Assembly: GCF_026196735.1 (NCBI RefSeq) | Contig: NZ_JAPHUF010000010.1 | Location: 62,001-126,000 of the forward strand | Reading direction: 5' to 3' | DNA length: 64,000 bases | Source of the DNA: Sulfurimonas sp. | Lineage (GTDB): Bacteria > Campylobacterota > Campylobacteria > Campylobacterales > Sulfurimonadaceae | Shown: positions 1 through 64,000 of the stretch, piece after piece | Layout: each line of letters starts with the position of its first letter | How positions within the stretch are numbered: the first letter of the stretch is position 1 | Notes under the pieces: model-generated | Database searches by the model: none | Told to the model about the DNA's origin: nothing | The model's input: the letters and a program-made list of their open reading frames with translations, nothing else | Made by a program: the position numbers and the translations under genes

Positions 1-2458
1 CAGTTACAATGTTAATATTAAGCTTCTCAAAGCACTCCATAATATATGCTAAAAGACCTTTTTGATTTTGTGTGTGTACGCTCACTTCGGCATGTGTAAG
101 AGAATGTTCGCAATCAATTGCAATCTCTTTTTTATCGATAATCACATTTTTCATCTCTACATGTAGATTCATGTCAAATGCATTTTTAACTATGTTTTCA
201 ACTTCAATTATTTCGTTAGAACCTATATTTTCAATAAACTCTATTTTAAAGTATTTCACATCATCAAAAAGTGTAAAAATTTCCATAGATGCGACATCCA
301 GATGGCTTAACTTCGCAAGCAGATAACTGATATTTAGAGGAATTCTTCTGTATATTTCAATGCTAAGAGAGCCGTCAACATGTATAGAATAATCATACTC
401 TTTAGTCTCTTTTGCTTTTTTTGCTATTTTAATTATATCTATGGGGGTATGCTTAAAAAAGAAAAGATTTGACTCTACACGCAGAAGTTTTGTCTGTAAA
501 AGTTTTGGCAGTTGTAAAAACTCTGGAAGTTTTTGCACACGCTTTTCTATATTTATTCTTTTAGTCGCATCGGTGATTCTGCCGAGGTTTTGTGCTACTT
601 CTAGGGCACTTGTGTACAGGTCATAAAGAAGTTTTGAGTTAAATGAGTTGTAAACATCTCCTCCAACTCCGTTTATATCCGCATATGTCAATACATACAA
701 AAGCTTTAAGTTTTTAATATCCTGAACACTTGACATAAATTTATACAGAGTTTTTTCATTATGTATATTTTGTTTAAAGGCAACACTGCTCATAGTTACA
801 TGTTGTTTGACCAAAGTAACACATCTCTGTATCTCTTCTTCTTTAAACTTTAATTTTTTAACAAAAGGGACAATAAGTTTGGCACCGACTTCGCTATGGT
901 CTTGTTTTCTGCCTTTTCCGGTATCATGAAAAAGAGTGACGACCTTTAAAAGTACTTTTTCATCTTCACTGAATTCATCATAAAGCTCTTTTATAAAAGG
1001 GTCTTGTATATTTTCTAGGGCCTCGACACATTTGATGGAGTGAATATCTACGGGATAGTGATGATATCCGTCAAATTGCGGTAGATGAAGCACCTTTTTG
1101 AAGTTGGTAAATAGATGATGAAGTATCCCCGCATCGTAAAAAAGTTTTAAAAAACAGTACATATGTCTTTTTTTCAGCAAATCTTTTAAGAGCATGTGAG
1201 TTTTTGGTTTTAACGGAGGTGATATTTTTGCATAAGTGAATTGGTTTAAAAATCCAGCATCAAAATGATAAAATTTGTCAGGAAGCTTTACTAATATTTC
1301 TAAAAGATTATCTACATTTTGAACTTTTAAATTAAATGAGGCAAAAATTCTATCATCGAGTTCATAAATACCTTTGCTGATGCGGTTATGTCTGAATTTA
1401 GCTACATATGACATGTCACATAGGTATGGCCTTACCATTTTTTTAACAAAGATTTGAGTAAAGTTACTGATACGCCACTGTGCTTCTAGGACTTTGGTTA
1501 CCATCTTTTGTTGATTTCTAAAGCCGAGCATTCTTGTAACTTCAGGTATATGTTCAAGAAGAAGTCTGTCTTCTTGCTTGTGTGTTATCAAGTGAAGGGC
1601 GCTTCTAACACGAAATAAAAGCTCAAGTGCGCTTCTGTAGTCTCTGTACTCCTCTTCAGAAAATAATTTTTGGGTTAAATCTTTTAAAGCAGTAACGCCA
1701 TAAATCGTATGTGCCACCCAAAAAATAAGGTTTGAATCCCTCAACCCGCCAACACTCTCTTTGATATTTGGCTGCATTGAATTTGGATATTTTTTTCGTC
1801 TAATCTGTGCTTCTTCTACTTTGGCAAATATAAACTCTTTTTGATTATAAAGCCGTATTTTATTTAGCTCTTTTGTAGTTGCGTGCCAGGCAAAATTAGA
1901 ACCTGTTATAAATCTGGCTTCCATAAGAGAAGTCCTGATGGTAATATCTTCATTACTGGCAGGAAACAAGTCTTTTAGTTCGTGAACGCGGTGCCCCAGT
2001 TTAAGTCCCCCGTCAAGAGCCAGATAGAAAAATTTTTCAATAATCAGCTCAGAGTTAAAACCATCAACTTTTTCATAAACTATCAGCAGGTCGATATCGC
2101 TGTGAACACAAAGTTGTTCACGTCCATAGCTTCCAAGAGCTACAATAGCTATGGGAATAGAGTTTCTCATCGGGATATAGTTTCCAAAAACGCGTCTTAG
2201 AACTGTTTTGTACATCAGAGATATTATAGAGTCTAGCTGTTTTGTGTGACGAACTAAAAAATCTTTACCTTGGTTCTTTGTGAAAAGTTCCGGTAGAGAA
2301 GTTTTATACTCATCAATGTAAGCTTTAAAAAGTTTTGACAGCTCAAAATCAGAGCCATTTTTCTCTATAATATCTTCAATTTGTAGCACAATGTCCAAGT
2401 CAAGTCCTGAAAGTTTTTTACTATTATAGTGTAGTTGTCTAAATTTGATATAATCCAC
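1..2458 (-). CDS. glnD: [Protein-PII] uridylyltransferase / uridylyl-removing enzyme GlnD (3' end cut by window edge)
   Basis: This enzyme modifies the nitrogen signal protein PII according to glutamine level. The minus strand reads open from base 1 to about 2458, giving roughly 819 residues. An N-terminal nucleotidyltransferase motif (GSYGRE, then SDIDLL) lies near residue 108. A PNIKESVGGLRD segment follows, typical of GlnD. An HD phosphohydrolase core is seen as FHDTGKGRKQDHSEVGA. An ACT-type C-terminus (SVHTQNQKGLLAYIMECF) runs off the left edge, so the natural stop is missing. GlnD is usually about 850-890 residues, so only a short tail is lost. No ATG is well placed. I chose the GTG at 2458, which has a weak ribosome-binding site; a later TTG is possible. 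It is divergent from the AI-2-like gene pair. Confidence 0.93.
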   Translation of the reverse strand, partial: MDYIKFRQLHYNSKKLSGLDLDIVLQIEDIIEKNGSDFELSKLFKAYIDEYKTSLPELFTKNQGKDFLVRHTKQLDSIISLMYKTVLRRVFGNYIPMRNSIPIAIVALGSYGREQLCVHSDIDLLIVYEKVDGFNSELIIEKFFYLALDGGLKLGHRVHELKDLFPASNEDITIRTSLMEARFITGSNFAWHATTKELNKIRLYNQKEFIFAKVEEAQIRRKKYPNSMQPNIKESVGGLRDSNLIFWVAHTIYGVTALKDLTQKLFSEEEYRDYRSALELLFRVRSALHLITHKQEDRLLLEHIPEVTRMLGFRNQQKMVTKVLEAQWRISNFTQIFVKKMVRPYLCDMSYVAKFRHNRISKGIYELDDRIFASFNLKVQNVDNLLEILVKLPDKFYHFDAGFLNQFTYAKISPPLKPKTHMLLKDLLKKRHMYCFLKLFYDAGILHHLFTNFKKVLHLPQFDGYHHYPVDIHSIKCVEALENIQDPFIKELYDEFSEDEKVLLKVVTLFHDTGKGRKQDHSEVGAKLIVPFVKKLKFKEEEIQRCVTLVKQHVTMSSVAFKQNIHNEKTLYKFMSSVQDIKNLKLLYVLTYADINGVGGDVYNSFNSKLLYDLYTSALEVAQNLGRITDATKRINIEKRVQKLPEFLQLPKLLQTKLLRVESNLFFFKHTPIDIIKIAKKAKETKEYDYSIHVDGSLSIEIYRRIPLNISYLLAKLSHLDVASMEIFTLFDDVKYFKIEFIENIGSNEIIEVENIVKNAFDMNLHVEMKNVIIDKKEIAIDCEHSLTHAEVSVHTQNQKGLLAYIMECFEKLNINIVT
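2446..2454 (+). promoter_or_regulatory. Candidate extended -10 promoter for the lsrG-like/lsrK pair
   Basis: A perfect TATAAT hexamer at 2449-2454 is preceded by TGA, giving the extended -10 form TGnTATAAT. It lies about 40 bases before the ATG at 2495, which would give a leader of about 34 nt. No clear -35 box is seen, which is common in Campylobacterota. It overlaps the very start of the divergent glnD, so the two genes may influence each other. The assignment is from sequence only. Confidence 0.5.
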
Positions 2459-2494
2459 CAGATTAAATTTTAAACAAAAAGAGAGAAGTAGATT

Positions 2495-2782
2495 ATGACA
2501 ATTACAAAAAGAGTAACTTTTATAGCAAAAGAGGGAAGTGAAGCTAAGATGAAAGAGCTTTTAACAGCTATGGTTGAGCCGAGTAAAAAAGAAGACGGCT
2601 GTATTTTTTACGATATTTTTGTGTATGAAAATAACCCAAGAAAATTTATGGCAGTTGAGTCTTGGAGAGATGAAGCGGCACTAGATGGTCATAAAGCAAC
2701 AGAGCATTACGCTATTTATAAATCTTCTTACGAGCCGTATTGTGAGAAAAAATATAGTGATGAATTAGAAGTTCTAGGTTAG
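2495..2782 (+). CDS. Antibiotic-biosynthesis-monooxygenase-fold protein, LsrG-like
   Basis: A 95-residue protein of the small ABM (dimeric ferredoxin-like) family. The pattern EDGCIFYDIFVYENNP, then FMAVESWRDEAALDGHKATEHY, is typical of the family. LsrG, which isomerises phospho-AI-2 after LsrK phosphorylates it, is a 96-residue member. The gene ends 4 bases before an LsrK-type kinase, so the context supports an LsrG-like role. ABM proteins are functionally diverse (quinol monooxygenases, isomerases), and sequence alone does not settle the reaction. A purine-rich ribosome-binding site (agagagaag) precedes the ATG. Family assignment is firm; the LsrG role is an inference from neighbourhood. 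Confidence 0.72.
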   Translation: MTITKRVTFIAKEGSEAKMKELLTAMVEPSKKEDGCIFYDIFVYENNPRKFMAVESWRDEAALDGHKATEHYAIYKSSYEPYCEKKYSDELEVLG

Positions 2783-2786
2783 ATTT

Positions 2787-4349
2787 ATGCAGTATTTAAT
2801 GGCTATAGATGCAGGAACAGGAAGTATCAGGGCTGTAATATTTGACACTTTAGGCAATCAGATAAGTGCTGCTCAAAAAGAGTGGACGCATTTAGAAGAG
2901 TCAGGTGTTGCTAATAGTATGAGTTTTGACTTTGAGAAAAACTGGGAGCTGGCATGTACATGTATAAAAGAGTCATTAAATAGTGCAAACTTGAGTGGTG
3001 AAGATATAGTAGCTCTCAGTGCTACAAGCATGCGTGAGGGAATTGTACTTTACGATAAAAAAGGCCGCGAACTTTGGGCAGTTGCAAATGTTGATGCAAG
3101 AGCGGATAAAGAAGTTAAATACCTAAAAGAAAATTTTGTCGGTATTGAAGAAGAATTTTATCAAGAGTCCGGACAGACATTCGCACTTGGTGCTCTTCCT
3201 AGAATTATGTGGCTTAAAAACAACAGACCTGAGATATATGAGAAGGTTGCAAATATCTCAATGATTGGTGATTGGATACTCTCTCGCCTTAGCGGAGTTA
3301 TCGCAACCGACCCTAGTAATGGCGGAACAACAGGAATATTTTCACTTAAAAACCGTGACTGGATGCCGGAAATGGCAAAAAAAGTAGGCCTTAAAGATGA
3401 CATTTTTCCAAAAGTTTTAGAAGTCGGAACTTTAATGGGAAGTGTTACTGAGGAAGCTAAAAAGCAAACTGGTCTCTCAGTAGCTACAAAAGTAGTCATG
3501 GGTGGCGGAGATGTTCAGCTTGGCTCAGCAGGCTTAGGTGTTGTAGAACTTGGACAGGCGGCGATACTCGGCGGTTCTTTTTGGCAGCAGGTTGTAAATA
3601 TCAAAAGTGATACTAAACCGCCAAAAAACATGAGTGTAAGAGTAAATCCACATGTCATAAAAGGGCAATCTCAAGCAGAAGGGATTACCTTTTTTAGCGG
3701 TCTTGTGATGAGATGGTTCAGAGATGCTTTTTGTGATATGGAAAAACTTGAAGCCAAAGAGAAAGGTGTTGATGTTTATAAGATTTTGGAGGAAAAAGCT
3801 TCGAAAATCCCTGTTGGTTCAAATGGGATTTTACCTATTTTTTCAGACAGCATGAAGTACGGCAAATGGTATCATGCATCTCCTAGTTTTTTAAACCTTA
3901 GTATAAACCCAGACATTTGCAACCGTGCTTCAATGTTTAGAAGTCTGCAAGAAAACGCTGCTATAGTCTCAAGTATAAATCTCGATAAAATAAAAGAATT
4001 TACAAATATAAAAATAGATGAAATTGTTTTTGCAGGCGGTGCAAGTAAAGGGGTGCTTTGGTCTCAAATAGTTGCAGATGTGACAGGATGTAGAGTAAAA
4101 ATCCCAAAAGTTACAGAAGCCACTGCTTTAGGTGCTGCAATGGCCGCTGGAGTGGGAGTTGGAATATATAAAAATATCGCCTCAGCTGCAAAAGAGTTAG
4201 TTGTTTGGGATAAAACTTATGAGCCAAATATGGCAAATAAAAAAGTGTATGATGACATAAAAATAAAGTTTGAAAAAGCTTACGAAGTACAATTAAAGTT
4301 AGTAGATGATAATATTACGACTTCAATGTGGAAAGCACCTGGTCTTTAA
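2787..4349 (+). CDS. lsrK: Autoinducer-2 kinase, LsrK type (FGGY carbohydrate kinase)
   Basis: LsrK phosphorylates the quorum-sensing signal AI-2 (DPD) in the cytoplasm. This 520-residue protein has the FGGY kinase layout: phosphate-1 motif DAGTGSIRAVIFD near residue 8, SMREGIVLY near residue 92, VDARA near 109, GGGDVQLG near 237, and a C-terminal adenosine motif FAGGASKG followed by EATALGAAMAAG. It ends in TTSMWKAPGL, like E. coli LsrK as I remember it. That similarity along the whole length separates it from xylulose or glycerol kinases. No lsrACDB transporter or lsrR regulator is visible in the window. The next gene, metK, makes the SAM from which AI-2 is ultimately derived. Confidence 0.88.
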   Translation: MQYLMAIDAGTGSIRAVIFDTLGNQISAAQKEWTHLEESGVANSMSFDFEKNWELACTCIKESLNSANLSGEDIVALSATSMREGIVLYDKKGRELWAVANVDARADKEVKYLKENFVGIEEEFYQESGQTFALGALPRIMWLKNNRPEIYEKVANISMIGDWILSRLSGVIATDPSNGGTTGIFSLKNRDWMPEMAKKVGLKDDIFPKVLEVGTLMGSVTEEAKKQTGLSVATKVVMGGGDVQLGSAGLGVVELGQAAILGGSFWQQVVNIKSDTKPPKNMSVRVNPHVIKGQSQAEGITFFSGLVMRWFRDAFCDMEKLEAKEKGVDVYKILEEKASKIPVGSNGILPIFSDSMKYGKWYHASPSFLNLSINPDICNRASMFRSLQENAAIVSSINLDKIKEFTNIKIDEIVFAGGASKGVLWSQIVADVTGCRVKIPKVTEATALGAAMAAGVGVGIYKNIASAAKELVVWDKTYEPNMANKKVYDDIKIKFEKAYEVQLKLVDDNITTSMWKAPGL

Positions 4350-4378
4350 GGCTAAAATCAAAAAGTGTTTTCTGAACT

Positions 4379-4395
4379 AGCATAGTTTTTATGCT
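4379..4395 (+). other. Small inverted repeat between lsrK and metK
   Basis: AGCATA and TATGCT form a perfect 6-bp stem around a GTTTT loop, about 20 bases before the metK ATG. It could be a small RNA hairpin or a protein site. There is no T-run of the kind expected after an intrinsic terminator, and the stem is short for a riboswitch. Confidence 0.3.
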
Positions 4396-4416
4396 GATAA
4401 TAATTCAAGGAAAAAG

Positions 4417-5616
4417 ATGTATTTATTTACGAGTGAAGTAGTTAGTCCAGGACACCCAGATAAAGTTGCAGATATTATTGCAGACTCCATTGTTGATAAG
4501 TTGATTATCGGTGATGCAAGGTCAAGAGTTGCATCAGAGGTTTTTGTTGCTGGAAAACATATAGTAATCGGTGGGGAAGTTACATCAAACACAAAAGTAA
4601 CAACCGATGAGTATAAACAAATTGCACTCGATGCACTTATCAAAATCGGTTATGATGGAAATAAAAACTTTACTCATGAAGAGTGTCTTTATCCTGAAGA
4701 TGTGGATGTTCAAGTACTTCTAAATCGTCAAAGTCCAGACATCAATCAAGGTGTTGACCAAGAAGATGGTGAGACTGGCGCGGGTGATCAGGGGATTATG
4801 TTTGGTTATGCTGATTCTGAAACAAACAACTATATGCCAAGTGCTATCACTTACGCAAGAATGTTAATGGAAAAAGTATATCACTATGCTTTAGCTCATC
4901 CATATAAACTTGGTGTTGATATTAAGACACAAGTTACAATGGATTATGGTCAAAAGGCAAATTTTGAAGAGTGTAACCCTCAAAAAATTCACACCATAGT
5001 AGTTTCAGCTCCATGTGTATCTAGTATGAATATAGAGACTGTTCGTGAACTTTTAATGGAACTTATTATTGATACCGGACTTCCTAAAAGTCTTTTTGAC
5101 CCAAAAGACTGTATTATCCATCTTAACCCGACTGGAAAGTATGTGTCTCACTCTCCGCTTCATGACAGCGGCTTGACAGGCAGAAAACTTATCGTAGACA
5201 GTTTTGGCGGTTATGCACCTATTGGCGGCGGGGCACAAAGCTCAAAAGACTACACAAAAGTTGACAGAAGCGGACTTTATGCAGGTCGTTATATAGCCAA
5301 GCATATAGTAGCTGCAGGTTTGGCAAAAAAAGCAATAGTTCAACTCTCTTATGCGATAGGTGTTGCAAAACCGACTTCTGTTTCAGTTGATACATGTGGA
5401 ACAGTTATAGATGGTTTAGATGATGACAAGTTGTCGACTTTTGTTCAGGACAACTTCTCTTTGACTCCAAATTGGATTACAAAAAAGTTTGCTCTTGATA
5501 AGCCGAGTGAAAAGACATTTCTTTATGCAGATGTTGCTGCTCGCGGTCAAGTTGGGCAGAGTGATTATCCATGGGAACAACTTGATGAACTTGAAAAATT
5601 TGAAGCTCTAAAATAA
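4417..5616 (+). CDS. metK: S-adenosylmethionine synthetase
   Basis: MetK makes S-adenosylmethionine from methionine and ATP. The protein is 399 residues, close to the usual length of about 380-400. It starts with FTSEVVSPGHPDKVAD, carrying the ATP-binding His. It also shows GAGDQGIMFGYA, the glycine-rich GGAQSSKDYTKVDRS loop (K+ and phosphate site) and GLYAGRYIAKHIVAAGLA. A ribosome-binding site AAGGAAA precedes the ATG. mqnE starts 3 bases after its stop, and that radical SAM enzyme consumes SAM. Housekeeping gene, clear call. Confidence 0.97.
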   Translation: MYLFTSEVVSPGHPDKVADIIADSIVDKLIIGDARSRVASEVFVAGKHIVIGGEVTSNTKVTTDEYKQIALDALIKIGYDGNKNFTHEECLYPEDVDVQVLLNRQSPDINQGVDQEDGETGAGDQGIMFGYADSETNNYMPSAITYARMLMEKVYHYALAHPYKLGVDIKTQVTMDYGQKANFEECNPQKIHTIVVSAPCVSSMNIETVRELLMELIIDTGLPKSLFDPKDCIIHLNPTGKYVSHSPLHDSGLTGRKLIVDSFGGYAPIGGGAQSSKDYTKVDRSGLYAGRYIAKHIVAAGLAKKAIVQLSYAIGVAKPTSVSVDTCGTVIDGLDDDKLSTFVQDNFSLTPNWITKKFALDKPSEKTFLYADVAARGQVGQSDYPWEQLDELEKFEALK

Positions 5617-5619
5617 TTA

Positions 5620-6654
5620 ATGAGCAGAATAACTTTTGATGAGGCTCTGGCTCTTTATGATATGGACTTGTTTGAACTCGGTGTTATGGCCGATGATATT
5701 CGTCAGCAAATGCATGGTAAAAAAACATATTTCAATATCAATCGTCACATAAATCCTACAAATATCTGCGCAGATATTTGTAAGTTTTGTGCATATTCTG
5801 CAAACAGAAAAAATCCAAATCCATATACTATGAGCCATGAGCAGATTATGGAGATAGTAAAGGATGTAGAGTCTCGCGGTATTAAAGAAGTACATATAGT
5901 CTCTGCCCATAATCCTGATACTGGATTGGAATGGTATTTAGAGATATTCAAAAAGATTAAAACTGCTTATCCAGAGCTACATGTCAAAGCATTAACTGCT
6001 GCCGAGGTTGATTTTCTAGCCCGACACTACAACAAAAGTTATGATGAGATACTTGACTTGATGGTTGAGTATGGAGTTGATAGTATGCCTGGAGGCGGTG
6101 CTGAAATCTTTGATGAGAAAGTGCGAGATTATATCTGTAAGGGCAAAGTCACATCGTCACAATGGTTAGATATTCATCAAAAATGGCATGAGCGCGGTAA
6201 AAAGAGCAATGTTACTATGCTTTTTGGTCATGTTGAAGAGCGTAAAGACAGAATCGATCATATGATGAGAATAAGAGAACTTCAAGATAAGACAGGCGGG
6301 TTTAACTGCTTTATCCCTCTTGTTTACCAGACTGAGAATAACTACCTAAATGTAAAAGAGCAAATTACTGCAAATGAGATTTTAAAAACCATGGCAATCA
6401 GCCGTATTGTTTTAGACAATGTACCAAATTTAAAAGCTTACTGGGTAACAAGTACTGTAAACCTGGCTTTAGTTGCTCAAGAGTTTGGAGCAAATGATTT
6501 GGATGGAACAATTGAGAAAGAGTCTATAAACTCAGCTGCAGGTGCTAAAAGTGCAAATGGTGTGATTTTAGAAGACTTCACGGCACTTATAAAAAACAGT
6601 GGATTTATACCAGTTGAGAGAGACAGCGTTTATAATGAAATAAAGATTTGGTAA
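5620..6654 (+). CDS. mqnE: Aminodeoxyfutalosine synthase MqnE (futalosine menaquinone pathway)
   Basis: A radical SAM enzyme that joins adenosine with the chorismate-derived enolpyruvyl benzoate to make aminodeoxyfutalosine, an early step of the alternative menaquinone pathway used by Campylobacterota. The [4Fe-4S] cysteines are C50, C54 and C57 in NICADICKFCAY. Downstream SMPGGGAEIFD, TMLFGHVEERKDRIDHM and TGGFNCFIPLVYQTENN match the MqnE branch rather than MqnC. Length 344 residues is close to family norm. It follows metK with a 3-base gap and probably shares its transcript. Confidence 0.9.
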   Translation: MSRITFDEALALYDMDLFELGVMADDIRQQMHGKKTYFNINRHINPTNICADICKFCAYSANRKNPNPYTMSHEQIMEIVKDVESRGIKEVHIVSAHNPDTGLEWYLEIFKKIKTAYPELHVKALTAAEVDFLARHYNKSYDEILDLMVEYGVDSMPGGGAEIFDEKVRDYICKGKVTSSQWLDIHQKWHERGKKSNVTMLFGHVEERKDRIDHMMRIRELQDKTGGFNCFIPLVYQTENNYLNVKEQITANEILKTMAISRIVLDNVPNLKAYWVTSTVNLALVAQEFGANDLDGTIEKESINSAAGAKSANGVILEDFTALIKNSGFIPVERDSVYNEIKIW

Positions 6655-6689
6655 CTTTTCTTGATGATAATCAAAGCTTCAGTGTCTGA

Positions 6690-6718
6690 ATATTATTTTG
6701 GCTTTGCTGAAATAATAT
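6690..6718 (+). promoter_or_regulatory. Inverted repeat overlapping the first start codon of the glycan run
   Basis: ATATTATTT (6690-6698) and AAATAATAT (6710-6718) are a perfect 9-bp inverted repeat with an 11-base loop. The right arm contains the first two bases of the ATG at 6717. A second small hairpin, TTCAG-TGT-CTGAA, occupies 6678-6690 and shares one base with it, so the two could compete. I see no good ribosome-binding site before the ATG. This could limit translation of the first gene. The arms are all A/T, so stability is modest. Confidence 0.4.
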
Positions 6719-7550
6719 GAGTGATAATTATAATATATCGGTTGTAATTCCAACTTATAACCGATTTGAAGTTCTTGGGCGTGCTTTAGAGTCTGTTTTT
6801 TCTCAAACATATCATCCAAAAGAAGTCATTGTAATAGATGACGGCTCAACAGATGAAACCTCACAAATTCAAAATCTTTTCCCAAAAATAAAGTACTATT
6901 ATCAAGAAAACTCAGGTGTATCATCTGCAAGAAATCTAGGTATAAATAAATCTACATGTAACTGGATTGCATTTTTAGACTCTGATGATGAGTGGCATAT
7001 CGATAAACTGAAACAACATGTAGAGTTTCATAAAAGCTCTCCAGATACACTTATGAGTTATACGGATGAAAAGTGGATAAGAAACGGCATCGATGTTAAG
7101 TTGTCTAAAAAGTATCAAAAATTTGGTGGAGATATATTTGCTGAGTGTCTTTCCCACTGCATTATTGCTCCATCGGCGACAGTTATTCATAAAAGTTTAT
7201 TAGATGAAGTTGGACTTTTCGATGAGAGTCTTGAAGTATGTGAAGATTATGACATGTGGTTAAGAGTTGCTCTAAAAAATCAAATCGGTTTAATAGATAA
7301 AAAACTTATTATTAAATACGGTGGTGCAGATGATCAGCTAAGCAGTAAGTTTTGGGGTATGGACAGGTTTAGAGTTCAGGCTTTGGAAAAACTATTGGAC
7401 TTAGAGTTATCAAAAGAAAAAAAAGATTTAATTAGAGAAACTTTAGTTAAAAAGTACAGGGTGCTTTTAAAAGGCGCTATAAAATATGATAGAATGTTGC
7501 AAATTAAAGAGTATAAAATAAAAATAAAGAGATATGAATATGACCGATAG
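6717..7550 (+). CDS. Family 2 glycosyltransferase upstream of pglB
   Basis: A GT-A-fold inverting sugar transferase of 277 residues. Near the N-terminus are ISVVIPTYNR and VIDDGSTDET. The DxD-type motif lies in FLDSDDEW, and FDESLEVCEDYDMWLRVAL carries the usual acceptor-side ED motif. It has no membrane segment, so it would act at the inner face of the inner membrane. The last bases overlap the start of pglB, so the two are probably translationally coupled, and an N-glycan side-sugar role like that of PglI is plausible. Donor sugar cannot be read from sequence. Confidence 0.85.
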   Translation: MSDNYNISVVIPTYNRFEVLGRALESVFSQTYHPKEVIVIDDGSTDETSQIQNLFPKIKYYYQENSGVSSARNLGINKSTCNWIAFLDSDDEWHIDKLKQHVEFHKSSPDTLMSYTDEKWIRNGIDVKLSKKYQKFGGDIFAECLSHCIIAPSATVIHKSLLDEVGLFDESLEVCEDYDMWLRVALKNQIGLIDKKLIIKYGGADDQLSSKFWGMDRFRVQALEKLLDLELSKEKKDLIRETLVKKYRVLLKGAIKYDRMLQIKEYKIKIKRYEYDR

Positions 7551-9672
7551 TATGACTAAAGAGACAAGATTAACACTTATTTATATATTGATTGCATTTA
7601 CATTTTCAGTAGCTATGAGGATGATTTGGTATTATAATTTTATCGATGTAGAAGCCTTTAAATTTAATGGCCAGTTGATGATAAATACTAACGATGGATA
7701 TGTTTGGGCAGAAGGTGCTAGAGATATTCTTAGTGGGATAAATCAAGACAATGATTTCTCACCTATAACTTCAGCTGCTTCTCGGTTAACAGCATTATTT
7801 GCTTATATATTACCATTTTCATTTGAGACTGTAATTTTATTTCTTCCTGTATTTTTAAGCTCATTAGTAGTAATCCCAATTATATTAATTGCTAAAGGTT
7901 TAGATAACCTAGAAATGGGTTTAATTACTGCACTGCTGGCTTCTATAGCTTGGAGTTATTATAACCGTACTATGATAGGTTATCTTGATACCGATATGTT
8001 AAATATAGTCTTACCGATGTTTTTACTTTGGTCTATTATTTGGGCTATAAAAACAAATGAAGACAAGTATTTAATTATAACGGCCTTAGATGTTTTAATA
8101 TACAGATGGTGGTATCCACAAAGTTATGCTTTAGAGTTTTCATTTTTTGGTTTGATTTTATTTTATGCTTTAATTTGGGACAGAAAAAATCTATACAATT
8201 ATAAACTTTTGGCGATTATGATGTTTGCTATGATTAATCTCGATGGATTTATTAGATTTCCACTAGTTTTAGCCGCATATTACATATTTAAACAAGAAAA
8301 GCTTCAAAAATACATTTATTATATTTTAGCAATATCTATAGTTTTGTTTTTTTACACTGGTGGTTTCAACCCAATCTGGGGTAAATTGAAAATTTATGTA
8401 TTTAAAGATGTAGTAAGTGCAGGCGAAGAAGGCTTGAAACTTCATTTTTACTCGGTAATGCAGACAGTTAGAGAAGCTGGACATATTCCATTTGAGACAT
8501 TTGCAAATAGGATTAGTGGACATGTAATCACATTTGTTTTATCAATAATTGGATTTGTATATTTGGCATATAGACATAAGATTATGCTTTTTGCAGTTCC
8601 GATGATTGGGCTTGGATTTTTAGCATCAGTTGGCGGACTTAGATTTACTATCTATGCTGTTCCTATTTTAGCTTTTGGGGCTGCTTTTTTAATCACTGAA
8701 ATTTCACGATTTATGCCTACGAATAAGTTAAAGTATTTAAGTATGATAGCTTTTGCTATGGCAATTTTGTATCCAAACTATAAACATATAGAAGAGTATA
8801 GAGTTCCTACAGTTTTTAATGCCGATGAAGTTAAAATTTTAAGTGAATTGGGAAGTGTTGCCGATAGGGAGGATTATGTGCTCTCTTGGTGGGATTATGG
8901 ATATCCTATCAGATACTACAGTGATGTTAAAACACTAATTGATGGTAATAAGCATTTAGGATATATGAATTTTCCGGTTAGTTTTATGCTAACTCAGCCA
9001 CAAAATATCGCAGCAAAAATGGCAAGGCTAGATGTTGAGTACACTGAAAAAGCTTTTAAAGTACAAGATAAAAATAAAAATTTAGAAACATCAAAAAAAG
9101 TAAAACTTTTTTCAAATATAGAAGAGATGACAAAAGATTATGGATTTAGTGATACAAATGATTTTTTATTATCATTGGAAACTGATATAAAATTAGCAGA
9201 TAAAACACGAGACATTTATTTTTATTTGCCATTTAGAATGCTAAATATTTATCCGACTGTAAATATGTTTTCAAATATAGACTTAATGACTGGTGAGATG
9301 AAACAGCAACCACTTTTTTATATAAGTAAGATGTTTAAACAGGAAAAAAATATTCTTAATCTAGGCAGAGGTGTTGTATTTGATTTACAAAAGCAAAGCA
9401 TAAAGCTTGGTAACAAAGAATTGCCGGTAAAAAGATTTGTTACAACAGCTTATGATGAAAATATGAAACTTCAAAAAGATATTAAAGTATCTAGCTCCAT
9501 GGCGGATATAAGTGTGATATATATGAAAAATTACAATACTTTTTTAGTTATTGACGAAAAGATATATAACTCTTTGTATGTTCAATTAATGATTCTAGAA
9601 GAGTATGACAAATCGCTGTTTGAAGAAGTTTTATTGAATCCGCATGCTAAAGTTTATAAACTAAAGATATAA
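7534..9672 (+). CDS. pglB: Oligosaccharyltransferase PglB (STT3 family)
   Basis: PglB moves a lipid-linked oligosaccharide onto Asn in D/E-x-N-x-S/T sequons on the periplasmic side. At 712 residues it matches the 713 of Campylobacter jejuni PglB. Catalytic features are visible: D54 in NTNDGY, the DTDML loop, the WWDYGYP signature at 452-458, and MLNI at about 569-572, matching the bacterial MxxI motif that reads the +2 Ser/Thr. The N-terminal half is a multi-span membrane region and the C-terminal half a soluble domain. The start overlaps the upstream glycosyltransferase by 17 bases; ATGs at 7540 and 7552 are alternatives. pglK lies about 10 kb downstream on the same strand. Confidence 0.95.
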   Translation: MNMTDSMTKETRLTLIYILIAFTFSVAMRMIWYYNFIDVEAFKFNGQLMINTNDGYVWAEGARDILSGINQDNDFSPITSAASRLTALFAYILPFSFETVILFLPVFLSSLVVIPIILIAKGLDNLEMGLITALLASIAWSYYNRTMIGYLDTDMLNIVLPMFLLWSIIWAIKTNEDKYLIITALDVLIYRWWYPQSYALEFSFFGLILFYALIWDRKNLYNYKLLAIMMFAMINLDGFIRFPLVLAAYYIFKQEKLQKYIYYILAISIVLFFYTGGFNPIWGKLKIYVFKDVVSAGEEGLKLHFYSVMQTVREAGHIPFETFANRISGHVITFVLSIIGFVYLAYRHKIMLFAVPMIGLGFLASVGGLRFTIYAVPILAFGAAFLITEISRFMPTNKLKYLSMIAFAMAILYPNYKHIEEYRVPTVFNADEVKILSELGSVADREDYVLSWWDYGYPIRYYSDVKTLIDGNKHLGYMNFPVSFMLTQPQNIAAKMARLDVEYTEKAFKVQDKNKNLETSKKVKLFSNIEEMTKDYGFSDTNDFLLSLETDIKLADKTRDIYFYLPFRMLNIYPTVNMFSNIDLMTGEMKQQPLFYISKMFKQEKNILNLGRGVVFDLQKQSIKLGNKELPVKRFVTTAYDENMKLQKDIKVSSSMADISVIYMKNYNTFLVIDEKIYNSLYVQLMILEEYDKSLFEEVLLNPHAKVYKLKI

Positions 9673-9703
9673 TAATAAATATTAAAAAGTTTCAAGGTGA
9701 AAA

Positions 9704-10531
9704 ATGTCAAAAATTAGAAAATGTTTATTTCCCGCAGCTGGTTATGGAACAAGATTTTTGCCTGCCACAAAAGCAATCCCAAAAGAGATGTTGCCAGTAC
9801 TAACAAAGCCTCTTTTGCAATACGGTGTAGAAGAAGCAATAAGTGCTAAAATTGACACTATGGCTATTGTTACAGGTCGTGGAAAAAGAGCTATTGAAGA
9901 TCATTTTGATATATCCTATGAGCTAGAACATCAGATAAAGGGAACATCTAAAGAGCATTATTTAACGGAGATTAGAAAAGTTATAACAAATTGTACTTTT
10001 TCATATACAAGGCAAATTGAGATGAAAGGTCTCGGCCATGCAATTCTTAGCGGCGAAACACTTATAGGAAATGAGCCATTTGCGGTAATCCTTGCAGATG
10101 ATTTATGTGACAATGACGGTGAATCAGTTCTTTCTCAAATGACAAAACTTTATGCAAAATACAGATGTTCTATTGTTGCTGTAGAAGAGATACCAATGGA
10201 ACAAACGAATAAATACGGTGTTGTAGGCGGAAACGCGGAAGATGACAATGTTTTGAGAGTTACTGACATGGTTGAAAAACCGGACCCAAAAGATGCGCCG
10301 TCAAACTTAGCAATTATCGGCAGGTATATATTAACACCGGATATTTTTGACATTATTAGAGAAACCAAACCTGGAAAGGGCGGAGAAATTCAAATAACAG
10401 ACGCACTTTTAACTCAAGCAAAACAAGGTAGAGTTATTGCCTATAAATTTAAAGGCAAAAGATTTGACTGTGGAAGCGTTGATGGCTTTGTAAAAGCAAC
10501 AAACTATTTTTATAATAAAGAGAAAAAATAA
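9704..10531 (+). CDS. galU: UTP-glucose-1-phosphate uridylyltransferase
   Basis: GalU makes UDP-glucose from UTP and glucose-1-phosphate. The 275-residue protein begins with the nucleotidyltransferase signature FPAAGYGTRFLPATKAIPKEM, followed by KPLLQYGVEEA, ILADDLCD, GRYILTPDIFD and KFKGKRFDCGSVDGF, all typical of GalU. A ribosome-binding site AAGGTG precedes the ATG. Its product feeds the UDP-glucose dehydrogenase gene 2 kb downstream. A toxin-antitoxin pair separates it from pgi. Confidence 0.95.
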   Translation: MSKIRKCLFPAAGYGTRFLPATKAIPKEMLPVLTKPLLQYGVEEAISAKIDTMAIVTGRGKRAIEDHFDISYELEHQIKGTSKEHYLTEIRKVITNCTFSYTRQIEMKGLGHAILSGETLIGNEPFAVILADDLCDNDGESVLSQMTKLYAKYRCSIVAVEEIPMEQTNKYGVVGGNAEDDNVLRVTDMVEKPDPKDAPSNLAIIGRYILTPDIFDIIRETKPGKGGEIQITDALLTQAKQGRVIAYKFKGKRFDCGSVDGFVKATNYFYNKEKK

Positions 10532-10533
10532 AA

Positions 10534-10821
10534 ATGACAAAAAATATAATTTTAGAGTTTTTAAAAAATCATAAAAGTGAATTAAAAGATAAGTTTGGAT
10601 TGACTAAAGTTGGTTTGTTTGGTAGCTACGCGAAAGGTACAGCTACTAAAGATAGCGATATAGACCTAGTAATAGAGATGGAAAAAAAAGATTTTTTTTT
10701 GAGAAATGATCTAAAAGAGTATTTGGAAAACTCATTTAAAACACCTGTAGATATAGGATACTTTGATAGCTTTAGAGAATTTTATAAGAAAAAAGTAGAA
10801 AGAGATATAATCTATGTCTAA
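10534..10821 (+). CDS. mntA: MntA-type minimal nucleotidyltransferase antitoxin
   Basis: A 95-residue MNT-family nucleotidyltransferase. The motif GSYAKG (G30-S31) followed by D42-I-D44 is the standard pol-beta-type catalytic triad region. In the known HepT/MntA system the MNT protein neutralises the HEPN toxin by adding AMP to a Tyr next to its active site. It begins 3 bases after the galU stop and overlaps hepT by 8 bases. The coding sequence contains A8 (10682-10689) and T9 (10692-10700) runs, which are possible slippage points. Confidence 0.85.
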   Translation: MTKNIILEFLKNHKSELKDKFGLTKVGLFGSYAKGTATKDSDIDLVIEMEKKDFFLRNDLKEYLENSFKTPVDIGYFDSFREFYKKKVERDIIYV

Positions 10822-11260
10822 AAATAAAAAAAGAGATATTGAACTTTTTATTATAGATATATTTGTGGCGATTCAAAAATTAAAAGAGTATACAAAAGAA
10901 TTTATTGATGAAGAAGAGCTTAGATATAGTAGCCTTCACTGGGATGCAACTATTAGAGAACTAGAAATAGTAGGAGAAGCTTTAAATAATCTTTTGAATG
11001 ATAAAGGTTTCAGTTTACTTTCTCCATCTTATTTTAGAAAAATTGTAGATTTTAGGAATGTAATTGTTCATGGATATTTTGGGATAGATGCTTCTGAGGT
11101 TTGGAATGTTATAGTAGGGAAGTTAGATATACTTTATGAGGACCTATTAACTATTGTGGATAATAACATAGATTTATCAGAAGCTATAAAGTATGAGATT
11201 TTAGAATATGAAAAGTTAAAAGATAAAAATATTGTAAAATATTTAAAGAGTATATCATGA
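10814..11260 (+). CDS. hepT: HepT-type HEPN ribonuclease toxin (DUF86)
   Basis: A 148-residue all-helical HEPN protein. The RNase motif R81-NVIV-H86 is intact, and Y88 completes the Rx4HxY form whose Tyr is AMPylated by MntA in characterised systems. HWDATIRELEIVGEA in the middle is typical of the DUF86 family. It is co-translated with the MNT gene (8-base overlap), and its stop overlaps the start of pgi by 4 bases. The pair is therefore embedded in a sugar-metabolism operon instead of standing alone. Confidence 0.87.
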   Translation: MSKNKKRDIELFIIDIFVAIQKLKEYTKEFIDEEELRYSSLHWDATIRELEIVGEALNNLLNDKGFSLLSPSYFRKIVDFRNVIVHGYFGIDASEVWNVIVGKLDILYEDLLTIVDNNIDLSEAIKYEILEYEKLKDKNIVKYLKSIS

Positions 11261-12465
11261 AATATAAACACAACTTTAATCCAACACTATCAGATAAAGA
11301 CATCTTTAATGAGATAGTAAAAGAAAAAGAGAGTATCGGTTACTATAACCTTATGCATGAAGATACAAATCTATTTAAAAAGTATGCTAAAACAGTAAAA
11401 CAGTCAAATATAGTTGTTATAGGCATAGGTGGGAGTACACTTGGAACATATGCAATATATAAATTTTTAAAACACTCAAAACACTTAAGCAAAAAACTAT
11501 ACTTTTTAGAGACCACAGACCCTATAGATATTAAATCAAAAGTAGAAGCTATTGACTTAAATGATACTCTTTTTATTGTTATATCAAAGTCTGGTACGAC
11601 TATTGAAACAGTATCAATATTTAAATATATAAACTCTTTAGTTAAGTGTGACAAGAATAATACTTTAGTTATAACAGAAAATGACTCAAAGCTCAATAAA
11701 TATGCAAAAGCAAACAGTATAAAAAGCTTTGAAATACCTAAAAATGTAGGTGGAAGATTTTCAGTTTTTAGTGCTGTTGGTCTGTTGCCTTTGGTAATTG
11801 TCGGTATAGATATTGATGAACTTTTAAGAGGTGCAAAAGAGGTATATGATTCTTTTTTTACAAAAGGTAGAAAATACATCAGAATACTTAAAAAGGCTAG
11901 GTTTTTTGTAGAGTATAAGAATAATTTTAACATGAATGTAGTCTTTTCATACTCTTCGAGATTAGAGGGTTTCAATAAGTGGTATATTCAACTTTGGGGC
12001 GAGAGTTTAGGTAAGGTAGATATAAACAGTACAAGACAAGGTTTGACTCCAATAGGCATTATTGGACCGATTGACCAACACTCTTTTTTACAGCTGATAG
12101 TTGAAGGAAAAAGAGATAAAACAGTAACAGTAATCAAAGTTGATGATTTTGATAGTGACTTGAAAATACCGCAGGTAAAATTAGAAGGACTTTCAGAGTT
12201 AGATTATCTTGACGGCATAGAGTTTTCTTCACTGATAAATAAGCAGGCAGATGCTACAATAGAATCAATAAATAATTTAAATGATATCCCTTGTGATGTG
12301 ATTACAATCGATGGAGTAAGTGAAAGAAGTATAGCAAATCTTATGTATGAGTATGAGCTTCTTACATCTGTATGTGCTAAATTTATGTATATAAACGCTT
12401 ATGATCAACCCGGTGTTGAGGCTGGAAAGATTATTTTAAAAAAAAAGTTAGAGGGTAAAATTTAA
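11257..12465 (+). CDS. pgi: Glucose-6-phosphate isomerase
   Basis: Interconverts glucose-6-phosphate and fructose-6-phosphate, linking central carbon to both UDP-glucose and GDP-mannose supply. The 402-residue protein is the short form expected in Campylobacterota. It shows the phosphate-binding GIGGSTLGTYAIYKFL, VISKSGTTIET, NVGGRFSVFSAVGLLP (close to the family signature), the QLWGESLGK motif and GPIDQHSFLQL. The start overlaps hepT (ATGA), and ugd begins directly after the stop. Confidence 0.93.
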   Translation: MKYKHNFNPTLSDKDIFNEIVKEKESIGYYNLMHEDTNLFKKYAKTVKQSNIVVIGIGGSTLGTYAIYKFLKHSKHLSKKLYFLETTDPIDIKSKVEAIDLNDTLFIVISKSGTTIETVSIFKYINSLVKCDKNNTLVITENDSKLNKYAKANSIKSFEIPKNVGGRFSVFSAVGLLPLVIVGIDIDELLRGAKEVYDSFFTKGRKYIRILKKARFFVEYKNNFNMNVVFSYSSRLEGFNKWYIQLWGESLGKVDINSTRQGLTPIGIIGPIDQHSFLQLIVEGKRDKTVTVIKVDDFDSDLKIPQVKLEGLSELDYLDGIEFSSLINKQADATIESINNLNDIPCDVITIDGVSERSIANLMYEYELLTSVCAKFMYINAYDQPGVEAGKIILKKKLEGKI

Positions 12466-13635
12466 GTGAAAATAGCGATAGCGGGAACAGGATATGTAGG
12501 TTTGTCAAATGGTGTTTTATTAGCACAGCATAATGAAGTGGTGGCCTTGGATATAGATGCCAAAAAAGTTGACATGTTAAACAAAAAAATATCTCCGATA
12601 GAAGATACAGAGATAAGTGAGTATCTTAAAAACAGAGATTTAAATTTTAAAGCAACGCTTGATAAAAATGAAGCATATAAAAATGCAGATTTTGTCATTA
12701 TCGCTACGCCAACGGACTATGATCCTGATACAAACTACTTTAACACAAAACTTGTAGAAATAATCATAAAAGATGTGATTGAGATAAATCCAACTGCCGT
12801 TATGATTATAAAATCAACAGTTCCGGTAGGTTACACAAAATCCATAAGAGAAAAATTTAACACCGATAACATAATATTTTCGCCAGAGTTTTTAAGAGAG
12901 GGAAAAGCACTGCATGACAATCTTTATCCATCAAGAATTATTGTAGGTGAAAAAAGTGACAGAGCACAGACTTTTGCAAATCTTCTTGCCGAGGGTGCCA
13001 TAAAAGAAAATATTGACATTCTTTTAACTGACTCAACAGAAGCAGAAGCCGTAAAATTGTTTTCAAATACTTATCTTGCCCTTAGAGTGGCATACTTTAA
13101 TGAGCTTGACTCTTACGCACAGACTCATGATTTAAACACGAGAGATATTATAAACGGTGTTGGACTTGACCCTCGCATAGGAACTCATTACAACAACCCA
13201 TCATTTGGTTACGGCGGTTACTGCTTGCCAAAAGATACGAAACAACTTAGAGCTAATTATCAAGATGTGCCAAGCAACATTATAGGTGCAATTGTAGACT
13301 CAAATAGTACTAGAAAAGATTTTATAGCTGACAGTATCATCGCTAAAAATCCAAAGGTAGTAGGTGTTTACAGACTTATCATGAAAAGCGGAAGTGATAA
13401 TTTTAGAGCATCTTCTATTCAGGGTATTATGAAGCGCATAAAAGCAAAAGGTATAGAAGTAGTTATCTATGAACCAGTTTTAGAAGAAGAGAGTTTTTTT
13501 AACTCAAAAGTTATAAAAGATTTAGATGAATTTAAAAAGATTTCAGATGTAATAGTGGCAAATAGACTCTCTGATAGCATAAAAGATGTTGAGTCTAAAG
13601 TTTATACTCGAGATTTGTTTGGAAGTGACAGTTAA
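12466..13635 (+). CDS. ugd: UDP-glucose 6-dehydrogenase
   Basis: Oxidises UDP-glucose to UDP-glucuronate with two NAD+. The 389-residue protein has the Rossmann motif [27 protein letters not shown] and the catalytic [14 protein letters not shown] with C253. The compact FGYGGYC form is typical of the short Ugd branch. It uses GTG at 12466, immediately after the pgi stop. The next gene is a UDP-glucuronate 4-epimerase, so the product is probably converted on to UDP-galacturonate. Confidence 0.93.
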
Positions 13636-13636
13636 G

Positions 13637-14656
13637 ATGAAGATACTTATAACAGGAACAGCCGGTTTTATCGGTTACCATTTAGCAAAAAAACTTCTTG
13701 AACGCGGTGATGAAGTAATTGGGCTAGATAATATAAATGATTACTACGATGTAAATTTGAAGTATGCAAGATTAAATGAGCTTGGTATAGAAAAAGAAGA
13801 GATACAAGAAAACAAATTAACAACTTCAACTAAATATCAAAATCATAAGTTTATAAAAGCAAATCTAGAAGACCAAGAAGCTATAAACACTCTTTTTAAA
13901 ACAGAGAAATTTGACGCAGTGTGTAATTTGGCCGCTCAAGCTGGTGTAAGATATAGTATTGAGAATCCACATGCGTACATACAAAGTAATGTAGTTGGAT
14001 TTATGAATATTCTTGAAGCCTGTAGAAACTTTGGTGTGAAAAACTTAGCATATGCAAGCAGCTCATCAGTATATGGACTAAACAAAGAACAACCATTCAA
14101 GACTACAGATAAAACAGACACACCAATATCTTTATATGCAGCTACAAAAAAATCAAACGAGCTTATGGCGCATACTTACAGCCATCTTTACGGTATACAG
14201 ACTACAGGACTGAGATTTTTTACAGTTTACGGACCATGGGGAAGACCTGATATGGCTCCGATGCTTTTTGCAGATGCTATACTAAATGACAGAGCAATTA
14301 ATGTCTTCAATCATGGAGATATGAGTAGAGACTTTACATATATAGATGATATTGTTGATGGTGTAATAAAAGTTATAGATGCTCAAATTGATAATTCACA
14401 ATTATATAAATTGTACAACATAGGAAACAACTCTCCTGTGCAACTTTTGGATTTTATAAAAATATTGGAAAAAGCTATAGGCAAAGAAGCTGAGAAAAAT
14501 TTTATGGATATGCAAGATGGTGATGTAGCATCTACTTATGCAGATGTTAGCGGTTTGATAAGTGATTTTGGCTATAAGCCGGATACATCTTTAGAAAACG
14601 GTATAGGTAAATTTGTGTCTTGGTATAAAAGTTTTTACAGAGTTAAAAATGACTAA
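13637..14656 (+). CDS. UDP-glucuronate 4-epimerase (extended SDR)
   Basis: Converts UDP-glucuronate to UDP-galacturonate. The 339-residue protein has TGTAGFIGYHLA (NAD site), DNINDYYDVNLK, the catalytic YAATK and the diagnostic RFFTVYGPWGRPDMA segment seen in UDP-glucuronate epimerases. A longer reading from 13586 overlaps ugd. I chose the ATG at 13637, which follows the ugd stop and begins at the conserved MKILITG. The stop overlaps manC by 8 bases. Confidence 0.9.
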   Translation: MKILITGTAGFIGYHLAKKLLERGDEVIGLDNINDYYDVNLKYARLNELGIEKEEIQENKLTTSTKYQNHKFIKANLEDQEAINTLFKTEKFDAVCNLAAQAGVRYSIENPHAYIQSNVVGFMNILEACRNFGVKNLAYASSSSVYGLNKEQPFKTTDKTDTPISLYAATKKSNELMAHTYSHLYGIQTTGLRFFTVYGPWGRPDMAPMLFADAILNDRAINVFNHGDMSRDFTYIDDIVDGVIKVIDAQIDNSQLYKLYNIGNNSPVQLLDFIKILEKAIGKEAEKNFMDMQDGDVASTYADVSGLISDFGYKPDTSLENGIGKFVSWYKSFYRVKND

Positions 14657-16016
14657 TATAATACTTTGCGGAGGAAGTGGTACAAGATTATGGCCAATTA
14701 GTCGTACACTTATGCCAAAACAATTTGTAAAGTTGTTTGATGATAAGTCGCTGTTTCAATTGACAGTTGAGAGAAACTCTAAAGTATGTGATAGTCAATT
14801 TATAGTTTCTAATACCGAACAATATTTTTTGGCACTTGACCAACTTGAAGAATTACATAAATCCAAGAACAAATACCTATTAGAACCGGTCGGGCGAAAT
14901 ACAGCTCCGGCTATTGCCCTAGCTTGTATGGCTTTAGAGAGTGAAGAGGTAGTACTGGTAACTCCATCTGATCACCTTATAAAAGATGAAAAAGAGTATG
15001 AAAAAGTATTAAATATAGCAAAGGAGTTGGCATCTGAAAATAATCTTGTTACATTTGGCATAACTCCAACTTTTGCAGAAACAGGGTTCGGGTATATTGA
15101 GAGTGAAGGCTTAACTGTAAAAGCTTTTCATGAAAAGCCAGATTTTGATACAGCAACCGAGTACCTTAGAGCAGGAAACTATTATTGGAATTCTGGAATG
15201 TTTTGTTTTAAAGCAGGAGTTTTTTTAGAAGAACTTAAAAAATATTCTCCAACAGTTTATAACTCTTCATTAAAAGCATTTAACAACTCAAATCAAGACT
15301 CTGTAATTAGAATTAAACATAATGACATGTTAAATATTCCAGAAGATAGTATTGATTATGCCGTTATGGAAAAATCAAATATTGTTAAAGTAGTGCCTTC
15401 TGATATTAACTGGTCAGATGTTGGAAGTTTTGATAGTTTATATGAAGAGTTACCAAAAGATAAAGATGGTAATACATTAAATGAAAAGCATATAGCTATA
15501 GATAGTAAAAATAATTTAGTTTATGGAACTGATAGATACATAGCAACAGTAGACATAGAAGATTGTATAGTAGTTGATACTGGTGATGCACTGCTTATAA
15601 GTAAAAAAGGATCTTCTCAAAAAGTAAAAGAAGTAGTTAAAGAGATAAAAAAAACTACAGAACTTCACAATATTCACTTAACTGGTCATAGACCATGGGG
15701 GACTTATACTATTCTTGAAGATAGTAATGGATACAAAATAAAACGCATAGAAGTTAAAGCTGGAAAAAGACTAAGTTTACAAAAACATAAACATAGAAAT
15801 GAACATTGGATAGTAGTGTCTGGACAAGCTGCTGTAACCATAAATGACAAAACTTTTATATTAAATCAAAATGAATCTACATACATAAAAGCAGGTGATA
15901 TCCATAGACTTTCAAACGATACAAATGAAGGACTAGTTATTATAGAAGCTCAAGTTGGCAGTTATACAGGTGAAGATGACATCGAAAGACTTGATGATGA
16001 TTTCAGTAGAAGTTAG
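14649..16016 (+). CDS. manC: Mannose-1-phosphate guanylyltransferase / mannose-6-phosphate isomerase
   Basis: A bifunctional enzyme that makes GDP-mannose, usually with a type II PMI activity in the C-terminal cupin. The 455-residue protein starts with the nucleotidyltransferase motif LCGGSGTRLWPISR and has LEPVGRNTAPAIALA, TPSDHLI and EKPDFDTA. The C-terminal cupin reads HRPWGTY, SLQKHKHRNEHW and GDIHRL. The start at 14649 overlaps the epimerase stop; a longer reading from 14613 lacks a good site. It feeds gmd directly downstream. No phosphomannomutase is seen in the window. Confidence 0.93.
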   Translation: MTNIILCGGSGTRLWPISRTLMPKQFVKLFDDKSLFQLTVERNSKVCDSQFIVSNTEQYFLALDQLEELHKSKNKYLLEPVGRNTAPAIALACMALESEEVVLVTPSDHLIKDEKEYEKVLNIAKELASENNLVTFGITPTFAETGFGYIESEGLTVKAFHEKPDFDTATEYLRAGNYYWNSGMFCFKAGVFLEELKKYSPTVYNSSLKAFNNSNQDSVIRIKHNDMLNIPEDSIDYAVMEKSNIVKVVPSDINWSDVGSFDSLYEELPKDKDGNTLNEKHIAIDSKNNLVYGTDRYIATVDIEDCIVVDTGDALLISKKGSSQKVKEVVKEIKKTTELHNIHLTGHRPWGTYTILEDSNGYKIKRIEVKAGKRLSLQKHKHRNEHWIVVSGQAAVTINDKTFILNQNESTYIKAGDIHRLSNDTNEGLVIIEAQVGSYTGEDDIERLDDDFSRS

Positions 16017-16050
16017 ATAAAATTATAAAATATTAAGATGGAAAGTATAT

Positions 16051-17172
16051 ATGACAGATAAGAAAGTAGCATTAATAACAGGAATTACAGGTCAAGATGG
16101 AAGTTATTTAGCAGAATTTTTACTAAAGAAAGGCTATATTGTACATGGAGTAAAAAGAAGAAGTTCGCTGTTTAATACTGATAGAATAGATCATCTATAT
16201 CAAGATCCACATGTAGAAAATAGAAACCTAATTCTTCACCATGGAGACATGACAGATAGTATGAACTTAACTAAAATCATCCAAGAAGTTCAACCGGATG
16301 AAATTTATAATCTTGCAGCAATGAGTCATGTCGCAGTATCTTTTGAAACCCCTGAATATGTAGCAAATGCAGACGGTACTGGAACATTGAGAATTCTTGA
16401 AGCGGTAAAACTATTAGGATTGACAAAAAAAACAAAAATATATCAAGCAAGTACATCTGAACTGTATGGAAAAGTACAAGAAACACCACAAAGCGAAACA
16501 ACACCTTTTTATCCAAGAAGTCCATATGCTGTTGCAAAAATGTATGCATACTGGATAACAGTTAACTATAGAGAAGCTTACGGTATGTTTGCATGTAATG
16601 GAATACTCTTTAATCATGAATCTCCAGTAAGAGGTGAGACCTTTGTAACTAGAAAGATTACTCGTGCGGCCTCTAAAATAGCATTAGGATTGCAAAATAA
16701 ACTATATCTTGGTAACCTCGATGCTAAAAGAGATTGGGGTCATGCGAAAGATTATGTAAAGATGATGTGGATGATACTTCAAGCAGATGAACCGGAGGAT
16801 TGGGTTATTGCAACTGGTGAAACCACAACAGTAAGAGATTTTGTAATAATGTCATTTGCTTATGCAGGAATAGAGTTAGAGTTTAGAGGCAATGGGGTCG
16901 ATGAAAAAGCGTATATTCTATCTTGCTCAAATCCGGATTACCAAGTAGCTGTTGGTACAGAGGTAGTTGCAGTTGATCCAAAATATTTCAGACCTACAGA
17001 AGTTGATTTACTTCTAGGGGATCCAACTAAAGCAGAACAAAAACTTGGATGGATTAGAGAATATAAGCTAAAAGAGCTTGTAGATGATATGATGAAATCA
17101 GACTTAAAACTTATGACAAAAGATGTATATCTGCAAGATGGTGGCTATAAAACTATGAGTTATTTCGAGTAA
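16051..17172 (+). CDS. gmd: GDP-mannose 4,6-dehydratase
   Basis: Makes GDP-4-keto-6-deoxy-mannose. The 373-residue protein carries [15 protein letters not shown], the NADP-binding [14 protein letters not shown], the catalytic TSELYGK and YAVAK, and [17 protein letters not shown], all hallmarks of Gmd. It forms a standard two-step pair with the fucose synthase gene that overlaps its last base. A more divergent paralogue lies at 37483. Confidence 0.95.
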
Positions 17173-18134
17173 TGAACAAAACAAGTAAAATTTATATAGC
17201 TGGTCATCGTGGTCTTGTAGGTAGTGCAATATTGAAAAATCTACTTTCAAAAGGTTATACAAATTTAATTTACAGAACTCATAAAGAGTTGGATTTATTA
17301 AATCAACAAGCAGTATCTGACTTTTTTGAAGCTGAAAAGCCAGAGTATGTAATATTAGCTGCTGCAAAAGTTGGTGGCATAGTTGCTAACAATACTTATA
17401 GAGCTGACTTTATATATGAAAACCTACAAATCCAAAATAATATAATCCATCAAAGTTATGTGAATGGTGTTACGAAGCTCTTATTCTTAGGTTCCACATG
17501 TATATATCCAAAAAACGCTCCTCAGCCAATGTCTGAAGATAGTTTACTTACATCAGAACTAGAATACACAAACGAACCGTATGCTATAGCAAAGATAGCA
17601 GGTATAAAAATGTGTGAAAGTTATAATATGCAATATGGCACAAACTTTATATCAGTAATGCCAACAAACCTTTATGGACCTAACGATAACTTTGATTTAG
17701 AAACTTCGCATGTGTTGCCGGCACTTATAAGAAAGATGCATGAAGCAAAAGTTAATAATACTCCTCAAGTTGAAATTTGGGGAAGTGGAAAACCTAGAAG
17801 AGAATTTTTATACTCAGAAGATATGGCAGATGCTTGTGTGTTTCTTTTAGAAAATAGAAATTTTAAGGATACTTTTTCTTCCACAGATAGGGAGATAATA
17901 AATACTCACATTAATATTGGAACAGGAGTTGATATTTCAATAAAAGAGTTGGCTTTAACAATAAAAGATATTATTGGATTCAATGGTGAACTTTATTTTA
18001 ATACAGACAAGCCGGATGGAACAATGATAAAATCAACTAATTCATCTAAGTTACATAAACTTGGATGGAAACATAATATTAAGTTAGAAGATGGAATTAA
18101 AATGATGTATGAATGGTATTTGAAAAATGTATAA
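17172..18134 (+). CDS. fcl: GDP-L-fucose synthase
   Basis: An epimerase-reductase that converts GDP-4-keto-6-deoxy-mannose to GDP-L-fucose. The 320-residue protein has GHRGLVGSAILKNL, AAAKVGGI, the catalytic LGSTCIYPK and YAIAKIAG, NLYGPNDNFD and the SGKPRREFLYSEDMADA signature. It starts on the last base of the gmd stop and its stop overlaps the next dehydrogenase by 8 bases. Confidence 0.95.
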   Translation: MNKTSKIYIAGHRGLVGSAILKNLLSKGYTNLIYRTHKELDLLNQQAVSDFFEAEKPEYVILAAAKVGGIVANNTYRADFIYENLQIQNNIIHQSYVNGVTKLLFLGSTCIYPKNAPQPMSEDSLLTSELEYTNEPYAIAKIAGIKMCESYNMQYGTNFISVMPTNLYGPNDNFDLETSHVLPALIRKMHEAKVNNTPQVEIWGSGKPRREFLYSEDMADACVFLLENRNFKDTFSSTDREIINTHINIGTGVDISIKELALTIKDIIGFNGELYFNTDKPDGTMIKSTNSSKLHKLGWKHNIKLEDGIKMMYEWYLKNV

Positions 18135-19371
18135 AATATGTATAATAGGCTTGGGTTATGTAGGACTACCGTTGGCTCATGCTTTTGCAAAAAAAAAGTA
18201 TGATGTGATTGGTTTTGATATCAATAATGAAAGGATATCAGAATTGAATAATAATTTTGATAGAACTTTAGAGTTAACTAGTAAGGAATTGACAGGAATA
18301 AAAAATCATCTTAGGTATAGTTCAAATTTAAATGATATAGAAAATTCAAATATTTATATAGTAACAGTACCAACTCCAATAGACAAAAATAATAAACCAG
18401 ATTTAACACCACTTATTAAATCATCCCAAACAGTCGGAAAAGTACTTAAAAAAGATGATATAGTTATTTATGAATCAACTGTTTATCCTGGTGTTACAGA
18501 AGATATCTGTGTTCCTGAACTAGAGAAAACTAGTGGACTTAAGTTTAATAGTGATTTTTTTTGTGGCTATAGTCCTGAACGAATAAATCCAGGAGATAAA
18601 GAACGTACTGTAACAAAAATACTTAAAGTAACGAGTGGAAGTACTCCAATCATAGCTACAAAAATAGATGAGTTGTATAAATCAATTATAACTGTTGGTA
18701 CATATAAATGTTCTAGTATAAAAGTAGCAGAAGCCAGTAAGGTAATAGAAAATACACAAAGAGATGTAAATATAGCACTTATAAATGAATTAGCACTTAT
18801 ATTTAATACTATGAATATACCTACAAATGAAGTAATAGAAGCAGCTGCAACAAAATGGAATTTTATTAAATTGAAACCTGGGCTTGTAGGTGGCCATTGC
18901 ATAGGTGTGGACCCATACTATCTTACGTATAAAGCTGAGGAATTAGGGTATAAGCCAAACCTAATTCTTGGTGCAAGACAAATTAATAATAGCATGGGTA
19001 AGTATGTAGTTGAAAAAACTATAAAACTTATGATAAAAAAAGATATAAATATAAATAGTGCTAAAGTTTTAGTACTAGGCATAGCATTTAAAGAGAACTG
19101 TCCTGATATACGAAATAGTAGAGTAGTTGATATTATTAATGGATTTCAAGAGTATGGATGCAATGTAGATGTAAGTGATTATCTTGTGAATAAAAATGAA
19201 GTAATGAAAGAATATAATTTACAATTAATTGAAAATTTTAAGTTAGATGAATATAAGGCTATTGTAGTAGCTGTAGGACATGAAAAGTACAAACAAATTA
19301 AATTAAATAACCTAGAACAAGTATTGTTTGATGTAAAGTCTATTTTGGATAGTTCTGATGGTACTTTATAA
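18127..19371 (+). CDS. tviB: UDP-N-acetylhexosamine 6-dehydrogenase (TviB/WbpO family)
   Basis: Oxidises a UDP-HexNAc to the uronic acid (UDP-GalNAcA or UDP-GlcNAcA). The 414-residue protein has GLGYVGLPLAHAFA, TVPTPID, YESTVYPGVTE, SPERINPGD and the catalytic GGHCIGVDPYYL with C258. Its segments resemble Vi-antigen TviB throughout. An A9 run at 18189-18197 near the 5' end is a possible slippage site. pglK follows with no gap. Substrate epimer is not decided by sequence. Confidence 0.9.
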   Translation: MYKICIIGLGYVGLPLAHAFAKKKYDVIGFDINNERISELNNNFDRTLELTSKELTGIKNHLRYSSNLNDIENSNIYIVTVPTPIDKNNKPDLTPLIKSSQTVGKVLKKDDIVIYESTVYPGVTEDICVPELEKTSGLKFNSDFFCGYSPERINPGDKERTVTKILKVTSGSTPIIATKIDELYKSIITVGTYKCSSIKVAEASKVIENTQRDVNIALINELALIFNTMNIPTNEVIEAAATKWNFIKLKPGLVGGHCIGVDPYYLTYKAEELGYKPNLILGARQINNSMGKYVVEKTIKLMIKKDININSAKVLVLGIAFKENCPDIRNSRVVDIINGFQEYGCNVDVSDYLVNKNEVMKEYNLQLIENFKLDEYKAIVVAVGHEKYKQIKLNNLEQVLFDVKSILDSSDGTL

Positions 19372-21057
19372 ATGACTAATAAGTTACATAGTATATTTAC
19401 AAAACAAGATAAAAAAAACTTCTTGATTCTGGTTTTATTTTCTATTTTAATTTCTATCATTGAAGTTATTGGTATATCTGCCATAATGCCATTTATGTCA
19501 GTTGCTATGGATTCCAATAGTATACATTCAAATAAATATTTTATATATTTTTTTAATTTATTTCAATTTGATGATGATATGCATTTTGTAATTATGTTTG
19601 GAATCATATTAATATTATATTATTTTTTTAGAAGTGCTATAAATATATATTATAACTATGCTATGGCGAAATTTTCCCATGAATGTTATCATTTTATAGT
19701 GTGTCGATTATTTAAGAATTATATGGGTATGGAATTTAAAGACTTTGTAAAAAAAAATTCATCAAATTTAACAAAAATAATTGTTTCTGAAGCAAACAAT
19801 TTAACTAGATTAATATCATCTGTATTGTTTATGATAAGCGAACTGCTAATTACTGTATTAATTTATAGCATGATGTTATTTATCAATTACAAAATTACAT
19901 TGTTATTAACATTCTTTTTTTTAATAAATGCTACTTTAATGCTGAAAACAATCTCAGTAAAAATAAAAAAACAAGGTGAGGATAGGGTGAATGTACAACA
20001 ATTATTCTTTGAAGTTATTAATAAAAGTTTTGGAAATTTTAAACTTATAAAGCTTCATACAAGTGATAATATTGTATTGAAAGAGTTTAAAGATGCTAGT
20101 TCCAATTATTCTAAAATTAATATAATGGCACAAACATTACTGCAAGTTCCTAAATTAGTTTTAGAAGCAATTGCGTTTAGTTTAATTATAATTATTGTAT
20201 TATATTTGGTTTGGAAATATGAAAACAATATTTCATCAGTTCTCTCTATGTTGTTTATGTTTGTATTGGCACTGTATAGATTGATGCCATCAATCAATAG
20301 AATAGCAACAAATTATAACAATATTTTATTTTATTTAAAATCATTAGAAGTTATACATAATGATTTAATATACAACACTGAATTATTAGGTGAGGAATTA
20401 GTATCTTTTAATAAGGAAATAGGTATTCAAAATATTAATTTTGAATACGATAAAGAAAAGACAGTATTAAAAGATATTAATATAAATATTAATAAAAATG
20501 ACAAAATAGCTTTTATTGGAGAGAGTGGAAGCGGAAAGTCTACATTAGTAGATATTATTATGGGACTGCATAAACCGACATCTGGCTGTATACATGTAGA
20601 TGATATAAAGCTAGATGAAACGAATATTAAGGACTGGAGATCTAAGATAGGTTATATTCCTCAAAGTGTATATCTTTTTGATGGTACAGTTGCAGATAAT
20701 ATAGTATTTGGAAGGGATTATGATGAAGGTAAAATTTTTGAAGTTTTAAAAAAAGCAAATATATATGATTTTATTTTAAACAAAGGTAGCCTATATACAT
20801 TAGTTGGAGAGGGTGGTGTAATGCTAAGTGGCGGGCAAAAACAAAGAATTGCTATAGCTAGAGCGTTATATGGTAATCCTGATATTTTAGTATTAGATGA
20901 AGCTACCTCTGCACTAGATTTAGAAACAGAAAGCAAAATTATGGATGAAATATACAATATTAGTGAAGACAAAACATTAATTATAATTGCACATAGACTA
21001 AGTACAATAGAAAGGTGTGAAAAAATTTATAGATTAGAAAATGGTGTAATAGTTTGA
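19372..21057 (+). CDS. pglK: Lipid-linked oligosaccharide flippase PglK (ABC transporter)
   Basis: PglK is an ATP-driven flippase that turns undecaprenyl-linked oligosaccharide to the periplasm for PglB. At 561 residues it is near the 564 of C. jejuni PglK and similar across its length. Six membrane helices lie in residues 1-310. The ATPase domain follows with Walker A GESGSGKST, signature LSGGQKQRIAIARAL, Walker B ILVLDEATSALD and the switch His in IIAHRLST. FVLALYRLMPSINRI is typical of PglK. The stop overlaps the TTG start of the next gene. Confidence 0.93.
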   Translation: MTNKLHSIFTKQDKKNFLILVLFSILISIIEVIGISAIMPFMSVAMDSNSIHSNKYFIYFFNLFQFDDDMHFVIMFGIILILYYFFRSAINIYYNYAMAKFSHECYHFIVCRLFKNYMGMEFKDFVKKNSSNLTKIIVSEANNLTRLISSVLFMISELLITVLIYSMMLFINYKITLLLTFFFLINATLMLKTISVKIKKQGEDRVNVQQLFFEVINKSFGNFKLIKLHTSDNIVLKEFKDASSNYSKINIMAQTLLQVPKLVLEAIAFSLIIIIVLYLVWKYENNISSVLSMLFMFVLALYRLMPSINRIATNYNNILFYLKSLEVIHNDLIYNTELLGEELVSFNKEIGIQNINFEYDKEKTVLKDINININKNDKIAFIGESGSGKSTLVDIIMGLHKPTSGCIHVDDIKLDETNIKDWRSKIGYIPQSVYLFDGTVADNIVFGRDYDEGKIFEVLKKANIYDFILNKGSLYTLVGEGGVMLSGGQKQRIAIARALYGNPDILVLDEATSALDLETESKIMDEIYNISEDKTLIIIAHRLSTIERCEKIYRLENGVIV

Positions 21058-21743
21058 AAAAAACCATTTTAATTCAAGCTAGACTTTCATCATCAAGGTT
21101 CCCAAAAAAAATGTTAGAAAAAATAAATAATATCACTCTAGTAGAGTATGTCTATAATAGATGTAATGAGTCAAAAAAAGCTAATAAAGTAGTTGTAATA
21201 ACTTCTGATGAAGAAAGTGATGATGAGTTATATGAACTATGTGTTAATAAAAATATTGCTGTTTTTAGGGGTGAACTAAATAATGTTTTAAAAAGGTATA
21301 TTGATGCTTCAATTTTTTTTGATGTAGATGTTATATGTAGAGTATGTGGTGATTCTCCATTTGTTGATGTTAAGGCTATAGATCAAATGTTTGATTACTA
21401 TGAATCTAATGCTAATATTGATTATATTTCAACAACAAATACTTTGAATGGATTTATGTCAGAAGTATTTAGTTCTAATTTATTAAATAAAGTATACAAT
21501 GACGACTTATCAAAGGAAGATAAAGAGCATGTAACAAAGTATATTCGTGATAATATTTCTAAGCTTAATGTAAAAGAATTAGATTTAAAGTTAAAGCCAA
21601 AAGAGTTAGAAAAGTTTACTTTAACTATAGATTATCCTGAAGATATGATTGTAGCCAAAATAATAGCATCAAATTTAGAAGATTTTTCTTTTAAATCAGA
21701 AGACATTATAAATATATTAAAAGACACTAAAGAAGAGATATGA
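21054..21743 (+). CDS. SpsF-like sugar nucleotidyltransferase (possible CMP transferase)
   Basis: A 229-residue protein starting QARLSSSRFPKKML, the SpsF/CMP-sialate-synthetase-like nucleotide loop, followed by ITSDEESDDEL and a GDSPFVD metal-site motif. Family members activate sugars, and some are annotated as CMP-nonulosonate synthetases. As the only cytidylyltransferase-like gene in the cassette, it is the natural candidate to activate the NeuB product. It starts with TTG overlapping the pglK stop and overlaps the next gene by 4 bases. Nucleotide and sugar specificity are unproven. Confidence 0.75.
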   Translation: MKKTILIQARLSSSRFPKKMLEKINNITLVEYVYNRCNESKKANKVVVITSDEESDDELYELCVNKNIAVFRGELNNVLKRYIDASIFFDVDVICRVCGDSPFVDVKAIDQMFDYYESNANIDYISTTNTLNGFMSEVFSSNLLNKVYNDDLSKEDKEHVTKYIRDNISKLNVKELDLKLKPKELEKFTLTIDYPEDMIVAKIIASNLEDFSFKSEDIINILKDTKEEI

Positions 21744-22600
21744 ATTATTCTACACCAGATTTTCCGTTAAGACTTGAAATTGAGTTAGTAAGTGATTGTA
21801 ACCTGAAATGTACATATTGTCCAAGGCACCTTGTTAATGAGTTAACTGGGTATATGACATTTGATTTATTTAAAAAAATTATTGATGAATCAGCAATCCA
21901 TCCTAGTACAACCTTAGTTTTACATAGGCGTGGGGAGAGTATGTTGCATCCACAGTTCAATGAAATGCTTAATTATGTTAGTGGTAAGTTTAAAGAAGTT
22001 CAAATGGCTACAAATGCCACAATTTTAAATCCTGATAAATATCAATCAATAATTAATGGACTTGATTTTTTATCTTTTAGTTTAGACACTCCTGAAAGAT
22101 TTAATATTACTAGACTGCCAGCGAAATATGAAAAAGTTGAAGCAAAAATTTTAGATTTTTTAGATTTTAATCAAGGTCGTGTGAGAACACAGGCATCTAT
22201 GGTTAAGACTGCTGAAACAACGGAAGATATGTGTAAAGAATTTATTAATATATGGAAAGATAAAGTTGACAGAGTGAGAATATATGAAGAACACTCAACT
22301 GATGGTAATTTTGGGTCACTTATAAATCCAAGAGAAGAAAGAAAACCATGTATGATGCCAGTTTACGAAATGCTTATATACGATAATGGAATTATTGCTA
22401 GATGTAATCATGATTGGGATAGTGATGGCATGGGTGATGTTACAAAAAATACATTACAAGAGATTTGGCATAATGATAAATATAAAAATTTACGTTGGCA
22501 ACATCTTGAACAAAAGTTATTTGATCCAGTATGTAGCACATGTGATAGTTGGTATCCGGAAATTGGAAATCAGGATACGGGCGAGGTTATAGAGAAATGA
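21740..22600 (+). CDS. Radical SAM/SPASM-like protein in glycan cassette
   Basis: The [4Fe-4S] motif C20-NLK-C24-TY-C27 is near the N-terminus of this 286-residue protein. The C-terminal part has KPCMMPVYEMLIYDNG, ARCNHDW, EIWHND and the pair CSTCDSWYP, matching a SPASM auxiliary iron-sulphur domain. Such proteins modify peptides or small substrates by radical chemistry. It is overlapped on both sides (4 bases each), so it is part of the cassette. I do not recognise a characterised equivalent. Possible roles are dehydration, epimerisation or deamination of a nucleotide sugar. Confidence 0.82.
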   Translation: MNYSTPDFPLRLEIELVSDCNLKCTYCPRHLVNELTGYMTFDLFKKIIDESAIHPSTTLVLHRRGESMLHPQFNEMLNYVSGKFKEVQMATNATILNPDKYQSIINGLDFLSFSLDTPERFNITRLPAKYEKVEAKILDFLDFNQGRVRTQASMVKTAETTEDMCKEFINIWKDKVDRVRIYEEHSTDGNFGSLINPREERKPCMMPVYEMLIYDNGIIARCNHDWDSDGMGDVTKNTLQEIWHNDKYKNLRWQHLEQKLFDPVCSTCDSWYPEIGNQDTGEVIEK

Positions 22601-23727
22601 TAAATTTTATACCATTGGCAAAGCCAGATATTGGTGATGATGAAATTAATTTAGTAGTAGATACAATTAAGTCTGGGTGGTTAACAACTGGTCCAAAAGT
22701 TACGGAATTTGAAAATGCATTATCAGAATATTTAAAATATGATGATGAGATATATTCTCTTGGTTTAAATTCATGCACTTCAGCACTTTTTTTAGCTCTC
22801 TTAGCTTTAGATGTAAAGGTGGGGGATGAGGTTATTGTGCCAACATGGACGTTTGCAGCTACTGCTCAAGTGGTGGATTGGATTGGTGCTAAAGTTGTTT
22901 TATGTGATATTGAAGAAGATACTTTAAATATAGATGTACATAAAGCAAAAAAATTGATTACGGATAAAACAAAGGCGATTATTCCAGTGCATATTGCTGG
23001 GTATCCTTGTGATATTCAAGCCATTAGTGATTTAGCAAAAAAATATAATTTAAAAGTTATAGAAGATGCAGCACATGCAATAGGTACAAGTTATAAAGAT
23101 AAAAAAATAGGAAACTTCTCAGATATTACATGTTTTAGTTTTTATGCAACAAAAAACCTAGCAATGGGTGAGGGTGGTGCAGCTGTTTCTAAAGATAAAG
23201 AATTAATTGAAAAAATGAGAAAGTTGAGTTATTTTGGAATTAATAAAGAAGCTTTTAAAAGATATGAAAAAGCTGGTCGTTGGTATTATGATATAGAAGA
23301 GATTGGTTATAAAGCAAACTTGGACAGTCTTCATGCTGCATTAGGAATAATTCAGTTAAATAAACTAGATAAAATGAATAAAAGAAGAAGATATATAGCT
23401 TCATATTATAGAAAAAATTTAACTAATAAATTAACTTTTAACAAGGATTCTGATGAGCATTCTCACACATATCATCTGTTTCCAATTAGATTACCTAAAA
23501 ATATTAATAGAGATGATTTTATAGAAGAATTAAAAGAAAACAATATTGGCGCAAGTGTGCATTTTATTCCTTTGCATTTGCATACTTTTTATAAAAATAG
23601 GTCTGATAATAATTTTGAAGTTGCTGACAGAGTTTTTGATACTATTTTATCTATTCCAATGTGTTCAGCTATGAGTGATGAAGAAGTAGAATATGTTGTT
23701 AAAACCATAAATAAAATAGTAGGTTGA
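22597..23727 (+). CDS. DegT/DnrJ/EryC1/StrS-family sugar aminotransferase
   Basis: A PLP-dependent aminotransferase that places an amino group on a keto-sugar nucleotide, like PseC, LegC or PglE. The 376-residue protein begins IPLAKPDIGDDE and has SGWLTTGPKV, NSCTSALFLALLAL, VIEDAAHAIGT and the PLP-binding K186 in FYATKNLAMGEGG. I chose the ATG at 22597, overlapping the previous stop (ATGA); an upstream in-frame start lies inside the radical SAM gene. The keto-sugar substrate would need a 4,6-dehydratase, which the cassette itself lacks. Confidence 0.9.
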   Translation: MINFIPLAKPDIGDDEINLVVDTIKSGWLTTGPKVTEFENALSEYLKYDDEIYSLGLNSCTSALFLALLALDVKVGDEVIVPTWTFAATAQVVDWIGAKVVLCDIEEDTLNIDVHKAKKLITDKTKAIIPVHIAGYPCDIQAISDLAKKYNLKVIEDAAHAIGTSYKDKKIGNFSDITCFSFYATKNLAMGEGGAAVSKDKELIEKMRKLSYFGINKEAFKRYEKAGRWYYDIEEIGYKANLDSLHAALGIIQLNKLDKMNKRRRYIASYYRKNLTNKLTFNKDSDEHSHTYHLFPIRLPKNINRDDFIEELKENNIGASVHFIPLHLHTFYKNRSDNNFEVADRVFDTILSIPMCSAMSDEEVEYVVKTINKIVG

Positions 23728-23731
23728 AATT

Positions 23732-25033
23732 ATGAATAACTTTAAAGAATTGATTTTAAAAACAAAAAAAGTTTCTATCTGGGGTATAGGATATTTAGGA
23801 TATACAACAATACTAAGATTACAAAAAAATGGGTTTAGAACAACAGTTTATGATTTTAATGAATCTAGGTTGGATGATTTAATAGGTAATACATACCCAA
23901 GTAAAGAACAATTAAATAGTTGGTCAAAGGGTGGTAAAATTCCTATTTTAAATCTTGAAAAACTGGATGTTGTTAAAGATAATAATTTATTGTTTGAAAA
24001 CCATGTACATATTGTATCATTTCCAAATACTGATAAATTTGATTATAGTGAATTAGCAAAATTATTTGTTAAAAACAGAGATAAATTAAAAGATTCTTTA
24101 ATTATATTTCAATCAGCAGGTATACCAAAAACAATTGAAGATGTTTTTTGTAAAATATTAGAAGAAAATAATTTAAATATTGAAGTCTCAACTGTTTTTA
24201 GAAGTGATTGGACAATTGAAGATTTTTTCAATAAAAACTATAAAAAAACAATATCAGGCAATAATCTAGAAGCAGTTGATAAAACACAAATCTTTCTTAA
24301 ATTATTGAACTTAGAATCGATAAAGCTAAGTAGCATTGAAGAATCTGAAATTTATGAAAATACAAAAAATGCATTAAACTATACTATGGTTGCATTTTTC
24401 AATCAGTTGTCTTTAGCATATCCACATGTAGATATTAATGAGTTGTCTAAAAATTTATTAAAAGATATGAATTTTAATAATTTATTTTTAGGTGTTAGCA
24501 GTGTAGATTATAAATCTGAACAATCTATAGAAAATATACTAAGAAGCTCTTCCGGAGACTTTTTATCGATTTTAAAAGAGGCAAACAATACAAATATTTC
24601 ATTTTTATTTTACTATGTTAATTTATTGAAAAATAAAAATGTAAATTCTGTAACAATACTTGGTCTTTCTTCTTATAATAGTATGAAAGATTTAAGATTT
24701 TCTCCATCAGTGATGTTAGCTGAATATCTCAATAAAGAAAATATACAAGTATACATACATGATGATAATTTTAATAAAGATGAAGTATTAGAGGTATTAC
24801 CACATTGTGAATTTATGGATATCAATTCAAATACGATAAAAACGGATGTGGTTGTAATAATGAGCTTATCTAAAGAATATAAATTTTATACTCAAAATAA
24901 AATAGATGAAATCGGTCTGTCAAAAGTTAAGTATGTTTTAGACAATACTGGTTTTTTTAAGAACTTTAAATACAGTGAGAATACTTTATATCATCAGTTG
25001 TGTGATGGTAACTTAATACAGGTTATAAACTAA
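23732..25033 (+). CDS. Divergent UDP-glucose/GDP-mannose dehydrogenase-like protein lacking the catalytic Cys
   Basis: The 433-residue protein keeps the family architecture: an N-terminal Rossmann motif GIGYLGYTTILRL with an acidic strand end (VYDFN), a central helical region, and a C-terminal domain TILGLSSYNSMKDLRFSPS that matches the usual LGxxxKxxxxDxRxSP pattern. Where the dehydrogenases carry GGxCxPKD, it reads RSSSGDF at 271-277, so there is no nucleophilic Cys, and the Lys of the C-terminal motif is Asn. It probably binds NAD(P) and a nucleotide sugar but cannot do the normal two-step oxidation. Function unknown. Confidence 0.75.
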   Translation: MNNFKELILKTKKVSIWGIGYLGYTTILRLQKNGFRTTVYDFNESRLDDLIGNTYPSKEQLNSWSKGGKIPILNLEKLDVVKDNNLLFENHVHIVSFPNTDKFDYSELAKLFVKNRDKLKDSLIIFQSAGIPKTIEDVFCKILEENNLNIEVSTVFRSDWTIEDFFNKNYKKTISGNNLEAVDKTQIFLKLLNLESIKLSSIEESEIYENTKNALNYTMVAFFNQLSLAYPHVDINELSKNLLKDMNFNNLFLGVSSVDYKSEQSIENILRSSSGDFLSILKEANNTNISFLFYYVNLLKNKNVNSVTILGLSSYNSMKDLRFSPSVMLAEYLNKENIQVYIHDDNFNKDEVLEVLPHCEFMDINSNTIKTDVVVIMSLSKEYKFYTQNKIDEIGLSKVKYVLDNTGFFKNFKYSENTLYHQLCDGNLIQVIN

Positions 25034-25036
25034 AAT

Positions 25037-26698
25037 ATGTGTGGAATAGCAGGTTTTATATCTTCAAATAAAAATTATGATTCAAAAAAAATAGTATCTA
25101 AAATGTTAGATTTGATATCTCATAGGGGACCAGATCAAAAAGATTTTGAAACTTATGATAATACAACAATGGGTATGGTTAGACTTAGTATAATAGACTG
25201 CATTGATCATGATATACCAATTGTTGATAATAGTGGAAATTATTCTATTGTCTATAATGGCGAGATATATAATCATGACTCAATAAGAAACTCACTTAAA
25301 TCTAGCTATAACTTTAGAACAAACTCAGATACAGAAACAGCCTTAGTTAGTTATATAAAAAACGGTGTAGACTCTTTTGGTGAACATAATGGAATGTATG
25401 CTTTTTCTATTTATGATAAACAAAAAAAAGAAACAACTATTGTTAGAGATAAATCTGGAGAAAAACCTTTATACTATACTCAAGGTAAAGATTTTTTCGC
25501 ATATGCAAGTGAGATGAAATGTTTACTTAATTTAGTGGAACCAAGATTTAATGATGAGGCAGTTTCTTATGAAGCTTATGAATTTACAGTTGGGAAAGAG
25601 ACACTTTTTAAAGATATATATCAATTAGAGCCAGGTGAATATATTAAAGTTAATAATGGGAAATACCAAGTCTATAATTATTGGAAAATTTGGGATAATA
25701 TTATTGATATACCAGATAATGAAGAAAAAATAATTTCTGATTTAAGTGAGTTAGTTGAGGATTCTATACTATTAAGAACAAAAAATACGGCACATCAATA
25801 TGCTGCATTTATTAGTGGTGGTGTTGATAGCTCACTTATTGCTTGTATCGCTAAGCCAGACTATTTATATACAGCACATTATAACTATAGTGACTTTGAT
25901 GAATTAGATTACGCTAAGATGGTGGCAAAACAGATTAATAAAGAATTAATTATTGTGTCACCAACCAAAGAAGACTTTATAAGAACAAGAAAGGATATAG
26001 CTTATCATCTAGATACTCCTTGTACTTGGACAAGTTTTACTTTGTGGATGTTACTAGAGAGGGCTAAAAAAGATGGCATAAAGATAGTTATGAGCGGTGA
26101 AGGTGCAGATGAAATGTTTGCAGGTTATCATAGATATCACTTACTTCACCATGACGAGCAAATACATAAGCTAGAAGCGATGAAACAATACTCTTATCTT
26201 ATTGGAAAGTATCATGGCTCAGCAAGTAGTAGATATGCAAAACTAGTCAATAGATGTGAAAATCCTTATAATGAAAAGGTTAATAGATATTTAGATGAAA
26301 CTATAGGAAATTATTCTGATAAAATGAGTGAAGATATTGTTCACTTTATGGGCTTAAATGATTTTTATAGCACAATGCAAGTACTTTTACAAATGAGTGA
26401 TAGATTGAATATGGCACATAGTATTGAAAATCGTTCTCCATTTTTAGATCATAGGTTGGTTCAATATTCTTTTTCTGTTCAATCAAAATATAAAATTAAA
26501 AATGGTATAACAAAGTGGATATTAAAAGAAGTTTCTAAAAAGTTTATTCCGAATGAAATAAGTAATAGAACTGATAAAAGAGGCTTTGCAGCCCCAATAA
26601 ATAAATGGTATGAGTGGGATGAAAATGGAAAATATAATAGAAGTGCTTACAAAAATATGGTTTTTGAAGATTGGAAAAAATCTTTTGGAGTTAAGTAA
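25037..26698 (+). CDS. Glutamine-dependent asparagine synthetase family amidotransferase
   Basis: The 553-residue protein has an N-terminal Ntn glutaminase with the processed Cys nucleophile (MCGIAGF), RGPDQKD and YNGEIYNH. The synthetase domain carries the PP-loop ISGGVDSSLIACIA and MSGEGADEMFAGYHRYH, then SIENRSPFLDHRLV. AsnB-type genes in glycan loci are often thought to amidate uronic acids rather than make asparagine. It lies between a dehydrogenase-like gene and an acetyltransferase, and the window also encodes UDP-GalA and UDP-HexNAcA synthesis, which supports that idea. Plain asparagine synthesis cannot be excluded. Confidence 0.85.
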   Translation: MCGIAGFISSNKNYDSKKIVSKMLDLISHRGPDQKDFETYDNTTMGMVRLSIIDCIDHDIPIVDNSGNYSIVYNGEIYNHDSIRNSLKSSYNFRTNSDTETALVSYIKNGVDSFGEHNGMYAFSIYDKQKKETTIVRDKSGEKPLYYTQGKDFFAYASEMKCLLNLVEPRFNDEAVSYEAYEFTVGKETLFKDIYQLEPGEYIKVNNGKYQVYNYWKIWDNIIDIPDNEEKIISDLSELVEDSILLRTKNTAHQYAAFISGGVDSSLIACIAKPDYLYTAHYNYSDFDELDYAKMVAKQINKELIIVSPTKEDFIRTRKDIAYHLDTPCTWTSFTLWMLLERAKKDGIKIVMSGEGADEMFAGYHRYHLLHHDEQIHKLEAMKQYSYLIGKYHGSASSRYAKLVNRCENPYNEKVNRYLDETIGNYSDKMSEDIVHFMGLNDFYSTMQVLLQMSDRLNMAHSIENRSPFLDHRLVQYSFSVQSKYKIKNGITKWILKEVSKKFIPNEISNRTDKRGFAAPINKWYEWDENGKYNRSAYKNMVFEDWKKSFGVK

Positions 26699-27327
26699 TG
26701 TTTGAATTTTTAGCTTTAATTACTAATAAGCACTATTGGAAACTTCACAGTTACATAATTAAATTTATATTTATTATTTATGGTATAAAAGTTGGTAAAA
26801 ATTTTTATTGTGAGGGTGTGCCAAAACTTAAAATACGAGGTAAAGCTAAAAATATTGTTATTGGAGATAATGTTAATTTTTTAGGTAATATTGACCTTAG
26901 AAATAGGGAAAATGGCAAAATTGTTATTTGTGATAGTGTAAGTATAGATAGTGATACTAGGTTTGTTTCTGCTAATGATACAATCTTAACTATAGGCGAA
27001 GGAACTGGAATAGGTCCTTTTTGTGTTTTCAACTGTGGTGTGAGCGTTAGTATTGGAAAAAATTGTTTAATTTCTGGACATATTTATATTCAATCTTCTG
27101 AGCATGGATTTGATAAAGGAAAGCTTATTAAAGAACAGAACCATTCATATGGTGAGATAATTATAGGAGATGATTGCTGGTTGGCAGCAGAAGTAATGAT
27201 CGCAAAAAATGTTAAGTTAGGTAGTGGATGCGTAGTTGGAGCTAAATCGTTTTTACGTAATATTGAATATGAAGATAATAGTATTATTACGGGTACACCA
27301 AGTAAAAAGATTGGGGAAAGAAAATGA
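26698..27327 (+). CDS. Left-handed beta-helix acyltransferase
   Basis: A 209-residue protein with hexapeptide repeats through residues 45-200 (IVIGDNVNFLGNI, TIGEGTGIGPFCVF, IIIGDDCWLAAEVMI, VKLGSGCVVGAKS), and a catalytic-type His in SSEHGFD. An N-terminal hydrophobic stretch near residues 15-32 may sit at the membrane. Family members are O- or N-acetyltransferases of surface sugars. It starts on the last base of the AsnB stop region and overlaps the next gene by 4 bases. Acceptor unknown. Confidence 0.82.
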   Translation: MFEFLALITNKHYWKLHSYIIKFIFIIYGIKVGKNFYCEGVPKLKIRGKAKNIVIGDNVNFLGNIDLRNRENGKIVICDSVSIDSDTRFVSANDTILTIGEGTGIGPFCVFNCGVSVSIGKNCLISGHIYIQSSEHGFDKGKLIKEQNHSYGEIIIGDDCWLAAEVMIAKNVKLGSGCVVGAKSFLRNIEYEDNSIITGTPSKKIGERK

Positions 27328-28454
27328 AATATTGTAAAAAATGTATTATGCCTACTAGTAGACCTGGAATTACTTTAAATGAAGAGGGCATATGTGGTGG
27401 ATGCTTAGGTTTTAAAGAAAAAAAAGAAGAGATTGATTGGAAATCAAGAGGCAAAGAATTAGATAAAATATTAGATACTTTTAGAAGTAAAGGTGATTAT
27501 GACTGTCTGATTCCAGTAAGTGGTGGAAAAGATAGCACATGGCAAGTATATACGATGCTTCAGCGGGGTATGAAACCTTTAGCAATAACCATAAAATGTC
27601 AATATAGAACAGAACTAGGGCAAAGAAACTTAGATAACTTAATAAGTTTAGGCGTAGATCATATTGACTTTACTGTTAATCCTGAAATTGACTCTAAATT
27701 TATGTTGAAGACATTTGAACAAAATGGTAATCCATCGCTAGTAGAACATCTAATAATGTGGTCCACTATTATTAAAACAGCACTTAGGTATAACATTAAT
27801 TTGATAGTTTGGGCTGAAAATTCTGCCTTGGAATATGGTGGTAGTAAAGATGATAGAAATAAATTTAGAATGGATTATGACTGGATAAAAAAATATGGTG
27901 TTACTAATGGAACAGTAGCTGAAGACTGGATAGATGAAAATATAACTTTAAAAGATATAAGTAGTTATCAGTTACCGTATGAATCTGAATTAAATAAAGC
28001 AGGTATTGAAAACTTATTCTTAGGTATGTATATGGAATGGGAGCCAGAGGATGTTGCAAAGAAATCACAAACAGTCGGCTTTGAATGGGCTGAAAATCCT
28101 GTTTTAGGTTTACATCCTTTTGTAGGTGTTGATTGTGATTTTAGAGTAGTACACCATTTTATGAAGTGGTATAAATTTGGATTAACAAAGCTTTGGGATA
28201 ATCTAGCTATTGAAATTCGAGAAGGAAGAATGACAAGAGATGAGTCTGTAGAATATCTTAAAAATAATGAAGAGCCTATACCGAACAAAGAGATAGAAAG
28301 TTTTTGTAGTTATTTAAATATATCTATAGAAAGATTTTATGAATTAGCGGAATCTCATAGAAATTTAGACATATGGGAAAAAGATGAATATGGAAGTTGG
28401 TATTTGCCTGCATTTAAAAAAGAATTTGGATTTTGGAAAGAGTTTTTAAAGTGA
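27324..28454 (+). CDS. N-acetyl sugar amidotransferase (PseA/WbpG/PtmG-like)
   Basis: A 376-residue adenine-nucleotide alpha-hydrolase-fold enzyme with PP-loop PVSGGKDSTWQ and paired cysteines CKKC and CGGC that probably bind zinc. WAENSALEYGGS and LGLHPFVGVDCDFRVVHHFMKWYKFG are characteristic of the PseA/WbpG family, which makes acetamidino groups on nonulosonates or 2,3-diacetamido sugars. In Pseudomonas it works with HisH/HisF-like partners; none is present here. It sits 340 bases upstream of a NeuB-type synthase, consistent with an amidino nonulosonate. Confidence 0.85.
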   Translation: MKYCKKCIMPTSRPGITLNEEGICGGCLGFKEKKEEIDWKSRGKELDKILDTFRSKGDYDCLIPVSGGKDSTWQVYTMLQRGMKPLAITIKCQYRTELGQRNLDNLISLGVDHIDFTVNPEIDSKFMLKTFEQNGNPSLVEHLIMWSTIIKTALRYNINLIVWAENSALEYGGSKDDRNKFRMDYDWIKKYGVTNGTVAEDWIDENITLKDISSYQLPYESELNKAGIENLFLGMYMEWEPEDVAKKSQTVGFEWAENPVLGLHPFVGVDCDFRVVHHFMKWYKFGLTKLWDNLAIEIREGRMTRDESVEYLKNNEEPIPNKEIESFCSYLNISIERFYELAESHRNLDIWEKDEYGSWYLPAFKKEFGFWKEFLK

Positions 28455-28801
28455 GACTTGATTTAACAGATGAACCAAGACATTTTGGTGTAAAAGGGCA
28501 TGAAATAAAAGATTATGGAAAAATCTTTTTAAATCATGATGAGATGGTTTCTTTTAAATCAGGGAGTGGTAAAGAGTATGACTTCGTTGCAAAAGAGTGG
28601 GGATTTTATGCTACACCCTCCATTAATTCTAGATTGATAAAAGAAGGCTTTAAAACTGCTTTAGTAGTTAATGAAAGTAACCAATTATATATAATGGCAG
28701 TTGAGAAAGATAAGCTTGATATTTTTAAAAAGTATTTAAAAAATAATCAGGACAATAAAATCATTTGTTGGTTAGATGAATTTTTTAAGGAAGAGAATTG
28801 A
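28451..28801 (+). CDS. Small conserved-looking protein of unknown function
   Basis: I do not recognise this 116-residue protein. It starts at GTG 28451 overlapping the previous stop (GTGA), and its stop overlaps the TTG of neuB. The tight two-sided coupling argues that it is a real cassette member. A longer reading from 28433 would overlap the preceding gene without a start signal. It has no signal peptide or membrane segment. The sequence is charged, with a central KEWGFYATPSINSRL and a C-terminal half (LYIMAVEKDKLDIF) with alternating beta and helix character. It could be a small binding partner of the amidotransferase or synthase. Confidence 0.65.
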   Translation: MRLDLTDEPRHFGVKGHEIKDYGKIFLNHDEMVSFKSGSGKEYDFVAKEWGFYATPSINSRLIKEGFKTALVVNESNQLYIMAVEKDKLDIFKKYLKNNQDNKIICWLDEFFKEEN

Positions 28802-29859
28802 AAACTTACATAATAGCAGAAATAGGGATAAATTTTAATGGCAGTCTTGACAACTGTTACAAAATGATTGATATGTCTGTTAATGCTGGTTGTAATGCAG
28901 CTAAATTTCAAATATTTAGTGCAAAAAATTTGTATCCAAGAAGTGCAGGTGAACTCGATTGGAAAGATGATAAAGAAGAATATAGTTATGATATTTTTGA
29001 GGCTGTAAAAAAATTCGAATTACCAAATGAGTGGGTAGATGAATTAATGAAGTATTGCAAAGACAAAAAAATAGATTTTATGGCTTCAGTATTTGATATC
29101 GAAGGTTTGAATATAATGATAGAAAAAGGGATGAAAGTAATTAAACTTTCTTCTTATACCATTACTAATATACCTCTTATTGAAGCTGCTGCAAAAACTG
29201 GACTTCCTATTATTATGAGTACTGGTGGTGCTACTATCGGTGAAACAGAAGGTGCCGTTAATACAGTTTTAAAGTATCATGACAATTTAACTATATTGCA
29301 TTGCTCGATTCAATATCCGACAAAGTTAGAAGATGTAAATATGGGTGTTATGGATACATTTGCAAAAGTTTTTCCAAATATTAAAACCGGGTATTCAGAT
29401 CATACAGAGGAACCTTCAGATGCACCTGTTCAATCTATTTATTTAGGTGGATCAGTTGTTGAAAAACATATAACATTAGATAAGCAGATGAAAGGTCCTG
29501 ATCATTTCTTCGCACTTGAACCAGATGAATTGAAAAAGATGGTTGTAGATATTAGAGATGCAGAAAAACGATATGAAAAAAAGACTTTTAAAATTGACAA
29601 AACTATATATGGAAGCAGTGAAAAAATATGTCATGAACATGAACAATATTTAAGAGATTTTTGTTATATGACACTGTTTTCTAAAAAAGATATTCAAAAA
29701 GGCGAAATAATAAAAGCAGAAGATATTTCTATTTTAAGAGCAGGTAAAAAAGAAAAAGGTTTGGAGCCTAAGTATCTTAAGTTATTTAAAGAAAACAAAG
29801 TAACCGCAACAAAAAATATTGGCTTTGAAGATCCAATAAATTGGGAATCTATTTTATAA
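28798..29859 (+). CDS. neuB: NeuB-family nonulosonate synthase (PEP-condensing, with SAF domain)
   Basis: Condenses phosphoenolpyruvate with a six-carbon amino sugar to give a nine-carbon sialic-acid-like sugar. The 353-residue protein has EIGINFNGSLD, AAKFQIF, KLSSYTITNIPLIE, LHCSIQYPT, GYSDHT and VEKHITLDKQMKGPDHFFALEPDE. A C-terminal SAF (antifreeze-like) domain begins near residue 285 (FCYMTLFSKKDIQKGE). The GPDHFFALEP stretch differs from the usual NeuB, LegI and PseI forms, so the product cannot be named. It uses TTG at 28798 with a strong AAGGAAGAG ribosome-binding site. Confidence 0.9.
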   Translation: MKTYIIAEIGINFNGSLDNCYKMIDMSVNAGCNAAKFQIFSAKNLYPRSAGELDWKDDKEEYSYDIFEAVKKFELPNEWVDELMKYCKDKKIDFMASVFDIEGLNIMIEKGMKVIKLSSYTITNIPLIEAAAKTGLPIIMSTGGATIGETEGAVNTVLKYHDNLTILHCSIQYPTKLEDVNMGVMDTFAKVFPNIKTGYSDHTEEPSDAPVQSIYLGGSVVEKHITLDKQMKGPDHFFALEPDELKKMVVDIRDAEKRYEKKTFKIDKTIYGSSEKICHEHEQYLRDFCYMTLFSKKDIQKGEIIKAEDISILRAGKKEKGLEPKYLKLFKENKVTATKNIGFEDPINWESIL

Positions 29860-30846
29860 ATGAGAAAGATACTCTTTAGGGCAGATGCTGCTCCTCATAT
29901 TGGGATAGGTGATTTGATGTCATTGATCAATATATCAAAGTATTTTGATGAAACTTATGAAAAGTATTTTATAATCAAAGATTATAAAGCTGGGGTAGAG
30001 TTAGTTAAAAAATATGATTTGCAAAATTGTTTTATTATTGATTCTACTACAGTATTAAAAGATGAAATCACATATATAAATAATTTTATAGATAGTTATG
30101 ACATAGATATACTGTTTTTTGAAATTACAGAAAGAAAGTTATCTGAGTATAGTGGTATAAGTGAAAAAATTAAAAAAGTAGCAGTTAATTTTGATGGTAA
30201 TATTTTAGATGATTTAGATTTGGTAATTGATTGGGATGTCGAGGCTCATAAGTTTTTCGATATAAAAAAGTATCCAAATACAAGATTTCTACTAGGGCCA
30301 GAATATGTTATTTTACCTAAAGAATTTTATTCTAAAAAGGTAAAAATAAGAAAATTCAATTTAACTAATAAAAAAGTTTTAATCGCAATGGGTGGGGCAG
30401 ATGAATTTGATTTTACTGGTAAAGTTGTCGATAGTATAATAAGATTCAATTTAGAAATAGAGTTAAATGTTATCACAGGTTCTGGTTATGAATATAAAGA
30501 TATCTTGGAAGCTAGATTAAACAACAGTGGTGTGAAGTACCAAATAAAGCATAACATTACAAATATGCTAGATGAATACTTGGCTTGTGACATAGGTATA
30601 GGAGCAGGTGGACTGACATCTAGCGAATTGGTAGCAACAAAAGTTTCACCTATTTTAATTGCAACTTATAAACATCAAATAGCAAGATGTGAATATTTTG
30701 ATGAAAAAGGCTGGGCAAAATATTTAGGTTACAGAGAACTTAGTGATAGTGAATTGAGAGATGCTATCACAAACCCAATTAAACCATTAGACAAAAACAT
30801 TTTCAATACAAGTAAAATAGTGGAGTTAATAGATGAGCTTTTCTAA
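29860..30846 (+). CDS. PseG-like nucleotide-sugar hydrolase homologue with altered active site
   Basis: A 328-residue GT-B-like protein related to PseG, which removes UDP from UDP-2,4-diacetamido-trideoxy-altrose before PseI acts. It retains RADAAPHIGIG, AMGGADEFDFTG and the C-terminal DIGIGAGGLTSSELVATKVSPILIA. The catalytic His of PseG (His17 in a GxGH motif) is replaced by Asp at residue 18 in GIGDLMS, and the following Arg is absent. It lies directly after neuB, the expected place for the hydrolase. Either the chemistry is shifted or the protein has another role. Confidence 0.78.
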   Translation: MRKILFRADAAPHIGIGDLMSLINISKYFDETYEKYFIIKDYKAGVELVKKYDLQNCFIIDSTTVLKDEITYINNFIDSYDIDILFFEITERKLSEYSGISEKIKKVAVNFDGNILDDLDLVIDWDVEAHKFFDIKKYPNTRFLLGPEYVILPKEFYSKKVKIRKFNLTNKKVLIAMGGADEFDFTGKVVDSIIRFNLEIELNVITGSGYEYKDILEARLNNSGVKYQIKHNITNMLDEYLACDIGIGAGGLTSSELVATKVSPILIATYKHQIARCEYFDEKGWAKYLGYRELSDSELRDAITNPIKPLDKNIFNTSKIVELIDELF

Positions 30847-31588
30847 TGATATTGTGCTAAAAGATGAAGAGATATGCTATTATTTTAGATATTTGGATTG
30901 GGATAGTGAATTTTTCAATAGACCATCATATTTTTTAGATATTAAAAAATCAAATCTTCTTGTGAGTAATCTGATAAAAAAAGAAATACAAGAAAGATTA
31001 AAAGGATGTTTTGTTACCGTAAAAATAGATACATGTTTTAATTATGAAATAGTGTCATTTTTACAAGAATGCGGTTGTACTTACATTGATACAGAAATTA
31101 CACTGGAATATATAAGTGATAAAAACTCTGAAGATAAAGATACTATCAATCAAATTCAAGCAATCAAAGAAAATAAAAATGAAAAACTACCGTATGATGA
31201 ATTAGGAAAGTCGTTTTCCTTAACAAGATTTCATACAGATTTAAATATTAGTAATTCTAAAGCAGATATTTTATGGACAAATTACTTGAAAAACTATAAA
31301 CTTTCAGAGGATAAGCATATGTTTAGTGCCAAAATTAGTGGTGAGTTTGCTGGTATTATTTTGGTTAATGTAGATAAAGAAATAGCGACACTTTTTTTTG
31401 TAGCAGTAGTAGAACAGTTTAGAGGATTAGGAGTTGGCAGAGTGCTTATTAATAAAGTTTTAGATTATTTTAAAGATTATACAATTCAAACAGGAACACA
31501 AGTTAAAAATACTAATGCTCTAAATTTTTATATCAGCAACGGTTTAAGTAAAATTCAAAAAACTTCAACAATTTTACATAGGTGGTAG
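30833..31588 (+). CDS. GNAT acetyltransferase, WecD/PseH-like
   Basis: A 251-residue protein. The N-terminal YFRYLDWDSEFFNRPSYFLD resembles the WecD family, and the C-terminal GNAT acetyl-CoA site reads VEQFRGLGVGRVLI, followed by NTNALNFYISNGL. Such enzymes acetylate the 4-amino group of 4-amino-4,6-dideoxy sugars, so the DegT aminotransferase product at 22597 is a logical substrate. It overlaps the PseG-like gene by 14 bases and ends next to a scar of gene fragments. Confidence 0.83.
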   Translation: MSFSNDIVLKDEEICYYFRYLDWDSEFFNRPSYFLDIKKSNLLVSNLIKKEIQERLKGCFVTVKIDTCFNYEIVSFLQECGCTYIDTEITLEYISDKNSEDKDTINQIQAIKENKNEKLPYDELGKSFSLTRFHTDLNISNSKADILWTNYLKNYKLSEDKHMFSAKISGEFAGIILVNVDKEIATLFFVAVVEQFRGLGVGRVLINKVLDYFKDYTIQTGTQVKNTNALNFYISNGLSKIQKTSTILHRW

Positions 31589-31591
31589 TGA

Positions 31592-31651
31592 ATGAAAAAT
31601 TTAATTATAGCAATACACCCAGATGATGAACTGTCCCGAAATTGTATATAA
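31592..31651 (+). pseudogene. N-terminal remnant of a PIG-L/LmbE deacetylase
   Basis: The 19-codon reading MKNLIIAIHPDDEL followed by a quick stop carries the zinc-binding HPDDE motif that opens PIG-L deacetylases, normally 200 or more residues long. Homology ends abruptly at about 31632, and unrelated sequence follows. It begins 3 bases after the GNAT stop, so an intact deacetylase probably once belonged to this operon. Confidence 0.7.
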
Positions 31652-31741
31652 AATTGAGGCTGAAACTTTATGATATTTGGAATGACCCCAATAAAGTAGA
31701 CAAATTTTAATTCAAACAGTTTAAATAAAAATGGTGATCAT
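31632..31741 (+). other. Non-coding junction with possible insertion-sequence end
   Basis: This 110-base stretch has no coding similarity that I can see and joins two unrelated gene fragments. The segment TGACCCCAATAAAGTAGACA near 31682 resembles terminal repeats of IS3-like elements as I remember them, but no transposase or matching second end is visible. I regard it as a recombination scar, possibly IS-derived. Confidence 0.3.
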
Positions 31742-32142
31742 ATGTACAAGCAAGGAAGCAAGAAAAATATATATGAACATGATTATTATAAAGCTTTTCA
31801 TTTAGAAGATAATTTTTATGAAACAAGAGGACTATTAGAGATAAAAAAATTTTCAAAATGGTGTAAAAATAATAATATTAAATTTTTCATAACTTTTCCA
31901 AATATTATGACTCATGAATCATATTTAAAGACTTCTTACAAAGATTACTTTAATGACTTAATAAAATATTTTAAAATTAATAAAATAGATGTAATTGGGA
32001 GACCATCAGATTTTTTTATCCAAAAGAATATTTTTATGATTCATATTATCATTTGAATAATATGGCAGCACCAATTAGAACGAAACAATTTATAGAAAAA
32101 TATCTAGAGTTTAACAATAAGCATAATTTTAATAAAATTTAG
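31742..32142 (+). pseudogene. Frameshifted C-terminal remnant of an SGNH-hydrolase-like protein
   Basis: The reading frame from 31742 gives FSKWCKNNNIKFFITFPN and a Tyr-rich helical region typical of the end of SGNH-like surface-glycan hydrolases or acyltransferase partners. It hits a stop at 32056. Moving to the next frame at a T5 run (32031-32035) restores FYDSYYHLNNMAAPIRTKQF, the usual C-terminal Asp-His region, to a stop at 32142. One missing T explains the break. The N-terminal two thirds of the gene are absent, so even with the shift repaired it would be a fragment. Confidence 0.6.
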
Positions 32143-32158
32143 TTACATTATATGCATG

Positions 32159-32171
32159 AAGGGTGACCCTT
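32159..32171 (+). other. Short GC-containing hairpin after the pseudogene scar
   Basis: AAGGG and CCCTT pair perfectly around a TGA loop, the strongest small hairpin in the only long gap of the glycan run. The tail is A/T-rich but not a clean T-run, so terminator activity is doubtful. The next gene starts 28 bases later. Confidence 0.25.
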
Positions 32172-32198
32172 TATTTAAGTTTTTAAGGACAATTAATA

Positions 32199-33803
32199 GT
32201 GGAATTAGATAAATTTATAGAGTATTTAAAAAAATTTTCGAAATATAAAAATCAAGATAGTGGTAAAAGAATTTTTTTTGATATATTAGGTGCTGAAATC
32301 CCAGGTTATATATACAGTAGTGCTTTATTTACCATAACAATGAATAAGTTGGGTTATAATATAGATTATCAGATAGGCAACAATCAAGGTAAATTAAAAA
32401 AAATATATAGTTTTAACGCTGTGAATTTTTTCACGCCAAAGAAATATAAGATATTAAAGTATTTACCAAAAATGATGTTATTAAATCTTATAAATATACC
32501 AAATTATTTTAGTGTAAATAAATTATTTAATATGTATATAGATAATGTATATGTCGGAGATTTAATATATGATTCTTATAATAGAAGAGAAGAACAGCCA
32601 TCCATTGATGAAATAAATTTAAAATATTTTAGAAAAATAAATGAAGCTTTTTTTTATTATTGCTATTATGTTGATATATTTAAATCTAATAAATATGAGT
32701 ATACTATCTTAAATCATAACTGTTATATTAGCAATGCCTTAATAGGAAGAGTGTCACAAAGATTTGGTTCTAAGCCAATATTGCTAAGTGGTGATTATAT
32801 GGGTATACTTGCCAGAAAATTATACCCAGATGATGCAGTTTTTAATTTTTATTCAATAATGAATACAAAACTATATAAAGAAAGTTTAGAGAGAGAGAAG
32901 TTAGTTAAAAAAGCAGAAGTTTTTTTTGATAATGTTATGAATCAAACAGTAAAAACGCATGATAGTGTTAATTTTGAGGTTGCAAAAACTATTACTGATA
33001 TCCAAGAGCGAATAGAGGTGCTAAAGTATAAGAATAGTGGTAAAAAAATAGTTGTGATATCTTCTCATGTTTTAATTGATAATATTGTTGGTTCAGACGG
33101 TCGTAGACAAACTTACAGAGATATACTCGTATGGTTACGTGAAACTTTGATACTGTGTGAAAAAAATAAAAATATTATTACATTTTTAAAACCACATCCA
33201 AGAGAATATGCATTTAAATACACGCCAACAATTATAGATGTATATAATGATTTAAATTTAAAAAATATAAAATTGTGGCCTGATAACTTAGATATGAAAG
33301 ACAATCATGACCTAATAGATGCCATAATAACTATTAGGGGTAGTGTTTCTTTTGAATTTCCTGGATTTGGAATACCTGTAATACTAGCAGGTAAAGATCA
33401 TGCTGGTGCATCAGGTTTTGGGATTGTAAACGAAATTGACAAGGTAGATGAATATGAAAAAGCAATTGCGAATATACATAACTTAAAGAAACTAGATGAT
33501 GTCAGTATAAGAAAAAGCAAGTTAATATACTTTATGTATTTCAATTCAATTTTTTATAAGTTAGGTGATGAGTTGAGATTTAAAAAAGAGGATTTATTTA
33601 AGGAAGAATACCTTGTTACAGATCCAAAACAGTTACCATTAAATCCATATAAAGATAATGTAGCAGACATTTTAATAGAAAAGTTAGAAAAGTTTGAAGA
33701 AAATTATAAAGAGTATCTAGCAAACTGGGTGAATTTCTTGAATGATGATAGTCTTACTCTTTTGGGTGAAATACAGTATAAAGAAAGATATTTAAGTGAT
33801 TAA
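32199..33803 (+). CDS. Capsule-type GT-B glycosyltransferase-like protein
   Basis: I do not recognise a named equivalent for this 534-residue protein. The C-terminal half has FLKPHPREYAF and ITIRGSVSFEFPGFGIPVILAGK, the pattern of phosphate and nucleotide binding in capsule-synthesis (KpsS/KpsC-like) and CDP-glycerol-type transferases. No membrane helix is evident. It starts at GTG 32199 behind an AAGGA ribosome-binding site, and is the first gene after the scar region. Its stop overlaps the MurB-like gene by 8 bases. A glycan transferase role is likely; donor unknown. Confidence 0.65.
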   Translation: MELDKFIEYLKKFSKYKNQDSGKRIFFDILGAEIPGYIYSSALFTITMNKLGYNIDYQIGNNQGKLKKIYSFNAVNFFTPKKYKILKYLPKMMLLNLINIPNYFSVNKLFNMYIDNVYVGDLIYDSYNRREEQPSIDEINLKYFRKINEAFFYYCYYVDIFKSNKYEYTILNHNCYISNALIGRVSQRFGSKPILLSGDYMGILARKLYPDDAVFNFYSIMNTKLYKESLEREKLVKKAEVFFDNVMNQTVKTHDSVNFEVAKTITDIQERIEVLKYKNSGKKIVVISSHVLIDNIVGSDGRRQTYRDILVWLRETLILCEKNKNIITFLKPHPREYAFKYTPTIIDVYNDLNLKNIKLWPDNLDMKDNHDLIDAIITIRGSVSFEFPGFGIPVILAGKDHAGASGFGIVNEIDKVDEYEKAIANIHNLKKLDDVSIRKSKLIYFMYFNSIFYKLGDELRFKKEDLFKEEYLVTDPKQLPLNPYKDNVADILIEKLEKFEENYKEYLANWVNFLNDDSLTLLGEIQYKERYLSD

Positions 33804-34779
33804 TAAAAATTTAGAAAATTATTTAGATATTAACAGTATTTCATTCAAAAAAGATGTTAGCTTGAGTAAAATTTCTTATTTTAAAACAGGTGGAGTTGTT
33901 AAACTTGTTGTATATCCAGATTCTATTAATAGTTTAAAAGATATCGTAAATTTTGCTCGAGCAAACAATATTAAATTTGAAATATTTGGTAAAACAACAA
34001 ATTGTCTGTTTTTAGATAGTTTTGTAGCCAATTTATTTATTTTTACTAAGCATATAAATAATATCATGATAGAGGATGAAAAGTATTTGATAGCAGAGTG
34101 CGGTGCTTACTTGCCAACTGTGGCAAAAACTGTTTCAATGAGTGGATATACTGGCTTTGAAGGGCTTGTTGGAATTCCGGGAAGTATTGGAGCATCGGTC
34201 TTAATGAATGCTGGCTCATATGGCAATGAAGTATTTGACAATTTGATTAGTGTTGATATTTTAGATAACTATGGAAATATAAAAACAGTTTATAAAAAAG
34301 ATATTGACTTCTCATTTAGAAATACTCAATTTAAAATAGATAGTAGCATAGTGCTGAGTACTAAGTTCTCACTTGTTAAAGGGAACTTGAGTTCAATTAA
34401 AAATAAGATAAAAAATGTAAGTGTAAACAGAAGAGACACCCAAGAACATGTGTTGCCTAACTTAGGTAGTCTATTTGCAACTCGTGATATTTATAGTGAT
34501 ATCGCTCAAGTTAATGTTATATATAAAGTAATTCTTTATTTAATTCGTAAAACATATAGATTTAAAAAAGAGATTAATAATAAATTTTTGAATAAACTAA
34601 CGTGTAAGTTCTTTGATATTGATTTTGAATCACAACCATTTTCAGATAAAACAATGAATTGTATTGTTAATAGAGGAAAAGGGTGTGAAGAAGTATATAA
34701 ATATATTTTAGATCTTAAAAGTATAAATCCAGAAATGAAACTAGAAAATGAAATAATAGGAATACTCAATGCTGATTAG
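33796..34779 (+). CDS. MurB-like UDP-N-acetylenolpyruvoylglucosamine reductase paralogue
   Basis: MurB reduces the enolpyruvyl ether of UDP-GlcNAc to UDP-MurNAc using FAD and NADPH. The 327-residue protein has the FAD-binding [40 protein letters not shown] with R175, PNLGSLFA with S225, and LENEIIGIL with E319. These three match the catalytic Arg159, Ser229 and Glu325 of E. coli MurB, so it looks active. Its place between a capsule-type transferase and a sugar acetyltransferase suggests a role in a lactyl-substituted sugar rather than peptidoglycan. It could alternatively be the cell's only MurB. GTG start at 33796. Confidence 0.88.
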
Positions 34780-35341
34780 TTTTATTAGAAGATTACTTAT
34801 ATATAGAAGAATTAAAACAGTAGGTGAATTAAAAATAGGTGAAAATTCAAAAGTGATACCAAATATAAGTTTTGGAGTTGGTGTTTTATCTGACAGATGT
34901 AAGTTGAATATAGGAAAAAATTCTTTTATAAGAGGGATTATAGATTTTTCAAAAAATGATAGTGAAGTAATATTTGGAGATAATTCATCTATCAATAACT
35001 CTTTAATATCTGTTGCTAGTGGTGTTAGTATTGGTAATAATGTGTTAATATCTTATGGTTGTGCGATAGTAGATCATGATTCTCACTCGATAGATTACAA
35101 ACTTAGAAAAGATGATGTTCTTAATGCAATTAATGGCACGCCCCCAAACTGGGAAAATGTGAATATAAAAAAAATAACAATAGAAGATGATGTTTGGATA
35201 GGTATGAATGTTATAATACTTAAAGGTATTCATATTGGTGAAGGGTCAGTTGTAGCTGCTGGTAGTGTTGTGACAAAAGATGTACCAAATAACACCCTTG
35301 TTGGTGGAAACCCTGCTAAAATTATCAAACATTTAAAATAG
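34769..35341 (+). CDS. Hexapeptide-repeat O-acetyltransferase (WbbJ/LacA-like)
   Basis: A 190-residue left-handed beta-helix protein. Repeats such as [24 protein letters not shown] and [12 protein letters not shown] are followed by the active-site loop VDHDSHSID and the family end [46 protein letters not shown]. It acts on cytoplasmic sugar nucleotides or lipid-linked glycans. It overlaps the MurB-like stop by 11 bases. The precise acceptor is unknown. Confidence 0.87.
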
Positions 35342-35348
35342 GACTTAT

Positions 35349-36383
35349 ATGAAAATAGGCATTTTAACCTTTCACGACGGATTTAACTTTGGAGCATACT
35401 TACAAGTTTATTCACAACATAAGTTTTTATTAAGTCAGGGTATTGAGAATGAAATAATAAATTATAAAAATTTTAGACATTGGTGGGAAGAGTATAAAGT
35501 TTTTTTGTGTACAAAGAATCCTGTTACATTATTTACTAATATCATAAAAATATTTAAGTTTAAAAAAGAGCATGATAAATTAAAGTTCTCAAAATTTACA
35601 TTTGATGTTAGCAATACAGATGAATATGATCTTATTATTGTTGGTAGTGATGAAATTTGGAACTATAATAATCCATTATTTGGTTTAGATGAAGTCTATT
35701 TCTCAAAAAGCTTAAAATTTAAAAAAATAATTTCTTATGCTGCAAGTTTTGGTACTGTAAACTGTGATGAGGCATTGAATGAAAACGTTAAAAAATGTTT
35801 AAACAGTTTTAGTAGTATATCAGTTAGAGATACCAACTCAAAGTGTATAATAGAAAAAAACTTATCTAAAAAGCCTATTATGACAGTAGATCCTACATTT
35901 TTAATTGAATTTAATGATTTGCCGGCTATTAGTACATCTAATTATATTTTAGTATATGGTGCTGGATTTTCAGATACTATTATAAAAGAGGCTATAGCGC
36001 TTAGTCGCAATAAAAATAAACAATTACTTTCCGTAGGATATAAAAATAAATGGTGTGATAGAAATATTATTGGGATTGATCCTTTTACATGGATGTCTTA
36101 TATGAAAAATGCAGACTTTATCGTAACAACAATGTTCCATGGTACAATGTTTTCAGTTAAGTTTCGAAGAAATTTTATTTTAGAGCTAACCCCCTATAGA
36201 AAAAATAAATTAGTTTATTTTTTAGATAAATTTAATTTAGACTCAATTATTTATAATAAAGAAAAGAGTGTTGAAGATATGTATAATACTGGAATAAACT
36301 ATGCTGATATAAATAATAAATTAGAGGATTTTATAAAAGAATCCAAGGAATATTTACTTGATAATATTAATGAGCTAAAATGA
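35349..36383 (+). CDS. Polysaccharide pyruvyltransferase family protein
   Basis: A 344-residue member of the pyruvyl/ketal transferase family (CsaB, WcaK and PssM type). The N-terminus GILTFHDGFNFGAYLQVYS, the middle IIVGSDEIWN and SYAASFG, and the C-terminal TTMFHGTMFSVKFRRNFI are the family's conserved blocks. Members add a pyruvate ketal to sugars, though some transfer other groups. Its product would give the glycan an acidic decoration. The stop overlaps the next glycosyltransferase (ATGA). Confidence 0.85.
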   Translation: MKIGILTFHDGFNFGAYLQVYSQHKFLLSQGIENEIINYKNFRHWWEEYKVFLCTKNPVTLFTNIIKIFKFKKEHDKLKFSKFTFDVSNTDEYDLIIVGSDEIWNYNNPLFGLDEVYFSKSLKFKKIISYAASFGTVNCDEALNENVKKCLNSFSSISVRDTNSKCIIEKNLSKKPIMTVDPTFLIEFNDLPAISTSNYILVYGAGFSDTIIKEAIALSRNKNKQLLSVGYKNKWCDRNIIGIDPFTWMSYMKNADFIVTTMFHGTMFSVKFRRNFILELTPYRKNKLVYFLDKFNLDSIIYNKEKSVEDMYNTGINYADINNKLEDFIKESKEYLLDNINELK

Positions 36384-37486
36384 TGAAACTTTTGTTTGAT
36401 CACCAAATATTCACACTGCAAAAGTATGGTGGGATCTCAAGGTATTTTTATGAATTAATAAAAGAGTTTAATCATATGGAAGGTATAGAACCTTCTACTT
36501 CTCTTATATTTTCAAATAACCATTATATATCATCGAAAAATGATGTAAAACATATTTCTTTCTTTCCAGACAGTGAATTTAGAGGAAAACAGAGATTTAT
36601 GAATCTATTTAACAAAACTAATTCTGTTTATCAGATAAGTAAGCAAAGCTTTGATATTTTTCACCCTACATACTACGATCCATATTTTTTGAGTTATATA
36701 GGAGACAAACCATTTGTTCTTACAGTTTATGACATGATTCATGAGAGGTTTAACGATACATTTTCAACAGAAGATAAAACATCTGAACAAAAAAGAATGT
36801 TAGTAGAAAAAGCTTCAAAAATTATTGCCATTTCCCAAAGTACTAAAAGAGATCTAATTGAATTATTTGGTCTAGAAGCATCAAAGATTGAAGTAGTCTA
36901 TCTTGGTAACTCTATGATTTCAAATACTAATCAGAATTCTAATCTCAAGATACCGAAAAAATATATACTTTTTGTTGGTTCTAGGGGTGGATATAAAAAT
37001 TTTGATAAATTTATAAAAAGTATATCAAAACTGTTAAATGAAGATAGAGAATTATCGATTGTTTGTGCGGGTGGTGGAAAATTTAAAACATCAGAGAACG
37101 AAATGTTTATTACATTAGATATCAATCATCAGGTACATCAATTTGACTTAGATGATAGTAAATTGCAACTACTATATAATAATGCATTAATGTTTGTTTT
37201 TCCTTCTTTATATGAAGGGTTTGGTATTCCTATACTCGAGTCATTTGCATGTGAGTGTCCTTTAGTATGTAGTAATACTAGTTCACTACCGGAGATTGCT
37301 GGAGATGGAGCAAAATATTTCGATCCAAATGATGAAGAATCAATCTTTAGTGCAGTCTCTGAAGTCCTATACAATAAAAATTTAAGAGATGACTTAGTAG
37401 AAAGAGGAAGAAAAAGACTTAAGCATTTTTCATGGAAAAAAACAGCGCTAGAAACTAAAAAAATTTATGAAAGTATCTTACAATGA
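36380..37486 (+). CDS. Family 4 glycosyltransferase
   Basis: A 368-residue retaining GT-B transferase. The acceptor-side loop FTLQKYGGISRYFYEL is near the N-terminus, a hinge FVGSRGGYKNFDKFI lies mid-protein, and the donor-side EGFGIPILESFACECPLV carries the Ex7E motif. It resembles mannosyltransferases of O-antigen loci, so GDP-mannose is a reasonable guess as donor. Start could be the ATG at 36380 or the one directly following at 36383. It overlaps the next gene by 4 bases. Confidence 0.88.
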   Translation: MMKLLFDHQIFTLQKYGGISRYFYELIKEFNHMEGIEPSTSLIFSNNHYISSKNDVKHISFFPDSEFRGKQRFMNLFNKTNSVYQISKQSFDIFHPTYYDPYFLSYIGDKPFVLTVYDMIHERFNDTFSTEDKTSEQKRMLVEKASKIIAISQSTKRDLIELFGLEASKIEVVYLGNSMISNTNQNSNLKIPKKYILFVGSRGGYKNFDKFIKSISKLLNEDRELSIVCAGGGKFKTSENEMFITLDINHQVHQFDLDDSKLQLLYNNALMFVFPSLYEGFGIPILESFACECPLVCSNTSSLPEIAGDGAKYFDPNDEESIFSAVSEVLYNKNLRDDLVERGRKRLKHFSWKKTALETKKIYESILQ

Positions 37487-38457
37487 AAACAGCTATAATT
37501 ACTGGAATTAGTGGGCAAGATGGACCTTATTTGGCTAAACTTCTATTAGAAAATGGTTACAAGGTGATTGGAACAGTTCGAAGTTACAGATGTGCAAATA
37601 CAAAAAGTTTAGAGTATCTTGGAATTGAAAATGATGTACTAATTGAAGAAGTTGATCTTCTAGATTTGACGAATGTTATTCGCATAATAAAAAAATATAA
37701 TCCAGATGAAATTTATAATTTAGCTGCTCAAAGTTCAGTTGGACTTTCATTTGAGCAGCCAATTGGAACATTTTCGTTTAACACTACATCAGTAAATAAC
37801 TTACTAGAATGCCTAAGAGTATTTAGTCCTGACACAAGGTTATATCAAGCATCAAGCAGTGAGATGTATGGTAGAGTTAAAAACATGCCTATTAATATAG
37901 AGACTCCAATGCATCCCATAAGCCCATATGGTATCTCTAAAATGTCTTCATATTTTATGATATCAACATATAGAGAATCTTATGATATATTTGCTTCTAA
38001 TGGTGTTTTATTTAATCATGAGTCATATTTAAGAAGTGACAATTTTTTTATTAAAAAAGTTATCAGAAGCGCATTAGAGATAAAAAATAAAAAAATAAAA
38101 AATTTAAGGCTTGGTAATCTTGATGTCAAGCGAGATTTTGGATTTGCACCAAAATATGTAGAAGCAATGTGGAAAATTTTACAAGCAGACACTCCAGATG
38201 ACTTTATTATATGTTCAGGAAAGTCAATACAACTTAGAGATATCGTAGAGTTTGTATTTGATAGAATGAACCTAGATAGGAATCTTATTATAGAGGATGA
38301 AAAGCTATTTAGACCAAATGAAATTGAAGAAATATATGGAGATAATAGCAAAGCAAAAAATATTTTGGGATGGGAATATGACATGTCATTTTTTGATATA
38401 TTAGATATATTAATAGAAGAAGAAAAAAATTCAAAAGTTATTAGAAGTTTTAAGTAA
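37483..38457 (+). CDS. GDP-mannose 4,6-dehydratase-like SDR (second, divergent copy)
   Basis: A 324-residue SDR with GISGQDGPYLAKLLL, the catalytic SSSEMYGR and YGISK, and FNHESYLRSDNFFIKKV, which parallels the Gmd block [12 protein letters not shown]. It lacks the RRSS cofactor and subunit loop of the canonical gmd at 16051 and is about 50 residues shorter. It may act on another nucleotide (GDP, CDP or UDP sugar) or be a reductase-type relative such as Rmd. A second SDR 800 bases downstream could be its partner. Confidence 0.8.
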   Translation: MKTAIITGISGQDGPYLAKLLLENGYKVIGTVRSYRCANTKSLEYLGIENDVLIEEVDLLDLTNVIRIIKKYNPDEIYNLAAQSSVGLSFEQPIGTFSFNTTSVNNLLECLRVFSPDTRLYQASSSEMYGRVKNMPINIETPMHPISPYGISKMSSYFMISTYRESYDIFASNGVLFNHESYLRSDNFFIKKVIRSALEIKNKKIKNLRLGNLDVKRDFGFAPKYVEAMWKILQADTPDDFIICSGKSIQLRDIVEFVFDRMNLDRNLIIEDEKLFRPNEIEEIYGDNSKAKNILGWEYDMSFFDILDILIEEEKNSKVIRSFK

Positions 38458-39251
38458 TGCAAAAAGCAGTTGATAATCCACTAATATCAATTATTACAGT
38501 AGTTTTTAATGCTGAAAAATACATTGAAGAGACGATATTAAGTGTGATAAATCAAAGTTATGAAAATATTGAATATATTATTGTAGATGGGGGATCTACA
38601 GATGGAACAATTGATATTATTAAAAAATATGAAGACAGTATTGATTATTGGATTAGTGAGAAAGACAGTGGTATTTATGACGCCATGAATAAAGGAATTG
38701 ACATAGCAAGTGGAGATTGGATTAATTTCATGAATGCTGGCGATAAGTTTTATGAAAATAAAACTTGTAATAGCATATTTAAAGATAATAAAAATTTTGA
38801 TAATGCAGATGTCTTGTATGGAGACCTTATTGTAGATTATGGTAAGTTTCAAAGATTTGAAAAAGCAAGAAGCATTAACGGTATGTGGAAGGGTATGATT
38901 TTTTCTCATCAGAGCTCTTTTATACATAGTGATTATCATAAAGAGCATAAATATAGACTTAACTATGATATAGCAGGAGATTTTGAATTTTTTTATAATA
39001 CATTTAAGAAAAATAAAAAGTTTAAGTACATCAATAATATAATTTCTATAATGGATGTAAATGGTTTATCTGATGGCAACAGGTTTAAATCGATACGCCA
39101 AATGCATCAAATAGTAAATGATAATGGTTTTTCATTAAAGTATAATATTTACTATCTATATCTGTATATTGATCAATTTATTAGAAAAGCAGTCAAACTA
39201 TTTCTGCCAAAAAGTATTATAGATATGATAAAAGTTAAAGGTATTCATTGA
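38457..39251 (+). CDS. Family 2 glycosyltransferase
   Basis: A 264-residue GT-A protein with ISIITVVFNAEKYIEETI, YIIVDGGSTDGTID, KDSGIYDAMNKGIDIASGDWI and a metal-site-like NFMNAGDKF. This is the WcaA-like pattern with the SD.GiYDAmNKGi block common in O-antigen loci. C-terminal residues 225-260 are basic and hydrophobic and may contact the membrane. It overlaps the following SDR by 4 bases. Confidence 0.87.
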   Translation: MQKAVDNPLISIITVVFNAEKYIEETILSVINQSYENIEYIIVDGGSTDGTIDIIKKYEDSIDYWISEKDSGIYDAMNKGIDIASGDWINFMNAGDKFYENKTCNSIFKDNKNFDNADVLYGDLIVDYGKFQRFEKARSINGMWKGMIFSHQSSFIHSDYHKEHKYRLNYDIAGDFEFFYNTFKKNKKFKYINNIISIMDVNGLSDGNRFKSIRQMHQIVNDNGFSLKYNIYYLYLYIDQFIRKAVKLFLPKSIIDMIKVKGIH

Positions 39252-40072
39252 CACTAATTATAGGAAAAAGAAGTAATCTTTCAAAAAAAATATTTGAACA
39301 ATTTGATGATTGCGTATTAATCTCTTCTTCAGAAATTGACAATAATTTGGAGTCTATTTTGAAGTATTGCAACAGTGGTGTTGTCAATATAATTTTAAAT
39401 AATTTTCAAGCTTCAGTATTGTTGAATGATGATAATGACTTTGATGACTATATTATTAAGTCTCTTTTGAACACTTCTCGCATATTATCATTTTTAATAA
39501 ATAATAATATTGTAATTAATAAATTAATCTATACAAGCAGCAGTTCCGTATATGGTAACAATAAGTTTTGTTCAGAAAATGATCAAGTTAAACCAATGAG
39601 TTTGCAAGCAGCACTGAAAATTTCTAATGAAGAATTAATAAAAAGAATTTGTGCAAAAAATCAGATTAACTATACAATTGCAAGAGTATTTAATATGTAT
39701 GGTGGAGATGATAAGTTTTCTGTTATAAGTAAAATCAAAGATTCTTGTTTGAATAAGAAGACACTAAATATTATTAATGGCGGACGAGCGATTAGAGATT
39801 ATATCAATATTGATGATGTTGTTTATATTTATAAAGTATTGATTTATAATAGAACAAAATATCCTACTATTCTAAATGTTGCAAGCGGAAATGGGAAGAG
39901 GGTAATTGACATTATAAATAGTCTAAAAAGCAGAGGTGTTGTTATGGATATTAATAACATCCAAAGAGATGAGATAAAAGCCTCTGTAGCAGATGTAACA
40001 CTGCTAGGTGAAATTGTAGATACGGAAAAACTTTTGGATGTTAAAAACTTTTTGTTTAATAAGCTTAGTTAG
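39248..40072 (+). CDS. Extended-SDR sugar nucleotide protein lacking the catalytic Tyr
   Basis: A 274-residue NAD(P)-dependent epimerase-family protein. The first strand is reduced (LIIGKRSNLSKKI). YTSSSSVYG keeps the Ser/Thr site, but the YxxxK motif reads Q120-AAL-K124, so the proton-donor Tyr is Gln. The C-terminal GGRAIRDYINIDDVVYIYKVL is well preserved. TTG start overlapping the previous stop. It may be a reductase or epimerase with altered chemistry, or a non-catalytic partner of the dehydratase at 37483. Confidence 0.75.
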   Translation: MTLIIGKRSNLSKKIFEQFDDCVLISSSEIDNNLESILKYCNSGVVNIILNNFQASVLLNDDNDFDDYIIKSLLNTSRILSFLINNNIVINKLIYTSSSSVYGNNKFCSENDQVKPMSLQAALKISNEELIKRICAKNQINYTIARVFNMYGGDDKFSVISKIKDSCLNKKTLNIINGGRAIRDYINIDDVVYIYKVLIYNRTKYPTILNVASGNGKRVIDIINSLKSRGVVMDINNIQRDEIKASVADVTLLGEIVDTEKLLDVKNFLFNKLS

Positions 40073-40075
40073 TAG

Positions 40076-41197
40076 ATGAAAATTATAATTAATGCAACAA
40101 ATCTTAAAATTGGTGGAGCACTTCAAGTAGCAATATCATTTATTTATGAGTGTCGAGAGTTTAATGAAAATGAGTACCATGTTTTTTTATCCCCATCTAT
40201 GAAAGAAGAGGTTAATACAAAAAAGTTTCCACATAATTTTAAGTTTTATAATTTTGATAATCCTAGTAGGCTCATAGTATTTGATAAAACAATTAGTCTT
40301 TTAAATAGAATGGAAGCTGAAATAAAACCGGATTGTGTTTTTTCAGTTTTTGGACCAACATATTGGAAACCAAAATCGAGACATGTTATGGGTTTTGCTA
40401 ATGGATTGTACTTGTATGGAGATTTGCCCTATATGCAAAAAATGAAGGGTTTTGAAAAATTAAAATTTAATTTAATTAAATTGTATCATCAATTTCTTTT
40501 AAAAAAGAATGCAGACCTTTATGTTGTGCAAACAGTGGATATGAAAAATAGGTTATCTAAATTTATAGACAAGCCTAAAGAAAAGATAAGTGTTGTTTCT
40601 AGTAAATATCATTCTATATTTGAAAAAGAAATTAAAGATTTAAACTTATTGCCAAAAAAGGAAGCATGTGAATTTTGGTTTGTTACTATTTCAGCTTATT
40701 ATCCGCACAAGAAATTGGATATAATAAATGAGTTAGTTGAAATTATAAAAGAAAAAGACTTACACATAAAGTTTATATTAACATTACCAAATGAAGTTAT
40801 AGAAAGTAAATTTAAAAAATCAAAGGAATATATTATTAATTTAGGAACTGTAAAACTTGAAGAGTGTCCATATATATATTCAAAAGCAGATGCATTGTTT
40901 TTACCAACATTGATTGAAAGTTTTACAGCATCATATCCTGAAGCTATGGTGATGAAAAAACCCATTTTAACATCAGGTTATTCTTTCGCAACTTCAGTCT
41001 GCAAAGATGCAGCACTTTATTTTAATCCGTATGATGTTGATGATGTTATGAAACAGATAATAAAAATTTATTTAGATAAAGAGTTGTATCAAACAATGGT
41101 GTCAAAAGCTTTATCAATTGTTGAAGAATTACCTTCATCAAGGCAAAGGGCAGAAGAATATTTAAAGTTATGTAAAAAGGTTACAGAAGATGTTTAA
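40076..41197 (+). CDS. Family 4 glycosyltransferase
   Basis: A 373-residue GT-B protein beginning INATNLKIGGALQVAISFI, a donor-acceptor loop seen in GT4 enzymes of capsule loci. The C-terminal PTLIESFTASYPEAMVMKKPIL contains the Ex7E motif. A third domain element VCKDAALYFNPYDVDDV follows. It is soluble or peripherally membrane-bound. Overlaps fnlA by 8 bases. Donor unknown. Confidence 0.85.
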   Translation: MKIIINATNLKIGGALQVAISFIYECREFNENEYHVFLSPSMKEEVNTKKFPHNFKFYNFDNPSRLIVFDKTISLLNRMEAEIKPDCVFSVFGPTYWKPKSRHVMGFANGLYLYGDLPYMQKMKGFEKLKFNLIKLYHQFLLKKNADLYVVQTVDMKNRLSKFIDKPKEKISVVSSKYHSIFEKEIKDLNLLPKKEACEFWFVTISAYYPHKKLDIINELVEIIKEKDLHIKFILTLPNEVIESKFKKSKEYIINLGTVKLEECPYIYSKADALFLPTLIESFTASYPEAMVMKKPILTSGYSFATSVCKDAALYFNPYDVDDVMKQIIKIYLDKELYQTMVSKALSIVEELPSSRQRAEEYLKLCKKVTEDV

Positions 41198-42212
41198 AAA
41201 TAAAATATTACTTATCACAGGCGGAACAGGTTCTTTTGGAAATGCAGTTCTTAGAAATTTTTTAAATACAGATATTAAAGAAATAAGAATATTTTCCCGT
41301 GATGAATTAAAACAAGATGATATGCGTAAAAAGTACAACAATGATAAGTTAAAGTTTTATATTGGAGATGTTAGAGATATTAATTCTTTAGAAGATGCTT
41401 TAGTCGGTGTTGATTTTATTTTTCACGCGGCTGCTTTAAAACAAGTGCCATCTTGTGAATTTTACCCAATGCAAGCGGTACAAACAAATGTAGTAGGCAC
41501 AGAAAATGTTTTAAATATAGCTATAAAATGCAAAGTTAAAAAAATAATAGTATTAAGTACTGATAAAGCGGTATATCCTATAAATGCTATGGGAATCAGT
41601 AAAGCAATGATGGAAAAAGTTGCTGTTGCTAAATCAAGAAATCTTAATGATAGTGAAACTACAATTTGTTGTACAAGATATGGAAATGTTATGGCAAGTA
41701 GAGGTTCTGTAATACCTTTGTTTATAGAGCAGATTAAAAACAATCAAGAGATAACTATTACAGATCCAAACATGACTAGATTTATGATGAGCTTGGATGA
41801 TGCAGTTGACTTGGTGATGTTTGCTTTTAAAAATGGTAAAAATGGAGATATATTTGTACAAAAATCCCCTGCTGCAACTATTGAACTTTTAGCAAATACT
41901 TTAAAAAACATGTTGAATAAAGAAGAACAAGTCATTAAAGTGATTGGTACAAGGCACGGTGAGAAATTATATGAAACACTTTTAACAAGAGAAGAAATGG
42001 TCCATGCTGTTGATATGGACGAATATTATAGAATACCTGCAGATATTAGGGATTTAAACTATGGCAAATACTTTGAAGAGGGTGAAGTTATAACTGAAAC
42101 TTCAGATTATCATTCTCATAATACTCATCAACTTGATGAAGGGGAGATGAAACAGATGTTGCTATCTCTTAGGGAAATTCAAAAAGATTTAAAAGAGTTT
42201 GGAGTAATTTAA
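41190..42212 (+). CDS. fnlA: UDP-GlcNAc 4,6-dehydratase / C5-epimerase (FnlA/WbjB/CapE type)
   Basis: First enzyme of the UDP-L-FucNAc and UDP-L-QuiNAc routes. The 340-residue protein has LLITGGTGSFGNAVLRNFL, IFSRDELKQ, AAALKQVPSCEFYPMQAVQTN, STDKAVYPINAMGISKA (Met in place of Tyr in the YxxxK motif, as I recall for CapE) and TRYGNVMASRGSVIPLF. It is followed by a C2-epimerase and a reductase, completing the pathway. It could also serve as the missing dehydratase for the nonulosonate cassette, since PseB is a relative. Confidence 0.9.
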   Translation: MFKNKILLITGGTGSFGNAVLRNFLNTDIKEIRIFSRDELKQDDMRKKYNNDKLKFYIGDVRDINSLEDALVGVDFIFHAAALKQVPSCEFYPMQAVQTNVVGTENVLNIAIKCKVKKIIVLSTDKAVYPINAMGISKAMMEKVAVAKSRNLNDSETTICCTRYGNVMASRGSVIPLFIEQIKNNQEITITDPNMTRFMMSLDDAVDLVMFAFKNGKNGDIFVQKSPAATIELLANTLKNMLNKEEQVIKVIGTRHGEKLYETLLTREEMVHAVDMDEYYRIPADIRDLNYGKYFEEGEVITETSDYHSHNTHQLDEGEMKQMLLSLREIQKDLKEFGVI

Positions 42213-43333
42213 TGAAAAAAGTGATGACCATAGTAGGAACTCGTCCGGAGATTATAAAGCTAAGCAGAGTTATTTCTGAACTTGAAAAATATACTGATCA
42301 CATATTAGTTCATAGTGGACAAAATTATGACTATGAGTTGAATGAAGTGTTTTTCAATGATATGGAGATCAAAAAACCAGATTATTTTTTAAATGCAGCA
42401 GCAGATAATGCAGCTAAAACTATTGCTAATGTAATTAGTAAATCTGATAAGTTGTTTGAAGAACTTAAACCTGACGCAGTTTTACTTTATGGCGATACGA
42501 ATAGTTGTTTATCTGTGATTTCTGCTAAAAGAAGAAAAATACCTATTTTTCATATGGAAGCAGGTAACAGATGTTTTGACCAAAGAGTACCAGAAGAGAT
42601 AAATAGAAAAATTGTGGATCAGCTTAGTGATATTAATATGACTTTAACTGAACATGCCAGAAGGTATTTGATTGATGAAGGTATACGACCAGAAACAATA
42701 ATTAAAACAGGCTCTTCAATGCTTGAAGTTTTAGAGTATTATAAACAGGATATTGAAAATTCAAAAATACTTGATAAGCTAAGTTTAAAGCCAAAAGAGT
42801 TTTTTATAGTGAGCGCTCATAGGGAAGAGAATATTGATTCAGAAGAAAATTTTAATAACTTGTTAGATTCTCTTAATAAAATTGCCAAAAAATATAATAA
42901 AAGAATTATAGTCTCCACACATCCAAGAACTAGAAAAAAACTTGAATCTTTAGAAAAAAAAGATTTTAATGAATTGATAGAATTTATGAAACCTTTAGGT
43001 TTTTTTGATTACATATCGTTACAGATGAACGCTTTTTGTGCTATATCTGACAGTGGGACAATTACTGAAGAATCATCACTGTTAGGTTTTCCTGCAATTA
43101 CAATAAGACAAGCACATGAAAGACCTGAAGGTATGGATGAAGGCACATTAATAATGTCTGGACTTACAAGTGAAAATATATTAAATTCTATAGAGATTGT
43201 AACCAAGCAAAATGCTGAAGAAAGTATGCATTTAATTAAAGATTATAATACCAATAATGTTTCAAAAAAAGTTGTACGAATAATTCTAAGCTATATTGAT
43301 TATATAAATAGAACTGTTTGGAAAAAATACTAG
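42212..43333 (+). CDS. fnlC: UDP-HexNAc 2-epimerase (FnlC/WbjD type, WecB family)
   Basis: A 373-residue non-hydrolysing 2-epimerase. Conserved blocks are TIVGTRPEIIKLSRVI, VHSGQNYDYELNEVFF, LLYGDTNSCLSV, HMEAGNRCFDQRVPEEINR, SAHREENID, ISDSGTITEESSLLGFPAITIR. The NRCFDQRVPEE form and QAHERPEGMDEG mark the FnlC/WbjD branch that acts on 6-deoxy-4-keto or 6-deoxy substrates, not plain WecB. It starts on the last base of the fnlA stop. Confidence 0.9.
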   Translation: MKKVMTIVGTRPEIIKLSRVISELEKYTDHILVHSGQNYDYELNEVFFNDMEIKKPDYFLNAAADNAAKTIANVISKSDKLFEELKPDAVLLYGDTNSCLSVISAKRRKIPIFHMEAGNRCFDQRVPEEINRKIVDQLSDINMTLTEHARRYLIDEGIRPETIIKTGSSMLEVLEYYKQDIENSKILDKLSLKPKEFFIVSAHREENIDSEENFNNLLDSLNKIAKKYNKRIIVSTHPRTRKKLESLEKKDFNELIEFMKPLGFFDYISLQMNAFCAISDSGTITEESSLLGFPAITIRQAHERPEGMDEGTLIMSGLTSENILNSIEIVTKQNAEESMHLIKDYNTNNVSKKVVRIILSYIDYINRTVWKKY

Positions 43334-43334
43334 T

Positions 43335-44198
43335 ATGAAAAAAAAAGTTTTAATACTTGGTTCTACCGGGATGCTCGGGCATCAGGTAGTGAATTATTTT
43401 TTAAAATTTAATGAATATGATATTGTAGATATTTCATTTAGAAATAAGCTTAGAAAAGAAACGATTATTTTAGATGTTACTAATAAGAATTTGCTTATGA
43501 AGACGATTAATAAAATAAGGCCAGATTATATTGTTAACTGTATAGGTATATTAATAGATAGCTCAAATAATGATTTTACTAATGCAATATATATCAATGC
43601 TTATTTACCCCATTTACTAAAAGATATTGCAAACAATCTTAATGCAAAGTTAATTCATGTATCTACTGACTGTGTATTTTCAGGTAAAAAAGGTAACTAT
43701 ATTGAAACAGACAAAAGGGATGGGCAGGATATTTATGCAAAAACTAAAATTTTGGGCGAAATAATTGACAACTACAATGTAACATTGAGAACATCAATCA
43801 TTGGTCCTGAGTTGAAAACTAATGCTGAAGGTTTATTTCACTGGTTTATGAATCAATCGGGAACTATAAATGGGTTTACGAAAGCTATTTGGTCAGGAGT
43901 TACTACATTAGAACTTGCAAAGGCAATAAAATGGGCTATAGAAAATGAAATAACAGGCTTATATCATGTTACTAATGGTGAATCTATAAATAAATATGAT
44001 TTACTTAATTTATTTAAAAAATATACTAAAAAAGAAATTGAAATTATTCCTGTTGATGATAAAGAAGTTGATAAGAGTTTTATAGATACTAGAAAAGAGA
44101 TTGACTATGTAATACCAAGTTATGATGAGATGGTTAAGAACATGGTTGAAAATATACATAGTAATGATATGTACAGTCAATATAAAAGTGTTTTATAA
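43335..44198 (+). CDS. RmlD-like sugar nucleotide reductase
   Basis: A 287-residue dTDP-4-dehydrorhamnose-reductase-family protein: LGSTGMLGHQVVNYFL, NCIGILID, HVSTDCVFSGKKGNYIETD and the catalytic YAKTKILGE. It follows FnlA and FnlC, so it should reduce the 4-keto sugar. It lacks the C-terminal cupin-like extension that I associate with FnlB/WbjC. Its plain RmlD form instead resembles the reductase of the UDP-L-QuiNAc (L-rhamnosamine) pathway. The end sugar is therefore L-FucNAc or L-QuiNAc, with the latter slightly favoured. Confidence 0.82.
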   Translation: MKKKVLILGSTGMLGHQVVNYFLKFNEYDIVDISFRNKLRKETIILDVTNKNLLMKTINKIRPDYIVNCIGILIDSSNNDFTNAIYINAYLPHLLKDIANNLNAKLIHVSTDCVFSGKKGNYIETDKRDGQDIYAKTKILGEIIDNYNVTLRTSIIGPELKTNAEGLFHWFMNQSGTINGFTKAIWSGVTTLELAKAIKWAIENEITGLYHVTNGESINKYDLLNLFKKYTKKEIEIIPVDDKEVDKSFIDTRKEIDYVIPSYDEMVKNMVENIHSNDMYSQYKSVL

Positions 44199-45586
44199 TG
44201 ATACCATTACATTTTCTTTTACCATTTATTGTATTCATAACTATATTTACTGTTTTAGCTGTTGATAAATATGCTGGAGAATTTTATATTTTTTTGTTAT
44301 TTACAATTACTTCCAATCTACTATTATATTTTGGTTTTAGAAAAAATGCAATTTTCTTTGATACTTTTATAGGTGTTTTTTTATGGTTGGGATTTTGGCT
44401 TAAAGCAACCGTAAGAATTGTCTTTTTAGATAGTAAATTCTCCGAAGGATTTCGTGGTGTAATTATTTCTGGAGAGACTTTTGATAATGCTTTATTTATG
44501 TCAAGTATTGCTTTTTTAGCATTAATAATCGCAAGTTATGTAAGAGAAAGATTTATATTTAAGTATCCAGATACAAAAGAAGAAGAAACCAGTGCTCTTT
44601 ATTTATTTTATATAGATCATAGAAAAAAAATACTACTGGCATATACTTTTTTATTTCTTTTTGTCGCATTAAGCAATTTTTATCTTGACATTTACCAAAG
44701 AGGAGGAATAACACATACTGTACTTCCTTTTGGACTTAACGGTATTTATAAATGGTTACTCCTTTTTGGTTTATCATCTTTTGCTGCTCTGATTTTGAAG
44801 TATGAATTTAGCTTACAAAGAAAAGTAACATATTTTGTTCCTGTATTGACTTTAATAGAAGCGTGTATTACAAATATTTCTCTTCTAAGCAGAGGAATGA
44901 TTTTAAATACAAGCGCACTTGGTTTTGGTATGATTAAAAATATAAAAATTAATCGTATAAAAACAAATAAAAAGTTTTTCCTTATAATAGTAATAACATT
45001 TGTAGTACTATTTTTAGGTTCAGTTGTTTTAGTTAATAATTTAAGAAATAATACCAATACCATTACTAGCATTAATATTAATCAAAGTACCAATGGTATA
45101 AAAATTCTTTTTTTAGACCGATGGGTTGGTATTGAGGGAATGCTGGCAGTGTCTATGAGTTCAAGGAGAGGATGGAGCTTGTTGCAAGAAGCTGCAAATG
45201 AAAAGTATGATGAGCATAAAACTAGTTTTTATGATTTGAATCTTATTAATTCACCATATTTAAATACTGATATGAGTAAGCATCATCATATATCACTTCC
45301 AGGGTTTATTGCTTTTTTCTATTACTCTGGGTCAATAATATTTTTATTTGCTGTATTACTATCATTAGGATTATTAGCTAGCTTGATAGAGCTTGCTTCA
45401 TATAGATTAAGTGCTAATAATATAATATTTGCTGCGTTAATAGCTCAAGTAATTGCATATCGTTATACTCACTTTGGATATGTTCCTGCCCAGAGTTATC
45501 TTCTGTTTGGTTCAATATTTTTAAATATATTTATAATTTATGGAGCTAATAAAGTATTGTCTTTGTGGTATAAGCAAGATGGATAG
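44198..45586 (+). CDS. Polysaccharide polymerase-like membrane protein (Wzy candidate)
   Basis: A 462-residue protein with about ten or eleven hydrophobic segments and one larger hydrophilic loop (residues about 290-375, including LDRWVGIEGMLAVSMSSRRGWSLLQEA). This is the general layout of Wzy O-antigen polymerases, which lack strong sequence motifs. It lies beside another Wzy/ligase-like gene and Wzx. The start is on the last base of the reductase stop, and it overlaps the next gene by 8 bases. Function inferred from topology and place. Confidence 0.65.
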   Translation: MIPLHFLLPFIVFITIFTVLAVDKYAGEFYIFLLFTITSNLLLYFGFRKNAIFFDTFIGVFLWLGFWLKATVRIVFLDSKFSEGFRGVIISGETFDNALFMSSIAFLALIIASYVRERFIFKYPDTKEEETSALYLFYIDHRKKILLAYTFLFLFVALSNFYLDIYQRGGITHTVLPFGLNGIYKWLLLFGLSSFAALILKYEFSLQRKVTYFVPVLTLIEACITNISLLSRGMILNTSALGFGMIKNIKINRIKTNKKFFLIIVITFVVLFLGSVVLVNNLRNNTNTITSININQSTNGIKILFLDRWVGIEGMLAVSMSSRRGWSLLQEAANEKYDEHKTSFYDLNLINSPYLNTDMSKHHHISLPGFIAFFYYSGSIIFLFAVLLSLGLLASLIELASYRLSANNIIFAALIAQVIAYRYTHFGYVPAQSYLLFGSIFLNIFIIYGANKVLSLWYKQDG

Positions 45587-46808
45587 AAGCATATTTTATG
45601 ATAAAAAAGAAATATTAAATAAAAGTAATGGGTATTTCATATACATTATTTTTATTATTATATTCAGTCCAATATTTTTAAGTTTAGATTTTTCTAATGG
45701 TTTCAAGTTTGATGCATGGGTTGGTAATTTATATTTTAGACCATCTATTCCAATATCATTAATTTTATTATGTTTAATAAGCATTTTATACTTAAAACAA
45801 TTATTGAAAAATAAAAAACTTTTAATTTTGTTTGGCTTAATTGGACTTTATACATTATTAAATCTATATAATGGAACAACTAGAGCTGTAATTGTTGGAT
45901 TTGGGATGTTTATACCAGTAATTTCATTTTATATTTTTAAAAATCTTCTTAATACTTTAAAAAATGTATATAAAGTAATGTATTTGGCTTTATTTAGTGT
46001 AATTATTATAAAGTTTATATTTGACATATACCACTTATATATTTCACTTAAGCCTGCCATTGTACCAACTATTTCAAGTATTTTAGATAGTTTTATAGAG
46101 TATAAATTTAATACTCAGCATTATGTTTTTCGTTCAATTATGATTTACAATTATTTGGATTATTTCCCATTTATATATTATCTTGCCGTAATATTATCGA
46201 TAAATAATATTAAAAATAAAATAATGGAATCATATTCACTGTTTTTGTTAATTATATCAATATTAGCTGTTGCAGCTACAGGATCAAGACTCTTTTCATA
46301 TGGTATTGTTTTAATACCAATACTGTATATTTTTTATAAAACAACAAAATTTAAATTAGAAACATACTTTTATTTATTTATGTTGATAAGTATAAGTGTA
46401 AGTTTAGCTATAGGCTTAGTAGATTTCAATTTTAATGATAGTTCGTTAGCTACAAGAAATATTTTGGCTTATAAGTATTTTAATGATTTAAGTTTTTTAA
46501 ATGTTATATTGCCTTTTATGAGCCAACATCGTATGGAAACAGTAGGCTCCTTTCACAATGAGTTGTTAGAAATATTTAGTTTCTTTGGTTTAACTATTAT
46601 TTACTATTATTATTTAATTATGAAAATATATTCTGGTGTTAATGAAGAGTATAAATTGATTTCGTATTTCTTAATGTTTATTATAATTGTTGGTGCTTTA
46701 ATTCAAATAAACATTTCAAATCCTTATGTTGGAATTATGTTGGGAATGATATTAGCCGTTTTAACTCTAGAAAGTAAAAATGAGAGAATTGTAAATGCCA
46801 AAATATAA
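45579..46808 (+). CDS. O-antigen ligase/polymerase-family membrane protein
   Basis: A 409-residue multi-span protein. ATGSRLFSYGIVLIPIL and VGSFHNELLEIFSFFGLTI match the Wzy_C-type periplasmic loop pattern of WaaL ligases and some Wzy polymerases. I chose the ATG at 45579, which overlaps the previous stop by 8 bases; an upstream ATG at 45540 is possible. With the neighbouring candidate it could be the polymerase or a ligase specific to this glycan. Confidence 0.68.
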   Translation: MDRSIFYDKKEILNKSNGYFIYIIFIIIFSPIFLSLDFSNGFKFDAWVGNLYFRPSIPISLILLCLISILYLKQLLKNKKLLILFGLIGLYTLLNLYNGTTRAVIVGFGMFIPVISFYIFKNLLNTLKNVYKVMYLALFSVIIIKFIFDIYHLYISLKPAIVPTISSILDSFIEYKFNTQHYVFRSIMIYNYLDYFPFIYYLAVILSINNIKNKIMESYSLFLLIISILAVAATGSRLFSYGIVLIPILYIFYKTTKFKLETYFYLFMLISISVSLAIGLVDFNFNDSSLATRNILAYKYFNDLSFLNVILPFMSQHRMETVGSFHNELLEIFSFFGLTIIYYYYLIMKIYSGVNEEYKLISYFLMFIIIVGALIQINISNPYVGIMLGMILAVLTLESKNERIVNAKI

Positions 46809-48312
46809 GCATACTTTTTTTAAAGGAATCTCTTTTAGTTATTTATATATATTTGTATATTTAATAACGGGTGTTTTAACGACACCATTACTCTTAAATT
46901 ATTTTCAAGCAGATTATTTTGCTTTACTGATGTTAATATATGGACTAATAACATATTTAAATAATATTCGTTTTGGCTTACCGGAATCACTAGCTGCTTT
47001 GTTAGCTAAAAGTAAAGATAAATCTTTTAATCAATGGATAATTAAAAAGAGTTTTTTAATTCTAGTTTTAATTGTAGTTTTTATTATTGGATTAATATTT
47101 TTAATAAATATTTTTATAGAAGATTGGCGATTTATATTAGGTGATGTATATGATTTAAGCAGAGAAAATGTGCTAAGTGTTTTTTTTATTTTAATAATTT
47201 TTGCTTTACTAAAAATTCCTGCAGAACTTAGTCTTTCTATTTTTATTGGACTACATGTAGTGTATTTAGAAAAGATTTATAAAATTTTAAATTTGTTGAT
47301 AAATTTTTTATTGATATTGATTGTTGTATATTTTGGCATGGATATAGTCTCTTTTGCTTTTTTAGCAGGTTTTTTGGATTTATTAGTAACCGTTGTTGCC
47401 TTGATTCATTTAATTGTAAAATATAAATATCTACAAGATAATGTAGTTAATGAGAGTTATAATATTTCCAGCTTACTGGCAAGTGGTTTTCTTTTTTTTC
47501 AAGTTTCAATGACTCAAACTATTATTTGGGGAACAGGTATTTTCTTAATTAGTCATATGCTATCATTGCAGGATGTGGCAGTATATAGTTTGACAATGAA
47601 AATTTATATATACATATTTTATGCCTTAGTTGTTTTAAATACTGTACTAGCTCCTTTATACGGTAGGTTGTTTGCAGAAGGTGCATGGGAAAGGATGAAT
47701 GATACTTTTTCTATGATGCTTTTATTATTTCCATTTGTAGGTGGTTTTATTTGGATGGGAACACTTTACTTTATGTCTGATGTAATGACTTTATGGACAG
47801 GCTCTGAAAATTTCTTTATAGGTAATTGGTATGTGTTTTATATTGGGATATTTTTTTATTTTATAGGCTATGTAAACTCTTATATAACTATTTTATATAG
47901 TATAGGCGAAGTTAAAAGTGTAGTTAGTATACGATGGATGGAAGTGATTGTCAGTCTATTTGTTTCTTTGGTAGCAGTTTATTTTTTAGGTTTGGTAGGT
48001 GTGGCTATAGGTATGTCTATAGCCATAATTCTTACTTCGGTACTATATCTTCCTAAACAAATAGTTGATAAAAGCGATGGCAAGGTAAGCCTGAATTTTG
48101 ATATACAAAAAAAGCATTTTTTATTAATTATTTTGCCTAATATTCTTATTGCTTTTATTGTAGCTATATATGTGGAATTATTTATGATAAAATTTTTAGT
48201 ATTTTTATTGATGAGCATATATTATATTTGGTATTCATGGCTGCTATTGCCAATTAAAAAGAAAGAGACAGTGATGTTGTTTTTAAATTATAGAAAAAAA
48301 GATAACTATTGA
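46795..48312 (+). CDS. Wzx-type lipid-linked glycan flippase
   Basis: A 505-residue membrane protein with 12 or more hydrophobic segments and the MATE/MOP-flippase start ISFSYLYIFVYLITGVLTTPLLLNYF (shown here in part by position 10-30). Other markers are IRFGLPESLAALLAKSK and YSLTMKIYIYIFYALVVLNTVLAPLYGRL. It would carry undecaprenyl-linked repeat units outward. Its presence alongside PglK means the locus encodes two flippases. It overlaps the previous gene by 14 bases. Confidence 0.82.
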   Translation: MPKYKHTFFKGISFSYLYIFVYLITGVLTTPLLLNYFQADYFALLMLIYGLITYLNNIRFGLPESLAALLAKSKDKSFNQWIIKKSFLILVLIVVFIIGLIFLINIFIEDWRFILGDVYDLSRENVLSVFFILIIFALLKIPAELSLSIFIGLHVVYLEKIYKILNLLINFLLILIVVYFGMDIVSFAFLAGFLDLLVTVVALIHLIVKYKYLQDNVVNESYNISSLLASGFLFFQVSMTQTIIWGTGIFLISHMLSLQDVAVYSLTMKIYIYIFYALVVLNTVLAPLYGRLFAEGAWERMNDTFSMMLLLFPFVGGFIWMGTLYFMSDVMTLWTGSENFFIGNWYVFYIGIFFYFIGYVNSYITILYSIGEVKSVVSIRWMEVIVSLFVSLVAVYFLGLVGVAIGMSIAIILTSVLYLPKQIVDKSDGKVSLNFDIQKKHFLLIILPNILIAFIVAIYVELFMIKFLVFLLMSIYYIWYSWLLLPIKKKETVMLFLNYRKKDNY

Positions 48313-49511
48313 AGAAAAAAATTCTTATAGTAACAGAATACTTTTACCCAGAAGAGTTTAAAATAAATGAGATAGCAATTGAGTGGAAAGAAAAAGGATA
48401 TGATGTCGATGTTTTGACACAAAATCCTACATATCCATTTGGGAAAATATATAAAAATTATGATAATAAATGGTATAGTAAAGATACATACGAGGGTATA
48501 AATATTTACAGAGTAAAGACTGTTACAGGATATAAAGTAAGCTTATTTAAAAAGCTATTAAAATACTTTACTTTTATGATGCTGGGTAGCATAGTAAGCC
48601 TAAAAATTGGTAAAAAATATGATTATGTATTTGGTTTTGATGTTGGTGCATTAACAGGTATGGTGCCGGCAGTTTTACTGAAAAAAATTTACAATAAAAA
48701 AGTGACATTATGGATACAAGATGTATGGCCCGACAGTGTGTATGCTTATGGTTTTAAAAAAAGAAAGATTTTAGAGTTTATTTTAGATGGTTTTGTAAAA
48801 TTTGTTTACAGAAATAGTTCTAATTTTGCAGTATCTGGAAAAGGGTTTATAGATAGAGTTAGTCCATATGTTGAAAATGATAAAAAGATAGAATATTTGC
48901 CGAATTGGGCTGATGAATTTAATGAAGATTTAGTACCGCTTAAATTTAGTGAAGAGAAAAAAATACACTTTACATTTGCAGGCAATATAGGAAAAGTACA
49001 AAATCTTGATAATATTATAAAAGCATTTGGAGGTTTAGGGTCAGAATATATAGAGAAAGCCCAGTTAAATATAATAGGAGATGGATCCTATTTTGAAGAC
49101 TTAAAAAACTTAGTTAATGAAAATAATTTTAAAAATATTGTTTTTTGGGGTAGAAAACCAAGAGAAGAGATGTATAAATATTTTAGTTCTAGCGATTTTT
49201 TAATTGTGTCTTTGATTGATAAACCAATATTTTCATTAACGGTTCCAGCTAAAGTACAAACATATATAGCGGCAAAAAAACCTATCTTAGCTGTTATAAA
49301 TGGAGATGCAGCAGATATAATAAGAGACAATAATTTGGGTTATTGTGCTAATCCAAGTGATATTTCTGAAATAAAAGAGACTTTTATGAAATGTATAAAT
49401 GCAGATGAAAAGATTATACAAGAGTTTACAAAAAACTGTGAACATTTAACAAATAGTACCTTCAATAAAAATAAGATAATTGATTCTTTATTACAGTTGT
49501 TGGCGAGATAA
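48309..49511 (+). CDS. WbuB-like family 4 glycosyltransferase
   Basis: A 400-residue GT-B protein beginning ILIVTEYFYPEEFKINEIA, with WIQDVWPDSVYAYG and FTFAGNIGKVQNLDNIIKAF, the layout of WbuB-type L-FucNAc or L-QuiNAc transferases. This fits the FnlA/FnlC/RmlD-like gene set upstream. The C-terminal VPAKVQTYIAAKKPILAVINGDAADI carries the donor site. TTG start overlapping the wzx stop. Good candidate for the second sugar transfer on the lipid. Confidence 0.82.
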   Translation: MKKKILIVTEYFYPEEFKINEIAIEWKEKGYDVDVLTQNPTYPFGKIYKNYDNKWYSKDTYEGINIYRVKTVTGYKVSLFKKLLKYFTFMMLGSIVSLKIGKKYDYVFGFDVGALTGMVPAVLLKKIYNKKVTLWIQDVWPDSVYAYGFKKRKILEFILDGFVKFVYRNSSNFAVSGKGFIDRVSPYVENDKKIEYLPNWADEFNEDLVPLKFSEEKKIHFTFAGNIGKVQNLDNIIKAFGGLGSEYIEKAQLNIIGDGSYFEDLKNLVNENNFKNIVFWGRKPREEMYKYFSSSDFLIVSLIDKPIFSLTVPAKVQTYIAAKKPILAVINGDAADIIRDNNLGYCANPSDISEIKETFMKCINADEKIIQEFTKNCEHLTNSTFNKNKIIDSLLQLLAR

Positions 49512-49515
49512 TATT

Positions 49516-50370
49516 ATGAATATTTTATTAACAGGTTCAAATGGTTTTGTAGGAAGTTATTTTATAAGTAAGTACAGCGAAAAATATAACATAAAAACTT
49601 TTTCATTTCTAAATAATAATTTTGTAGATTTAGATTTTAATAATATAGATACGGTAGTTCACCTTTCAGCACTTGTTCATCAAATGGGTGGAGCTGATCA
49701 AGAAGAGTATGAAAAAGTAAATGTGACTCAAACTATAAATTTAGCAAAAAAAGCTAAAGAAAATGGAGTAATGCATTTTATATTTATGAGTACGGTTAAA
49801 GTGTACGGCGAAGAGACAAATATAGCTTACAAAGAAAATAGTCGGTGTAAGCCAGAAGATGAATATGGAAAAAGTAAACTAAAAGCTGAAAAAGAGTTAC
49901 AAAAACTTGAAGATGATGATTTTACAGTTTCTATAATCAGAACTCCTATCGTCTATGGTTACGGAGTTAAGGCTAACATTAAAAATTTAATGTCTCTTGT
50001 AAAAAAAGTATCAATTTTACCATTTGCGAACATAAAAAATAAAAGAAGTATGGTTTATGTTGGAAATCTATGCCATCTAATAGATATTATTATACAAAAA
50101 CAAATTAACGGTATATATTTGGCTAGTGACGATAAACCTTTAAGTACTACAGAGTTAATTGAATTTATTGCTAAAGAGCTTAACAAAAAAGTATATCTTG
50201 TAAAAATTCCACTTTTTAAAGAGATTTTGAAGTTAGTAAAACCATCTTTTTATAAAAGGCTGTACGAAAGTTTAGAAGTAGATAACAGAGTTACAAAAGA
50301 GAGGCTTAGTCATAAAAATCTATACAGTGTAGATGATGGCATAAGGTTTATGATACATGGAGAAAAATAG
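49516..50370 (+). CDS. UDP-4-keto-6-deoxy-HexNAc 4-reductase (WbpV-like SDR)
   Basis: A 284-residue extended SDR: LLTGSNGFVGSYFI, HLSALVHQMGG, FMSTVKVYGE, the catalytic YGKSKLKAE and RTPIVYGYGVKANIKNLM. With a WecA-like initiator and a WbpM-like dehydratase immediately downstream, it matches the WbpV-WbpL-WbpM module for D-QuiNAc or D-FucNAc. I chose the ATG at 49516; a reading from 49480 overlaps the previous gene. Epimer produced cannot be decided. Confidence 0.85.
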   Translation: MNILLTGSNGFVGSYFISKYSEKYNIKTFSFLNNNFVDLDFNNIDTVVHLSALVHQMGGADQEEYEKVNVTQTINLAKKAKENGVMHFIFMSTVKVYGEETNIAYKENSRCKPEDEYGKSKLKAEKELQKLEDDDFTVSIIRTPIVYGYGVKANIKNLMSLVKKVSILPFANIKNKRSMVYVGNLCHLIDIIIQKQINGIYLASDDKPLSTTELIEFIAKELNKKVYLVKIPLFKEILKLVKPSFYKRLYESLEVDNRVTKERLSHKNLYSVDDGIRFMIHGEK

Positions 50371-51330
50371 ATGATATACATAGTTTTATTTCTTATCTCT
50401 TTTACTCTTACATATCTTATAAAAAATTATGCTATTAAGAAATCTCTTGTAGCAGAAGTAAATGACAGAAGTTCTCATACTACGCCAACTCCTCATGGCG
50501 GTGGAATAGCCATAGCTATTACTTGGTTTATCGGAATATCATATTTATATTATATCAACGATATAAATAGTTCTTTGTATTTAGCGTTGTTAGCGGGTGC
50601 AATGATTTCCATAGTTTCTTATCTTGATGATTTATATGAACTTAGTGCCAAAGTTAGGCTTGCTACACAAATATTAGTTGCATTTATTGGTTTGTACTTT
50701 TTAGGTGGTTTAGAAAAAATTGATCTAGTTGTATTCTCTATAGAAAATCAGATAGTTACAAATATATTTGCAATACTCATGATAGTTTGGTTTATAAATC
50801 TTTACAACTTTTTAGATGGCATAGATGGATATGCTGGAAGTGAAGCTATATTTTTAGGACTAGCTGGATATTTACTTTTCTCTCAAAGTTATTTTTTAGT
50901 TTTAGTAGCGGCTGTTTTTGGATTTTTGATTTGGAACTGGCATAAAGCAAAAATATTTATGGGTGATGTTGGTAGTACGCTTCTTGGATATAACATAGCC
51001 GTATTTACTATTTATTATGCAAATATCGAGAGTGCAAATCTTTGGGTTTGGATTACTATGTTTGGATTGTTTTGGTTTGATGCGACATTAACTCTGTATC
51101 GAAGATATAAAAATAAAGAAAAATTATCTCAAGCTCATAAAAAACATGCATATCAACGATTGACGCAAAGTGGATGGACTCACAGCAGGGTAGTAGTGTT
51201 TTCTATTTTAGGGAATGCTTTATTATTATGCATAGTGTATTTAATTTCAAATGTATTGATTGCATTCTGTGTGTCACTTATGCTACTCTATGCAATTGTA
51301 AAGTTTGTAGACAATAAAAAGGCATTTTAG
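50371..51330 (+). CDS. WecA/WbpL-like undecaprenyl-phosphate sugar-phosphate transferase
   Basis: A 319-residue multi-span MraY/WecA-family enzyme that loads the first sugar phosphate on undecaprenyl phosphate. Key sites: SSHTTPTPHGGGIAIA, SYLDDLYELSAKVRL (Mg site), NLYNFLDGIDGYAGSE, FMGDVGSTLLGY and HKKHAYQRLTQ. No PglC-type initiator is visible, so this would start the glycan here. It begins right after the reductase stop, and the WbpM-like gene starts on its last base. Confidence 0.9.
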   Translation: MIYIVLFLISFTLTYLIKNYAIKKSLVAEVNDRSSHTTPTPHGGGIAIAITWFIGISYLYYINDINSSLYLALLAGAMISIVSYLDDLYELSAKVRLATQILVAFIGLYFLGGLEKIDLVVFSIENQIVTNIFAILMIVWFINLYNFLDGIDGYAGSEAIFLGLAGYLLFSQSYFLVLVAAVFGFLIWNWHKAKIFMGDVGSTLLGYNIAVFTIYYANIESANLWVWITMFGLFWFDATLTLYRRYKNKEKLSQAHKKHAYQRLTQSGWTHSRVVVFSILGNALLLCIVYLISNVLIAFCVSLMLLYAIVKFVDNKKAF

Positions 51331-53063
51331 TGTTTTATTTAGACAAAAGAATATTAAATTTTTTAGTAATAATCATATTGACTTGTATCACATTTTGGTG
51401 GACTTTTTTTATATTCCATATGCCGTTTGATTTCAAACTTGTACTTAGTGTAATTGCTATTCGTATACTGTTTTCGTTACTTATTTTTAATGATTACTCC
51501 ATTTCATGGTCAAAAGCTTCTCAAAAAACATTTATAATTAAAAGTGTTGTATACATAAGTGCATTTTTTGTTTATCTTCCCATATTTTATGGTGAAGTTA
51601 GATTCGCATTTTTAGCCTCAGAACTCTTCTTGTATCTTTTTAGCATTAATTTTATTATGTATCTTTACTACTATATAATCAATAAAAGTCGTATTGAAAA
51701 AACGAAGTCAGTAGTTATATATGGCGCTGGAAAAGCTGGTGTAAAGCTAGAGTCAGAATTTACGCAAACAGAATTTAAAGTTAAATATTTTGTAGATGAT
51801 GATAAAATTATTCAAAACCGTTCAATTGATTCAATTCAGGTACTTTCAAAAGAAAAGCTAAAAGCTAAAATCGGTAATGAAAAATATGACCTATTAGTTA
51901 TAGCAATGCCATCAGCCACAAAAGTTAGAATTAAAGATATTTATAATGATTTTGGAGGATATTTTAGAGAAATAAAAGTATTGCCATCCCTGGATGAGAT
52001 ACTAGAAGGTAAAGATTTTTCTACTCAGTTAAAAGATATCTCTGTAGAAGATTTATTAGCTCGTCATCCTCAGGATTTGGATAAAAATAAAATATCATCT
52101 TTTATAAAAAATAAAACTATTTTAGTAACTGGCGCTGGTGGTAGTATCGGTAGTGAGATATGCAGACAGTGTGAAAAATTTGGCGCAAAAAAACTTATAC
52201 TTTTAGATCATAGTGAATATAATCTATATGCTATTAGTGAAGATATTAAAAATGTTGAGACTATACTCGTTATGCAAAATATAGTTGATAAAGAATTTTT
52301 AGATAAAACATTTAAAAATTATATGCCGGATATAGTTATCCATGCAGCGGCATATAAACATGTACCGTTGGTAGAATCCAATATACAAGAAGGTATATTA
52401 AACAATGTAGTAGGCACAAAAAATGTCATCGACACATCTATAAAATATGGCGTAAAGAAACTTGTAATGATATCTACTGATAAAGCAGTGCGTCCGACAA
52501 ATGTTATGGGAACAACAAAGCGGATTTGTGAACTATATGCTCAAAACTCTAATGGAAAAGGCACGGATATAGTGGCAGTTAGATTTGGTAATGTTTTAGG
52601 ATCAAGTGGCAGTGTTATACCAAAGTTTAAATCTCAGATAGAAAATGGTCAAAATATTACCGTAACTCATCCTGATATTACAAGATATTTTATGCTTATT
52701 CCTGAGGCATGTGAACTTGTACTTCAAGCTGGAGCAATTGGAACTGGTGGAGAGATATTTATCCTAGATATGGGTGAACCAATCAAAATAGTTGATTTGG
52801 CACAAAAAATGATTGAACTTAGTGGGCGAGAAGGCATAGAGATTGAGTTTTCAGGACTTCGTCCAGGTGAAAAACTTTATGAAGAGTTGTTGATAGATGA
52901 TAGCGATACGAAAACTGATTATGAGTCTATTACAGTTGCAAGTCCGACAGAGTATGATATAGATAAGTTAAATAGCGACATAGAGGAGTTATTGACATGT
53001 AAAGATAAATTGTCAAAACTTAAAGAGATAGTGCCGGAGTTCAATCATCAGAAAAATAATTAG
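51330..53063 (+). CDS. Membrane-bound UDP-GlcNAc C6-dehydratase (WbpM/PglF-like)
   Basis: A 577-residue protein: four membrane helices in residues 1-125, a CoA-binding-like Rossmann domain (VVIYGAGKAGVKL), and a C-terminal SDR dehydratase with LVTGAGGSIGSEICRQC, AAYKHVPLVESN, STDKAVRPTNVMGTTKR and VRFGNVLGSSGSVIPKF. Met in the MGTTK site instead of Tyr is normal for WbpM-type enzymes. Product is UDP-4-keto-6-deoxy-GlcNAc for the WbpV-like reductase, and possibly for the DegT aminotransferase. GTG start at 51330. Last gene of the glycan run. Confidence 0.92.
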   Translation: MFYLDKRILNFLVIIILTCITFWWTFFIFHMPFDFKLVLSVIAIRILFSLLIFNDYSISWSKASQKTFIIKSVVYISAFFVYLPIFYGEVRFAFLASELFLYLFSINFIMYLYYYIINKSRIEKTKSVVIYGAGKAGVKLESEFTQTEFKVKYFVDDDKIIQNRSIDSIQVLSKEKLKAKIGNEKYDLLVIAMPSATKVRIKDIYNDFGGYFREIKVLPSLDEILEGKDFSTQLKDISVEDLLARHPQDLDKNKISSFIKNKTILVTGAGGSIGSEICRQCEKFGAKKLILLDHSEYNLYAISEDIKNVETILVMQNIVDKEFLDKTFKNYMPDIVIHAAAYKHVPLVESNIQEGILNNVVGTKNVIDTSIKYGVKKLVMISTDKAVRPTNVMGTTKRICELYAQNSNGKGTDIVAVRFGNVLGSSGSVIPKFKSQIENGQNITVTHPDITRYFMLIPEACELVLQAGAIGTGGEIFILDMGEPIKIVDLAQKMIELSGREGIEIEFSGLRPGEKLYEELLIDDSDTKTDYESITVASPTEYDIDKLNSDIEELLTCKDKLSKLKEIVPEFNHQKNN

Positions 53064-53080
53064 AAAAATATGACAATTTG

Positions 53081-53111
53081 CAATAAAATTAAAAAATATT
53101 TAATTTTATTG
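53081..53111 (+). terminator. Inverted repeat after the glycan run
   Basis: CAATAAAATTAAA and TTTAATTTTATTG form a perfect 13-bp stem with a 5-base loop. It is the only sizeable hairpin after the last glycan gene, 18 bases beyond the stop. It is almost all A/T, so it is a weak terminator by the classic rule. It may serve as a bidirectional pause site or protein site at the comEA promoter. Confidence 0.4.
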
Positions 53112-53117
53112 TATACT
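53112..53117 (+). promoter_or_regulatory. Candidate -10 box for comEA-like gene
   Basis: TATACT directly follows the hairpin and lies 28 bases before the ATG. The upstream DNA is A/T-periodic without a -35 box, as is usual in Campylobacterota. An AAAGGAG ribosome-binding site follows near 53133. Confidence 0.4.
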
Positions 53118-53144
53118 GCTCCAAATTAAAACAAAGGAGTTAAA

Positions 53145-53393
53145 ATGAAAATTTTAGCAATGATTTTTCTTGGAGTTAGTTTACTATTAGGAGCTGTAGA
53201 TATAAATACAGCAGATGTAAAAGAGTTGAGTGGTTTGAGTGGTGTTGGTGCTAAGAAGGCTGATGCCATTATAGAGTTTAGAGCTGAAAACTGTTTCAAA
53301 AGCATAGATGAGCTGGCAAAAGTTAAAGGTATTGGAAAAAAAACAGTTGAAAAAAATAGAGATAACTTAACTGCAAGTGCCTGTAAAAAGTAA
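53145..53393 (+). CDS. comEA: ComEA-like helix-hairpin-helix DNA-binding protein
   Basis: An 82-residue exported protein with a short signal peptide (MKILAMIFLGVSLLLGA) and two helix-hairpin-helix motifs, LSGLSGVGAKKADAI and LAKVKGIGKKTVEKN, preceded by the family start DINTA. ComEA binds incoming DNA in the periplasm during natural transformation. Two Cys (in ENCFKS and SACKK) could form a disulphide. It stands alone with its own promoter and ribosome-binding site. Confidence 0.88.
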   Translation: MKILAMIFLGVSLLLGAVDINTADVKELSGLSGVGAKKADAIIEFRAENCFKSIDELAKVKGIGKKTVEKNRDNLTASACKK

Positions 53394-53431
53394 TTAATGA
53401 TAATAATACTTTACATTTAAACATTATTATG

Positions 53432-53461
53432 CCATAATGACAAGTAAATTTATCATTATGG
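53432..53461 (+). promoter_or_regulatory. Candidate HipB operator upstream of hipA
   Basis: CCATAATGA (53432-53440) and TCATTATGG (53453-53461) are perfect 9-bp inverted arms separated by 12 bases, ending 7 bases before the hipA ATG. Related half-sites (CATTAT and ATAATG type) also occur at about 53398-53430. Two-arm sites with a spacer of about one helical turn are the normal target of dimeric HipB-type repressors. Confidence 0.55.
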
Positions 53462-53468
53462 AAATTTT

Positions 53469-54683
53469 ATGAATGACATTAAAGTATTAATTAACAATGA
53501 TAAAATAGGTACACTTTTTTTTGATAAGAAAAAACGAGAATATGGTTTTAATTATGTAAAAAAGAGTGCTCCAATCTCTCTTACTATGCCATATAAACAA
53601 TCCACATACTCATGGCAACACTATCTACATCCAATCTTTGAAATGAATCTGCCAGAGGGCTACTTATTTGAAATCTTTAAAAAATATCTTTCTAAAGAAT
53701 ATGGTTATATAGATGATTTTTTAGTTTTTTCATATTTAGCACCAAATATAGAGAGTAGACTGACCTTTGAAAGTGATTTTGACAAAAGATTATTTAAAGG
53801 TGTAGATATTGATGAAATTTTAAATAATGATAGTGAAGATACATTTATGAAATTATTAAAAACTTTTTTAGATAAAAATGCTATATCTGGTGTTCAGCCA
53901 AAAACATTAGCTCTTATAAAAGATAAAGAGAGTTTATCACTTAAAGAGTATATTGTTAAGACATGGGGAGAAGAGTATCCATATCTTGCTGAAAATGAAT
54001 ATTTTTGTATGAAGGCAGTCAAGTATGCTGGAGTTAGTGTTCCAAATATACGACTATCTATTAACAAAAAGTTTTTATTGGTGGAGAAGTTTAATTATAA
54101 CAAAAAAAGTGCTGAGTATCTGGGTTTTGAAGAGGTTTTGGTACTTTTAGGAAAAAATAGAGATAAAAAATATAGTGGCAGTTATGAGCAGATAGCAAAA
54201 ACTGTTTATACCGTTTCTACAGACAAAGAAACCTCTATGAGTCAGCTATATAAAACTATAGTTATGAGTTATCTTCTAAAAAATGGAGATGCTCATTTAA
54301 AAAATTTTGGTGTTCTTTATGATAGTGAATTTAAGAGCATAAATTTTGCGCCAGCTTATGATATTGTAAATACAACTGCCTATATTTTCAAAGATAAACC
54401 TGCTTTAACAATGTTTGGAAAAAAGATTTGGTTTGGTAAAAAAGAGCTGATTAAATTCGGAATAAATCATTGTTATCTATCACTAAGTAACGCGACTGTT
54501 TTTTACGAAGAGTGCAATAATGCTTTAAAAAAAATTATAGAAGAGATTGAGGCGTATAAAAGTAATAATAAAACTTTTGATGATATAGCTTGTAAAATTA
54601 TAGATAGCTGGAGATTGTCGCTAAATGAAAAAAGTTATAAGGAGATACCGGATGAAATTATTCGAAATTGGACAGAAAATTAA
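53469..54683 (+). CDS. hipA: HipA-family serine/threonine kinase toxin
   Basis: A 404-residue HipA-fold kinase. The N-terminal subdomain (IGTLFFDKKKREYGFNY, SLTMPYKQS, PEGYLFEIF) is present, so it is full-length and not a split HipS/HipT form. Kinase features are SGVQPKTLAL, LLVEKFN, the catalytic NGDAHLKNFG with D274 and the metal site PAYDIV. HipA of E. coli phosphorylates glutamyl-tRNA synthetase; the target here is unknown. The toxin gene precedes hipB, the reverse of E. coli order, and overlaps it by 32 bases. Confidence 0.9.
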   Translation: MNDIKVLINNDKIGTLFFDKKKREYGFNYVKKSAPISLTMPYKQSTYSWQHYLHPIFEMNLPEGYLFEIFKKYLSKEYGYIDDFLVFSYLAPNIESRLTFESDFDKRLFKGVDIDEILNNDSEDTFMKLLKTFLDKNAISGVQPKTLALIKDKESLSLKEYIVKTWGEEYPYLAENEYFCMKAVKYAGVSVPNIRLSINKKFLLVEKFNYNKKSAEYLGFEEVLVLLGKNRDKKYSGSYEQIAKTVYTVSTDKETSMSQLYKTIVMSYLLKNGDAHLKNFGVLYDSEFKSINFAPAYDIVNTTAYIFKDKPALTMFGKKIWFGKKELIKFGINHCYLSLSNATVFYEECNNALKKIIEEIEAYKSNNKTFDDIACKIIDSWRLSLNEKSYKEIPDEIIRNWTEN

Positions 54684-54897
54684 AGAATTGAGAAAAGATA
54701 AAGGTTTCACGCAAGAGCAGTTAGCTACAATATCTGGGATTTCCAGAGTAACTCTTGGTAAGCTTGAAAGAGGTCTGGTGGCTTCAGTATCCATAAAAAC
54801 CTTAGACATTCTTTTAGATGCTTTAGATTATGAGATTGATTTTATGAAAAAAAATACGGAAAGTTTTGGTTTACCAACATTAGATGAACTTGGATAA
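54652..54897 (+). CDS. hipB: HipB-like XRE-family antitoxin
   Basis: An 81-residue helix-turn-helix repressor: IGQKIKELRKDKGFTQEQLA, then ISRVTLGKLERG, then a C-terminal tail FGLPTLDELG. I chose the ATG at 54652 because AAGGAGA lies 8 bases upstream; an ATG at 54625 has no such site. It should neutralise HipA and bind the inverted repeat before hipA. Its stop is 1 base from the convergent gspS-like gene. Confidence 0.88.
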   Translation: MKLFEIGQKIKELRKDKGFTQEQLATISGISRVTLGKLERGLVASVSIKTLDILLDALDYEIDFMKKNTESFGLPTLDELG

Positions 54898-54898
54898 C

Positions 54899-56077
54899 TT
54901 AAACTATAACATGTCCAACAAACTTGCTCATATTATCCATAATCTCTGAGCCTTTTCTAAAGCTTAGTCCGCATGCTTCATATGCAAAAAAAACGCCGGC
55001 TTGGTATTTCGCTCCATTTTCATCTTTGTTAAAATCTGCATACTCTTGATAAACTTTTTTATAGTTATCATATGGACCATCTATCTGCTCTACAGTAGTC
55101 CCGTCAGAGGTGATTATTTTTGTATTGGCGCCTTCTCTGCCAAAAACAGTTTTTTCAACCTGTTTAACACCTTTAAGCGGCTCAAAAAAGGTTTTAAGAA
55201 GGTATGGAGAGTCAGGAAACAGATCACTCAATATCTTAAGCATTCCTTTTGACTGAAAGAGCAGGGTATATGCCGGATTGAGTATGATGGCATTTTGATT
55301 TTGTATGATATTTGTAAGAGTAGTTGCAAGTTCTGGCTCATCAGATGCAATATCTTCCCAAGGGTATAGTTTAAACCAGTACTCGTACTGGTTGTCCTGG
55401 GCATCAAAGATTCCATTTTCATCAAACTTTACATCTTGCAGGTACTCAAAACCTGTGTTAAAACCTGCATCAGTGGCAATCTGTTGAAGCAGCTTTGTCG
55501 TAGCTTCTTCTTCATCATTGCCTTCTGTGGATGAAAAAAGTATCTTCCAACCATCATATCTTTCATTGAAAAGTTCTGTATCTTCAAAAAGGGTAATAAG
55601 CCTTTTAAAATTGTTTTGAATAGCTTCATAAACATTATTGAATTGTTTTTCTTCATCCATATTATTTTGTTTTAGCAGTGCCCATTGAAGCAGGGCAGTC
55701 TCAAAAAGTGCTGTAGGGGTGTCTGCATTAAACTCTATAAGTTTTATTGGCTGAGAGTCAATACCGCCTGCTAAATCAAATCTACCATATATATGCCAGT
55801 GAACATCATTTTCCCAAGATTTTTTGATTATATCAATAAGATTAAAAGGGATTCCAAGTTCAAAAAAAAGGTCATTTTGAATGACATATTCTGCAGCTTC
55901 TACATACATGTCATATATCTCATTTGCAGCTTTATAATATGCTTCTGCTTCATTTTGAGATATTTGAACCAATTCATCACTTACATATTTACTTCCATCA
56001 ACATCTGTATGCCAAGTAAACCCTAGCTCATCTAGTGTTTTATCCTCTAGAGGATTTACTTTTTGTAATTTAATCAA
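54899..56077 (-). CDS. Glutathionylspermidine synthase-family protein (YgiC/YjfC-like)
   Basis: A 392-residue ATP-grasp protein of the glutathionylspermidine synthetase family without the amidase domain. HWHIYGRFDLAGG, KLIEFNADTPTALFE, WFKLYPWE, PAYTLLFQSKGMLKIL, KTFFEP and FGREGANTKI are family blocks for ATP and peptide binding. YgiC-type members join amino groups to unknown acceptors. It lies directly after a ygiB-like gene, the standard pairing. Start is TTG at 56077 with GGTGG upstream. Confidence 0.88.
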   Translation of the reverse strand: MIKLQKVNPLEDKTLDELGFTWHTDVDGSKYVSDELVQISQNEAEAYYKAANEIYDMYVEAAEYVIQNDLFFELGIPFNLIDIIKKSWENDVHWHIYGRFDLAGGIDSQPIKLIEFNADTPTALFETALLQWALLKQNNMDEEKQFNNVYEAIQNNFKRLITLFEDTELFNERYDGWKILFSSTEGNDEEEATTKLLQQIATDAGFNTGFEYLQDVKFDENGIFDAQDNQYEYWFKLYPWEDIASDEPELATTLTNIIQNQNAIILNPAYTLLFQSKGMLKILSDLFPDSPYLLKTFFEPLKGVKQVEKTVFGREGANTKIITSDGTTVEQIDGPYDNYKKVYQEYADFNKDENGAKYQAGVFFAYEACGLSFRKGSEIMDNMSKFVGHVIV

Positions 56078-56079
56078 TT

Positions 56080-56649
56080 TTAACCACCAAATCTTCTGCT
56101 GCCATAAGAAGAAGATCCGCTCTTGCTGCCAAAAAAGCTTTTTTTTGATGAAGTTCTGCTTCTCTCCGCTTTACCTGCAGCTGAACGGCTGTAAGCACTT
56201 TTATTTACTGAAGTAGACCTGTTGGCAAAGTTTTTATTATTCATAAGAGCATTGCCAATCATATTACCCATAAGTGAACCAGCAGCAACAGCAAGTATAG
56301 TTCCTCCTAAGCCCATACCGGTACTACTATCACCACTTTGAACTGTCTCAGATGTGCCATCTTGTACTTTTTGATACTCTTGTTCAGCAAGAGCCTTCAT
56401 CTCGGTTTCATTCATAAAGCGTTCAACTATATTGCCATTTTCGTCTTTTTCACGAATTATTGCTCTATTTGGGCCTTCTGTAGGCATCTCTTCAACTACA
56501 ACATATTTTCCGTTTGTCTGTTGTTCAATTACAAGGTATCTATTTTTCATCTGTTCTTGCGGTGCTTCACAGCCGCTAAGAACACTCATCATTATTACAC
56601 CCGCACTTCCAAGTGCAACGCCACCGGCTAAGCTAGAAATATGCTTCAC
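56080..56649 (-). CDS. YgiB-like lipoprotein (UPF0441/DUF1190)
   Basis: A 189-residue protein with an N-terminal signal and lipobox VLSGC, so a lipoprotein. PNRAIIREKDENGNIVERF is a conserved-looking segment. A glycine-rich hydrophobic stretch lies near residues 112-135. The tail is Ser/Arg/Gly-rich and probably disordered. YgiB homologues are co-encoded with the YgiC-type ATP-grasp protein, as here. The start is GTG, sharing a base with the stop of the upstream membrane protein gene. Function not established. Confidence 0.82.
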   Translation of the reverse strand: MKHISSLAGGVALGSAGVIMMSVLSGCEAPQEQMKNRYLVIEQQTNGKYVVVEEMPTEGPNRAIIREKDENGNIVERFMNETEMKALAEQEYQKVQDGTSETVQSGDSSTGMGLGGTILAVAAGSLMGNMIGNALMNNKNFANRSTSVNKSAYSRSAAGKAERSRTSSKKSFFGSKSGSSSYGSRRFGG

Positions 56650-57089
56650 TATTTCAAATCCTTTTTATTTAATAGTATAGTTTTCTTTAATTCATAATCG
56701 TAAAATGTTATCTGTTTTCTTCCATCATAATAAATATCACCATGATATATATACCTGCTGTCTTTGAGTGTTGTGTTTTTTGTCATAAACAGCATTTCAC
56801 CAACAGTATATCCAACGCTTGGAATAAGGGTTGACATTGCAAGTATAGATAAAAAACCTATTATAGCAATACTGATTTTGTCATTATTAAGATAAATAAT
56901 AATAAAGCCCAATATAACTGAAAATAAAAAGAAGATATACAGGTTTTGATTGTCTGCAAATAAAATATTGTAGTATAGGTCTATATTATAAAAATCTATG
57001 TAGTTCTGCTGAATCCCCAAAAATATAAAAAAATCAAAAATAAATGTAAAAAACATACCGGTCAAAAGTGCTTGTAAAATTTTAGTCAT
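56649..57089 (-). CDS. Small membrane protein of unknown function
   Basis: A 146-residue protein with three or four hydrophobic segments (residues about 5-25, 48-68 and 73-93) and a polar C-terminal tail (YIYHGDIYYDGRKQITFYDYELKK) with repeated Tyr and strand-like pattern. I do not recognise a family. Overlaps at both ends (Sua5-like gene by 4 bases, ygiB-like by 1) place it in the carB-to-gspS operon. Confidence 0.65.
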   Translation of the reverse strand: MTKILQALLTGMFFTFIFDFFIFLGIQQNYIDFYNIDLYYNILFADNQNLYIFFLFSVILGFIIIYLNNDKISIAIIGFLSILAMSTLIPSVGYTVGEMLFMTKNTTLKDSRYIYHGDIYYDGRKQITFYDYELKKTILLNKKDLK

Positions 57090-57520
57090 CTTAGCTTTAT
57101 CCTCTTGTTTCGATTAATTTTTATAAGTGCCGAGGAACTCTTTTCAACAAGTCCATTAACATCTTCTATTATTATATCAGCTTTTGATTCACAAAACTCC
57201 CTGTTAAAACTTTCATTGCTTTTGTTGGCAGAAGTTGAGTAGTGCCAAGAGGAGTCTCTTAGTATTTGAGAATTCAATGTAGTCGCAGCAACTCTAAATG
57301 CTCTATTTTTTACTATAAATGTTGTTTTTTTAGCTCTACGAACTAATTTTTTATTACTATTTGAAACTCTATTGCCGGATTCTAAAAAACTTTTGAAGTT
57401 ACTGTAGACTTTTATAAATGGTTTTGTAGCAGAGCGGGACTTAATCTCATAAAGGTTTTTGCTGTTTTGAGATAAAAAACCGACAGTAGTGTCGGTTTGA
57501 GTTAGGATTATTTGTGACAT
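57086..57520 (-). CDS. Short Sua5/YciO/YrdC-family protein
   Basis: A 144-residue protein starting ILTQTDTTVGFLSQN, the TxTVYGL-like opening of YrdC proteins, then IKSRSATKPFIKV (the KxR...P motif) and a later SANKS block. Full TsaC proteins have about 190 residues, so this is a compact version. TsaC/Sua5 makes threonylcarbamoyl-AMP for tRNA t6A. Whether this short form is the cell's functional enzyme or a relative is uncertain. It starts 2 bases after the carB stop. Confidence 0.7.
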   Translation of the reverse strand: MSQIILTQTDTTVGFLSQNSKNLYEIKSRSATKPFIKVYSNFKSFLESGNRVSNSNKKLVRRAKKTTFIVKNRAFRVAATTLNSQILRDSSWHYSTSANKSNESFNREFCESKADIIIEDVNGLVEKSSSALIKINRNKRIKLR

Positions 57521-57521
57521 C

Positions 57522-60500
57522 TCAAGCTAGAAAGTCTTGTAGTGCTTTGACATCTGACCATGAGTCATCTTTCATCTCGTCAAGTGCAAGTATTAGTGCT
57601 CTCGCAGCACTAAGAGTAGTAAAATATGGAATACTTCTTTTTAGTACCTCTTGGCGAATTACTACAGCGTCTTTTTTAGAGGTGTTGTTGTCTGAAGTGT
57701 TGATTGCCATTGAGATTTCGTCATTTTTCATACTATCTTCAATATTTGGACGACCCTCAGAGATTTTAAGAACTACTTCACAAGGAATGCCCGCTTCTTC
57801 TATTATAGCTTGAGTACCTTTTGTTGCTACAAGTTTAAACCCATGTCTATGCAGTCCGCTTGCTATTTCAGGAGCGTGTCGTTTGTCTGTATCTACAAAA
57901 GATAAAAAGCATGTTCCATCTGTTGGGATTTTATTTCCGGCAGAGAGTTGAGCTTTTGCAAAACTAATACCAAAGTTTGAACTGATTCCCATAACTTCAC
58001 CGGTTGATTTCATCTCAGGAGAAAGAACCAAGTCTGCACCATAAAGCTTATGGAAAGGAAATACTGCCTCTTTTACGGAGACATGACCTTTAAGTTTTGG
58101 CTTTAATAGACCGTTTACTTCTTGAACTATGCTATATTTGTCATAATATTCAAGGGCATCTCTAAGAGTTTCCCCAACCATAACACGAGTAGCAACTTTG
58201 GCTAGTGGCATGCCGGTAGCTTTAGATACAAAAGGAACTGTTCTTGAAGCTCTTGGATTAACTTCGATTAGATATATTTCATCCTGAAAGATTGCATATT
58301 GAACATTCATAAGTCCTACGACTCCAAGCCCAAGAGCGATTGTTTTAGTTTGTTGCTCTACTTTTTCAATCATCTCTGCAGAAAGATTTACAGGAGGAAG
58401 TGAACATGCACTGTCACCAGAGTGAATTCCGGCTTCTTCGATGTGCTGCATAACAGAGCCGATATAAACATCAGTTCCATCACAGATAGCATCAACATCA
58501 AGTTCAATTGCCTGGTCAAGAAATTTGTCAATTAAAACCGGAGCTTCATTTGAAACGCTTATTGCTAATGTCATATACTCTGCAAGTTCTTCTTGGGAAT
58601 AAACGATTTTCATACCGCGTCCACCAAGAACAAAAGATGGGCGAACAAGAACAGGAAAACCTAACTTCTCAGCAATTGCAGGAGCTTCTTCTTTTGTTCT
58701 TGCTAATCCATTTGCGGGTTGCTTAAGTCCATGTTTGTTTACAAAATCAGAGAACTGCTCTCTATCTTCTGCAAGATCGATTACAGCAGATGGAGTACCT
58801 GCAATCTTAGCGCCTATTTTAGTAAGTCCATCTGCAAGTTTTAGCGGAGTTTGTCCACCAAAGTGAACAATAATTCCATCTGGCTGCTCATTTTCTATAA
58901 CTTCTCGTACATGTTCAAAGTCAATTGGCTCAAAATAGAGTACATCTGAGGTGTCGTAGTCAGTAGAAACCGTTTCAGGATTACAGTTATACATGATACA
59001 CTCAATATCCATTTCTTTTAGAGCAAATGCCGCATGAACACAGCAGTAGTCAAATTCGATACCTTGACCGATTCTGTTTGGTCCACCGCCAAGTATAAGA
59101 ACTTTTTTATTGTCACTTACACGACTAGTTACATTAGGAAGCTTAGTGATGTTTGTAGTTGAGTAAAGATATGGTGTTAATGCTTCAAATTCAGCTGCAC
59201 ATGTATCGACTTCATTAAATTCTAAAGATACACCCAAAGCTTTTCTTTTTTCGTAAACTTCATTTTCGCTAACATTTTGATTTGAGTTTTTAGCTATTAA
59301 TTGAGAAATTCTTTTATCCGAAAAACCATCAACCTTGATGCTTCTCATAAACTCTGCATCAAACAGGATTTTATCTGTAATAGTAGTCTCAGATTCTAAC
59401 ATCTCTTGCATTTGGCACAAAAACCATGGATCGATTTGACATGTGTCAAACATCTCCTCAACGCTCATTCCACGACGGAAACCTTCAGCTACATAAAGAA
59501 TGCGCTCTGCATTTGGACGACGGATTTCATGTTTAACAAACGCATCATCAGCATCTATAGGTTCAAAACCACATAGACCGGTCTCAAGTGAGCAAAGAGC
59601 TTTTTGCAAAGACTCTTTAAATGTTCTACCAATTGCCATAACTTCACCAACACTTTTCATGCTTGTGCTAAGTGTATTTACAGCCTCTGGGAATTTTTCA
59701 AAAGTAAAACGAGGAATCTTTGTAACAACATAATCAATTACAGGTTCAAATGAAGCAGGAGTACCTGTAATATCATTCGTAATTTCATCAAGAGTAAAAC
59801 CAACAGCCAAAAGTGTTGCTACTTTTGCAATAGGATAGCCGGTAGCTTTAGAAGCTAATGCAGATGAGCGACTTACACGAGGATTCATCTCAATAACAAT
59901 CATTCTGCCTGTTTTTGGGTCAATTGAGAATTGAACATTGGACCCACCGGTATCAACACCGATCTCTCTTAAAATGTCAAAAGAAGCATTACGCATTCTT
60001 TGGTACTCTTTGTCAGTTAAAGTAAGAGCGGGTGCAACTGTAATAGAATCTCCGGTATGAACACCCATTGGGTCAAAATTTTCAATTGCACATACGATAA
60101 TACAGTTATCCGCTTTGTCGCGAATAACTTCCATTTCATACTCTTTCCAACCTAGCATAGATTCCATAATTTCAATTTCACCAACTGGAGAAGCCGAGAG
60201 ACCTTCTTGTGCCAATTTTTTAAACTCTTCCATGTTGTATGCTACACCTGAACCACCACCTGCAAGTGTAAAAGAAGCTCTGCTAATGACCGGGAAACCA
60301 ATCTCTTTTGCTACAGCTATTGCTTCATCAACACTGTATGCATTATTGCTTTTTGGTAAATCCATACCAATTTTTATCATAGCCTCATTAAAAGCTGAAC
60401 GGTCTTCACCTTTGTGGATAGCTTCGGGAGATGCACCTAAAAACTCTACTCCCTCCAACATTCCTTTTTCATACATGCTTGTTGCTACATTTAGCGCAGT

Positions 60501-60779
60501 CTGTCCGCCCATCGTTGGAAGTACGGCATCAACTTTTTCATCTTTGATAATCTTAGCGATTATATCTTCTTTGATAGGTTCAATGTAGGTTCTATCAGCA
60601 AACTCAGGGTCTGTCATAATAGTTGCTGGATTAGAGTTGATAAGAACTACGCGATAACCTAGCTCTTTTAAAGTTTTAACTGCTTGAGTTCCGGAGTAGT
60701 CAAATTCACAAGCTTGACCAATAATTATTGGACCGGAGCCTATAAGTAAAATAGTATGAATGTCGGTGCGTTTTGGCAT
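57522..60779 (-). CDS. carB: Carbamoyl-phosphate synthase large subunit
   Basis: Makes carbamoyl phosphate for arginine and pyrimidines together with CarA. The 1085-residue protein has the expected duplicated ATP-grasp domains: [20 protein letters not shown] and [20 protein letters not shown] open the two halves; [17 protein letters not shown] and [17 protein letters not shown] are the metal and nucleotide sites. The C-terminal allosteric MGS domain begins near residue 935. It has an AAAGG ribosome-binding site. carA is not in the window. Confidence 0.97.
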
Positions 60780-60817
60780 TTTTTACCTTTAATATTTGTA
60801 CATAAAAAAATTTGTTT

Positions 60818-60823
60818 ATTATA
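60818..60823 (-). promoter_or_regulatory. Candidate -10 box for the carB operon
   Basis: On the minus strand a perfect TATAAT lies 39 bases before the carB ATG, with T-rich DNA upstream (CTTTTTGCC). No -35 box is evident. The 82-base gap to mreC is the only spacing break in this gene set, so separate transcription of carB is likely. Confidence 0.45.
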
Positions 60824-60861
60824 GGCAAAAAGCACTTAAGATTTGATGAGTTTTGTTAGCT

Positions 60862-61629
60862 TTACTTAACTTTTTTTATCATATGAAAATAGTTTGGGTC
60901 ATTGGCTTTGTAGTATGGCTCTATAACAGCATTTTGGTAACCTTGAGATTTTGTAACAGATATTACGGTTCCAACTTTTAGCCCCTTGAAAAAAATCTCA
61001 TCTAAACCAGAAGTTGTAACTTCATCTCCCTTTTTTATAGAAAACCATGCCGGAATAAACTTAACAACTAAGTTTTTTGCACTGTTGCCATGAGCGATTC
61101 CAGGTGCTTTTGAATCACCAATATAAACAGCGTACGAACTCTTTATATCTCTGTTTAAAAGGCCTAAAGCTCTTCCATTTTCTGAGACAACAATTCCTGC
61201 TACTAACTCTTTATATGTAAGGCCATATACCCTAGATGAATTATAATCAGGCACTTCTAGCCAGATTCTATTTAAATCTGCAAATTTTTGATAAGAAATA
61301 GTTCTTACAAGTTCTACTTTTGGATCTGTCTTAATACTCGAATGATTCTCTTGAAATAAGTCATTAATCTCAGAAGCAAGTTGTTGCATTACAAGATGGT
61401 TGTTTTCATATTTTTGAAGTTTTTCTTCTAGTTCTGCTATATGCTTTGCTTGAAAAAAGTGTTTATCGATAGTTTTTTGTATGAATTCTGTGCTATCGTG
61501 GTAGTTTATTTTAATGCTATTAAGTATAGAAATAAATGGTGATTGTATTATATTTGTATAATACAGTGCACTCACGAGGAGCGCAATAAAAATAAATAAA
61601 AAGCTAAACAGCCCCTTAGTCATTGTCAA
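60862..61629 (-). CDS. mreC: Rod-shape-determining protein MreC
   Basis: A 255-residue cell-shape protein. One membrane helix (residues about 6-25) is followed by a coiled coil (about 50-95, ELEEKLQKYENNHLVMQQ) and a beta-rich periplasmic domain with VSENGRALGLLNRDIKSSYAVYIGDS and GDEVTTSGLDEIFFKGLKVGTV. MreC scaffolds the elongasome. The start overlaps the end of mreB by 14 bases. Confidence 0.93.
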   Translation of the reverse strand: MTMTKGLFSFLFIFIALLVSALYYTNIIQSPFISILNSIKINYHDSTEFIQKTIDKHFFQAKHIAELEEKLQKYENNHLVMQQLASEINDLFQENHSSIKTDPKVELVRTISYQKFADLNRIWLEVPDYNSSRVYGLTYKELVAGIVVSENGRALGLLNRDIKSSYAVYIGDSKAPGIAHGNSAKNLVVKFIPAWFSIKKGDEVTTSGLDEIFFKGLKVGTVISVTKSQGYQNAVIEPYYKANDPNYFHMIKKVK

Positions 61630-62653
61630 AAAGTTCTTGTAGTAGGTCTATCTCTTCTAGTGCACGGCCAGTTCCGCGAGCAACAGCAAGCAGAGGCTCA
61701 TCAGCAACATATACAGGAATTTTTACAATATCAGATAAATATTTATCAAGTTGACGGATTAGAGCTCCACCACCAGTTAATATAATACCATGGTTTACTA
61801 TGTCTCCTGCTAAATCCGGAGGCATCTGCTCTAGTACATCACGAAGAGCCTCTCCAATTTCTTTAAGAGGGTCTCTCATCGCTTCTCTAGCATCTTCACT
61901 TGTCAATTCAACAGAACTCAAAAGTCCTTCTACTTGGTCTCTACCGTTTATTACCATTACTAGTTCTTCATCGAGTGTAACAGCAGTACCTATAGTTATT
62001 TTAATCTCTTCAGCAACTCTCTCACCGATAAGTAAGTTGTATTTTTTTCTAACATAGTTGATTATGCCTTGGTCTATCTTATCTCCGGCAGTACGGATTG
62101 ATTTTGAAAGTACAAGACCACCTAGTGAAACAACACCAATTTCAGTTGTACCACCACCAATATCAACTACTAAATTTCCTTGTGGTTCTCTTATTTCTAC
62201 ACCTGCACCAATTGCCGCTGCCATAGGTTCTTCAATAAGAAAAACCTCTCTTGCACCTGCACTCAAAGCTGATTCACGAACGGCTTTGCGTTCAACTTGA
62301 GTAAGACCATAAGGAACACAGATAATAATTCTTGGACTGATAAGGCTGCTTCTGCCGTGCGCTTTTTCTATGAACTTTCTAATCATTTTCTCAGTCATGT
62401 CAAAGTCAGCGATAACTCCATCACGCATAGGTCTAATTGCTTTGATATTTCCCGGAGTTTTACCAACCATATCTTTTGCTTCTTGCCCAACCGCTAAAAC
62501 TCTTTGTTGTCCATATTTTTCTGTTTTAACTGCAACCACAGAAGGCTCATTAATGATGATACCTCTACCTTTTGCGATAACAATCGTATTCGCTGTTCCT
62601 AAATCTATTGATAAATCGTTTGAAAAAAGACCAACTAGTTTATTAAATATCAT
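61616..62653 (-). CDS. mreB: Rod-shape-determining protein MreB (bacterial actin)
   Basis: A 345-residue actin-like ATPase: the phosphate-1 loop SIDLGTANTIVIAKG, IRPMRDGVIADFDMTE, EEPMAAAIGAG, the phosphate-2 loop VVDIGGGTTEIGV, and adenosine motif ILTGGGALIRQLD. Filaments of MreB guide lateral wall synthesis. Between clpX and mreC as is common in Campylobacterota. Confidence 0.97.
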   Translation of the reverse strand: MIFNKLVGLFSNDLSIDLGTANTIVIAKGRGIIINEPSVVAVKTEKYGQQRVLAVGQEAKDMVGKTPGNIKAIRPMRDGVIADFDMTEKMIRKFIEKAHGRSSLISPRIIICVPYGLTQVERKAVRESALSAGAREVFLIEEPMAAAIGAGVEIREPQGNLVVDIGGGTTEIGVVSLGGLVLSKSIRTAGDKIDQGIINYVRKKYNLLIGERVAEEIKITIGTAVTLDEELVMVINGRDQVEGLLSSVELTSEDAREAMRDPLKEIGEALRDVLEQMPPDLAGDIVNHGIILTGGGALIRQLDKYLSDIVKIPVYVADEPLLAVARGTGRALEEIDLLQELFDND

Positions 62654-62663
62654 TTATACTGCC

Positions 62664-63908
62664 TTATGCTATTTGTTTTGTTTGTTTTTTGATGTAAACA
62701 GGAGCTTCACCATCGTCAATTACGGCTTTTGTTATTAAAACTTCGTATCCGCTATATTCTGGGAGCTCATACATGATATCTATCATATTTTCTTCTAAAA
62801 TTGCACGAAGACCGCGAGCACCAGTTTTTCTTTTTATAGATTTCTTTGCAATAGCTCTTAGTGCATCATCTTCAAAGTTAAGTTCTACATTGTCAATTGA
62901 AAAAAGTTTTTTATATTGTTTGATAACAGAGTTTTTAGGCTCAGTTAAAATACGAACCATGTCATCTTCTGTTATTTCATTTAAAGATGCGATAATAGGG
63001 AGACGACCAACAAGCTCAGGAATGAGACCATAACTAACCAAGTCATCAGGCTCAACCATAGCGTAAGTAGTTTTTTGCTCATCTTTACTTTTTTTCTCTT
63101 GACCAAAGCCTAAAACATTCTCACCCTGTTTTTTCTTCATAATCTCATCAAGACCATCAAACGCACCACCGCAAATAAATAGTATTCCAGTAGTATCAAT
63201 CTGAGTAAATTCTTGATTTGGATGCTTTCTTCCGCCCTTTGGAGGGATGTTAACCATCGCACCTTCGATAATTTTTAAAAGTGCCTGTTGAACACCTTCT
63301 CCGGAAACATCACGAGTTATAGAGCGGTTTTCACTCATACGAGATATTTTATCTACTTCATCGATAAAAACGATTCCTTGTTGAGCTTTTTCAACATCAC
63401 CATCTGCAGCTTGAATAAGTTTAGTCAGAATGTTTTCAACATCTTCACCAACATATCCGGCTTCTGTCAGGCTTGTTGCATCAGCAATTGCAATAGGAAC
63501 ATTTAAAACTCTTGCAATAGTTTGCGCCATAAGAGTCTTTCCGCTTCCAGTAGGTCCAATCAGAAGTACATTAGATTTTGTGATTTCTGTATCGTCATCA
63601 GTTACTGCATCAGTTTTAAAGATTCTTTTGTAATGGTTATAAACTGCTACACTTACGAGTTTTCTAGCTCGCTCTTGACCAATAACATAGTCACCTAGAA
63701 AGTTATTTAACTCTTTGGGAGTCATCAACTTTATAACTGCATCAACTAAGTCATTATCTTCAGCAGATGCCGATTCAGAGTCATCACCGAACATAATCTT
63801 ATATGCGGAAATTACACAGTTTTTACATATGTAGACTCCATTTCCGGCTATCAGCGGGTTTTCATCGCTCTCAGGAGCATCACAAAAACTACAAGTTCTA
63901 TGAATCAT
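62664..63908 (-). CDS. clpX: ATP-dependent Clp protease ATP-binding subunit ClpX
   Basis: A 414-residue AAA+ unfoldase feeding ClpP. The N-terminal zinc domain has C6, C9, C28 and C31. Walker A is [10 protein letters not shown], the pore loop GYVGEDVEN, Walker [11 protein letters not shown], and the sensor region [12 protein letters not shown]. Its ATG overlaps the lpxA stop (ATGA), so it is coupled to lipid A synthesis in transcription. Confidence 0.97.
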
Positions 63909-64000
63909 ATATTTTTCCTCTCATAAGGGATACCCCTTTTAGTTTTTAGTATAAAGTGACAAAGGTCATGAACATGATGATTGTTACTGCTTTCAAGAAG
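63905..64000 (-). CDS. lpxA: C-terminal end of LpxA (UDP-GlcNAc acyltransferase), cut by window edge
   Basis: The minus strand reads 31 codons from the right edge into a stop that overlaps the clpX start. The end, [16 protein letters not shown], resembles the C-terminus of Campylobacterota LpxA as I remember it, and lpxA-clpX order is common there. Only the last helix is visible, so identification rests on a short segment and context. Confidence 0.65.

Follow-up and report, generated by a model that had tools for sequence, protein, structure and literature searches.

A radical SAM-containing nonulosonate cassette in Sulfurimonas sp. with a possible route to an undescribed amino-nonulosonate

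To our knowledge, described pathways to diamino-nonulosonates (nonulosonates, NulOs) begin with a 4,6-dehydratase and yield 9-deoxy sugars. The B. subtilis sps legionaminic pathway comprises SpsM, C, D, G, E and F, and its PglF/SpsM-type dehydratase is unlinked to the operon (PMC7439481). The C. jejuni-type CMP-legionaminic pathway (LegB, C, H, G, I and F with PtmE) follows the same NulO logic as the cassette described here, but its hydrolase is of the NeuC type and its NeuB is LegI-like, and it lacks a radical SAM protein, a dehydrogenase-like protein and AsnB. In butirosin biosynthesis, the DegT-family aminotransferase BtrS catalyses the step after the radical SAM enzyme BtrN. The butirosin system resembles our cassette in having a radical SAM protein with a single four-Cys auxiliary site and an adjoining DegT gene (PMC9012708); however, the substrate of BtrN is an aminocyclitol, and the cassette radical SAM protein is only remotely similar to it.

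The window, that is, the whole 64,000-nucleotide stretch of Sulfurimonas sp. DNA analysed, carries eleven collinear genes whose neighbours overlap or sit a few bases apart (Table 1). Every open reading frame proposed in the earlier note was confirmed, and the family roles given there match the profile assignments; comparison with relatives corrected the starts of the DegT gene (376 aa) and of the small-protein gene (116 aa) to those listed. NeuB, a PseG-like protein and a PF02348 CTP transferase are encoded in one operon, the combination that defines a nonulosonate cluster, and a NulO-type pathway is well supported.

Table 1. Genes of the cassette and the dehydratase gene of the same locus (window positions)
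Feature	Position	Strand	Basis
SpsF-like cytidylyltransferase	21054..21743	+	PF02348, 119 bits
Radical SAM/SPASM-twitch protein	21740..22600	+	seven invariant Cys; best solved match BtrN
DegT/PseC/ArnB-type aminotransferase	22597..23727	+	PF01041, 414 bits
UDP-sugar-dehydrogenase-fold protein, rebuilt active site	23732..25033	+	Cap5O alignment, AlphaFold fold match, conservation
AsnB-type glutamine-dependent amidotransferase	25037..26698	+	TIGR01536, 399 bits
Hexapeptide (left-handed beta-helix) acetyltransferase	26698..27327	+	PF00132
WbuX/PseA-type N-acetyl sugar amidotransferase	27324..28454	+	TIGR03573, 314 bits
116-residue protein without family	28451..28801	+	co-occurrence with WbuX; conservation
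NeuB-type NulO synthase, SpsE side	28798..29859	+	PF03102, 246 bits; tree
PseG-like nucleotide-sugar hydrolase, Asp at catalytic His position	29860..30846	+	TIGR03590, 103 bits
GNAT acetyltransferase	30833..31588	+	PF00583, 45 bits
PglF/WbpM-like UDP-GlcNAc 4,6-dehydratase, same polysaccharide locus	51330..53063	+	PF02719, 388 bits; TdkAvrptnvMgttK triad

With B. subtilis sps, the cassette shares an SpsF-type cytidylyltransferase, DegT, GNAT, PseG-like and NeuB proteins and a dehydratase gene outside the operon; beyond that gene list it holds the radical SAM protein, the dehydrogenase-like protein, AsnB, the hexapeptide acetyltransferase, WbuX and the 116-residue protein (PMC7439481). With its His to Asp change, the cassette PseG-like protein possibly differs from SpsG as well. 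The combination had been called possibly undescribed, which holds for the radical SAM part as far as the open-access papers searched are concerned. B. subtilis already has the SpsF–DegT–GNAT–PseG–NeuB core, with the dehydratase encoded elsewhere (PMC7439481). In the open-access literature, to which the search was confined (subscription papers lay outside it), no radical SAM protein was described in nonulosonic, legionaminic, pseudaminic or flagellin-glycosylation pathways, and no paper described the extra genes together. Shewanella sfmABCDE was considered as a counterpart and rejected, as it consists of other genes and lacks radical SAM, DegT and AsnB.

In the tree, the cassette NeuBs formed their own clade (100/100) beside B. 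subtilis SpsE, to which that clade is sister at 100/96, yet separate from it. The cassette NeuB is therefore in neither the LegI-like nor the PseI group, and the clean placement in one of them that would have told against the earlier note did not come about. The locus does not encode the PseB and PseI pair of pseudaminic acid synthesis, its NeuB lying outside the PseI group, and none of the genome's strong PF02719 matches showed a PseB-type Tyr triad. Nor is it the conventional legionaminic pathway: the LegI-like NeuB sits outside the cassette on contig C8, where the C. jejuni-type set of this same genome is encoded. Judged from sequence, a non-standard product of the cassette is probable.

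Thirteen genomes, drawn from five or more phyla or classes, carry the core order SpsF–radical SAM–DegT–dehydrogenase-like–AsnB … NeuB–PseG, and the cassette appears to have been passed horizontally among distantly related bacteria. The additional genes co-occur with the cassette NeuB in unrelated genomes, as the earlier reading had required. AsnB was immediately downstream of the dehydrogenase-like gene in all 13 cassettes; these two genes also adjoin in L047, a genome without this radical SAM protein. The SpsF-like gene heads nine other cassettes, is located elsewhere in G136 and was not found in L045. Among 397 complete genomes of Campylobacterota, cassette-type radical SAM and dehydrogenase-like genes occur in the identical three, with the radical SAM proteins scoring above 540 bits and the next one only 155 bits. 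It could be argued that modification genes with no relation to a NulO operon lie beside it by chance in what is simply an ordinary polysaccharide locus, given that genes mix freely in surface-sugar loci and that optional genes vary among cassettes. The core order fixed in 13 genomes of several phyla, together with the shared phyletic pattern of the radical SAM and dehydrogenase-like genes, makes chance juxtaposition unlikely, and we regard this explanation as very improbable indeed.

The cassette is located both in polysaccharide loci and in flagellin loci, and its optional genes differ from copy to copy. L047 and L048 were rejected as carriers and left out of the count of 13, since the dehydrogenase-like homologues that they hold are distant and lie in other NulO clusters, whose NeuBs form a separate clade. 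An apparent DegT–dehydrogenase-like fusion in G136 proved to be an assembly gap translated as X.

The earlier statement that no dedicated dehydratase is present is right for the cassette but not for the genome, which has a PglF/WbpM-like gene 20 kb downstream and further members of the family. No UDP-HexNAc 4,6-dehydratase gene was seen adjoining the cassette at any of its locations. Most carriers hold some 4,6-dehydratase, but no class is common to all: the window's locus has an SpsM/PglF-type enzyme and the type varies among the others, with only PseB-type in the complete genome G069, PglF-type and no PseB-type in the complete genome G000, and only LegB in the Magnetominusculus carrier. In the Omnitrophota carrier, whose assembly is possibly incomplete, no dehydratase above the generic SDR level was found. 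The PglF/WbpM-like enzyme may possibly act as the supplier in trans. An Sps-type legionaminic pathway would then run from this dehydratase through DegT, acetyltransferase, PseG-like protein, NeuB and SpsF, while the radical SAM protein, the dehydrogenase-like protein, AsnB and WbuX would decorate the product late (epimerisation or dehydrogenation, amide, amidine). The position of the cassette NeuB as sister to SpsE, the PglF-like gene within the same locus and the B. subtilis SpsM/C/D/G/E/F precedent, which runs the same core with an unlinked dehydratase (PMC7439481), favour this explanation; the lack of a dehydratase class shared by the carriers, the Omnitrophota assembly included, and the radical SAM–DegT pairing kept at loci where no NeuB was seen count against it. 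We hold it to be a substantial possibility, though probably not the correct one.

The radical SAM protein has C20, C24 and C27 (CxxxCxxC) and C204, C222, C265 and C268 invariant in 11 cassette copies, that is, the BtrN-type arrangement of CxxxCxxC plus a four-Cys auxiliary cluster site. Its profile matched BtrN among solved structures at E 5e-14 (runner-up 1.6e-4). Few twitch radical SAM enzymes have solved structures, however, BtrN being one of them, and its rank as the closest of these says little about the reaction. DegT adjoined distant relatives of the radical SAM protein in 10 of 14 loci, partly related to one another, against 4.0 expected, and none of 20,000 shuffles reached 10. These DegT proteins belong to another clade than that of the cassette, and the pairing persists where no NeuB was seen. 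The cassette DegT scored 365 bits against the PseC model (cut-off 423), forms its own clade in the tree and has ArnB as best solved match. It is closest to C4 aminotransferases (ArnB, PseC), whose keto-sugars come from other sources, which counts against supply by the radical SAM protein. That the radical SAM protein feeds DegT is plausible on these sequence comparisons, but we lean slightly against it.

Flagellar and plasmid loci elsewhere, a Lawsonia plasmid among them, also carry radical SAM–DegT pairs; an AsnB query against plasmids gave no match at E 1e-80. Loci with radical SAM, DegT and AsnB were rejected as a single inherited module, their DegT and AsnB falling in clades other than those of the cassette, and a Maf-like identity of the large proteins adjoining radical SAM in L149 and L151 received no support from Pfam.

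The dehydrogenase-like protein has the whole fold and the NAD-type glycine motif of the UDP-glucose/GDP-mannose dehydrogenases Cap5O, GMD and UGDH, but its catalytic Cys, Lys and Asp are replaced. Its AlphaFold model (pLDDT 89) matched 1mfz with Z 26.0 over 394 residues (rmsd 4.3 A), and its score against the subfamily model was 89 bits (cut-off 190). In the Cap5O alignment, Lys261 of the window copy stands in for the catalytic Cys, Glu209 for the Lys and a Ser for the Asp, and across phyla the active site mostly shows Cys to Lys and Lys to Glu; the absence of the Cys that the earlier note had pointed out is thus real and conserved. AsnB exceeded the TIGR01536 cut-off of 267 and keeps its MC... 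N-terminus. Since the carboxylate-making Cys of the family is absent, supply of a carboxylate to AsnB is argued against, and we think it rather doubtful that the one protein feeds the other.

AsnB enzymes use carboxylates as substrates. The radical SAM protein, the dehydrogenase-like protein and AsnB might accordingly build an acyl or amino-acid-like substituent for an ordinary NulO instead of acting on the sugar, and Shewanella flagellar NulOs do bear a 236-264 Da moiety of unassigned structure (PMC3765264). The extra genes are, however, intermingled with SpsF and DegT, their order is constant, and a BtrN-like radical SAM protein and a UDP-sugar dehydrogenase fold suggest sugar substrates; we consider the substituent explanation improbable.

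The PseG-like protein falls below the TIGR03590 equivalog cut-off of 153.6 and lacks the GxGH His of PseG: GxGD, with Asp for the catalytic His, was found in 9 of 9 cassette copies and GxGH in 4 comparison copies, so the catalytic alteration noticed earlier is genuine and conserved across phyla. WbuX exceeds its TIGR03573 cut-off of 203 as an N-acetyl sugar amidotransferase. The 116-residue protein is present in the nine WbuX-bearing cassettes and missing from the four without WbuX, and is likely a WbuX partner. It has 42 invariant residues over 8 copies; no family was found in Pfam or PHROGs, and its structure model is poor (pLDDT 56).

When enzyme roles are assigned by family and the steps are ordered as in the analogous B. 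subtilis Sps pathway, there is good support for a route in which DegT aminates a nucleotide-linked sugar and the hexapeptide and GNAT enzymes acylate it. The PseG-like enzyme then takes off the nucleotide, the SpsE-side NeuB joins the sugar to phosphoenolpyruvate and SpsF activates the NulO product, as proposed with CMP. For the step before DegT, we propose that the BtrN-like radical SAM protein would oxidise a sugar hydroxyl to the ketone used in the amination. More tentatively, the dehydrogenase-fold protein and AsnB might form a second redox-plus-nitrogen pair giving a carboxamide, and WbuX with its 116-residue partner, where present, may add an amidine. We see even odds that this horizontally spread cassette yields a CMP-activated amino-nonulosonate not described so far and destined for flagellin or a surface polysaccharide, with the radical SAM protein supplying DegT's ketone. 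If it does make that ketone, a 4,6-dehydratase would be dispensable and the product may retain an oxygen absent from legionaminic and pseudaminic acids. The fullest version, a dehydratase-free, radical-SAM-dependent route to a new sialic-acid-like diamino nonulosonate retaining that oxygen and possibly bearing a carboxamide, made with a UDP-sugar dehydrogenase turned to a new role and a PseG relative that relies on Asp, is unlikely, though far from negligible.

The conserved radical SAM cassette in several phyla suggests an unrecorded sialic-acid-like sugar. It makes testable the broader question of the function of radical SAM proteins encoded in surface-sugar loci, and the radical SAM–DegT pairing at flagellar and plasmid loci broadens the reach of that question. 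If the dehydratase-free reading is true, the cassette would represent a new route for nitrogen into surface sugars.

All eleven ORFs of the cassette were real and collinear, as the earlier note had claimed, and family searches placed them in the same families as that first reading. The large polysaccharide locus around them also holds GDP-mannose/fucose genes and encodes sugar dehydrogenases, glycosyltransferases, a WecA-like transferase, a PglF/WbpM-like dehydratase and an ABC transporter; the window has a GC content of 30% and its genome is 2.19 Mb. UDP-GlcNAc 6-dehydrogenase genes upstream of SpsF (see table) may be a source of uronate precursor.

An undescribed nonulosonate (NulO)-like pathway had been proposed, and in the NeuB tree the cassette NeuBs indeed formed a single clade (100/100) outside both the PseI group and the LegI-like group, with B. 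subtilis SpsE as its sister (100/96). The LegI-like NeuB of the window's genome lies on another contig, C8, within a conventional set. The cassette is therefore a second NulO pathway of this genome, distinct from the C8 set.

We searched a profile of the UDP-sugar-dehydrogenase-fold protein (DHlike) against 84,980 species genomes, which gave 13 loci, and genome searches added G069 and G462. Leaving out the distant loci L047 and L048 and the short contig end L044, the cassette was counted in 13 genomes including that of the window: in Campylobacterota (the window, G063, G068, G069, G136 and G462), an Omnitrophota MAG, two Nitrospirae MAGs, Magnetominusculus, a Desulfobacterales MAG, a gammaproteobacterial MAG and one further bacterium. 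The recurring order was SpsF–radical SAM–DegT–DHlike–AsnB–(hexapeptide acetyltransferase)–(WbuX–116-residue protein)–(second AsnB)–NeuB–PseG–(GNAT)–(PIG-L)–(formyltransferase), except that SpsF is 3′ of NeuB in G136. The Desulfobacterales locus (L045) yielded no SpsF, the Magnetominusculus cassette is divided between two contigs with no PseG seen next to NeuB, and the G069 contig stops after NeuB. The radical SAM gene was present in 11/11 loci covering its position (the contigs of L040 and G136 stop short of it), and DHlike was next to AsnB in 13/13 cassettes. Co-occurrence, on which the proposal depended, was also observed across the phylum, as DHlike (>550 bits) and the radical SAM protein (>540 bits) were found in the same 3 of 397 complete genomes, where the next-best radical SAM scored 155 bits. 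The 116-residue protein occurred in all nine cassettes with WbuX and in none of the four without it (G136, G462, L039 and L045), and is therefore likely a WbuX partner. Genes of the gammaproteobacterial cassette were ~53-81% identical to the window's and its NeuB was nested within Campylobacterota, indicating that the cassette moved by horizontal transfer.

A profile of 11 cassette radical SAM proteins, which share seven invariant Cys, matched BtrN (4m7t, 4m7s) best, with E 5e-14; no other solved structure did better than E 1.6e-4. The ketone product of BtrN is aminated by BtrS, a DegT-family protein. BtrN itself converts a cyclitol hydroxyl to the ketone and carries a four-Cys auxiliary cluster (PMC9012708). 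The closest non-cassette radical SAM relatives (~30-38% identical) also adjoin DegT genes, often together with an AsnB-like gene; of 14 loci, 10 showed such adjacency, where 4.0 would be expected (0/20000 shuffles as high), although these loci are partly related and the test overstates their independence. One additional adjacency, in L162, was clear in the annotation and missed by crude gene calls. The relatives' loci, some of them plasmid-borne (one in Lawsonia, one in a deltaproteobacterium), have DegT and AsnB of clades other than the cassette's, so the radical SAM–DegT pairing persists across a change of DegT clade. NeuB was absent from the fetched stretches of L161 and L162, whose operons possibly represent another amino-sugar pathway with the same pairing. 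Radical SAM–DegT–AsnB-like groups, some close to flagellin-like genes, were also seen in the Campylobacterota loci L149, L150, L151, L152 and L155, with no NeuB visible there.

DHlike had been described as lacking its catalytic Cys, and the HMMER alignment to Cap5O placed Lys261 there, with Glu209 at the catalytic Lys, Ser at the Asp and the Asn retained. Of 12 cassette copies in the alignment, ten have Lys at the Cys position, L039 has Arg and L045 has Gln; the Lys position was Glu in all except L045 (Gln). The distant Nitrospinae homologue in L048 retained both Cys and Lys, so the replacement belongs to the cassette lineage. The AlphaFold model (pLDDT 89) has a predicted UDP/GDP-sugar dehydrogenase fold (1mfz, Z 26.0, rmsd 4.3 Å, 394 residues); alignments to further such dehydrogenases gave large rmsd values, possibly because the domains are arranged differently. 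The altered catalytic residue noted in the PseG-like protein was likewise shared among the cassettes, since GxGD replaced GxGH in 9/9 cassette copies with an intact N-terminus, against GxGH in 4/4 comparison copies.

The flanking sequence retrieved for the cassettes showed no UDP-HexNAc 4,6-dehydratase in any case. Elsewhere in the carrier genomes other than that of L043, a PglF-type dehydratase was found with the window, G063, G068, G462 (assigned by protein length), L039, L040 and L046; only the PseB type (T-x9-Y-x3-K) in the complete G069 and the G136 and Desulfobacterales assemblies; only the LegB type in Magnetominusculus; and in the Omnitrophota assembly no match exceeded generic SDR level. 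B. subtilis is an example of such a cluster relying on a dehydratase gene located elsewhere (PMC7439481). The lack of a dehydratase in the flanks seen and the differing classes among carriers favour, without proving, a pathway that generates the ketone itself.

Features of the cassette, its surroundings and related loci
Feature	Location	Remarks
UDP-GlcNAc 6-dehydrogenase (TviB/WbpA type)	window 18127-19371	one gene further 5′ of SpsF than in G068/G462
Same	L033:3358-4608	G068; directly 5′ of SpsF
Same	L125:8450-9697	G462; directly 5′ of SpsF
104-residue ORF	window 31742-32056	directly 3′ of cassette; resembles piece of a longer gene
MurB-like FAD-binding protein	window 33796-34779	PF01565 only; mid surface-sugar locus
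ABC transporter gene in two parts	L032:17196-19204	G063; 5′ of cassette; transposase-like ORF between
Second AsnB (clade of ~624-636 aa)	L032:6246-8120; L033:13064-14938; L046:15067-16941	5′ of NeuB; also in four more cassettes (seven in all); absent from window
Operon with radical SAM, DegT, AsnB	L161:8986-14740	Lawsonia intracellularis plasmid NC_008013.1; radical SAM 38% identical to window's
Same	L162:8950-12931	CP026658.1; radical SAM 38% identical to window's
Other NulO cluster, more distant radical SAM (356 aa, longer)	L163:8857-14463	Neorhizobium galegae plasmid; neighbours NeuB, SpsF, PseG-like, PIG-L
Same	L048:2537-11344	Nitrospinae; same neighbours
Conventional NulO set	C8	cytidylyltransferase, CBS–NTP transferase (PtmE-like), NeuC-type enzyme, NeuB, NeuD-type acetyltransferase, DegT, dehydratase

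These results show that the NulO cassette is conserved and has been transferred, and that its additional enzymes and its active-site changes are conserved as well. We infer that radical SAM oxidation would feed DegT; formation of a carboxamide by DHlike and AsnB is speculative. In G069 the cassette lies behind genes for a flagellin and a Maf glycosyltransferase, so that it probably serves flagellin there and polysaccharide in the window.
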